From the NCBI RefSeq assembly GCF_011039075.1, contig NZ_JAAKEG010000018.1, positions 1-33,805 on the forward strand: a DNA stretch of 33,805 nt, read 5' to 3'. Source of the stretch: Adlercreutzia sp. ZJ304. GTDB lineage: Bacteria; Actinomycetota; Coriobacteriia; Coriobacteriales; Eggerthellaceae. Of the stretch, positions 1 to 33,805 are shown piece by piece. The position numbers were made by a program, and so were the translations under genes. Numbering within the stretch: the first letter of the stretch is position 1; every line of letters starts with the position of its first letter. Below the pieces are notes generated by a model. The model did no database searches, was not told the origin of the DNA, and was given only the letters and a program-made list of their open reading frames with translations.

Positions 1-2590
1 GTTCTAAAGCGGTACCAGCAGGAGTTAGTGACCAGTTCAAGAAGTCAGGTCTACCCTCCATGTTCCATAAATGGAAGTTGCAATAAGAACCGTTTACGTA
101 CTCCACACCTATGCAGCTAAAGTTTTTATTTTCTCGGTATTCAACATGCCATCTATATACACCGTCTGTCCATCTTGGAGTGTTGGGATATATGATCCAA
201 GGTGCATCCTCTTGACGCCAGCCACCCTCTACACTTGAATCCGCCCACATAGGCATTAACTCCACATAAGAAGCTGAGTTAAAATATAGTGTAAACCCAG
301 CATCCCTTGTCGATGCACCTGCACCAGCAGCCATAACTCGTACTGCACCTGTGCTGGCACCTAAATCCATCGTTAGAGAATCGCCGGCTGATGCGCCTAC
401 GCTGCGAACTGCGCGAAGCACGTTCATTGAATTGTCTTCGCCACTAGCCTGCACTTGGCTTACAGTTTCCGCATCGCCCAAATTCAGGCTTAGACTTACC
501 TCAACTGTACTAGCGCCTTCCACTTTAGCTGTTAGGGCACCATTTTCATCTATGCTAACCGGACGCGCCTTATAAGAATAGCTAACTTCAATATCGCCCG
601 GAGCTTCCAAATATCCACCATCAAACAGGTTTGCGGTTTCGCCTTCTGCTAGCTCAAATGGCTCATCTGCAATTTTCACACCATAGGGCATAAAGTGATT
701 ATTTGCTACAGGAGCACCTAAACTCCAAGCGTATTCGCCGCTTTCGTTATAGGGCACATAAATGTTTGCTCCGTTTATACCTACAAGCGCTGTGGGGTCA
801 ACACTCTCAACGCTACCCAATGCAATTATGTTTTTAAGGTTTGTATTGTTACTAAACGCCTTAGCACCAATTGCCTGCACAGACGCAGGAAGCGCAATGT
901 ATTCTGCCTGAGCGCAGCCGCTAAAAGCTTCATCGCTAATTTCTTTAAGCGCGCTGTTCAGATTGACAGAACGCATAGCAGCACAATTTGCAAAAGCAGC
1001 GTTGTCTATAGTTTCCACATTTGCCGGCACATATATAGAAGTAAGACCGGTGCCTTCAAAAGCGCGCTTGCCAATTGTGGTAAGAGTTTCAGGCAGCTGC
1101 ACCTGAGTAAGTTCTGCCATGTTTGCAAATGCGCTGTCGGCTATTGCGGATACAGGATATGTTATGCCGCCAACTTCAGCTTGTGCGGGAATTTCTATGT
1201 AGCCTTTGGCGGTTTCGCCCGCATCACCGGCACTCCACTTAACAGATAGCGTGTAGTCGGACAAAAGCGTGTATGTAAGACCGCTTGCCTCGGCAGTTTC
1301 TCCCGGCTTTGCGGGTTGCGTGAAGCTTCTAAAGCCCGCTGCTTCCCAAGCAGTACGTGAATAGTCGCCCACTAAAGCCACGTTTGCGCTTGCAATAGCA
1401 TCTTCGCTAAATGCAGCCGCGCTGTTTTCTTCACTATTTACAAGAACGCCTTCAACTTTAACAGGTTTATCTTCTGTAGAAATTGCTTCAACGCTGCTGT
1501 TAACAATTATTGTTTGAAGATTAGCATTGCCCGCAAAAGCACCTTCTGCAATTTGTGTGCACTCAGGCGCTATGTTTGCCGTTGTGCCAATGCCAGCCGG
1601 CACAGCCAGCAGGGTTTCAAAATCGTTTGTGTATAGAATGCCGTCCCGTGTGGTAAAAGATGTCGCAGCGCTTCCAATAGAAATGGCCGAAAGCTTAATA
1701 CAACGGGTAAAAACATAAGCAGGGACGGTGGCCAAAGAATCGGGAAGCGCTGCGATTCCCTCCTTACCCTCGGGACAGGATAGGAGACTAGTTAAATCGG
1801 CATTGAATAACATGCCGTTATAACTTGCGAATTTGGTACTTTCGGCATCCACTTCTATCGCCGAAAGGTTAGGGAAATTTGTAAAGAATGCTGGGTCTAT
1901 TTGCTCGATCGTTGCCGGAATATGAAGGGTAGACACCTCGGGCGATGCGGTTTCGCCAGCTGCAGCATTAGCCGGCGCAGCATTGCCAATAGCCGTAACG
2001 GTGTATAACTTGTTGGCACTTGCCACATGCGACGGAATAACCATGTCTGATTCTGGCATTTCGGCGCCCGTGGAAATTAGCGTAACGGTGTCAGCAGCAT
2101 CAGTATTGATGCGATACTTCAAGCCGGCATATTCAATGTCGCCCACAATGGTCGATTCGCTGCCTATAGGAGCGGCTGCCACAATGTGTTCGCTGGAAGA
2201 ATTCAGGTACTCAATTTTGCCAGATGCGTTTGCCGCAGCAGGCTCATCTGTTGCAGCTGCTGCGGCAACTGTGCCAGCCGAACTACCGTTTTTAGCGGGC
2301 GCGGGTGCGTCAGCTGCAATGCTGCGCGTTTCGTTGATGAATTGACCAGACGAAGAATCGGTAGTGTTTGCACCGTTATCGTTGGGTGCATTGTTTGCAT
2401 CGTTTTCGACAGAATTGTCGTCGGCATTGCTTTCAGTAGCAGTAGCAGCCGATTCGCCGCTAGTATCTACGGCATAAGCGATTGACTCTGCAGACACAAA
2501 GCCTACAAGTAATGCTACAACTATCGAAATTAAAACAATTGTATGCATGAGCGAACGCGCGCTCACAGAGCAGTTCCCAAGCTTATTCAT
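1..2590 (-). CDS. Secreted BspA-like leucine-rich-repeat surface protein (C-terminus beyond window)
   Basis: An uninterrupted reading frame of 863 codons runs from ATG at 2590 off the left edge, so the C-terminus is not seen. Residues 1-40 form a signal peptide: basic start, hydrophobic core at about 17-33, likely cleavage after the AYA at 38-40. An Ala/Asn/Asp-rich low-complexity linker follows to about residue 130. The rest has repeated units of the type AFxxCxxLxxIxLPxxVxxIGxxAF, the LRR_5/BspA pattern, for example FANCAAMRSVNL and FSGCAQAEYIALP. A Trp- and Tyr-rich segment (WADSS, WHVEYRE, FHLWNME) lies nearest the window edge. Such proteins are usually cell-surface adhesins. The Shine-Dalgarno is weak (AGGGACAG, about 5 bases before the ATG). 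It lies downstream of the TorD-like gene on the same strand but is separated by 208 bp containing hairpins, so it is probably its own transcript. Ligand and anchoring mode cannot be told here. Confidence 0.85.
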   Translation of the reverse strand, partial: MNKLGNCSVSARSLMHTIVLISIVVALLVGFVSAESIAYAVDTSGESAATATESNADDNSVENDANNAPNDNGANTTDSSSGQFINETRSIAADAPAPAKNGSSAGTVAAAAATDEPAAANASGKIEYLNSSSEHIVAAAPIGSESTIVGDIEYAGLKYRINTDAADTVTLISTGAEMPESDMVIPSHVASANKLYTVTAIGNAAPANAAAGETASPEVSTLHIPATIEQIDPAFFTNFPNLSAIEVDAESTKFASYNGMLFNADLTSLLSCPEGKEGIAALPDSLATVPAYVFTRCIKLSAISIGSAATSFTTRDGILYTNDFETLLAVPAGIGTTANIAPECTQIAEGAFAGNANLQTIIVNSSVEAISTEDKPVKVEGVLVNSEENSAAAFSEDAIASANVALVGDYSRTAWEAAGFRSFTQPAKPGETAEASGLTYTLLSDYTLSVKWSAGDAGETAKGYIEIPAQAEVGGITYPVSAIADSAFANMAELTQVQLPETLTTIGKRAFEGTGLTSIYVPANVETIDNAAFANCAAMRSVNLNSALKEISDEAFSGCAQAEYIALPASVQAIGAKAFSNNTNLKNIIALGSVESVDPTALVGINGANIYVPYNESGEYAWSLGAPVANNHFMPYGVKIADEPFELAEGETANLFDGGYLEAPGDIEVSYSYKARPVSIDENGALTAKVEGASTVEVSLSLNLGDAETVSQVQASGEDNSMNVLRAVRSVGASAGDSLTMDLGASTGAVRVMAAGAGASTRDAGFTLYFNSASYVELMPMWADSSVEGGWRQEDAPWIIYPNTPRWTDGVYRWHVEYRENKNFSCIGVEYVNGSYCNFHLWNMEGRPDFLNWSLTPAGTALE

Positions 2591-2621
2591 TTTTCTGTCC
2601 CTATAACACTTGCTTGCGTTT

Positions 2622-2658
2622 AACGAGTTTCCCGACTCGTTCGCGTTTTCCCGACGCG
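2622..2658 (-). promoter_or_regulatory. Two tandem hairpins with matching loops in the leader of the surface-protein gene
   Basis: Within the 208-bp gap 2591-2798, two adjacent perfect inverted repeats occur: AACGAGT/ACTCGTT (2622-2628 and 2635-2641) and CGCGT/ACGCG (2642-2646 and 2654-2658). Read on the minus strand, both loops carry CGGGAA(A), and the pair sits about 30-70 bases before the ATG at 2590. No T-run follows, so they do not look like a terminator. They could be a leader-RNA control element or a transcript stabiliser; this is inference. Nothing else was recognised in the gap. Confidence 0.5.
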
Positions 2659-2798
2659 TAGCTTGCATTAAAGCGATTGGTCGCAAAATTTGCAAGCCCT
2701 TTCACATTTTCACCAAAAAGAAAAATGCCCGCATAAAGCGAACATTTGTACTTAGATACCGCTATAGCATTATCAAACAATGCGTCTATTTTTGTCAG

Positions 2799-3419
2799 CT
2801 ATGCATTTTCCAACGAGCGCATAACGGCATCCGAAAGGTCTAGGATGCATGCATAATACCCATCTGGATACACTTCGCTAACCTTATCTCTAAGCGCGCC
2901 AATCCAAGCACGGGGATGCTCGTCTATGAAAAATTTCATATCTTCCAAACTTAGCTCTCCCCCATTCACACGGCGGCACATCTCAGATAGAGCCAGAAGC
3001 TCTATTCCTATATGGTCTGCATATTGGTTGTTTGAATTGCTTACTTCAAGCCCCATATCGCGCAGAATGTTCTGCATTTTAATTGTAGGCTCTCCAAATC
3101 CAACGGATATATCCTTGCCTTGATACATCGTTTCCCAAGGAAAAGCGGAAGGGGAAGGCGGTCCTATGAAAAGTTTTGTGTATTCAACGGCTGTGTTCTC
3201 TACCACATCTTCGCCTGCCTCTTTGCGTTTGCCTGCCTTCCTTGCAAACTCAAGGCACTTATCTATGCCCTTTTGCACCTCTTCATTATCGAAGTTTGGG
3301 AATGTCTCCCAAAAAGAAGACTCTAAACCTACACTTGGTGTTTGGGTTATAGGTTTTAGCAATGAATTGCCAAGAAAAGCCAGTACATCCGCATAGACTT
3401 CTAATCTGCTATCTTTCAT
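2799..3419 (-). CDS. TorD/DmsD-family molybdoenzyme assembly chaperone
   Basis: A cytoplasmic protein of 206 residues. It has the family signature E79-Y-T-K-L-F-I-G-P87 followed by the PWETMY segment (94-99), and a helical DHIGIELLALSEM stretch (135-147), both typical of TorD/DmsD/NarJ-like chaperones. These bind the Tat leader of Mo-bisMGD enzymes and hold the apo-enzyme until the cofactor is inserted. An upstream in-frame start exists at 3548, but ATG 3419 has a good Shine-Dalgarno (AGAAGGG, about 7 bases upstream) and begins at the conserved helix, so I chose it. It is the last gene of the locus A operon, after the NrfD anchor, and its likely client is the Tat-leader enzyme encoded at 5438-7858. 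No matching chaperone gene is seen for locus B inside the window. Confidence 0.85.
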   Translation of the reverse strand: MKDSRLEVYADVLAFLGNSLLKPITQTPSVGLESSFWETFPNFDNEEVQKGIDKCLEFARKAGKRKEAGEDVVENTAVEYTKLFIGPPSPSAFPWETMYQGKDISVGFGEPTIKMQNILRDMGLEVSNSNNQYADHIGIELLALSEMCRRVNGGELSLEDMKFFIDEHPRAWIGALRDKVSEVYPDGYYACILDLSDAVMRSLENA

Positions 3420-3482
3420 ATCAGACCCTTCTCTGCGCCAAAGAATGTTCTTATTATCTAACACTGTGCCCTCTTTAAGGCT

Positions 3483-3549
3483 AGAGCCGCTACATATAGC
3501 AGCGGCTCTGACAATCGTGGCGATCGCTAGGGAGGGACGATCGCCCACG
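3483..3549 (-). promoter_or_regulatory. Two strong hairpins between the NrfD anchor and the TorD-like gene
   Basis: The 147-bp gap 3420-3566 holds a perfect 9-bp stem (AGAGCCGCT 3483-3491 / AGCGGCTCT 3501-3509). Next to it is a longer stem with one bulge (CGTGGCGATCG 3516-3526 / CGATCGCCCACG 3538-3549). On the minus strand these come directly after the anchor gene stop and before the chaperone start. No clear T-run follows, so RNA processing, stabilisation or partial termination that lowers chaperone expression is more likely than a full terminator. Confidence 0.55.
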
Positions 3550-3566
3550 GAAGGGATGGCAATAAT

Positions 3567-4790
3567 TTAAGCTATAGCGCTAGCCTCGCTGCCAATCTGA
3601 GAATCTACACTATCGCTTGCTTGAGGTTCTTTACTTGATATCAACAGCTTTTGAGCTATCGCCCAGAATATGATGGCACCAACACTTATAGCCCCTATGG
3701 TAATGAATATCTCTGGAATGGTTGGAACGTATAAACCATACATATTCCATGTAGCAGCGCCACCTTCCTGAGCTGCAAACGTACCTAGAGCAACACCCGG
3801 AGCGCCTTCTAGGTTAGGAACAGCAAAAGCAGTTAACAGCAACCATATACGCTTACAGAGCACACCCAATATTACAAGAACGCTAGAAGTTACAACCAAA
3901 GCTGCACTCTTTCTGTTCTTCGCAAAAACAAGAATGCAGAACGGAATTACCAAGCCTCCTATAACCTCAAACCAGAAGAAGGGTGCCATAGAGCCTGATA
4001 GCATAATTGCTAGCGTATCAGCACCTCCCGCTCCGGGATATGCCATGGTAAGCACCTCGCAGCCGATGAAGAATGCATCCACCGCGATGCATGCGCAAAG
4101 AAGACCCGAAAGTGTTGCCATAAGGTCTTTGTCTGTCTTGAACTTGCCCGACTTGTTCAGCCCAGATAGAACGCAAAGCAAAAGCGCCAACCCAGAATCC
4201 ATAGCGCTTGCTACAAAGATAGGAGCAAGTATTGCTGTATACCAGCCTTCCTTCGCAATCTGAAGCCCAAAAATCCAAGCGGTTATTGAGTGAACAAGGA
4301 TAGCTATTGGAAGCGCGAAGCGGCTTATTATCTCAACTTTATGCTCGGCGCCTTCTTTTTTGGAGCTCATGAATACAAGGTAAAGTATGTTTATCACCAA
4401 GTATAAGATTATGACGCACATATCCCAAAGAAGAGGGCTTGTGAAGTTCGGGCTTATAAGCATCCACCATATGCGCTGTATGCCGCCAACATCTATAAGC
4501 ACGAACATGCCTGCAACACAAATGCAAGCTGTAGATAGTATTACAGCTGGCATAGCTACTGCCTTGAAGCGCTTTATATGAAAGACGCTAGCAGAACTTG
4601 CCACTATAAGACCACCAGCAGAAAGACCAACAAACAGCATGAACATTATTATGTACAGACCCCAAGAGTTGGCATTTGACATGCCGGTAATCCCAAGACC
4701 TGTTAACAGCTGATATATCCAACACGCAATGCCTACAACTGCCAACACCACAAGAACTATGAAGGCAGGTTTTTTGAATAGAGTTGTCAT
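3567..4790 (-). CDS. NrfD/PsrC-type membrane anchor subunit of molybdoenzyme A
   Basis: A polytopic membrane protein of 407 residues, with about nine or ten hydrophobic segments starting at residue 9. It has NrfD/PsrC features: the SWGLYIIMFMLFVGLSAGG segment (about 42-60), a Trp-rich IQRIWWML region and a short polar C-terminal tail. Members of this family exchange electrons with membrane quinols and pass them to a four-cluster ferredoxin subunit. The Shine-Dalgarno AAGGAGA lies just before ATG 4790. The gene follows the ferredoxin subunit by 20 bp. It is clearly paralogous to the truncated gene at 33192 (shared SWGLYI-MFM-FVGLSAGGLI block). It does not itself bind haem by any motif I can see, and substrate direction (reductase or dehydrogenase) cannot be read from it. 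Confidence 0.88.
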   Translation of the reverse strand: MTTLFKKPAFIVLVVLAVVGIACWIYQLLTGLGITGMSNANSWGLYIIMFMLFVGLSAGGLIVASSASVFHIKRFKAVAMPAVILSTACICVAGMFVLIDVGGIQRIWWMLISPNFTSPLLWDMCVIILYLVINILYLVFMSSKKEGAEHKVEIISRFALPIAILVHSITAWIFGLQIAKEGWYTAILAPIFVASAMDSGLALLLCVLSGLNKSGKFKTDKDLMATLSGLLCACIAVDAFFIGCEVLTMAYPGAGGADTLAIMLSGSMAPFFWFEVIGGLVIPFCILVFAKNRKSAALVVTSSVLVILGVLCKRIWLLLTAFAVPNLEGAPGVALGTFAAQEGGAATWNMYGLYVPTIPEIFITIGAISVGAIIFWAIAQKLLISSKEPQASDSVDSQIGSEASAIA

Positions 4791-4810
4791 TTTATTTCTC
4801 CTTACCTTCT

Positions 4811-5428
4811 CTAGTTGTAGTAGTGGACTTGAGGACGAGTGCCCTGCTCGGGAAGAAGCGTGTAGGCATTCTTTTCGCTTATCTTCTTGGAAATCTCAGA
4901 GTTCGGATCGTCTAAGTCTCCAAACACTCTGGCTTTTGTTGGACACGACTTTACACACATAGGCTCTTCGCCTTTGTCTGTGCGCTCCTGACACATAGTG
5001 CATTTTTCTGCTACACCTTTAGGGCGTACAGGCACATCCTTGCCTCCATAATTGAAATCCGGGTCGCGCACAGGCTCTTCCCAATTGAAAGAACGCGCGT
5101 TGTAGGGGCATGCAGCCATACACATGCGGCAACCTATGCACTTGTCGTAATCTATCTCTACCCTGCCCTTGTCATCTTTATAGGTAGCGCCTGTAGGACA
5201 CACCTTCTGACATGCAGGATTCTCGCAATGTTGGCAAGCAACAGGAGTGTAGCTTCGATTAAGATTCGGATAGACACCAAAAGCGCCATCTACAATATCC
5301 GTACCATCAGTAAGCACCCTATTCCACAACATTCCCATAGGAACGTTGTTCTGCATCTTGCACGCATTAGCACAAGCCTGACAACCAATACAGCGGCGTT
5401 TATCTATAACCATTCCTAATTTTGTCAT
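4811..5428 (-). CDS. Four-[4Fe-4S] ferredoxin subunit of molybdoenzyme A (DmsB-like)
   Basis: A 205-residue electron-transfer subunit with four complete cysteine sets: C13/16/19/23, C65/68/73/77, C97/100/103/107 and C143/146/158/162. This matches the DmsB/PhsB/NrfC-type chain that links the catalytic subunit to the membrane anchor. No Tat leader is present, as expected for a partner carried out with the catalytic subunit. A GTG at 5437 is in frame, but AGGTG overlapping it makes ATG 5428 the better start. The catalytic gene ends at 5438, so the two are essentially contiguous and probably translationally coupled. The locus B gene at 32552 has the same AGGTGA-then-ATG junction, supporting common ancestry. 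Confidence 0.93.
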   Translation of the reverse strand: MTKLGMVIDKRRCIGCQACANACKMQNNVPMGMLWNRVLTDGTDIVDGAFGVYPNLNRSYTPVACQHCENPACQKVCPTGATYKDDKGRVEIDYDKCIGCRMCMAACPYNARSFNWEEPVRDPDFNYGGKDVPVRPKGVAEKCTMCQERTDKGEEPMCVKSCPTKARVFGDLDDPNSEISKKISEKNAYTLLPEQGTRPQVHYYN

Positions 5429-5437
5429 GATATTCAC

Positions 5438-7858
5438 CTATGCCTTCTGTACTTCAACTAGAGTGTCATTGAAAGGTATTACCGGACCGTACATCTTATA
5501 GTCCGCCCCTCTCAAATTGCGCTTGTCGCTTGTAACCTCTTGCATATTTCCCGATTTCATATGCTTTGACCACCAGCCTTCATAGATCTTCACAGATCCG
5601 GGTCTGACGCTCTCGTCCAAAGCTGCCTCACAGCTGAATTCTCCGCGATTGTTGAACACTCTAACGTTGTCTCCGCTTTGGATGTTTCTTTCTTTTGCGT
5701 TTTCCGGGTTTATGTATACCGTCGGGTTGGCATACTGCCTGTTCCACTCGGCATCCGCGAAAGCACAATGTGTAAGATACTTAGTTCTAACTTGCGCAAA
5801 CTGCAAAGGATATTCTTTGCGCATTGGATTCTCGTCGTATGCCTCTCCCGGGCGCTCATACGTGGGAAGCGCGTTATCGGAGCTTAGAAGGTCTTCATAG
5901 TAAAGTTCAAGTTTCTTGGAAGGAGTCTTGAATTCTTTATTGGTATAGAGATGCTCTTCTGTTGCTTTACGGGGAATAGGTATAACACATTTGTTAGCAA
6001 GGAGATCTTCTACGGTAACTGCAGCAACACGTTCGTCCTTCGCCGTAGCAAGCTGCTTTCTAACCAATTCTTCGGCAGTACTTGGAAGATCTGCCTCTGC
6101 ACCAAAACGCTTACATAACTCTCTTTCAATCCAAAAATCCGTCTTGCTCTCAAATAGAGGATCTATAACTTTTCCTTTAAGAAGCACGCTATGATGGCTG
6201 CTATGCAGCATTCCAGCATCTTCGTCGCTTTCATATCGCGTACATGCTGGCAAAATAACATCAGCATAATCAGTGGACGGCGTGTGGTACATATCAATAG
6301 CCACAACAAAGTCTAATTTGTTGAGCCATTCTTTGGTCTTGTTCATGTTTGCTATTCTGTCGTGCAGGCAATTTCCGCCCGTTATAACAGCATGAATGCC
6401 ATTGTCATCTCGAATATCAAAGATTCCTTTTGCGCTTTTACCTGCAGCATAAGTAGCAGGCAAAGGCCATGCCCCAAAATTAACCTTATCGCGCCTCCAT
6501 GTCAGCACGTAAGAGCCAACTCCAGCCCCTGTATCCGCCCCAATGCTGCCGACTAGTGCTGCCAAAATAGCTTGCGCATGACCCGCAACGTCTGCATTTT
6601 CAAACTTGTCTCCACCACCAAGTCCAGTAGATAAAATCTGGGGAGACATTAACGCATAGTCATTTGTTATTTCTTCCAACTTAGCTTTTGGAATGCCTGT
6701 TTCTTTGGAAGCCCAATCAAGGGAGTAATCTTTTTGCTTGTTCTTCAGCAGCAAAAATACTGTCGAGTATTTATTGCCATCCTTTTCAAACTTTCCTTCC
6801 AAAACTGGATTTGCAGCAAGATTATGCCTAACTGGTGCTCCTACAGCCGCGTCCCAAACCATATAATCGGCTGGATCTATCTTTTTCCCGTCCTTGTCTT
6901 CTGAAGGCTCTTCGCCATTTCTAAGCAGCGCTCCGTCTTCGCCAACAAGGAAAGGCATGCTTGTATATTTCGTAAGATAATCACGGTCAAACAATTCGTC
7001 ATCTATTATTTTAGAAATCATGCCCAAATAAAGAGCGGCATCTGTTCCGGGTTTAATTGGAACCCACTCCGTCGATTTAGATGCAGTAAGTGAAAAATGG
7101 GGATCAACCGTCACTATCTTTGTACCAGCTTCAATGGCATCAAAAAAATTAGAACTATAGGTCAGCGTAGTTTCAAGAAGATTGCTGCCAACGTTCAAAA
7201 CATATTTTGACCTCTTCCAATCCTTGTACATATTGGTGCTTTGCGCATAGTTCATTTCGCCAAAAGCTTTATCAAAACCATTAGCAAATCCTATGTCTAT
7301 TCCCTCGTTCATGGCACCATCGGAAACGCCTTTAGCGCCAAGAACTTTTTGCAAGAAAAGATATTCAGTGGTTCTTACTTCTCCGGCCATAATAGTAAGT
7401 ACCGAGTCTTTGCCGTTTTTGGACTGTATGTCTTTTATCGTGTCAGCAACACGATCTAAAGCCTCATCCCATGAGACGGATTTGAATTCGCCGCTTCCGC
7501 GCTCTCCGGTTCTGATCATAGGAGTTTGGATGCGCTCTTTACTATATACATGCTGTACTTCACCGATGCCTTTAGCGCAAATACTAGCCTCGGCATTAGA
7601 GAAAGCATCGTTTGGCTCTATCAAAACAAGACGACCATCTCGCACTGTGCATTTGTGCGAACATAGACACTGGCAATGCCTATTGTGGAATGTATATCCA
7701 ATCTTTTCACTAGATCCCTCGGCATGCGCTTTTGCTGGGGCAAGCCACTCGCTTGTTGTAGCCATACCACCTGCCATAACGCCTAACGCACCAACAGTAG
7801 CTGCGCCCTTCACGAAGCCACGACGAGTTATGCCTGTGAGCGATTTCCCTCCTGACAT
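5438..7858 (-). CDS. Tat-exported DMSO-reductase-family molybdopterin oxidoreductase, catalytic subunit A
   Basis: 806 residues, a normal length for this family. A twin-arginine leader is seen (TRRGFVKGAA at 11-20, hydrophobic core, AKAHA before about residue 47). The N-terminal [4Fe-4S] site has the DmsA-type spacing C62-x3-C66-x3-C70-x23-C94, with C94 followed by AKG. The C-terminal domain contains the usual molybdopterin-binding stretch (INPENAKERNIQSGDNV). The first gene of an operon with ferredoxin and NrfD subunits, it should face the outside of the membrane and exchange electrons with quinones. At the place where DmsA has its Mo-ligating Ser I read GAMNEGIDIGFANG (181-194), with no Ser or Cys; D188 is the only obvious candidate. 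The substrate is therefore unknown; DMSO/TMAO reductase, catechol dehydroxylase or another function are all possible. Shine-Dalgarno AGGAGGAG precedes ATG 7858. Confidence 0.92.
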   Translation of the reverse strand: MSGGKSLTGITRRGFVKGAATVGALGVMAGGMATTSEWLAPAKAHAEGSSEKIGYTFHNRHCQCLCSHKCTVRDGRLVLIEPNDAFSNAEASICAKGIGEVQHVYSKERIQTPMIRTGERGSGEFKSVSWDEALDRVADTIKDIQSKNGKDSVLTIMAGEVRTTEYLFLQKVLGAKGVSDGAMNEGIDIGFANGFDKAFGEMNYAQSTNMYKDWKRSKYVLNVGSNLLETTLTYSSNFFDAIEAGTKIVTVDPHFSLTASKSTEWVPIKPGTDAALYLGMISKIIDDELFDRDYLTKYTSMPFLVGEDGALLRNGEEPSEDKDGKKIDPADYMVWDAAVGAPVRHNLAANPVLEGKFEKDGNKYSTVFLLLKNKQKDYSLDWASKETGIPKAKLEEITNDYALMSPQILSTGLGGGDKFENADVAGHAQAILAALVGSIGADTGAGVGSYVLTWRRDKVNFGAWPLPATYAAGKSAKGIFDIRDDNGIHAVITGGNCLHDRIANMNKTKEWLNKLDFVVAIDMYHTPSTDYADVILPACTRYESDEDAGMLHSSHHSVLLKGKVIDPLFESKTDFWIERELCKRFGAEADLPSTAEELVRKQLATAKDERVAAVTVEDLLANKCVIPIPRKATEEHLYTNKEFKTPSKKLELYYEDLLSSDNALPTYERPGEAYDENPMRKEYPLQFAQVRTKYLTHCAFADAEWNRQYANPTVYINPENAKERNIQSGDNVRVFNNRGEFSCEAALDESVRPGSVKIYEGWWSKHMKSGNMQEVTSDKRNLRGADYKMYGPVIPFNDTLVEVQKA

Positions 7859-8004
7859 TTCTCCTCCTTAAAAATGCGCCAATATTCTCAAGCTTCCCCT
7901 TGAAGTCTTGCAGGAAAACTTCTGGGAATTGCTTAAGTACCTTTTAGCAACCACAAAGCTGCTATCGCTTTTAATGAATAGAGAATCCAGATTCCGTTGT
8001 GGCT

Positions 8005-8034
8005 ACTATAGCACGATTGTCCTATGACAATCAA
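8005..8034 (-). promoter_or_regulatory. Promoter of molybdoenzyme operon A
   Basis: On the minus strand there is TTGATT (8034-8029) as -35 and TATAGT (8010-8005) as -10, with an 18-bp spacer, about 146 bp before the ATG at 7858. The spacer is largely filled by one of the GACAAT-type palindromes, so a regulator bound there would act directly on polymerase. Confidence 0.6.
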
Positions 8035-8052
8035 GGATAATCATAGGACAAT
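8016..8052. promoter_or_regulatory. Double palindromic operator upstream of molybdoenzyme operon A
   Basis: A perfect 16-bp operator ATTGTC-CTAT-GACAAT lies at 8016-8031 and a degenerate copy ATAATC-ATAG-GACAAT at 8037-8052. They start 21 bp apart, two helical turns. The whole region also forms a perfect 12-bp inverted repeat (8016-8027 and 8041-8052). Related half-sites occur before the NrfD-GntR-slipin units and before operon B. The likeliest binder is the YtrA-type GntR protein encoded at 9192-9662 or its paralogue; this is inference. Confidence 0.6.
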
Positions 8053-8079
8053 TTTGGATAATCTCTTTAGCTAAGATTC

Positions 8080-8148
8080 TTGTTTGCAAAGTCGCTGCCT
8101 TGTTTGCAAAGTCGCCATCTTGTTTGCAAAGTCGCCATCTTGTTTGCA
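8080..8148. repeat. 20-bp tandem repeat, about 3.5 copies, each with a TTTGCAAA palindrome
   Basis: Units TTGTTTGCAAAGTCGCCATC (first unit slightly different at its end) start at 8080, 8100, 8120 and, cut short, 8140. The 8-bp palindrome TTTGCAAA falls at 8083, 8103 and 8123, with a partial copy at 8143. The array sits between the slipin stop and the operon A promoter. The period of about two helical turns would put every palindrome on the same DNA face. It may be an upstream regulator-binding array or merely a minisatellite. The 355-bp gap 7859-8213 otherwise holds only the promoter, operators and the next repeat. Confidence 0.8.
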
Positions 8149-8166
8149 CTCAACGGTTCAGGTCAA

Positions 8167-8203
8167 ACTTACAAACTCAGACTTACAAACTCAAACTTAC
8201 AAG
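8167..8203. repeat. 14-bp tandem repeat, about 2.6 copies
   Basis: Units ACTTACAAACTCAG, ACTTACAAACTCAA and a cut-off ACTTACAAG lie at 8167, 8181 and 8195, just beyond the slipin stop codon at 8214. It is a second, unrelated short tandem array next to the 20-bp one. Function is unknown. Confidence 0.75.
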
Positions 8204-8213
8204 CGCTTTGGTT

Positions 8214-9188
8214 CTACATTTTCCCTTTAAGGCTGTCTGGCAACACATCAGAGAATCCCTCGCTGAACGAAGACGGCACCACCACAGTACCCTTTCCTTC
8301 TCGAAGAGATTCATTAAGTAGATGCATGGCACGAAGATGCATTGCAGCATCGTTATTCTCGTAAAGACTTTCCATATCATTCAGCATTTCAAATATATCC
8401 TGCTCAGCTTCTATCAATATGATACGGGCTTTCTTGCGCTGTTCAGCCTGAGCTTCAAGCGACATCACTTCTTGAAGATCTCTGGGCAACAAAATGTCGC
8501 GCACCTCTACAGAGAGTATGGTCACTCCCCACGGCGACACCTTCTCTTCAAGAACCTTTTTCAGTTCCCGGTCTAGCTGATCGCGCCTGATGGCAACTTC
8601 GGCTGCGCTTGCCCGTCCAATAGCATCGCGCAATGCCGTCTGCGCAGAAAGCTCTACCGCGGCGGTAAAATCTCCTACCTCTATACAGGCAGCCTCGGCG
8701 TCCCACACATGCCAAAAGAGCACAGCGTTCACATCAAGCGATACTAGGTCGGCTGTAAGAGTTTCTTCTGCACCAAACGTGGTTACGCGCATACGGGTAT
8801 CTACTCGCATGGTATTGCTCTCTATTATCGGCCACGTCCAAAACAAACCGGGACCAGCTACGCGGTTCAATTTCCCCAGTCGCAATACCACCACGCGCTC
8901 CCACTGTTGCGCAATATGACAGGAAGACACAACCAAAGCCGCCGCAATAACGCCTACAGCAATAGCTACAAGAGTCACCCTTCCCTGCAACACAAAACCG
9001 CCGATTAGGCACAATGCGAACACCAGCAAGAAAATAGCAACCGCGAACACAATAACGCCTGCGTTCGATGCCTTTTCTCCGATGACCTCTGTAACCGTAT
9101 CCGGCTTAACACGAAAGCGCTTGCCCCTAGCATCAATCTCGGTAGCAACCAAATCAGACTTTTCGCGCACTTTTCTTGATGTCCCCAT
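8214..9188 (-). CDS. SPFH/band-7 (slipin-like) membrane protein A
   Basis: 324 residues. Two hydrophobic segments (about 44-67 and 71-91) form a membrane hairpin, followed by a PHB/SPFH domain (about 96-270) that begins WERVVVLRLGKLNRVAGPGLF, the classic stomatin/slipin start. A charged helical stretch with EAQAEQRKKARIILIEAE follows, and the tail ends in the conserved VVVPSSFSEGFSD. Slipins oligomerise at membranes and scaffold other membrane proteins; many bacterial ones pair with NfeD proteases, but no NfeD gene is seen here. The N-terminal 40 residues are longer than in ordinary slipins. It lies 3 bp after the GntR gene with its own AGGGG ribosome site, and the molybdoenzyme operon follows. 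The paralogue at 28740-29717 shares the same architecture and tail, so a role tied to the oxidoreductase or to its NrfD partner is inferred. Confidence 0.9.
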   Translation of the reverse strand: MGTSRKVREKSDLVATEIDARGKRFRVKPDTVTEVIGEKASNAGVIVFAVAIFLLVFALCLIGGFVLQGRVTLVAIAVGVIAAALVVSSCHIAQQWERVVVLRLGKLNRVAGPGLFWTWPIIESNTMRVDTRMRVTTFGAEETLTADLVSLDVNAVLFWHVWDAEAACIEVGDFTAAVELSAQTALRDAIGRASAAEVAIRRDQLDRELKKVLEEKVSPWGVTILSVEVRDILLPRDLQEVMSLEAQAEQRKKARIILIEAEQDIFEMLNDMESLYENNDAAMHLRAMHLLNESLREGKGTVVVPSSFSEGFSDVLPDSLKGKM

Positions 9189-9191
9189 GTT

Positions 9192-9662
9192 TTATGCCCC
9201 TCGCGTCTTGCGTTTATTCTTCTCTTCCCTGAAATCCATGATGCGCCCACCTAGAACCGAACCTTCTCCGCCATGTTCAGCATTGAAACGAATGCGTTTT
9301 ATATAGCGAGTAAAAGTCTTTTCTATGTCGGCGTAGTCCATTCCTAATTCACGGCAGGCAGCTATCGCGTCATCTATAATTCCCTTCACTTGATCTAGCT
9401 CGTCATCGCCAAGCTTCGATGCAATATCCGTTACGAATACGCCGCGTCCGCGCGTAGATTCAAGATAGCCATCTGACACTAAGCTCAAATACGCCTTATT
9501 GACCGTGTTGTAATTTATCGAAATATCGGACGCTAAACCACGAACCGTAGGCAGCTTTTCTCCCGGCTTCAATTCGCCCGAATTTATAAGATATGCGATC
9601 CTTTGCCTTAACTGTACCCATAAAGGAATATCGCTGGATTCATCTATTTGAAACGAAATCAT
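9192..9662 (-). CDS. GntR-family transcriptional regulator, YtrA type (A)
   Basis: 156 residues. The N-terminal winged helix-turn-helix (about 10-78) contains PLWVQLRQRIAYLI, LPTVRGLASD and NYNTVNKAYLSLVSDGYL, the standard GntR pattern. It is followed by a short helical tail of about 75 residues instead of a large ligand-binding domain, which places it with YtrA-like regulators. Those commonly repress the operon that contains them, often ABC-transporter or membrane-stress genes. Here it sits between an NrfD-like gene (stop 9675, whose stop codon overlaps the AGGAGGG ribosome site) and the slipin gene. Palindromic sites at 10691-10706 and 8016-8052 are natural candidates for its operators. The paralogue at 28313 has the same recognition-helix region (NYNTV-K-Y), consistent with similar operators. 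What signal it senses is unknown. Confidence 0.9.
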   Translation of the reverse strand: MISFQIDESSDIPLWVQLRQRIAYLINSGELKPGEKLPTVRGLASDISINYNTVNKAYLSLVSDGYLESTRGRGVFVTDIASKLGDDELDQVKGIIDDAIAACRELGMDYADIEKTFTRYIKRIRFNAEHGGEGSVLGGRIMDFREEKNKRKTRGA

Positions 9663-9674
9663 AAAGTTGCCCTC

Positions 9675-10652
9675 CTACGACACAAGATATCCGATGGGCT
9701 GCATTGCCGCCTGAACTACCAAGAAACGAAGCAGAGCCCCACCAAAAAGAACACACGCAGCCGTACTCAATATAAAAAGCGCACTTGAACTAGATTTTCC
9801 CATACGCATCAGGTTCGACCTTTTTCTGGATATGGCAATATCTTGAACGAACGGCACAGCAAGCCCTATAAAAGCAAAACCAACCCAGAACGTTACAGCC
9901 AAAGGTCCCACAAGAAGACTTTCTAGGGAATCAAACGCCGCTTGACCTGTACTATCCGCAGGTCCTGCCAAGCCACCTGCCGCGCTCCATACGCTAAACA
10001 AGCAGAAGAACCCAACTGCAGCTTCTATCAATATAATAGCGGCATCAACTTTAGATAGACGCACTAAGGTGGAATAGAAGGCTGTCAGAGATCCGGATAT
10101 CAGCGAAGAACACAAAGCCAGAGCAATTCCGCAAGATAATGCCGAAAGAACAAACAGCAACACCAGCCAGAATGTATTCCAAACCGGAATAGCGCGTATA
10201 TCTGACAGCATTAATCCTGTATAAACCATTACCACGATGCTGGAGACACCAGCGATTATGCTTAGCACAGTTAAGCATTTCCTAGATATACGCATATGAC
10301 CAGCCCATAAGACGACACACAAAAGAGCCGATATAGAGCACACAATGATGAACCACGTCCCAACAGCCATATAAGTAGGAGTGGGATAAAACAACAGTAA
10401 CAAGAGTTTATCTGGACGACCAAGATCGGCCATCAGGCAAATAGCCCCCAAGAACAAAGCCCCAAGAGCGGCTATATATAACGCAGAGAAAAAACGTCTC
10501 CAAGTTTGCGCCGATGCTGAATGAATGCCATAAACAAGAAAGCGATCAATCTCGGTAGGTTCTGCCAAAAGCGCCAAAATAGAAGCGATCAAACAGCATC
10601 CGGCACCGGTGCCACCGAGAAAAAGATATGCAACTACAAGATCGCTAAACAT
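9675..10652 (-). CDS. Stand-alone NrfD-like polytopic membrane protein (A)
   Basis: 325 residues from ATG 10652, with about eight transmembrane segments. The start YLFLGGTGAGC and the motif MADLGRPD are hallmarks of the NrfD/PsrC quinol-interacting family. Unlike the anchor at 3567-4790 it is not next to its own ferredoxin subunit; it heads a unit with a GntR regulator and a slipin. An ATG at 10661 is also in frame, but AGGGG is only a base or two before it and about 10 before the second ATG, so 10652 is preferred. The paralogue at 27321-28316 keeps the same start and gene order. It may be an alternative anchor for the downstream oxidoreductase, or a quinol-state sensor for the regulator; the second is my inference. 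Confidence 0.87.
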   Translation of the reverse strand: MFSDLVVAYLFLGGTGAGCCLIASILALLAEPTEIDRFLVYGIHSASAQTWRRFFSALYIAALGALFLGAICLMADLGRPDKLLLLLFYPTPTYMAVGTWFIIVCSISALLCVVLWAGHMRISRKCLTVLSIIAGVSSIVVMVYTGLMLSDIRAIPVWNTFWLVLLFVLSALSCGIALALCSSLISGSLTAFYSTLVRLSKVDAAIILIEAAVGFFCLFSVWSAAGGLAGPADSTGQAAFDSLESLLVGPLAVTFWVGFAFIGLAVPFVQDIAISRKRSNLMRMGKSSSSALFILSTAACVLFGGALLRFLVVQAAMQPIGYLVS

Positions 10653-10690
10653 CGGTTTCATCCCCTATATGCACATCTAAATGCCCATAG

Positions 10691-10706
10691 ATTATCATAA
10701 GACAAT
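10691..10706. promoter_or_regulatory. Operator-like palindrome before the NrfD-GntR-slipin unit A
   Basis: ATTATC-ATAA-GACAAT lies 39 bp before the ATG at 10652. It matches the operator ATTGTC-N4-GACAAT of 8016-8031 at all but one arm position and closely matches the copy at 8037-8052. This supports autoregulation by the encoded GntR protein. Confidence 0.5.
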
Positions 10707-10731
10707 TCTATAAGAAACATGAAAGAGAGTC

Positions 10732-10747
10732 GTATGCCAAGGCATAC
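10732..10747. repeat. Perfect 16-bp palindrome
   Basis: GTATGCC-AA-GGCATAC is a perfect inverted repeat upstream of the divergently placed locus A operator. It may be another protein-binding site. No gene was recognised in the rest of 10653-10870; the open frames there have no family resemblance. Confidence 0.5.
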
Positions 10748-10871
10748 CCTTTGGCACAAAGCAGCGTTTGCTACGCATTGTTGCAACAGGCGCATCGCGG
10801 GCAAGCAAACGGAAAGCGGATTGACAGAAATACGTAACAAATGCGTAGCGAGAGAAATAAATTGGCAAAAA

Positions 10872-11014
10872 TGGTCAAAACTTCCGACTTTCCACTGTGA
10901 AAAGCACAAAATAGCCCCTATAGATGCATCACCAAATGCTGTTTGCCCAGTGTTCTCCATAATTCAAGCTGCCTTCATGGCAATCCGACCGTGGAAAGTC
11001 GAAAGTTTTGACCA
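10872..11014. repeat. Long inverted repeat (24-bp arms, MITE-like)
   Basis: The arm at 10872-10895 (begins TGGTCAAAAC) and the arm at 10991-11014 (begins GTGGAAAGTC) are reverse complements with a single mismatch, separated by 95 bp. No coding content is evident between them. The pattern fits a miniature inverted-repeat element or a REP-like dispersed repeat. Target-site duplications were not identified. Confidence 0.6.
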
Positions 11015-11126
11015 CTTTTCCGTAAAAAACTTTCTGAAAGCTTGTAATTGGGCGTTATGCAATTAGTTCTTTGGGCTGTAAGTGCTTAATCGCCCTTCAA
11101 ACAAAGCGCAACTTTTTGCAGTTACT

Positions 11127-11201
11127 CTAGGAAGAACGGTCGCTGCTCTTGTAAAGGTCGATCGCGGCTTGCTTTTCATCTCGGGTGTGGTGGTGATACA
11201 T
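11127..11201 (-). pseudogene. Possible transposase OrfA N-terminal fragment
   Basis: A 24-codon frame from ATG 11201 reads MYHHHTRDEKQAAIDLY and then stops. It resembles the first helix of IS3-type OrfA proteins but is far too short to be sure. It lies next to better IS debris at 11217-11373, which supports the reading. Confidence 0.3.
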
Positions 11202-11216
11202 AACCATAGAGTGGTC

Positions 11217-11293
11217 AAGATAAATTGGACACCAAGTTAAGGGTGAAAGGGGAGAGGGTAAGATAAATTAGACACCAAGTTAAGAGTGAAAGG
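11217..11293. repeat. Direct repeat of an insertion-sequence end (2 x 34 bp)
   Basis: Two copies, 11217-11250 and 11260-11293, contain GATAAATTxGACACCAAGTT and differ at two positions. This kind of end, just before a transposase start, is typical of IS3-family termini. The duplication suggests a nested or aborted insertion. Confidence 0.6.
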
Positions 11294-11301
11294 TGTTCGA
11301 T

Positions 11302-11373
11302 ATGACTCAAAGAAGGAAGTGATACGACAAGCGGTTCAAGATTATGTCCACGCTCCCATTTAGGTGCAGTTAA
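11302..11373 (+). pseudogene. Truncated IS3-family transposase OrfA remnant
   Basis: From ATG 11302 the frame reads MTQRRK, then an in-frame TGA at 11320, then YDKRFKIMSTL, before a second stop. MTxRRKYDKxFK is the usual start of IS3/IS150-type OrfA. The premature stop and the lack of any downstream transposase show that the element is dead and mostly deleted. Confidence 0.6.
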
Positions 11374-11820
11374 GTCGAGAGGTTACAGAAGTTACATTTG
11401 GCACAAAGCGCTGCCGCAATTGCAAAAAATATGAATTTTAGGGTTGACGAATTACATATTAGTTGCATAATACCTTCAATCGTAAATGAGGGAGAAATTG
11501 TACTGATGAAATTGTTGGCACATACTTTTAATTCAAATAGCAACAATGCTATTGTGCCATCACACTTCGCAAACTCCCTTTTCTCCACGACTAGCAACCG
11601 TTGCCGACGAATCATCCGTCTGCGACGACGCTGCGCGTAACAGCAAGCGATCGTTAGCTGCCTCTAGCAGGCTTCAAGGCACCCCTGCCTTGGAAAGAGT
11701 CGTGGTTTCTTTCATTTCAAAGGCTAAAAAGCGCTTTTGCGCAGCAGCCTACTACATTAAGAATAGAACTATGCCTTTCCGAAACGGGAAACCAAGAACA
11801 ACAACAAGAAAGGCATATTC
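11374..11820 (+). other. Gene-free leader region upstream of argG
   Basis: About 450 bp between the IS remnant and argG. I see a 7-bp hairpin CAAGGCA-CCCC-TGCCTTG at 11675-11692 but no convincing T-box, riboswitch or terminator. AGAAAGG at about 11808-11814 is the argG ribosome site. Open frames in this stretch show no family resemblance. Confidence 0.4.
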
Positions 11821-13209
11821 ATGAGCACTCAAAGTATCCAAAACACCACAGACGGCGCAGGCATCTCTGCAAATTCTTTCCTGCACGACACATTACAGCT
11901 TTCCGCCTCTCCTGCATCTGGCGAAAAAGAACGTGTCGTACTGGCTTATTCCGGCGGATTGGACACTTCCGTATGTATTAAATGGCTGCAAGAAGAATAC
12001 AACTTAGACGTTATAGCCGTAGTGGGCGACTTGGGTCAGGAACACGACGGCTTGGAAAAAATCAAAGCCAAAGCGCTTGCAACTGGCGCTATAGGATGTC
12101 AGGTAATAGACATGCGCGAAGCGTTTGCAAATGAATATCTTAGCTGCGCTATGGCGGCAAACGCCTTGTATGAAAACAAATATCCACTTGTAAGTGCGCT
12201 GTCGCGTCCTCTTATTGCAAAACACTTAGTATCAATTGCTCATAAATACGGTGCGAAATATATTGCGCACGGCTGCACAGGCAAAGGCAACGACCAAGTT
12301 CGCTTCGAATCGTCGGTACTTATGTTAGACCCGGCAATACAAATTCTCTCGCCAGTGCGCGACTGGGATTTAGGCTGCCGCGCCGACGAAATTGTTTGGG
12401 CTGCCGAACACGGCGTGCCCGTTGAAGCCACAGCAGACGCGCCTTATTCCATAGACGACAACTTATGGGGTCGCGCAATTGAATGCGGCGTGCTGGAAGA
12501 CCCTTGGTGCGAACCCCCAGCCGACATATGGACCATGACAACAGAACCCGCTGACGCACCCGATTGCGCAACATATGTTGACATAGATTTCGAATGCGGA
12601 ATTCCATGCGCGCTAAACGGCAAAACTATGAGTTTCCTAGAAATAATTTACGCAATGAACGAAATAGCTGGCAGCAACGGTTTTGGTCGTATCGATATGG
12701 TGGAAAACAGGCTGGTTGGCGTGAAAAGCCGCGAATGCTATGAAGCGCCCGGCGCACTTGCCCTTATAACTGCACATAAAGCGCTTGAAGACTTGTGCCT
12801 AGAGCGGGAAGTTTTGCATCACAAGTTGCCAATAGAGCAATCGTGGGCAGAATGCGTATACAACGGACTGTGGTTTTCGCCGCTTAAAGAGGCGTTCGAT
12901 GCTTTCTTAGAGCACACCCAACAATGCGTTACAGGTACAGTAAAACTGAAATTCTATAAAGGAAGTTGCACGGTAGTGGGGCGCAAAAGCACTTTCTCGT
13001 TGTACGATTACGGACTGGCAACCTACGATGCCGACGATGAATTTGACCAGCAAGCAGCCAAAGGATTTATCGACCTTCACAGCCTTCCATGTAAAGTTTG
13101 GGCAGAAAACCGCCTAGCAAACGACGCGCGTATGCCATCTTTCGCCGAGGTTGACGCTTCAAATGCAGCGTGCCACGCAAACGCAAGCACGAACGCAAAC
13201 GCAAATTAG
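11821..13209 (+). CDS. argG: Argininosuccinate synthase
   Basis: 462 residues. It joins citrulline and aspartate using ATP to give argininosuccinate. The N-type ATP pyrophosphatase P-loop is SGGLDTS (44-50). Further class I ArgG landmarks are GDLGQE, YENKYPLVSALSRPLI, HGCTGKGNDQVRFE and the DDNLWGRAIECG block. Compared with the usual length of about 400 residues it carries an N-terminal extension of about 36 residues and a low-complexity Asn/Ala tail (NANASTNANAN). ATG 11821 is supported by AGAAAGG 7 bases upstream; a later start would remove part of the extension only. argH follows after a terminator-like hairpin. With the amidinotransferase at 14758 it could regenerate arginine from ornithine-derived citrulline. 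Confidence 0.96.
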   Translation: MSTQSIQNTTDGAGISANSFLHDTLQLSASPASGEKERVVLAYSGGLDTSVCIKWLQEEYNLDVIAVVGDLGQEHDGLEKIKAKALATGAIGCQVIDMREAFANEYLSCAMAANALYENKYPLVSALSRPLIAKHLVSIAHKYGAKYIAHGCTGKGNDQVRFESSVLMLDPAIQILSPVRDWDLGCRADEIVWAAEHGVPVEATADAPYSIDDNLWGRAIECGVLEDPWCEPPADIWTMTTEPADAPDCATYVDIDFECGIPCALNGKTMSFLEIIYAMNEIAGSNGFGRIDMVENRLVGVKSRECYEAPGALALITAHKALEDLCLEREVLHHKLPIEQSWAECVYNGLWFSPLKEAFDAFLEHTQQCVTGTVKLKFYKGSCTVVGRKSTFSLYDYGLATYDADDEFDQQAAKGFIDLHSLPCKVWAENRLANDARMPSFAEVDASNAACHANASTNANAN

Positions 13210-13216
13210 CAACCTA

Positions 13217-13276
13217 TTTAAGCCCGTTAGTTTATGCCAATTGGTCAAAACTAATTAAGCGGGCTTAAAATTTTAT
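13217..13276 (+). terminator. Terminator-like hairpin between argG and argH
   Basis: A two-part stem, TTTAAGCCCG (13217-13226) with CGGGCTTAAA (13260-13269) and the inner TTAGTTT (13227-13233) with AAACTAA (13248-13254), is followed by TTTTATTT. It lies right after the argG stop, so argH may depend on read-through or on its own promoter. Confidence 0.65.
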
Positions 13277-13312
13277 TTATTAGCTCGCAAATTCGTTATA
13301 GAAGAGGAAAAT

Positions 13313-14701
13313 ATGGCACTTTGGTCGGGAAGATTTCAAGACAGCGCAAATGCATCCACGCAGCATTTTGGCGCATCGCTGCCTGTGGATAAACAACTTT
13401 ACGCACAAGATATTGCAGGCTCAAAAGCGCATGCAGCCATGCTTGCCGCCCAAGGAATTATCTCTAGCGAAGATGCCCTTGCCATATCCGCAGGTTTAGA
13501 CAGCATTAAGACAGACATAGAAGCGGGAAATTTCGCGTTCGACATAAACAACGAAGACATACATATGTCTATAGAAAGCGAGCTGATTCGCCGCATTGGA
13601 GACGCAGGGGCGCGGCTGCATACCGGGCGCTCGCGCAACGACCAAGTAGCAACCGATACGCGCCTTTATGTTAAAGAACGCGCTACTGCCTTAATGGCTG
13701 CCAATATTGAATTGCGAAGTGCACTTATCAGCCAAGCCGAAACAAACTTCAATGTAATTCTTCCCGGATATACACATCTGCAGCACGCCCAACCAATACT
13801 GTTTTCGCATCATATGCTTGCCTATGCATGGATGCTAACACGCGACTTCAAACGCCTAGAAGCAGCACGCACGTCAGCCGACGCTAATCCGCTTGGCGCA
13901 GCGGCGCTGGCAGGCACCACATACCCGCTTGATCGCTTCGCAACCACCGCCAAGCTCAACCTTGCGCGCCCTATACCCAATTCGCTAGATGCCGTGTCTG
14001 ATCGCGATTTTCTGCTCGACTTGATATATGCGTGCAGCGTATCGTGCCTGCATCTGTCTAGGCTTTGCGAAGAGCTAGTTTTGTGGTCTAGTACAGAGTT
14101 TGGGTTCATTACGTTGTCGGATGCTTATTCCACAGGCTCGTCAATAATGCCACAGAAAAAGAACCCCGACTTCGCCGAACTAATTCGAGGAAAATCTGGG
14201 CGCGTGGTGGGCGATCTTGTGGCCCTTATGATGACCTTAAAATCGCTGCCTCTAGCCTACAACAAAGACTTACAGGAAGACAAAGAAGGCGCTATTGATG
14301 CGGCAAACACGCTAGAAGATTGCTACATGTGCGCAACAGGTATGATTTCCACCATGCAAGTAAACGCAGGCGCAATGTTTGCACAAGCCAAAAAAGGCTA
14401 CCTAGCTGCCACTGATGTGGCTGATTATCTAGCGAAAAAAGGTATGCCATTTAGGCATGCTCACGAAGCAGTAGGTCATTTGGTTTTACTGTGCGAACAG
14501 CGCAAATGCGATTTGGAAGATTTAAGTTTGGAAGACTTCAAAGCCGAAAGCGAACTTTTCGAAGCTGACATTGTTGATGCCTTAAATTTGGAAGCTATCG
14601 TAGCAGCTAGAAACACATATGGCGGAACAGCCCACGAAGCGGTGCGCGCGCAGCTGCAAGAAATACAAGCCGCAATCCAGCAAGACAAAAGCCTGCTATA
14701 A
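13313..14701 (+). CDS. argH: Argininosuccinate lyase
   Basis: 462 residues, the normal length. It splits argininosuccinate into arginine and fumarate in the cytoplasm and belongs to the fumarase/aspartase superfamily. The superfamily signature GSSIMPQKKNPD is at 275-286, with TGRSRNDQ at 104-111 and the THLQHAQP histidine block at 154-161. GAAGAGG lies about 5 bases before ATG 13313. It converges on the amidinotransferase gene, with the shared terminator at 14706-14727 between them. Confidence 0.97.
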   Translation: MALWSGRFQDSANASTQHFGASLPVDKQLYAQDIAGSKAHAAMLAAQGIISSEDALAISAGLDSIKTDIEAGNFAFDINNEDIHMSIESELIRRIGDAGARLHTGRSRNDQVATDTRLYVKERATALMAANIELRSALISQAETNFNVILPGYTHLQHAQPILFSHHMLAYAWMLTRDFKRLEAARTSADANPLGAAALAGTTYPLDRFATTAKLNLARPIPNSLDAVSDRDFLLDLIYACSVSCLHLSRLCEELVLWSSTEFGFITLSDAYSTGSSIMPQKKNPDFAELIRGKSGRVVGDLVALMMTLKSLPLAYNKDLQEDKEGAIDAANTLEDCYMCATGMISTMQVNAGAMFAQAKKGYLAATDVADYLAKKGMPFRHAHEAVGHLVLLCEQRKCDLEDLSLEDFKAESELFEADIVDALNLEAIVAARNTYGGTAHEAVRAQLQEIQAAIQQDKSLL

Positions 14702-14705
14702 AAAA

Positions 14706-14727
14706 GGGGCAGCCGCATCGCTGCCCC
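14706..14727 (-). terminator. Rho-independent terminator shared by argH and the amidinotransferase gene
   Basis: The stem GGGGCAGC / GCTGCCCC with a 6-base loop is preceded on the plus strand by a run of A, giving a T-run on the minus strand. It is therefore a strong terminator for the minus-strand amidinotransferase gene and a weaker one for argH. Confidence 0.85.
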
Positions 14728-14757
14728 AGAGTTTCCCAGTTTGAAGAGATTGAAGAT

Positions 14758-15903
14758 TTAGCTCCACATCTCCGGACGCACCAGCGTGGGGTCTGCAACT
14801 CGGTTCGGGAAGTAGTCTTCGCAGCCACCTTCACGATAAACGTCGGCAGTACAGCAATGCAAACCGCCACCGAACGGATAAGCATCACGCAGATCACAGG
14901 GGATAACGTTCATGCCCAATTTATCCATCTGCTCCATCTGGTAAACCTCAGAAGCCTCTACAACTACAGTCTTAGGATCAAGTACCAAGCAGTTCATAGA
15001 CAGCCATACAGAGCTGTAGCACAGTTCAGGCGGCTCAGTATGAGCAGGTTTTGCAGCCTCTACTATTTGCCAGTCGTTAGCCTCAAAAATAGCGCGCTGC
15101 TCTGCAGGCAACGGGCGCACAGGGTTGTTAATTATCAGACCCGGACGCAGCGGCACAAACGTTGCGTCGATATGAATAGGATACGGATCGCCCGGGAAGT
15201 TTACAGCGTGAATACGCAGCTCTGGATGATAACGCTGCATCCAATCCATAGCGGCGCGGTTGGTGGTTAAACCATGCTGTACAAAAATATCTTTGCCCAT
15301 ACGCATCCAGTCGGCGGCATCCCACATAGGCTCAACTTCGGTAGTAACGAAGTCTTTGTTGGCGGTGCGCACTAGACGCTCTTCTAGCGTAATAGACTCG
15401 TCGTAGTAGTTATGCTTGTAAGACTTATCGGTTAAGCGCGGACGCGGTGCTTGAGTCCACTTGAAATCGGGGTCTTCCTCGAAATATTTCTCCATCAGCG
15501 GCCAGTAAGCCAAGTATTCGAAGTAACGACAACGGAACGATTGCGCTGCTGCCATAATTTCGTTACCAATAGTAAGAAGAACATCGCGCGGAGGCATGCA
15601 GCCCATCATAGAATCGTTCGTGAAATCGGGCGTAGCAATTTTCTGGTTCCACTGTAGCGGGGTCGGGCGATCTACCTTAATCCCACGATCCTCAAGAATC
15701 TTCACCAAGCGATCGAGAGCCTCGTTGCCTTTCTCAACTGTGCGCAGCGGACGCAAACCCCACATACCGCGCATATCAGAATCTACTGGCACCTTCTCAG
15801 ATGTAGCAGGCTCTTCTGGCGGGATCATACCGTTATCGCAGCGGCCAACTATAACATGCTTCAGCGGATCCCAATCGTTCCATGAATTCACGATTTTCGG
15901 CAT
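14758..15903 (-). CDS. Glycine amidinotransferase-like (AGAT family) enzyme
   Basis: 381 residues. Family landmarks are VNSWNDWDPLKHVIVGR near the N-terminus, MRMGKDIFVQHG (D205), PIHIDATF (H244) and FGGGLHCCTADV (C350). By family knowledge the Asp, His and Cys form the catalytic set and the Cys carries the amidino group taken from arginine. AGAT makes guanidinoacetate plus ornithine; relatives use inosamine phosphate or lysine as acceptors, so the acceptor is not certain. ATG 15903 has AAAGGA 7 bases upstream; the in-frame start at 15921 lacks this. The downstream terminator and convergent argGH place it in an arginine-metabolism cluster, next to a polar amino-acid ABC transporter on the same strand. 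In this neighbourhood ArgG/ArgH could rebuild arginine if the ornithine product is carbamoylated elsewhere. Confidence 0.85.
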   Translation of the reverse strand: MPKIVNSWNDWDPLKHVIVGRCDNGMIPPEEPATSEKVPVDSDMRGMWGLRPLRTVEKGNEALDRLVKILEDRGIKVDRPTPLQWNQKIATPDFTNDSMMGCMPPRDVLLTIGNEIMAAAQSFRCRYFEYLAYWPLMEKYFEEDPDFKWTQAPRPRLTDKSYKHNYYDESITLEERLVRTANKDFVTTEVEPMWDAADWMRMGKDIFVQHGLTTNRAAMDWMQRYHPELRIHAVNFPGDPYPIHIDATFVPLRPGLIINNPVRPLPAEQRAIFEANDWQIVEAAKPAHTEPPELCYSSVWLSMNCLVLDPKTVVVEASEVYQMEQMDKLGMNVIPCDLRDAYPFGGGLHCCTADVYREGGCEDYFPNRVADPTLVRPEMWS

Positions 15904-15995
15904 GAATGATTCCTTTCTCAATCGTGTACAAATACCAGCGAAGATTATGCCACTTTTTGCGCTTCAAGACAGTTAAAACACGCATAAATAAATGT

Positions 15996-16020
15996 GGACG
16001 AAGCTAATAAAACTTCGTCC
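15996..16020 (-). terminator. Probable terminator of the ABC transporter operon
   Basis: The stem GGACGAAG / CTTCGTCC (15996-16003, 16013-16020) has a 9-base loop and, on the minus strand, is followed by an AT-rich TTTATTTAT tract. It lies 38 bp after the ATPase stop. Confidence 0.6.
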
Positions 16021-16057
16021 AGCTTATTTCGGCAATTGTAATAGCTAATTGAAATTG

Positions 16058-16792
16058 CTAAGCAATATGCCCCAAGAAATTTTTGGTCCGCTGATGCTGC
16101 GGATGGTCAAACACTTGCTCGGGCGTTCCCTCTTCCACAATTAAACCGCCATCCATAAATATGACGCGGTCAGCCACGTCACGCGCAAAACCCATTTCGT
16201 GTGTAACCACAATCATAGTCATGCCTTCAGCAGCAAGATTGCGCATAACGCTTAAAACGTCGCGCACCAACTCTGGGTCAAGCGCACTGGTAGCCTCATC
16301 AAACAGCATAACGTGCGGATTCATGGCAAGAGCACGCGCAATCGCCACACGCTGCTGCTGTCCACCCGATAACTCGGCAGGCTTATAATCTACTCTCTCC
16401 CCAAGCCCAACCTCGGTCAGGCGCTCAATTGCAATTTTCTCGGCTTCTTCGGCAGAACGCTTCAACACTTTACGCTGCGCCAACATAACGTTCTTTTTTG
16501 CCGTAAGATTCGGAAACAAGTTAAAGCTCTGAAACACCATGCCAAGACGAGAGCGCACTTCATTCAAATTCGTATGCTTGTCGCACACATCTATGTCTTC
16601 AAACCAGATATGCCCCGATGTAGGCGTTTCTAGCCTGTTAATACAGCGCAGCATAGTAGATTTGCCCGACCCTGAAGGCCCAAGTATAACCACCACTTCG
16701 CCACGCTCTACTGTTAGGTTTATGTCGCGCAGCACTACATTATCGCCAAAACGCTTCTCTAAATTTTGAATGCGAATGACAGGTTCAGACAT
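16058..16792 (-). CDS. Polar amino-acid ABC transporter ATP-binding protein (GlnQ/ArtP-like)
   Basis: 244 residues. Walker [10 protein letters not shown] (38-46), a Q-loop in VFQSFNLFP, the signature LSGGQQQR (141-148), Walker [13 protein letters not shown] (161-172) and the switch-loop His in VVTHEMGF are all intact. It powers uptake with the permease at 16792-18291. The start codon overlaps the permease stop (TAATG), showing translational coupling. The family imports polar or basic amino acids; arginine or a guanidino compound would fit the neighbours, but this is inference. Confidence 0.95.
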
Positions 16793-18291
16793 TATTCCTC
16801 ACCTCTCATCTTTGCCCCTAGTGAACCGGGTGCCACAACCTGCGTTCCATGCGCAAACCCCTCGCTCATGCGCATATTAACAGCCACGTCAGCCTCGTTT
16901 CCCTCGGCGGGCACAGACCCTACTGTGCCAGATATAGCCGCAGGGGTTTTCTCCGCTAAGTTATTCTTCGCGCGTTGCTTTGGTCGCCCACTTACCAGAC
17001 GCTCTTCCATGATATTAATGGCTTTAGTCAGCGGTATTGTAACCACCAAATAGAAGAACGCAGCCACAATGTAAGGCGTAACATTGCCGGTTGCCGCCGT
17101 TATGGTCTTGGAGTACATCATTATTTCCATAACGCCTACTGCAGCCAGCAGCGACGTGTCCTTATACATTAGGATAAATTCGCTTGTCATAGTGGGAATA
17201 ACCCGCCTAAATGTCTGCGGAATTATGACGAAAATCATGGTTTGCGCACCGTTCATGCCAAGACTGCGCGCGGCTTCAAATTGACCTTTGCTGATTGACT
17301 GAATGCCCGCACGGAATATCTCAGCCAAATAAGCGCTAGAGTTCATTATTAAAACTATTACGCCCAGAACAAAATTATCCATTTGAATGCCGAGAAGTGG
17401 CAAACCGAAAAACGCAATATAAATCTGCAGGAACAGAGGCGTTCCGCGAATTATGTTGATATAAGTTGATCCAATTGCGCGCAATACTGGGTTTTTTGCC
17501 ATGCGCAAGAAACTCCAGCAAAGCCCCAAAGGTATAGCAAGCGGAAAACTAATAGCCACAAGCGCCAACGCCAGCAACCATCCCCAAAAAACAGCCGGGA
17601 TAGTGGTAACTATGATGGTTGGATCGAAGAACAAATGCAGGAATTTATTGGAATTCCATGCCTGCACCCAACCCTGCTCGCCTAGCCAAGAAGCAAGCTG
17701 CTCTGGCGGCGTAGTGCCCGTAACGGTAATTGATTTTCCGCCATCGGGAATTGCTTGCGTTGTGCCATCAGATGTAGTGTAGCTACCCGACACTGTGAAA
17801 GTGCCACCATCTGCGGGAAACTGCGCGTTGTTCAGTTCCAACATAACCATAGTGCCCGCAGGTGTAGGCTCGTCAAAATCTACAGTTATGCCACTGTCAG
17901 ATTCGCTTACTGCGTTGGACACACTCAATCGCTTAAGACCGTCGAGCACAGTAACCGTAGTGCCATCAGCCGGCAGCACCGAACCCTCGGGTAACTCTAA
18001 AGTCACGCTAGCGATAGATTCATTTTCGTCTGCCTGACCCTGCCATGTTATGCGCGTATCGGTGGCACCCATTATGCCATCAGCACCATCTTGATTGCTC
18101 TTAGCTGTAAAGCGCTCGGTGGTAAGCGCTTCGGCTTGAAAAGGCATCGCGCTTATGCAAAGCAGCGCAAATATTAACGCACCAACACAAAATACAAAGG
18201 GCAGACCGAAGCCTGCCCTAAACGATATGTTATTTTGCCTACTCAGCGGAAGCCCCAAACCACTTGTTGTAAATTTCATCATAAACACCAT
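16792..18291 (-). CDS. Amino-acid ABC permease with an N-terminal extracytoplasmic domain
   Basis: 499 residues, about twice the usual length for a HisM/GlnP-type permease. Residues about 225-435 form the permease domain ([39 protein letters not shown], the ATPase-contacting EAA loop). Upstream, a signal-like hydrophobic segment (about 30-50) precedes a domain of about 160 residues (56-215) rich in Gly/Thr/Asp and alternating beta-type strands, which should lie outside the membrane. A polar tail (about 436-499) ends the protein. The frame starts inside the binding-protein gene (53-bp overlap; ATG at 18291, 18282 or 18279, none with a strong Shine-Dalgarno). A terminator-like hairpin lies within the first 31 codons. 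The outer domain may help receive the binding protein or ligand; it is not a family I can name. Confidence 0.87.
18199..18218 (-). promoter_or_regulatory. Terminator-like hairpin inside the permease 5' coding region
   Basis: On the minus strand the stem GGGCAGGC-TTCG-GTCTGCCC (8 pairs with one G-T, UUCG tetraloop) is followed by TTTGTATTTT. It begins about 20 bases after the binding-protein stop. It probably acts as a leaky terminator that gives more binding protein than permease; ribosomes translating the permease start could melt it. Confidence 0.65.
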
Positions 18292-19069
18292 TGGTCTTCA
18301 GCTCAGCCAAAGCCTCATTCAGCTTATCGGTAAGCGCCGGATTTTCTTTGCTAACCACTATAGCGTATTGCTCGCCAGTAGGAATTTCCTCAATTATCTG
18401 CATATCGGTGTAGGAATTCTTCACGTAATACTGCACAACTGGAAGGTCGGACACTATAGCATCAGCTTGGCTGCCTTGCAGCGCTGCAAAAACAGCGGTC
18501 ATTTCGTCGTAAGGCACAACATTTGCACCCGGAATATTTTCAACAGCCCAGTCGTAACCTGTTGTACCAGATTGAGTTGCTATGGTTTTGCCAGCCAAGT
18601 CGTCAACGCTGGTGTAGCCAGAGTTTGGCATAACGACAACACCTTGGTTTGAATCGATAAGAACATCGGTGAAATCAATTTCCTTCTTACGATCTTCGGT
18701 AACAGTGAAGCCAGAAACTCCAATGTCTGCCTTGCCGCCCGCACTAATCAGCGGAATAATCGTATCGAATTTGGTGGAGGGCAGATATTCAGCCTGAAGA
18801 CCCATCTGCTCGGCAAGTGCTTTCACCAAGTCTACTTCAAAACCAACTGCCTCTTCGCCTTCCAAATTTTCGAACGGCGGGAAGTCAAGCGAAGCAGCCA
18901 CAGTAAGCTTGCCGTCGTTCACAAGTGCTACCTCGGTGCTTCCAGCATTAGAAGCATCGCTAGCACTAGAGCTAGAACTGCCTGCCGGTTGAGAGCTGCA
19001 ACCCGGCAGCGCCACAGCAGCAACAAGCGCAAAAGCTGCAGCTGCTATGCCTATCTTTTTAATCTTCAT
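18239..19069 (-). CDS. Amino-acid ABC transporter substrate-binding lipoprotein
   Basis: 276 residues. A lipoprotein signal ends in LPGC, with the lipidated Cys at 24, followed by a Ser-rich linker. The mature part is a type II periplasmic-binding fold of the GlnH/ArtJ/HisJ kind: LTVAASLDFPPFENL, GFEVDLVKALAEQMG, DIGVSGFTVTEDRKKEIDFT and IVSDLPVVQYYV. ATG 19069 is chosen because AGGTGAG is 4-5 bases upstream; a TTG at 19084 is in frame but lacks support. It is the first gene of the transporter operon, with TTGTACAA boxes upstream. Ligand specificity cannot be fixed from sequence alone. Confidence 0.94.
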   Translation of the reverse strand: MKIKKIGIAAAAFALVAAVALPGCSSQPAGSSSSSASDASNAGSTEVALVNDGKLTVAASLDFPPFENLEGEEAVGFEVDLVKALAEQMGLQAEYLPSTKFDTIIPLISAGGKADIGVSGFTVTEDRKKEIDFTDVLIDSNQGVVVMPNSGYTSVDDLAGKTIATQSGTTGYDWAVENIPGANVVPYDEMTAVFAALQGSQADAIVSDLPVVQYYVKNSYTDMQIIEEIPTGEQYAIVVSKENPALTDKLNEALAELKTNGVYDEIYNKWFGASAE

Positions 19070-19244
19070 ATATCTCACCTTCAAATCTTCTCTCGTAGAA
19101 CCCCAGTAATCAAACTGAAGAAGCGATAATCATACCTGCATATCGCTATTCTTTCGCCGACATATTCCAATTTTGGAGCCGATGGTAAATGCCTGCGTTG
19201 GTTTAGGAAATTTAACATCGGCTAAAACATATACTTTTGGGCAA

Positions 19245-19351
19245 TTGTACAAAAAATGCTGTTTCCTTTTGTACGATTGCACAAAACCACAAAGAATTTC
19301 CCAGTTAAAAAGGTACAAATACCTGTGTAAACGCTTTGTAAAATTGTACAA
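19245..19351. promoter_or_regulatory. Cluster of three TTGTACAA-type palindromic boxes
   Basis: TTGTACAA occurs at 19245-19252 and 19344-19351. A longer imperfect palindrome TTTTGTAC-GATT-GCACAAAA lies at 19267-19286. They are in the gap of about 309 bp (19070-19378) upstream of the ABC transporter operon. They look like binding sites for a transporter regulator that is not encoded nearby. No clear -35/-10 pair was found and no gene is visible in the gap. Confidence 0.45.
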
Positions 19352-19378
19352 AAATATATCCGCAAACAATGCGAGCGG

Positions 19379-20191
19379 CTACCTCAATTGTTCGGATAAA
19401 TCTATTTGACGCGCCGCATTTACTTCATGCTTGTCAGCTGGTGCATTTTGCTCCAATGCTCGTGCTAGCACCTGCATTCTGTCCTCTGCTTCTTTAATTA
19501 TGTTTGAACACTGCTTTAGCTCTTCGCCTACATTCAAACCCGAGGTTTCGCGAACAGCCTTATATTTCAAATCGTGCTCTAAACTAGCCCAAAAGTCCAT
19601 AGCAATGGTGCGAATCTGAATTTCTACCGGCACATGCTGCCGTCCGCTTAGGAAATACACCGGTATCTTAACAATCATATGCAAGCTGCGATAACCGTTT
19701 GGCTTAGGGTTGGTAATGTAGTCTTTTACTGTTACAACTTCTAGGTCGTCCTGATGTTCAAGATAGTGCAGTATGTCATAAACATCTTGCACATAACTTA
19801 CAATAACGCGCAGCCCAGCAATGTCCATTATGTAGCGCTCCATAGAATCGAGCGTTTGGGATTTGCCGTAGCGCCCCAACTTTTCAAAAATACTGGGCAC
19901 GCTTTTCATGCGCGATTCAATATGGTGAATAGGATTACGACTTTGTCGCAATTTCAAATCTTGGTCTAGCGTTTCAAGACGCGTTTCCATCTGTCGCATT
20001 GCCGCATGATACTTCAGCAGTATGTCTTGCGCGGCAAATTCCAATACCGTAAGAGAATCAATATCGCTAGATGTAAGCGGTCTTGAATGCGTCAACGTGC
20101 GCTTTACAGCCGCCGTGGCTACCTGAGGATGCTGATTATAGGCTGCAGTAGCTCCAACAAGTATGTCATTTAGCGCATTGTTATTCGACAT
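19379..20191 (-). CDS. Small alarmone synthetase ((p)ppGpp synthetase, RelQ/YjbM-like)
   Basis: 270 residues with only the RelA/SpoT synthetase domain. Landmarks are ESRMKSVPSIFEKLGR (92-107), MDIAGLRVIVSY (122-133), DYITNPKPNGYRSLH (157-171) and EIQIRTIAMDFWASLEHDLKY (190-210). No HD hydrolase or TGS/ACT regulatory domain is present. It should make (p)ppGpp from ATP and GDP/GTP in the cytoplasm. The C-terminal helix (about 220-252) fits the tetramerisation helix of RelQ-type enzymes. GGAGGACGA precedes ATG 20191. It is divergent from mIHF. Confidence 0.92.
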   Translation of the reverse strand: MSNNNALNDILVGATAAYNQHPQVATAAVKRTLTHSRPLTSSDIDSLTVLEFAAQDILLKYHAAMRQMETRLETLDQDLKLRQSRNPIHHIESRMKSVPSIFEKLGRYGKSQTLDSMERYIMDIAGLRVIVSYVQDVYDILHYLEHQDDLEVVTVKDYITNPKPNGYRSLHMIVKIPVYFLSGRQHVPVEIQIRTIAMDFWASLEHDLKYKAVRETSGLNVGEELKQCSNIIKEAEDRMQVLARALEQNAPADKHEVNAARQIDLSEQLR

Positions 20192-20377
20192 TCGTCCTCC
20201 ATTGTTTCGCTAAGCCTCCAATAGCCGGCATATTTCGTAAGAATTGTATATATATCCTACCTTAAACTGAAAATATGCGTGCAAAGCAGGCAAACTTCTA
20301 TTAATATCGGTGGAGCTTGTTTTTTAGACGCACATTTAACCCTTAAATACACTAAGCGTCATAATAGTTTATCCGAT

Positions 20378-20404
20378 GCGATATGCTGCCAAGCAACATA
20401 TCGC
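20378..20404 (+). promoter_or_regulatory. Leader hairpin just before the mIHF gene
   Basis: GCGATATG (20378-20385) and CATATCGC (20397-20404) are perfect inverted repeats, with an inner TGC-CAA-GCA stem. The element ends about 20 bases before ATG 20425. It could be an RNA element at the ribosome site or a DNA operator for autoregulation. The rest of 20192-20377 is AT-rich promoter-like DNA without a recognisable gene. Confidence 0.5.
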
Positions 20405-20424
20405 CGAAGAGATTGTGAGTAAAA

Positions 20425-20733
20425 ATGCCAGCACCCAATATGACACCCGAACAGCGCGCTGCTGCCCTAGAGAAAGCTCGTATCGTTCGTGCAAAACGTT
20501 CTGAAGTAACCACCAAGCTTTCTTTGGGCACCATGAGCGCTGCGGATGCCTTGAAGCAGGTGGATGATCCTATTATTGGACGCATGAAAGTAAAATCTTT
20601 CATCAACGCACTACCGGGCTACGGTAAAGTTAAGACTGAGAAACTAATGGAAGAACTTGGCATTCCTGAAAGCCGTCGCCTGCAGGGCCTAGGCACCAAA
20701 CAAATGGAGAACCTAAAAGCTGCTCTAAAGTAG
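20425..20733 (+). CDS. mihF: Actinobacterial integration host factor (mIHF)
   Basis: 102 residues. The C-terminal two-thirds (MKVKSFINALPGYGKVKTEK, then IPESRRLQGLGTKQ) is the conserved mIHF helix-two-turn-helix core that bends DNA; mIHF is a nucleoid protein found in Actinomycetota. The N-terminal helix (TPEQRAAALEKARIVRAKRSE) is typical too. It is monocistronic, with its own terminator. Its ribosome site is weak (TGTGAG region) and a hairpin lies upstream, so translational control is possible. It is the best taxonomic marker in the window. Confidence 0.95.
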   Translation: MPAPNMTPEQRAAALEKARIVRAKRSEVTTKLSLGTMSAADALKQVDDPIIGRMKVKSFINALPGYGKVKTEKLMEELGIPESRRLQGLGTKQMENLKAALK

Positions 20734-20753
20734 TAAAGGTTATATACAGAAGC

Positions 20754-20779
20754 AAAAAGGGCGCTTGTGCGCCCTTTTT
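20754..20779. terminator. Bidirectional rho-independent terminator after mIHF
   Basis: AAAAAGGGCGC-TTGT-GCGCCCTTTTT is a perfect stem with A- and T-runs on both sides. It ends both mIHF (+) and the converging ferredoxin-like gene (-). Confidence 0.93.
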
Positions 20780-20821
20780 GATATACAAAGCAAACCTATA
20801 AATTGAAATGAACAAAACGAT

Positions 20822-22024
20822 TTATGGGAATTTTTTATTGAATAGAGGTAACCTATCTTTTGGACGAGGTATTTCTATTAAGCGCGGTTCGAAATCTAGC
20901 ACTTCGCGCATGCTAACATTCGGCGTTACTTCTATACAATCGCGCAAACATACATCGACGCACATTGAACATTGTGTACAATCGGCGGCTTGAAATTCCA
21001 AATATCGCATATCGGGATTATCGGGTTTATCAAATTCGCCATATTTAAGCGCCTCTGTAGGACAAAACAATACACACAAACCGCATCCCGAACATTTTTC
21101 TGAATCTATAGTTACGCTGCCAAAATGCCGAGTATTCAGCGCGGCATCTTCATGCCAAGCCACCTTACCTTCAGTTAAATTGGCAATTTTTTCCGAGTTG
21201 CCAACTTTCAGCAGGCAATCTATTAAGTGCATATTTTCATCAGCTGGAAACGTAGGCATTTTACCGCTCTTGCCCGCGCCTAAGCGATCTTTCAAAGTCC
21301 GCGGCTTTGATTTAGCCGATCCTAGTTTATCTTCAAGCGTCTTTTGAGCCACGTTGTTTGCCACAGTTCGCAAATAGCGACCCGTCTGCGCCATAAGACC
21401 GCGCCTGTCTGCCCCGCGTATATCGCGCTTGAAAGTGTTAGCAAATTCTGGAGGAAATTCCTGCAAGCGCGTTACTATTATCGGCGCTTCCAAAGTCTCA
21501 AATAACTTCAGCGCATTATCAAGCGTGCATTCTATAGCTGCATCAGCAGCGCCATATTTGCAAGTAGCGCAATTGCCATCCACAAGCGCAATATCGCGCG
21601 CCCCAGCCGCTGCAATGTCAGCCAGCAGACCTTCGGTTATATGCGCTAAACATGGTACTTGTGCAAATAATTCAGGATCGGCATCGTGGCGCGCAGCCTT
21701 CCGCGCACAAGCTATGCATGTAACACCTTTAGCCCGAACAGCAGCTTGCAGCGCAGCCTCAACCACCTCAGAGCGCGCTGGCTCTGTAGCCGATATGCAG
21801 CTAGTAGGACACACGCCTAAACACGCACCGCAATTTACGCAAGCCCCGCCGTCTACGCTTATCTCGTTGTTTTCTATCGTTATAGCCGAGGCAAAACAAA
21901 TATCTCTGCATTGGCGGCATCGCGCATTGCGATTGCGCACAGCCACACAATGATCTTGGTCAATAACTAAAGGAGCTATTGTAAATAGCTCGGCATACTC
22001 CATAACGTCCGATAGCGCAGGCAT
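20822..22024 (-). CDS. Multi-cluster 4Fe-4S ferredoxin-like protein of unknown role
   Basis: 400 residues, soluble. The N-terminus has two [4Fe-4S] motifs: C36/C39/C43 with an upstream Cys at 26, and C62/C65/C68/C72. The C-terminus has two more, CSGCGLCVLFC and CTQCSMCVDVC. Between them is an unassigned domain with CIAC (103-106), C125 and CATC (152-155), which may hold a further cluster or zinc. It starts 2 bp after the MobB-MobA fusion, so the two are almost surely cotranscribed. This suggests a role in electron supply to, or maturation of, Mo-bisMGD enzymes. I cannot name the family. No membrane segment or Tat signal is seen, so it acts in the cytoplasm. Confidence 0.82.
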   Translation of the reverse strand: MPALSDVMEYAELFTIAPLVIDQDHCVAVRNRNARCRQCRDICFASAITIENNEISVDGGACVNCGACLGVCPTSCISATEPARSEVVEAALQAAVRAKGVTCIACARKAARHDADPELFAQVPCLAHITEGLLADIAAAGARDIALVDGNCATCKYGAADAAIECTLDNALKLFETLEAPIIVTRLQEFPPEFANTFKRDIRGADRRGLMAQTGRYLRTVANNVAQKTLEDKLGSAKSKPRTLKDRLGAGKSGKMPTFPADENMHLIDCLLKVGNSEKIANLTEGKVAWHEDAALNTRHFGSVTIDSEKCSGCGLCVLFCPTEALKYGEFDKPDNPDMRYLEFQAADCTQCSMCVDVCLRDCIEVTPNVSMREVLDFEPRLIEIPRPKDRLPLFNKKFP

Positions 22025-22026
22025 GC

Positions 22027-23301
22027 CTATTCCCCTAAGTAGCTATCTTCAATACGGGCTAATTCATCTGGAGTATTGGCATTTATGAAACAACCGCCGC
22101 GCGGCTCAACTTCCAACACGCGCTGCTGGCTGAATTCGTAAACATTAACAGCATCGTCATCAAAAAACGCTTGCGCGCGTTTCTCGCCGCGATTGATGGC
22201 GCGCAATATAGCCGGCACACACACATCGCGTCTATACATTGCATGGAACGGTTCGAAGCCATGCTGGTTTACCGGCACTACTACATCTGCTCCGGTTTTC
22301 GCCATCTCTATAGATTCTGCCACCACAAGACACGGGCTTGCAAAAATCATGTCGCACGCCACTACCGCCACAAATGGATTGTTTGCATTCGAAAGCGCCG
22401 TATACAAACCCGGCAGCGCACCGCGAAAATCGTATTCATCGCGCACTAGCCGCGGGCGAATCGGTAAATCCATATCGCCTATAAACGCCAAATTGTCAGG
22501 CTCGTTCGTAGTTATTATCAGTTCATCGGCAATAGGAGTCAGTCGCCTTAACAGCCGGCAGATTAGAGGTTTGCCCGCAAACGGCACTGTAGCCTTACTG
22601 CGCCCCATACGTCTACTTTCGCCACCCGCCTGCACAACCACAGTTACTTTCGGGCGCACAAAATGCTCTTGCAAAAATGTTGCAATGCCGCTTATGTCGC
22701 TTAGATCGAACGCCGGTATGCCATATACCGCCGCCGCTTCAAGCGCGCGGGGAATGTCGGTTATTACTGCAACTGTACTTTCCGTAGGCGTCTTGTCTGC
22801 TAAATCGGCTGCATGTACGTCATCTGCATCGCGTCGGTCCAACGCATCCGACTTCGCCAACTGTGTAAAATCGGTACCAAGCGGAAGCCCAAGCGCCGCA
22901 GCTTGAGCAAATGCCTCCGCTACTGCCGAATCGGCCGCGTTGCCGGCACGCATTAACTCTATTGTAGGAAGACCGCTTTTTCTGTAACCCTCTACAATAA
23001 TTATGTCGTGCCCCGGCATGCTGCGCACTATTTCAGCGCATTCAACTTCATGATGCAAAGTTTTCACACGCGCCAATTTTTCAGGCGAAGCAATTACGGT
23101 TTCAGTTGCACCGGCTTCGCGATGCCGCCAAGAGTCTTTTCCGGGATAATCAATCTCGAATTTGCTATGCGAGTGATGTTTGACCGACCCCACATCGCAA
23201 CCACGCGCGGTAAGTTCAGCTATCATTTTCTCGATTAGCGTGGTTTTTCCAGAATTATGTCGCCCTACAATAGCAATTGCCGGACTTGGAATATTAACCA
23301 T
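22027..23301 (-). CDS. MobB-MobA fusion: molybdopterin-guanine dinucleotide biosynthesis
   Basis: 424 residues made of two enzymes. The N-terminal MobB part has the P-loop GRHNSGKT (13-20), the VKHHSH motif (40-45) and IIVEGYRKSG (101-110). A linker of about 100 residues leads to the C-terminal MobA guanylyltransferase with QAGGESRRMGRSK (224-236), LVRDEYDFRGALPGLYTAL and VACDMIF. MobA attaches GMP to molybdopterin to make the bis-MGD cofactor; MobB assists. This cofactor is what both catalytic subunits in the window need. AGGAGG lies 5 bases before ATG 23301. It sits between recR and the ferredoxin-like gene, all on one strand with short gaps. Confidence 0.93.
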   Translation of the reverse strand: MVNIPSPAIAIVGRHNSGKTTLIEKMIAELTARGCDVGSVKHHSHSKFEIDYPGKDSWRHREAGATETVIASPEKLARVKTLHHEVECAEIVRSMPGHDIIIVEGYRKSGLPTIELMRAGNAADSAVAEAFAQAAALGLPLGTDFTQLAKSDALDRRDADDVHAADLADKTPTESTVAVITDIPRALEAAAVYGIPAFDLSDISGIATFLQEHFVRPKVTVVVQAGGESRRMGRSKATVPFAGKPLICRLLRRLTPIADELIITTNEPDNLAFIGDMDLPIRPRLVRDEYDFRGALPGLYTALSNANNPFVAVVACDMIFASPCLVVAESIEMAKTGADVVVPVNQHGFEPFHAMYRRDVCVPAILRAINRGEKRAQAFFDDDAVNVYEFSQQRVLEVEPRGGCFINANTPDELARIEDSYLGE

Positions 23302-23319
23302 GCGCGCCTCCTAAGCGCA

Positions 23320-23916
23320 TCACAGAATCTGCCTACCTTCTATTGCGCGACCAAGTGTTACTTCGTCGGCAAATTCTAAATCGCCACCAACAGGAAGACC
23401 ACTTGCTGGGCGCGTTACTTTAATGTCAAGCGGCTTTATTAGGCGAGCTAGATACGATGCGGTAGTCTCTCCTTCAATATTAGGATTTGTAGCCAGCACA
23501 ACTTCCGATACATCTTCGCTACCTAAACGCGCCATCAGTTCAGCTATACGCAAGTCTTCCGGTCCGACACCATCCATCGGAGACAAAGCGCCGCCCAAAA
23601 CATGATATATGCCATCGAAGGCACCTGTGCGCTCAATAGGCGGGATATCGCGCGGCTCGCTTACCACACAAATGATGCTGCGATTGCGCTTATCGCTTGC
23701 GCAGATTTCGCATAATTCGGCTTGTGCGTAATTAAAACAGCGACTACAAAAGTGCACCGTATCTTTCACATCTCGGATAGCATCCGCCAATCTAAGCGCC
23801 TGCCCTTTGTCGGAGTTCAGGATGAAATATGCCATACGCTGGGCAGATTTAGGTCCTACGCCCGGCAAGCGCTCTAATTCATCAAGCAACTTCTGTATAG
23901 CAGGCGCGCTTTGCAT
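23320..23916 (-). CDS. recR: Recombination protein RecR
   Basis: 198 residues, the standard size. Helix-hairpin-helix LPGVGPKSAQR (17-27), zinc finger C57/C60/C69/C72 and a Toprim domain starting at about residue 80 (CVVSEPRDI; later LATNPNIEGETTASYLARL). RecR works with RecO/RecF in loading RecA for gap repair. It follows ebfC by 36 bp in the widely conserved dnaX-ebfC-recR order. Confidence 0.97.
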   Translation of the reverse strand: MQSAPAIQKLLDELERLPGVGPKSAQRMAYFILNSDKGQALRLADAIRDVKDTVHFCSRCFNYAQAELCEICASDKRNRSIICVVSEPRDIPPIERTGAFDGIYHVLGGALSPMDGVGPEDLRIAELMARLGSEDVSEVVLATNPNIEGETTASYLARLIKPLDIKVTRPASGLPVGGDLEFADEVTLGRAIEGRQIL

Positions 23917-23952
23917 TTGTGTCTCTCAATTGTTTGTGGCTTATTCAAGTAA

Positions 23953-24255
23953 TTAGAACGGAAGATTCATGCCGCCCATTATGCCGCTCATGCGATTATT
24001 GCTGGCTTCAGTGGCTGCGCGCAGCGCTTCATTTACAGCTGCCACTATCATATCTTGGAGCATTTCCGCATCGCTAGGGTCGATAGCTTCAGGGTCAATA
24101 ACGATAGACTTTACTTCCATAGCGCCGGTTACAGTTGCCTGCACCATGCCACCACCAGCAGTAGCGCTGAATTCCATAGATGCTATTTCTTCTTGAGCAA
24201 GCGCAGCTTCACGCTGCATTTTTTGTGCTTGCTTCATCATCTTTTTCATGTCCAT
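23953..24255 (-). CDS. ebfC: YbaB/EbfC nucleoid-associated protein
   Basis: 100 residues. The N-terminal helix MDMKKMMKQAQKMQREAALAQEE and the GGGMVQATVTGAMEVKSIVIDPEA core are typical YbaB/EbfC. The family forms tweezer-like dimers that bind DNA. ATG 24255 has GAAGGG 7 bases upstream, so the in-frame GTG at 24270 is not needed. It lies between dnaX and recR. Confidence 0.95.
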   Translation of the reverse strand: MDMKKMMKQAQKMQREAALAQEEIASMEFSATAGGGMVQATVTGAMEVKSIVIDPEAIDPSDAEMLQDMIVAAVNEALRAATEASNNRMSGIMGGMNLPF

Positions 24256-24337
24256 ATAAATTCCCTTCACTTGGCGCTATAAGCGGCTAGGATTTTTCAA
24301 TCAACCCAAATCTTTAAGAAATATAGTATCAAACTAA

Positions 24338-26242
24338 TCAATTAACTTGTTGGAAGGTGACACCTTCGCCAAATGCAGCAGCTAGCGCATCGTTTAATTG
24401 GTCGGCTGTAGGTTCTAAAGCAGATGAATTGCTAGATGTGTTGGCAATATCTGTTTCGTCCCATGGTGGAGCGTCTGCTACATCAACATCTTCATATGCA
24501 GAAAGCGGCACCGAATCGGGCTCTGGAATTAAATCTGGCTGAGGTTGCGCGAAAACCTGTGCGGCAGCCGGTGCCGAAGCCTGCACGGGAGTTTGCGCCG
24601 AAACCTGTGCCGGAACCTGCACGGGAGTCTGTGCCGAAGCCTGCGTAGAAACCTGCGCGGGAACCTGCACAGAAGCCTGCGCCGAAGCACCAGATTTCAC
24701 CAAAGTGAACGGCATACCGGGCGCGCCTGCCTTCGATATAGCATCAGCAATAGCATCTTTTACTTCTGGCTTTTGGCTAGCCTGAAATGCAAAGTCTGTA
24801 TCGGCTGGAAACTGCACTATAAGATGGTCAGCCTCTAGCTTAGGACGTGCATTCATCAGCAACACGCCATAAGCGGCAGCTGTCTTTTTAAGGTGTGCCA
24901 TAGCAGATGCCCAAAATTGCGGAAGCTGAGCCTCGCTTATATTCACAGCAGACGCTACCGGCTGCGTTTCCCGATCGGGCACAACTTGCACTACCGAACT
25001 AGCGCGCTGCTCAACAACTTCATCGGGATTAACCACAACAGGTGCAACAACTGGTTCTTCAATTTTCTGAACCGATGGCGAAAATGTTTCAGATGTCGCT
25101 ACACAACCTGCCTCTAATGCTTCCACTCGCTCAGCCAAAGCTGCCAACGTCAGGTCTGAATCGGGGCGAACCATGCGCGTTAGGGCTATTTCAAACGACA
25201 ACCGCTGATTTGTAGACGTTTTTAAGTCGGTCATTAAATCGCCCAATACGCCCAGCATGTTCGCAAGACGCTCGGGACCAAACCAAGCCGCTTCACTCTC
25301 AAGTTCCCTGCGCGCAGCCTCTGACACATCCAAAACAGTATCGGCACCAGCCAACTGCATCACATACATATTGCGCATATGCTCTGCTAAATCTTGTGCG
25401 AACTGAGCCAGATCGGCACCGGTTTCCATATACTCGCTTGTCCACCGAAAAGCAGCCGCCACATCGCGCGTACCTATTGCGCGCACAATGTCAGCCAAAT
25501 CACTAGAATCAACCGACCCCAGCAAACGCTCCGCCAGTTCACTAGTAACTTTTCCATCACCAAACGCTATAAGCTGTTCAAGAGAAGTTAGGGCATCGCG
25601 CATTCCGCCATCCGCGCGATGAGCTATTAAATCTAGCGCATCACCATCAAACTGTATGCCCTCCATTTCGCAAATTGCACCTAAGCGACTGACCAGTTCC
25701 TCGTTGCTTATTCGGCGAAAATCGAAGCGTTGACAGCGCGAATGTATAGTCTCTGGAACTTTCTGCGGATCGGTTGTGCACAGCACAAACACAACATGGG
25801 CGGGCGGCTCTTCCAAAGTCTTCAGCAGCGCATTAAACGCCGCTGTTGAAAGCATGTGAACCTCGTCAATAATATAAACCTTGTAGCGTCCGCGTGTGGG
25901 CGCATAATTAACGCGTCCAATAATTTCCTCGCGAACATTTTCAACACCTGTGCGACTAGCCGCATCTAGCTCATATACATCGGGATGTTCGCCTGCAGCC
26001 ACAAGATTGCAGTCTTCGCAAGTACCATCCGGGTCGGGCGTAGGTCCATTTTTGCATAGCAGCGCTTTCGCCAGCAAACGCGCCGTAGTGGTCTTACCGG
26101 TGCCACGCGGTCCTGTAAACAAATATGCGTGACTTACCTTATCAGAGCCAATCGCATTCTTTAACGTGCGCTCAATATGCTCTTGCCCAACCACATCCTC
26201 AAATATCTGCGGACGATATTTTCTATACAGCGCTTCAGTCAT
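24338..26242 (-). CDS. dnaX: DNA polymerase III subunit gamma/tau
   Basis: 634 residues. The clamp-loader AAA+ ATPase has Walker A GPRGTGKT (44-51), IIDEVHMLSTAAFNALLKT (Walker B) and the SRC motif HSRCQRFDF. The zinc module shows only C63, C75 and C78; the position that is usually the second Cys is Asp72. After domain III a Pro/Ala/Gln/Val-rich tract (roughly residues 518-565, DNA about 24549-24689) consists of imperfect repeats such as VQVPAQVS and AQTPVQ, acting as a flexible linker before an acidic tail. It heads the dnaX-ebfC-recR run downstream of the SRP RNA and DedA genes. Confidence 0.96.
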   Translation of the reverse strand: MTEALYRKYRPQIFEDVVGQEHIERTLKNAIGSDKVSHAYLFTGPRGTGKTTTARLLAKALLCKNGPTPDPDGTCEDCNLVAAGEHPDVYELDAASRTGVENVREEIIGRVNYAPTRGRYKVYIIDEVHMLSTAAFNALLKTLEEPPAHVVFVLCTTDPQKVPETIHSRCQRFDFRRISNEELVSRLGAICEMEGIQFDGDALDLIAHRADGGMRDALTSLEQLIAFGDGKVTSELAERLLGSVDSSDLADIVRAIGTRDVAAAFRWTSEYMETGADLAQFAQDLAEHMRNMYVMQLAGADTVLDVSEAARRELESEAAWFGPERLANMLGVLGDLMTDLKTSTNQRLSFEIALTRMVRPDSDLTLAALAERVEALEAGCVATSETFSPSVQKIEEPVVAPVVVNPDEVVEQRASSVVQVVPDRETQPVASAVNISEAQLPQFWASAMAHLKKTAAAYGVLLMNARPKLEADHLIVQFPADTDFAFQASQKPEVKDAIADAISKAGAPGMPFTLVKSGASAQASVQVPAQVSTQASAQTPVQVPAQVSAQTPVQASAPAAAQVFAQPQPDLIPEPDSVPLSAYEDVDVADAPPWDETDIANTSSNSSALEPTADQLNDALAAAFGEGVTFQQVN

Positions 26243-26310
26243 AAATAGCCTTCCGAATATTGAATAAGCGAAACTTCTTAAAATTCAATAATAGAATAAC
26301 GACGGCGTAT

Positions 26311-26982
26311 CTACTCTTTGTTGGCAGCCTTCTTTTTGCGAGACTCTAGGGCGGTTTTCACAGCGCCTATAACAGCCGGCGCTACCGACACAGCCACTAT
26401 GCCAAGAACTATAACCTCGAAGTGCTCTTGCACAAAGGGCACGCCACCAAAGAAGTAGCCCGCAAGCACAAACAGGCTTACCCACGCCACACCACCAATA
26501 GCGTTCCACAGCGTGAACTTCGCAAAATTCATATGCCCCGTGCCTGCGATAAATGGCGCAAACGTGCGAAAAAACGGCATAAAGCGCGTAATAACAATTG
26601 TAAGCCCACCATACTTCGCGAAGAAACCATCTAGCTTCGCCATGCGCTCGGGCGTTAGCGCCTTCACCTTGCCCGAATCTATTATGCGATGCCCTAAAAA
26701 GCGAGCTATCCAATAGTTCGACGTGTTGCCCAGAATAGCCGCTGCGTAAAACACAATAAGACTGGCAGCCAAATTTAGCCCGCCGCCCGGTGCGCTAAAA
26801 ACGCCCACCGCAAACAGCAACGAATCGCCCGGCAAAAATGGGAAAAATACCAAACCTGTTTCTACAAATACTATAAGGAACAGTGGCGAATAAACCCACA
26901 CAGGACCAAGCGTAATTATCCAACCCGCAATAAACCCACGCGGATCGCGCAATAAGTTAACAAAGAAATCTACAATTCCCAA
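26311..26982 (-). CDS. DedA-family membrane protein
   Basis: 223 residues from a TTG start at 26982, chosen because AGGAG is 5 bases before it; an upstream in-frame TTG (27024) lacks a ribosome site. About five hydrophobic segments, with DedA features: ETGLVFFPFLPGDSLLF, GKVKALTPERMAKLDGFF-AKYG and TRFMPFFRTFAPFIAGTG with the conserved Arg residues. DedA proteins act in the membrane as proton-linked transporters or flippases, some for undecaprenyl or other phospholipids. It separates the SRP RNA gene from dnaX. A weak inverted repeat (TATTGAAT / ATTCAATA, 26258-26290) follows its stop. Confidence 0.93.
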   Translation of the reverse strand: MGIVDFFVNLLRDPRGFIAGWIITLGPVWVYSPLFLIVFVETGLVFFPFLPGDSLLFAVGVFSAPGGGLNLAASLIVFYAAAILGNTSNYWIARFLGHRIIDSGKVKALTPERMAKLDGFFAKYGGLTIVITRFMPFFRTFAPFIAGTGHMNFAKFTLWNAIGGVAWVSLFVLAGYFFGGVPFVQEHFEVIVLGIVAVSVAPAVIGAVKTALESRKKKAANKE

Positions 26983-27055
26983 TTTAGCTCCTAGCACCCG
27001 ACTGGTCGTAGGACTTAGGCGCAACTATGATTACATAACTTTGACTGCATAAAGA

Positions 27056-27162
27056 AGCACCCCCGAAAGACAGGACGCTCGTCAGCGGTCCCTTATGGCT
27101 GCTTCCTCCCGGACCTGACCAGATTCAGAACTTGGCGCCGCCCTGTCCTTCGGAGGTGCTCC
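27056..27162 (-). ncRNA. ffs: Signal recognition particle RNA, small bacterial type
   Basis: On the minus strand the universally conserved SRP core GGTCAGGTCCGGGAGGAAGC (with A-to-G at one loop position) and the following AGC are present. The flanks GGAGCACCTCCGAAGGACAG and CTGTCTTTCGGGGGTGC pair to make the long helix, giving about 107 bases. The RNA binds Ffh and targets membrane proteins. Position upstream of dnaX-ebfC-recR matches the order known from Bacillus (scr-dnaX-ebfC-recR). Exact ends are estimated from the pairing. Confidence 0.95.
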
Positions 27163-27174
27163 ATGCATCTGAAC

Positions 27175-27180
27175 AGTATA
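27175..27180 (-). promoter_or_regulatory. -10 element of the SRP RNA promoter
   Basis: TATACT on the minus strand lies 12 bases before the inferred RNA 5' end. No good -35 was found at the usual distance. Confidence 0.45.
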
Positions 27181-27248
27181 GACGAAAAACGCCCGTATCG
27201 TCTTCGCATATTCAAACCTATCTTTCACGCTGTTCGGATACGCCCATA

Positions 27249-27296
27249 TATGACACGTTGTCATACTCATCCAAGAGTTTTTGTGTCATACTGACA
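27249..27296. promoter_or_regulatory. Operator palindromes before the NrfD-GntR-slipin unit B
   Basis: TATGACA-CGT-TGTCATA (27249-27265) is a perfect 17-bp palindrome, and TGTCA-TAC-TGACA (27284-27296) is a second one, 35 bp on. Both share the TGTCATA/TATGACA half-site with the locus A and operon B operators. They lie 25-72 bp before ATG 27321 and are placed to control the regulator's own unit. Confidence 0.65.
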
Positions 27297-27320
27297 ATAA
27301 ACTTCTATAAGGAGATTCTG

Positions 27321-28316
27321 ATGTTCGGTGAGTTAGCCATCGCATATCTGTTTCTAGGTGGCGCAGGTGCCGGATGTTTAATTGTTTGCTCAACGGCAGA
27401 CCTTGCATTTGCCCACCAACTTTCCAAAAAGATTATCCCTAAAACAGTCCCAAACGCGCTAAACACCCCAATGTCAATTTCAACACAAAAAGCACTACGA
27501 AGCGCCTTTGTAGTCGGATACCTTTTTCTGGCAACAGGCGCATTTTGCCTTCTCGCCGATTTGGGTCGGGCAGACCGCGCCTTAAATCTTTTCACAAACA
27601 TTTTTCCTACATTTATAACTATGGGCACATTCGCAATAGCAATTACGCTAATTGTTGCCTTTCCCCTAGTCCTCTCAAAGTTGCTTTATTTGCCGCAAAT
27701 AAAGCAAAATCTAACAATTGTTTTAGAGTTGCTAACTATTGCGTTTGGCTTCGTTACAGCCATATATACAGGTCTTTTGTTATGCGATATAGAAGCTGTA
27801 AATCTTTGGGCAACACCGCTTATTCCAATATTGTTTACGCTTTCTGCTCTTTCGTGCGGCGAAGCCATCCTTATCATATCCATATTCTTCACCGCGACCA
27901 TACACGAAAAAAGCAAGCTGCTGAAATCCTTAATTATTATCGATGTGGTTCTTCTAGCTGCAGAACTTATTTGTGTAGTCATATTCTGGACAGCAGCAAC
28001 AAATAGCAGCCATTCCGGTTTGCAAGAATCGGTGCGCCTGTTAACCACCGAACCGCTTTCTTTACTTTGGTGGGGTGGATTCGTTTTTGTAGGGTTGCTA
28101 ATTCCGCTAATAGCCGAAATTACACTTTACTGCCTGCGCCGGACGCGCCGTCGTAATATAAATGCTCAACAATGCTACGCTATCGTTGCAACTATGGTGC
28201 TTTTTGGTGCCCTGTGCATGCGCTGGTCTATTGTAGATGCCGGAGCACATGCACAACTAGCGCTAGATTATCCTAAAGAGACATCTTCGATTTTGGAAGA
28301 AAGGGACGTTTCGTGA
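27321..28316 (+). CDS. Stand-alone NrfD-like polytopic membrane protein (B)
   Basis: 331 residues, about eight transmembrane segments. The start MFGELAIAYLFLGGAGAGC and the motif LLADLGRADR match the paralogue at 9675-10652 (YLFLGGTGAGC, MADLGRPD). ATG 27321 is fixed by AAGGAG 6 bases upstream and by alignment with the paralogue, although the open frame extends further upstream. Like its paralogue it lacks an adjacent ferredoxin subunit and heads a unit with a GntR regulator; its stop overlaps the regulator's GTG start by 4 bases, so the two are translationally coupled. Likely site of action is the cytoplasmic membrane, probably near quinones; a sensory role is inference. Confidence 0.88.
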   Translation: MFGELAIAYLFLGGAGAGCLIVCSTADLAFAHQLSKKIIPKTVPNALNTPMSISTQKALRSAFVVGYLFLATGAFCLLADLGRADRALNLFTNIFPTFITMGTFAIAITLIVAFPLVLSKLLYLPQIKQNLTIVLELLTIAFGFVTAIYTGLLLCDIEAVNLWATPLIPILFTLSALSCGEAILIISIFFTATIHEKSKLLKSLIIIDVVLLAAELICVVIFWTAATNSSHSGLQESVRLLTTEPLSLLWWGGFVFVGLLIPLIAEITLYCLRRTRRRNINAQQCYAIVATMVLFGALCMRWSIVDAGAHAQLALDYPKETSSILEERDVS

Positions 28317-28840
28317 TTAAGCTGAAAAAAATTGTACCCGCCGCCGATTTGTTTGAACTGGATGAACGAAGCAGCATCCCTATCTGGCTTCAACTGAAAA
28401 ATCGTTTCATATACCTTATAACCTCTGGATACTATATGCCCGGAGATCAACTGCCAACAGTACGCGGACTTGCAGCCGATGTAGAAATTAACTACAACAC
28501 CGTAAGCAAAGTGTATCAAAGCCTAGAAGAAGACGGCTACATACAATCCAAACGCCGGCAAGGCGCATTTGTATGCGACGTAAGCAATAAACCGGGTGTA
28601 AGCATTGCAGTAACGGCAGAAATAATAACTGTCGAATATATACAGCGTTGTCAGGAACTAGGAATGTCGCTCGATGATATCGGAATGCAATTCTCTACCA
28701 GCTTGTCTAAATTAAGACGCGCAGATAAGGGAGAAACAAATGAGAGTGAAGGGACGAAAGCAGAAAACCGCTGGAACGTCGTGGCATTCCCAGAGCCAGA
28801 GAATGGTTCAACCACACGTACAGCCGGAAGCGGGGCTTAA
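28313..28840 (+). CDS. GntR-family transcriptional regulator, YtrA type (B)
   Basis: 175 residues, starting at GTG 28313 inside the stop of the NrfD-like gene (GTGA overlap). The winged helix region (about 17-85) has IPIWLQLKNRFIYLI, LPTVRGLAADVEINYNTVSK and VYQSLEEDGYIQSKRRQGAF. The C-terminal part is a short helix tail plus about 35 residues of low-complexity sequence that overlap the slipin frame. The paralogue at 9192 is collinear through the DNA-binding and helical parts and shares LPTVRGLA-D--INYNTV. Palindromes at 27249-27296 and 29863-29927 are candidate targets. Confidence 0.9.
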   Translation: MIKLKKIVPAADLFELDERSSIPIWLQLKNRFIYLITSGYYMPGDQLPTVRGLAADVEINYNTVSKVYQSLEEDGYIQSKRRQGAFVCDVSNKPGVSIAVTAEIITVEYIQRCQELGMSLDDIGMQFSTSLSKLRRADKGETNESEGTKAENRWNVVAFPEPENGSTTRTAGSGA

Positions 28841-29717
28841 TCACACATCCAGAAACGGTGCAATAGTTTTCTCCGTTTTCGTATTCGTCCTCGCAGGCGT
28901 ATTAACACTTGCCATATATCAAACGATACAGGGAAGAATCGATATAGCCGCCATCTGCATAACCCTTATAGTCGGATGGCTGGCATCAAGTTCAATCCAT
29001 TTTATAATGGAATGGGAGAAAGCCGTTATTATGCGGTTTGGGCGATTTAATCGCATAGCTGGTCCGGGCTTAGTATTCACCTTACCTATAGTAGAGTTTT
29101 ATAGCCTACGCATAGATCAGCGAGTAATGGTTACTTACTTTGGTGCCGAAGAAACACTCACAAGCGATCTCGTGCCCGTTAATGTAGATGCCGTTATTTT
29201 CTGGATGGTATTTTCGCCCAAAAAAGCAGCACTTGAAGTGGAAGATTATCCGGTAGCAGTATCGTGGCTAACGCAGACAACGCTACGTAAAGCCATCGGA
29301 CGCGCAACGCTTTCCAAAGCAGCAATGCGCCGCGATCAGCTAGATGCCGAGCTGAAAGAGGTACTTGAAACCAAGCTGTCCGAATGGGGAATAGATGTTA
29401 TTGATGTAGAGGTACGCGACATTGTAGTACCAAAAGAGTTGCAAGACCCCATGGCAGCCGAAGCCATCGCTATGCGCGAGCGCAACGCCCGCATGATACT
29501 AGCAGAAGCGGAACGCGATATTTCTGCAATGCTGCACGATGCCTCGGCGGCATACGACGGCGACACCGATGCTATGCATCTGCGCACCATGCATCTTGCA
29601 TATGAGTCGGTTAAAAATTCGGGTGGAACTCTTGTAATTCCTAGTGCCTTTAGCGAAGGTTTTAACGACCCAAATCTTGCAGAAAATCGTATACCAAAAA
29701 ACGCCGACCATAAGTAG
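28740..29717 (+). CDS. SPFH/band-7 (slipin-like) membrane protein B
   Basis: 325 residues from ATG 28740 (GGGAG about 7 bases upstream), which overlaps the regulator gene by 101 bases in another frame. Two hydrophobic segments (about 41-63 and 67-88) precede a PHB domain that starts WEKAVIMRFGRFNRIAGPGL (92-111). The tail has the conserved VIPSAFSEGFND. It aligns along its length with the protein at 8214-9188 (shared MR-D--MxVT-FGAEETLT-DLV block). The first 38 residues differ, so a slightly later start is possible. Like the A copy it lies directly upstream of the molybdoenzyme operon. No NfeD-type partner is nearby. Confidence 0.9.
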   Translation: MRVKGRKQKTAGTSWHSQSQRMVQPHVQPEAGLNHTSRNGAIVFSVFVFVLAGVLTLAIYQTIQGRIDIAAICITLIVGWLASSSIHFIMEWEKAVIMRFGRFNRIAGPGLVFTLPIVEFYSLRIDQRVMVTYFGAEETLTSDLVPVNVDAVIFWMVFSPKKAALEVEDYPVAVSWLTQTTLRKAIGRATLSKAAMRRDQLDAELKEVLETKLSEWGIDVIDVEVRDIVVPKELQDPMAAEAIAMRERNARMILAEAERDISAMLHDASAAYDGDTDAMHLRTMHLAYESVKNSGGTLVIPSAFSEGFNDPNLAENRIPKNADHK

Positions 29718-29840
29718 CGCCACCGTTTGCATTATCCGCATCTATACCATAGGTACCCAAACCTGCAATGCCCGCACCTAGCACCTGCATCTATCAATTT
29801 CTATTAATTATGAGTATATCTAGCAGGAAAAACTAGCGTC

Positions 29841-29862
29841 TTTATTCTGTAAATAGAATAAA
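29841..29862. repeat. AT-rich perfect inverted repeat
   Basis: TTTATTCT-GTAAAT-AGAATAAA directly abuts the operator cluster at 29863. Without a clear T-run it is either a weak terminator for the slipin gene or another binding site. Besides this and the operators, the 347-bp gap 29718-30064 shows no gene. Confidence 0.45.
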
Positions 29863-29927
29863 TTTGTCATATATTGTCCTACTAAAACTGTTGACTAGAC
29901 GTTATGCGTATGACAAACTATGACAAT
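29863..29927. promoter_or_regulatory. Operator cluster upstream of molybdoenzyme operon B
   Basis: Left side: TTTGTCATA (29863) and ATTGTCCTA (29873), 10 bp apart. Right side: TATGACAAA (29909) and TATGACAAT (29919), also 10 bp apart and in the opposite orientation. This gives four half-sites symmetric about a centre that contains TTGACT (29891), a possible -35. No good -10 was found. The half-sites match those at 8016-8052 and 27249-27296. Confidence 0.6.
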
Positions 29928-30064
29928 AAAGGATCGGCCGATTCTCAAATTGGGGGAAGTCTCACAGATTCTCTATATTCAAACGCATAGACAAATTCGT
30001 CATGTGGGTGTCTGCGAGGTTTCCTAGAAAATTCATTTTTCAAAAGAAGAATGGAGGAGAGAAG

Positions 30065-32542
30065 ATGTCGGATACGATCAAGGAAAAGACAAGTCTAACC
30101 CGGCGCAATTTCCTAAAAACCACAGCAGCAGTTGCAGGTGCTACAGCAATTTCGGGTAGCACCCTTACTGCTTTTGCAGCTGAAAGTGGTGATGCGGGTG
30201 CCGAATCTACCGAACAGGTATATCAGGGTGTATGCAGAGGTAACTGCATGGGCGGATGTCCGCTAGACATATACGTGCGCAACGGAAAAGTAGTGCGCGT
30301 TTCAGCCTCTGATGTGCCAGATGACCGCTACAAGCGTGCATGCATGAAGGGTCTTTCGCATCCTCAAAAAATGTACCTCCCCGACAGGATTCTGTACCCT
30401 ATGAAACGTGCAGAAGGAACTGAACGTGGCGCAGGCGCTTGGGAGCGAATTACATGGGATGAGGCAATAAGCACCATTTGCAACGAATGGACTAGACTGC
30501 GAAAAGAATACGGAACAGGCGCTATTGGATGGTGGACCCAATCTGGTCAGTTTGGCTTGCTAAGCGGCTGCCACTACAACGGCGCATACACGCGCTTGCA
30601 AAATGCTATGCAGGCTATTCCCATTTCAGGTTCAATCGACATGAACTATTACACGGCAAGCAGCGCAATGTTTGGAAGCAGCCTTGTAAGTCAAACTAAC
30701 GAATTGACCGACTTCGCAAATGCGAAAACCATAATTGCGTGGGGTTCAAACTTAACCGAAGCACAAATTCAAGCGTGGCATTTCTTTGCTGACGCTATTG
30801 ACAACGGCGCAAAACTAATCGTAATAGACCCAGCATTCACAACAATTGCATCTAAAGCCGATCTTTATGTTCCGCTTCGCCCCGCAAGCGATGCTGCTTT
30901 GGCTTTAGGAATGTGCAACATTATCATCGAGAAAGATCTTGTAGACTGGGACTTCGTAAAGAACCACTCCGTTGCCCCATTCCTAGTTAAAGAGGATGGC
31001 ACATATCTGCGCCAAAGCGACTTAGGTCTTGGCGAAAAAGGTGCCAAAACCGACCAAGTTATTGTTATAGATGCCGCTACCGGCGAAGCTGTAGCATCAT
31101 CTGAAACCACCAATCCTACCCTAGAAGGCACACACGAGGTTGCTGGTTTTTCTGTTCGCCCAGCATTCGCATTACTGCTGGAAAGAATCGCCGAATACAC
31201 GCCAGAAAAGGCTTCTGAATTAAGCGACGTTCCGGTGGAAGTAATGGAGCAAATTGTAGACTTGTACACCCAAAATGGACCGGCAAGTATGTTCTGGGGC
31301 TTCGGACAAGACAGATACTACAACGGTCATGGCTCTTATTATGCAATGGGAACAATGTCTATTTTGGCAGGCAACATAGGCAAAAAGGGATGCAGCACCG
31401 GAGCATGCTCTTACAACAGCGTTCCCCTAGATGCAAAACTATGCACCAGCCCAATTAAAGCTAAACAAGAAGACACCGTAGGCGGAGGATCGGCTTCTTA
31501 CACAGCCGGCGTTCTGGCTCTAAAAATGGCTGAAGCTATAAAAACGGGCACATACAACGGCAAACCGTTTGTTATGAAAAGCATCTACATTCATAACTGC
31601 AATCCGCTGAATTACGTAGCTGACCGTCAATCTATTTTACACGACGTTTTCGACAAGATGGAACTTATCGTAGTAGCTGAAACCAGACCTACAGATACAA
31701 CGGTATACGCCGATATAGTTTTACCGTCAGCACACTGGTTCGAGCAGGAAGACTTTACTTGCGGCACTGCCCACTTACAGCCATTTGCCGTTCTGCAAGA
31801 AAAAGCCGTAGAACCTATGGGCGAATGCAAACCTGACTATGAAATATTCAAGCTTCTTGCTGAAGGTCTTGATATGCCATATGTATACGACGGCTTAAAT
31901 TCCGAAGAGGCATTGCGCTACATTTTAGATACACCTACAGCTGCAAAATTCGGCATAAGCTACGATCGTATGAAGAAGGAAAAAGTAGTCCGCTGGCTGC
32001 CGGGTAAAAACTTTATCTTCGCAGCGGGTGGAAATTTCACAACCCCCACCGGAAGAGCTCAGTTCTATTTTGAAAAGCCTGTTGCCTCTATGCAGTACGG
32101 TCAAACAATTGATGTAGAACTGGAGCATTTGCCATTCTTCATTGAGCCTTCAGAAGCATGGCCGAGCAACCCTCTTGCAAAGAAATACCCGCTTACATGC
32201 TATCAGGAGCACACACGATATCGCGTACATTCCAATTTCAGTCATATTCCATGGCTTCGTGAATTCGACCCCGAACCAACAGTGAAAATTCACACTAAAG
32301 ATGCAGAAGCGCGAAACATAAAAAGCGGTGACATGGTTCGTCTGTTCAACGATCGCGGGTCGTGTACGGTTCGCGCAATCGTTACCGAAGGAATTAGGCC
32401 CGGTACTGTAAACACTCCTCATGGTTGGCAAGCCGATCAATACGTTGAAGGACATTATCAAGATCTGACAAGCCGCGAGACAAATCCCTACATTGCTAAT
32501 TCGCAGTTCTCCGACTTACTTGTTGAGATTGAAAAGGCATAG
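30065..32542 (+). CDS. Tat-exported DMSO-reductase-family molybdopterin oxidoreductase, catalytic subunit B
   Basis: 825 residues from ATG 30065 (GGAGGAG just upstream; the frame is open further upstream without support). The Tat leader is SLTRRNFLKTTAAVAG (10-25), with cleavage near AFA at 36-38. The [4Fe-4S] motif is C57-x3-C61-x3-C65-x27-C93, the DmsA spacing. At the Mo-ligand position NYYTASSAMFG (194-204) lines up with the NHYGTYSTAQ of E. coli DmsA, so S199 is the predicted Mo ligand. This supports a DMSO/TMAO-reductase-like enzyme using quinol electrons, though many paralogues with other substrates exist in this group of bacteria. The ferredoxin subunit follows after a 9-bp gap (ATG 32552). 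Confidence 0.93.
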   Translation: MSDTIKEKTSLTRRNFLKTTAAVAGATAISGSTLTAFAAESGDAGAESTEQVYQGVCRGNCMGGCPLDIYVRNGKVVRVSASDVPDDRYKRACMKGLSHPQKMYLPDRILYPMKRAEGTERGAGAWERITWDEAISTICNEWTRLRKEYGTGAIGWWTQSGQFGLLSGCHYNGAYTRLQNAMQAIPISGSIDMNYYTASSAMFGSSLVSQTNELTDFANAKTIIAWGSNLTEAQIQAWHFFADAIDNGAKLIVIDPAFTTIASKADLYVPLRPASDAALALGMCNIIIEKDLVDWDFVKNHSVAPFLVKEDGTYLRQSDLGLGEKGAKTDQVIVIDAATGEAVASSETTNPTLEGTHEVAGFSVRPAFALLLERIAEYTPEKASELSDVPVEVMEQIVDLYTQNGPASMFWGFGQDRYYNGHGSYYAMGTMSILAGNIGKKGCSTGACSYNSVPLDAKLCTSPIKAKQEDTVGGGSASYTAGVLALKMAEAIKTGTYNGKPFVMKSIYIHNCNPLNYVADRQSILHDVFDKMELIVVAETRPTDTTVYADIVLPSAHWFEQEDFTCGTAHLQPFAVLQEKAVEPMGECKPDYEIFKLLAEGLDMPYVYDGLNSEEALRYILDTPTAAKFGISYDRMKKEKVVRWLPGKNFIFAAGGNFTTPTGRAQFYFEKPVASMQYGQTIDVELEHLPFFIEPSEAWPSNPLAKKYPLTCYQEHTRYRVHSNFSHIPWLREFDPEPTVKIHTKDAEARNIKSGDMVRLFNDRGSCTVRAIVTEGIRPGTVNTPHGWQADQYVEGHYQDLTSRETNPYIANSQFSDLLVEIEKA

Positions 32543-32551
32543 GTGAGTAAA

Positions 32552-33175
32552 ATGCATTATGTAATGGTTATAGATCTGAAGCGTTGCGTAGGTTGCCATA
32601 CATGCGCGCTAGCTTGTAAAGCTGCTAATAATGTTCCAGAGGGCATAGCGTGGAATCGCATTCTTACCGATGGCGGAGACGAGCCCGATACTCCATCGGG
32701 ACAATTCCCCGACACATTAGCAATGCAATATATGCCCGTCTCGTGTCAGCATTGCGAAAACCCAGCTTGCGTTAAGGTGTGCCCAGTAGGAGCAACTTAC
32801 AGAGACGAAGAAACTGGTATTGTGCGACAAGATTACGACAAGTGCATCGGGTGTCGTATGTGTATAAGCGCTTGCCCATACACAGGCGTGCGTAGCTTCA
32901 ATTGGGAAGAACCAAAATATGCTGTAGATATGACATTTGGCGATGCCAACATACCTAAGCATCAGAAGCACGTAGTTGAGAAATGCACATTCTGCTACCA
33001 GCGTGCAGCTAAAGGCGAAACGCCGGCATGTATGGAATTGTGCCCCGGCAGAGCACGTTTCTGGGGAGATTTAGACGACCCCAATTCCGATGTGGCAAAG
33101 ATGATACAGAGCCGCTCTTACAAACAGCTATTGCCACACGAAGGCACTAAGCCGTCTGTGTATTACTTAGTCTAG
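32552..33175 (+). CDS. Four-[4Fe-4S] ferredoxin subunit of molybdoenzyme B (DmsB-like)
   Basis: 207 residues. Complete cysteine sets are C12/15/18/22, C65/68/73/77, C98/101/104/108 and C145/148/160/164. The CQHCENPAC and CIGCRMC blocks are shared with the A copy. ATG 32552 follows AGGTGAG by 4 bases; a GTG at 32543 is in frame but lies within that ribosome site. It carries electrons between the NrfD anchor and the catalytic subunit. Confidence 0.93.
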   Translation: MHYVMVIDLKRCVGCHTCALACKAANNVPEGIAWNRILTDGGDEPDTPSGQFPDTLAMQYMPVSCQHCENPACVKVCPVGATYRDEETGIVRQDYDKCIGCRMCISACPYTGVRSFNWEEPKYAVDMTFGDANIPKHQKHVVEKCTFCYQRAAKGETPACMELCPGRARFWGDLDDPNSDVAKMIQSRSYKQLLPHEGTKPSVYYLV

Positions 33176-33191
33176 GGCGAAAGGAATAAAA

Positions 33192-33805
33192 ATGACTGAG
33201 ACAACTTCTGCGGCTACTGCCGCCAATGTCAAATCGCCCACATCAGGCGAACAAAAACAAGCAAAGCCTAAGGGTGCATTGTTTAACAACAAGGGTGTAA
33301 ATATAGGAATTTTGGTGTGTGCAATACTTGCTGTAGCAGGAATTGTGCTATGGGGTATACAGCTTACAGGTGGCATGGTGCAAACATCCATGAGAAACCT
33401 TGATAGCTGGGGCTTATACATTACTATGTTCATGTTTTTTGTAGGTCTTAGTGCAGGAGGTCTAATCATATCTTCTGTACCTAAGGCATTTGGAATACAA
33501 GGTTTTGGAGCAATTAGCAAAATCGCAGTATTTTCCTCTATCGCATGTACTATCGCTGCTATTGGATTTGTAGTAGTAGATTTGGGACAACCTGCGCGCC
33601 TTTGGGAGCTATTTGCATACTCAAATCTTGCAAGTCCGCTAATGTGGGACATCATAGTATTGGGTATATATCTAATACTGTCTTGTGTATATCTTTGGGC
33701 ACAGCTGAAATATGAAAGTGGCAAGGTATCTGCACGTGCTCTTCGCATAATAAGTGTAGTAGCTCTTATTTGTGCAGTACTAGTTCATAGCGTAACTGCT
33801 TGGAT
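33192..33805 (+). CDS. NrfD/PsrC-type membrane anchor of molybdoenzyme B (cut by window end)
   Basis: 204 codons are visible from ATG 33192 (AAAGGA upstream). After a polar N-terminal tail of about 30 residues come hydrophobic segments with SWGLYITMFMFFVGLSAGGL and VVDLGQPARLWELF, the NrfD/PsrC pattern and the counterpart of 3567-4790. It ends at the window edge around the VHSVTAW segment. Whether a TorD-type chaperone gene follows, as in locus A, lies beyond the window. Confidence 0.9.
   Translation, partial: MTETTSAATAANVKSPTSGEQKQAKPKGALFNNKGVNIGILVCAILAVAGIVLWGIQLTGGMVQTSMRNLDSWGLYITMFMFFVGLSAGGLIISSVPKAFGIQGFGAISKIAVFSSIACTIAAIGFVVVDLGQPARLWELFAYSNLASPLMWDIIVLGIYLILSCVYLWAQLKYESGKVSARALRIISVVALICAVLVHSVTAW

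Follow-up and report, generated by a model that had tools for sequence, protein, structure and literature searches.

A candidate control cassette of NrfD-family, YtrA-type GntR and stomatin-like SPFH genes beside respiratory reductase operons in the Eggerthellaceae

Eggerthellaceae encode dozens of respiratory reductases, some acting on drugs, dietary compounds or host metabolites, and we know of no account of what switches most of them on. The window analyzed here (the whole stretch of DNA under study, 33,805 nucleotides) raises the question of what three tightly linked genes, encoding an NrfD-family membrane protein, a YtrA-type GntR regulator and a stomatin-like SPFH protein, do beside such enzymes. 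An earlier note on this DNA had recognized the trio twice and had proposed that the NrfD-like protein reports quinone state or acts as an alternative anchor, and that the GntR protein sets expression.

Recurrence of the trio beside molybdoenzyme operons

Pfam profiles identify both copies in the window as real. Trio 1 lies on the reverse strand and comprises the NrfD-family gene NrfDt1 (9675..10652, 325 aa; PF03916, 79.6 bits), the GntR gene (9192..9662, 156 aa; PF00392, 56.5 bits) and the SPFH gene (8214..9188, 324 aa; PF01145, 117 bits), separated by only 12 bp (NrfD/GntR) and 3 bp (GntR/SPFH). Trio 2, on the forward strand, has the same order (NrfD, 27321..28316, PF03916, 70 bits; GntR, 28313..28840, 175 aa, PF00392, 48.5 bits; SPFH, 28740..29717, PF01145, 117.3 bits), and its genes overlap as previously described, by a 4-bp GTGA between NrfD and GntR and by 101 bp between the GntR and SPFH reading frames, with the reservation that the SPFH start at 28740 is uncertain and possibly lies further downstream. 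Two copies proved to be an undercount: a third trio, in the order NrfD-SPFH-GntR and followed by a molybdoenzyme operon, occurs on contig C30 of the same Eggerthellaceae genome, and all three SPFH genes of this genome belong to trios. We found no description of SPFH, NrfD and GntR together in the literature searched, and the set thus appears to be undescribed, as the note had supposed.

Both trios precede a same-strand respiratory operon encoding a TAT-type molybdopterin subunit, an FeS subunit and a second NrfD, in agreement with the earlier note. Operon 1, on the reverse strand, encodes a TAT-exported catalytic subunit (5438..7858; PF00384, 159 bits) of the DMSO-reductase family, yet under every equivalog cut-off, followed by the 4Fe-4S subunit FeSB (4811..5437; PF13247, 81 bits; DsrO-like, 205 bits), the DsrP-type NrfD anchor NrfDC (3567..4790; PF03916, 157 bits; DsrP model, 143.7 bits) and a TorD-like maturation chaperone (2799..3548; PF02613, 79.6 bits). 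Operon 2, on the forward strand, encodes a TAT-exported catalytic subunit (30065..32542; PF00384, 152.7 bits), the reading frame of which was listed from 30002, with the ATG at 30065, after GGAGGAG, as the likelier start. It continues with an FeS subunit (32543..33175; PF13247, 82.5 bits) and an NrfDC anchor left incomplete by the contig end (33192..33805), the final 600 bp of which are identical to the start of an NrfDC gene on contig C4.

The genomic neighborhood was surveyed in eight complete relatives harboring 66 SPFH genes of the trio clade. A GntR gene adjoins all 66, degenerate in one case, leaving 65 of 66 with a clade GntR, and reciprocally none of the 65 clade GntR genes is more than 309 bp away from a clade SPFH gene. 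An NrfD gene is found within 1.5 kb of 58 of the 66, and each trio locus has one SPFH gene; none of four control SPFH genes from outside the clade has a GntR or NrfD neighbor. Across the Eggerthellaceae the cassette occurs in 100 of 138 genomes, in up to 13 copies per genome and in variable gene order (NrfD-GntR-SPFH, NrfD-SPFH-GntR or GntR-SPFH-first), some trios lying 3' of the enzyme operon. That the trio is a coherent unit is supported by sequence comparison, its genes evolving as one block (see below).

Because these genomes abound in reductase operons, with up to 88 molybdopterin-domain genes in one of them, any duplicated cassette might land near one by accident. We regard the chance of this as negligible: a molybdopterin enzyme lies within 8 kb of 60 of the 66 clade SPFH genes against at most 25% expected (P ~5e-30), and an FeS-NrfD pair lies downstream in five of the six exceptions, of which the two tested carry a sulphite-oxidase-fold enzyme. 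The survey thus refutes random placement of the trio relative to oxidoreductase operons, the outcome that the earlier note had set against its own proposal. A stricter rule, by which trios accompany only NrfD-anchored molybdopterin enzymes, was discarded: NrfDC switches between present and absent at least six times along the NrfD tree, and some loci carry a sulphite-oxidase-fold enzyme instead.

The GntR regulator and its predicted operators

The best PDB profile match of the GntR protein is YtrA_Sa (6sbs, 75 bits, spanning residues 4-119). An N-terminal winged helix-turn-helix was found in both window copies, well above the 27-bit cut-off of PF00392, and their sizes fit the short C-terminal domain of YtrA proteins (about 50 aa, two helices). 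YtrA-subfamily regulators are typically encoded by the first gene of their operon, whereas the trio regulator is second or third in most loci and first only in the GntR-SPFH-first loci. YtrA_Sa offers a precedent: a 14-bp semi-palindrome that covers the start site and is flanked by half-sites mediates repression of its own operon, in which a membrane protein is also encoded, and of a single further locus for a membrane protein (PMC6746942). The trio resembles this Sulfolobus acidocaldarius system in pairing a small YtrA-type GntR with a co-transcribed membrane-protein gene, in the predicted promoter palindrome of 14-16 bp with half-sites, and in having two predicted targets only, its own locus and one further; it differs in its partners, an NrfD-family quinone protein and a stomatin-type SPFH, and in its second predicted target, a respiratory reductase operon.

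In line with the inverted-repeat habit of YtrA regulators, a type-specific palindrome is predicted at the trio promoter. At trio 1, the predicted operator U1 (10691..10706, reverse strand; ATTGTCTTATGATAAT) lies 39 bp before the NrfDt1 start, and no other site in the 2.0-Mb genome differs from ATTGTCNTANGACAAT by a single mismatch. The only perfect match is the predicted operator M1a (8016..8031, reverse strand; ATTGTCATAGGACAAT), which lies before enzyme operon 1 and forms the right arm of a 13-bp inverted repeat; a second predicted site, M1b (8037..8052, reverse strand; ATTGTCCTATGATTAT), is a 2-mismatch match 21 bp from M1a. The two best matches to the trio 1 palindrome across the 2-Mb genome are thus the trio promoter and the enzyme promoter. 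At trio 2, motif analysis and a scan with TTGTCATA predicted operator U2 (27249..27265, forward strand; TATGACACGTTGTCATA), a half-site of which is repeated at 27283-27290 (GTGTCATA). The corresponding predicted region before enzyme operon 2, M2 (29864..29926, forward strand), holds TTGTCATA at 29864-29871 and TATGACAA at 29909-29916 and 29919-29926.

This sharing extends to the relatives. The 9-mers common to a trio promoter and the promoter of its own enzyme number 97, compared to 37.7 +/- 9.3 (maximum 78) in 5000 permutations, and sharing persists when permutation is restricted to within genomes (P 5e-5 for k=7, 0.001 for k=9). TATGACA is present in 54 of 78 SPFH-enzyme intergenic regions, against 2.8 expected, TTGTCATA reaches a density of 20.7 per 10 kb in the trio and enzyme promoter regions versus 0.40 elsewhere, and TTGTCGCAA occurs in the enzyme promoters of all six loci with NrfD-SPFH-GntR order compared to 1 of 41 others. 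A predicted locus-specific palindrome is therefore common to trio and downstream enzyme promoters and varies with GntR type. These predicted sites give good support to GntR control of trio and enzyme operon alike, and the proposal that the GntR protein sets expression is very probably correct, for both units. Because the predicted sites overlap promoter elements, the GntR protein is most likely a repressor.

A single operator for all copies was ruled out, as the sites differ by GntR type. Counting against this control, among 47 non-redundant loci the tested operator words were absent from the trio promoter at 28 and from both promoters at 10. Many of the loci without recognizable operator words are GC-rich. 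The first motif obtained upstream of the trio, TACCTGTTCCT, was dropped on proving to be the NrfD coding start (YLFLGG), and a generic promoter scan, in which promoter-like sites were no commoner than in shuffles, carries little weight. Many enzyme genes are also preceded by a second palindrome, a DNA element of the GAAT-CGGCCG-ATTC class; its reading as a structured leader RNA was rejected for want of an Rfam match.

Locus-specific regulators beside molybdenum reductases are known from the same family. The 12-TM LuxR regulators of the Eggerthella lenta catechol dehydroxylases share this arrangement and differ in being one-protein membrane activators, without SPFH, NrfD or GntR; neither GntR nor SPFH is mentioned in that work (PMC9734109).

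The SPFH and NrfD-like membrane proteins

Both profile searches and Foldseek rank human stomatin as the best match of the trio SPFH protein, and the closest solved structures are human and P. horikoshii stomatin. The two membrane helices claimed for it agree with the AlphaFold2 model of the trio 1 protein, which places two N-terminal helices at 43-68 and 73-89. Like the SPFH proteins of stomatin/slipin-NfeD operons (SPFH1; PH1511-PH1510, QmcA-YbbJ), it is a stomatin-type domain after an N-terminal membrane anchor, and unlike them it has two predicted TM helices and lacks NfeD. An NfeD partnership was rejected, as no NfeD adjoins any trio copy: PF01957 is absent from the genome itself, and in seven of eight relatives the canonical slipin-NfeD pair is separate from the trios, with NfeD beside a non-clade SPFH gene only.

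The SPFH fold is common to HflK/C, QmcA and prohibitin cages, and the trio might accordingly serve quality control of membrane proteins or microdomain formation, in the manner of HflK-HflC or QmcA; it would then be induced by envelope stress and lie beside reductases because these are hard to assemble. Loss of HflK-HflC in E. coli does disturb respiratory enzymes, a resemblance to our proposal, but the effect is global, aerobic and not operon-specific, with no linked regulator (PMC12005517). We consider this reading quite unlikely. The clade profile scores 143 bits against stomatin and 43 bits against HflK; identity with the HflK/FtsH modulators was rejected, as HflK/HflC models reach 59-69 bits against a 159-bit cut-off and the genes are not paired; NfeD is never the partner; and the copies have their own predicted operators, with only two neighboring targets for trio 1, unlike a general stress device.

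The AlphaFold2 model of NrfDt1 (pLDDT 93.7) matches PsrC in Foldseek (2vpw_C, TMt 0.74) and has a PsrC/ActC-like fold. In PsrC, the quinone site comprises a Tyr on TMH1, an acidic residue on TMH2, a Ser/Thr and a Tyr-Thr pair on TMH4, with a gate Arg on TMH8 (PMC8076601). When its residues are assigned to this list from their order and spacing rather than by superposition, NrfDt1 has Y9, D76, T93, Y144 and T145 together with E210 and R309; Y9, D/E76, Y144, E210 and R309 are conserved in 69/69 trio NrfD proteins, S/T93 in 66/69 and T145 in 60/69. The trio protein thus shares family (PF03916), fold and quinone-site and gate residues with PsrC, DmsC, DsrP and ActC, and differs from ActF, the second NrfD subunit of ACIII, in which the quinone site is not kept. 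Unlike PsrC and its relatives, the window-trio NrfD has no NrfC/PsrB-type FeS gene beside it; FeSB from the adjoining operon may be its partner, although the two correlate weakly (0.33). The note's description of an NrfD without a ferredoxin partner therefore stands for the window loci, but an FeS gene directly precedes the trio-associated NrfD in 8 of 93 non-redundant relatives.

Co-evolution and a proposed regulatory circuit

NrfD, GntR and SPFH evolve as one block (r 0.77-0.90; NrfDt-SPFH 0.85, GntR-SPFH 0.90), the enzyme genes MopA, FeS and NrfD anchor as a second (r 0.60-0.88; NrfDC-FeSB 0.88), and the two blocks correlate at 0.23-0.40 (NrfDt-FeSB 0.32). Neighboring genes of one transcription unit, however, co-evolve by common inheritance even if their products make no contact, and a two-block pattern of this kind would also arise from recombination between the trio and the enzyme genes.

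These values bear on whether the trio NrfD is a second or alternative quinol-oxidizing anchor of the MopA-FeS enzyme, with the GntR protein as regulator and the SPFH protein as an assembly aid. The PsrC/ActC fold with its intact quinone site and gating Arg would suit this role, and NrfD directly follows an FeS gene at L020, L037 and L095; however, FeS-adjacent anchors mostly fall in a different branch of the NrfD tree (95/91 support). No NrfD other than that of the trio was found in the 28 operons lacking NrfDC, and there its correlation with FeSB reaches 0.63, whereas in operons with NrfDC, both window operons included, the trio NrfD co-evolves with SPFH and GntR instead of the FeS subunit (NrfDt-FeSB 0.33). 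The suggestion of an alternative anchor hence fits operons lacking the usual one and is not favored for the window type; as a general explanation we hold it to be unlikely.

The reading that we prefer, and consider reasonably probable, is that the trio forms a control cassette that is self-contained, regulates itself and serves one neighboring respiratory reductase. First, the YtrA-type GntR would bind its own locus-specific palindrome at the trio and enzyme promoters, a step well supported by comparison. Second, co-evolution suggests that the NrfD-like and stomatin-type SPFH proteins likely form one membrane unit, in which an SPFH oligomer would house the NrfD-like quinone-reactive protein; where the operon has its own NrfD anchor, this unit would not be a stable enzyme subunit. 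Third, and hypothetically, the state of the membrane unit, most naturally quinone occupancy or redox, may hold the GntR protein at the membrane or free the repressor, such that reductase synthesis would be confined to conditions in which quinol pool and substrate demand it. That the trio NrfD reports quinone state, as earlier suggested, is a hypothesis with which its intact predicted quinone-site residues are consistent. Several points speak against the cassette. Gene order varies, and where a trio lies 3' of the enzyme genes, no intergenic site can serve both units alike. YtrA-type regulators are also not known to bind a ligand, and a possible thiol in the trio GntR, Cys109, is present in only 51 of 75 proteins.

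More tentatively, the trios may represent a class of quinone-redox sensors in which an NrfD without FeS partner, in a stomatin-type cage, reads menaquinone/menaquinol and signals through a small GntR to one dedicated reductase operon, with private operators allowing up to a dozen insulated circuits per cell. The ability of a protein with the NrfD fold to act as a quinone sensor could be tested with the trio, and genetic tools are available for Eggerthella lenta (PMC9734109). A cassette with its own readable predicted operator would also offer a practical means of predicting the regulator of each reductase, and a bacterial stomatin-type protein would gain a concrete, operon-specific partner.

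Trios and molybdoenzyme operons of the source genome

The two sets of an NrfD-family gene, a YtrA-type GntR gene and an SPFH gene (trios) that the earlier note had described were both confirmed, as was their position ahead of molybdoenzyme operons. Trio 1, on the minus strand, encodes an NrfD-family protein (NrfDt1, 9675-10652), the GntR protein (GntR1, 9192-9662) and the SPFH protein (8214-9188), and is followed on the same strand by genes for a molybdopterin subunit (5438-7858), an FeS subunit (4811-5437), a DsrP-type NrfD anchor (3567-4790) and a TorD-like chaperone (2799-3548). Trio 2 lies on the plus strand (NrfD, 27321-28316; GntR, 28313-28840; SPFH, 28740-29717), followed on that strand by a molybdopterin subunit with a likely start at 30065, an FeS subunit and an NrfD anchor whose gene runs off the end of the contig. 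The source genome (2.0 Mb, 98% complete; the window is its contig C8) has a third trio on contig C30, ordered NrfD-SPFH-GntR and placed immediately ahead of a molybdoenzyme operon. All three SPFH genes of this genome sit in trios; it encodes about 21 molybdopterin enzymes.

In operons 2 and 3, the NrfD anchors (window 33192-33805; contigs C4, C10 and C30; loci L007, L009 and L004) share one protein sequence over the stretches compared (the first 172 residues and about the last 150) and differ in DNA. The enzymes and trios of these operons are divergent, unlike their anchors, and the assembly breaks within these near-repeat anchor genes. Between anchor and TorD, both operons encode a small exported protein with a CX4CH motif (CPV.GCASG.CHGF; L007:7312-7746, L009:549-947) and then a DUF4405 membrane protein, possibly as a haem-binding accessory. 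The same genome carries an NrfD-anchored molybdoenzyme operon without a trio (C25:157612-162016, L005), with a divergent 498-aa GntR-type gene of MocR-like length beside it, and a likewise divergent 461-aa GntR-type gene beside the enzyme at C25:21733 (L006, C25:20159-23151). Also in the window are a fused MobB-MobA protein of molybdopterin guanine dinucleotide synthesis (22027-23301), an adjoining 400-aa polyferredoxin-like protein (20822-22024) and, just upstream of trio 2 on the minus strand, the bacterial small SRP RNA (27059-27154).

Distribution and gene order of the trio

SPFH proteins of the trio type form a clade that 100 of 138 Eggerthellaceae genomes encode, in up to 13 copies each, with named matches in Eggerthella, Gordonibacter, Adlercreutzia, Raoultibacter, Rubneribacter, Paraeggerthella, Slackia and others. 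In a class-wide draw of 398 genomes, 86 carried the clade, 78 within the family and 8 outside it. The neighbourhood survey proposed in the earlier note covered eight genomes, complete or nearly so, with 66 clade SPFH genes. Each of the 66 has a GntR neighbour at 500 bp or less (degenerate at locus L147), 58 have a trio NrfD gene within 1.5 kb, and 64 some same-strand NrfD gene within 8 kb. Conversely, all 65 clade GntR genes of these genomes (above 110 bits; the next GntR scored 81) are no more than 309 bp away from a clade SPFH gene, L147 being the sole SPFH gene without one. A molybdopterin enzyme was found within 8 kb in 60/66 cases, compared to a chance of at most 25% per locus (P about 5e-30), as estimated from 447 molybdopterin-domain genes across 29.1 Mb with an 8-kb reach. 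The trio is thus not randomly placed relative to oxidoreductase operons, and the observation in the earlier note is both confirmed and extended.

Five of the six loci with no molybdopterin enzyme in reach (L102, L113, L123, L143 and L150) share a layout of GntR-SPFH, about 3 kb, and FeS-NrfD, and sulphite-oxidase-fold enzymes (PF00174) lie in the 3-kb stretch in the two examined, L102 and L150; the sixth, L147, has no enzyme nearby. At L101 a molybdopterin gene is in reach, but its nearest partners encode a multihaem protein and, divergently, an FeS-NrfD-flavoprotein set. None of four control SPFH genes outside the clade had a GntR or NrfD neighbour, and in seven of eight relatives it is the non-clade SPFH gene that adjoins NfeD, the canonical slipin pair.

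The commonest gene order is that of the window, NrfD-GntR-SPFH followed by molybdopterin subunit, FeS subunit, NrfD anchor and TorD. In the second the trio reads NrfD-SPFH-GntR, in the third it closes the enzyme operon at its 3' end, and in the fourth GntR-SPFH comes first, with NrfD further on behind an FeS gene. GntR-SPFH is the constant core across these layouts. In L050, a 5.4-kb contig of an Anaerolineae metagenome-assembled genome, a YtrA-type GntR gene lies 10 bp before an SPFH gene (40% identity). Since neither NrfD nor a reductase is encoded on these 5.4 kb, the pair may predate its recruitment to reductases, with L050 as a possible ancestral pair.

Membrane proteins and their co-evolution

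The SPFH protein has two N-terminal membrane helices, an SPFH domain and a long helix. Profile searches of the PDB favoured stomatin (143 bits) and Pyrococcus horikoshii stomatin (131) over QmcA (86) and HflC/HflK (43-47), and Foldseek ranked human stomatin first, so that by sequence the protein is of stomatin type. The name slipin used in the earlier note is apt in this respect, but the usual slipin arrangement pairs SPFH1 with NfeD (PMC2636767), and this partner is missing from the trio.

The predicted fold of the trio NrfD resembles PsrC and ActC. It keeps Y9, acidic 76, S/T 93, Y144-T145, E210 and R309, and five of these positions (Y9, acidic 76, Y144, E210, R309) are kept in 69/69 sequences. 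Following the functional residues described for NrfD-like subunits, these match the Wolinella succinogenes PsrC set (Tyr23, Asp76, Ser94, Tyr159-Thr160, Glu225, Arg305; PMC8076601) by order and spacing, not by residue-by-residue superposition. Because these PsrC-type residues are retained, the trio NrfD is set apart from ActF, the described second NrfD subunit, in which the quinone site is lost. In the NrfD tree, FeS-adjacent anchors and the anchors of enzyme operons (NrfDC) separate from most trio NrfD proteins, and the presence of NrfDC among trios switches at least 6 times.

Pairwise distance matrices were correlated over 36 window-type loci and also over all 74 loci. In the window-type loci, correlations were high within the trio (NrfD-SPFH 0.85, NrfD-GntR 0.77, GntR-SPFH 0.90) and within the enzyme (NrfDC-FeS 0.88, FeS-molybdopterin subunit 0.80, NrfDC-molybdopterin subunit 0.60), and 0.23-0.40 between the two blocks. 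In 28 operons without NrfDC, the correlation of trio NrfD with the FeS subunit rose to 0.63. The excess of NrfD-SPFH over NrfD-FeS correlation was 0.52 (0.40-0.63) with NrfDC and 0.24 (0.06-0.48) without it. Read plainly, these values suggest that, in operons with an anchor of their own, SPFH and GntR are the partners of the trio NrfD, although neighbours within one transcription unit also co-evolve through co-inheritance. The alternative anchor envisaged in the earlier note is plausible for operons lacking their own, where the trio NrfD would itself be the anchor.

Predicted operators and a proposed regulatory cassette

TATGACA occurs in 54/78 of the intergenic regions that separate trio and enzyme gene (M), against 2.8 expected, and expectation-maximisation on M regions elicited ATTGTCATAtGACAAT. 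The region upstream of the trio (U) holds the palindrome ATTGTCTTATGATAAT in trio 1 and relatives, over an apparent -10 element judged by eye, TATGACACGTTGTCATA plus TGTGTCATACT in trio 2 and relatives, and TTGCGACAA in NrfD-SPFH-GntR loci. Within a locus, U and M carry the same palindrome type; TTGTCGCAA is found in M in 6/6 loci of NrfD-SPFH-GntR order compared to 1/41 others. Own U and M share 97 9-mers, against 37.7 +/- 9.3 with loci permuted, and the sharing persisted under within-genome permutation, which controls for composition (P 5e-5, 0.0005, 0.001 and 0.008 for k=7, 8, 9 and 10). U and M carry TTGTCATA at 50 times the density seen elsewhere in the 2.28 Mb of fetched sequence. Scanning the whole 2-Mb genome with ATTGTCNTANGACAAT returned one perfect site, before the enzyme gene (8016-8031), one one-mismatch site, before the NrfD gene of trio 1 (10691-10706), and five two-mismatch sites, 8037-8052 among them, the chance expectation for the window being 0.13 sites. 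Such a distribution would be expected of a GntR1 that acts on its own trio and on the enzyme operon next to it, with few other targets. The tested operator words are absent from 28/47 trio promoters, frequently in GC-rich loci, where the operator is either different or missing.

The closest solved relative of the trio GntR, YtrA_Sa, likewise has two targets: it represses its own operon, which includes a membrane protein, and one further membrane-protein locus, acting at a 14-bp semi-palindrome that spans the start site and is flanked by half-sites (PMC6746942). Because the predicted sites overlie presumed promoter elements, they argue for repression by GntR; with the promoter positions only guessed, activation of the enzyme promoter is a possible alternative. 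In the reading that we favour, the trio is an autoregulated cassette: GntR would control its own genes and those of one reductase, and NrfD and SPFH would form a membrane unit most likely setting GntR activity, with quinone state as the hypothetical signal. The interpretation in the earlier note is partly supported. Comparison shows the association, the shared operators, the co-evolution and the conservation of the quinone site; GntR binding and repression, and contact between NrfD and SPFH, are inferred.

Consistent with the earlier note, a search of open-licence papers returned none treating SPFH, NrfD and GntR together. YtrA-type regulators with membrane partners are known; we could not find a description of this combination and role. 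In Eggerthella lenta, locus-specific 12-TM LuxR activators serve catechol dehydroxylases, in a paper that mentions neither GntR nor SPFH (PMC9734109), and a 2026 lineage preprint counts many reductases and mentions none of GntR, SPFH and NrfD (PMC13060105). The nearest SPFH-respiration link found is HflK-HflC, which affects respiration in E. coli (PMC12005517).

A Cys in a C.ELGM segment of the GntR C-terminal helix, absent in trio 3, is present in trios 1 (9192-9662) and 2 (28313-28840) and in 51/75 GntR sequences, with a second Cys four residues before it in 25/75; it is a possible thiol switch, a redox input other than quinone. A second palindrome, GAAT(C/T)(G/T)GCC(G/A)ATTC (window 29931-29944; L029, L091, L092, L107 and other loci), lies downstream of TTGTCATA sites, ahead of many trio-associated enzyme genes, and its strict form stands before molybdopterin-subunit genes in 6/7 cases.
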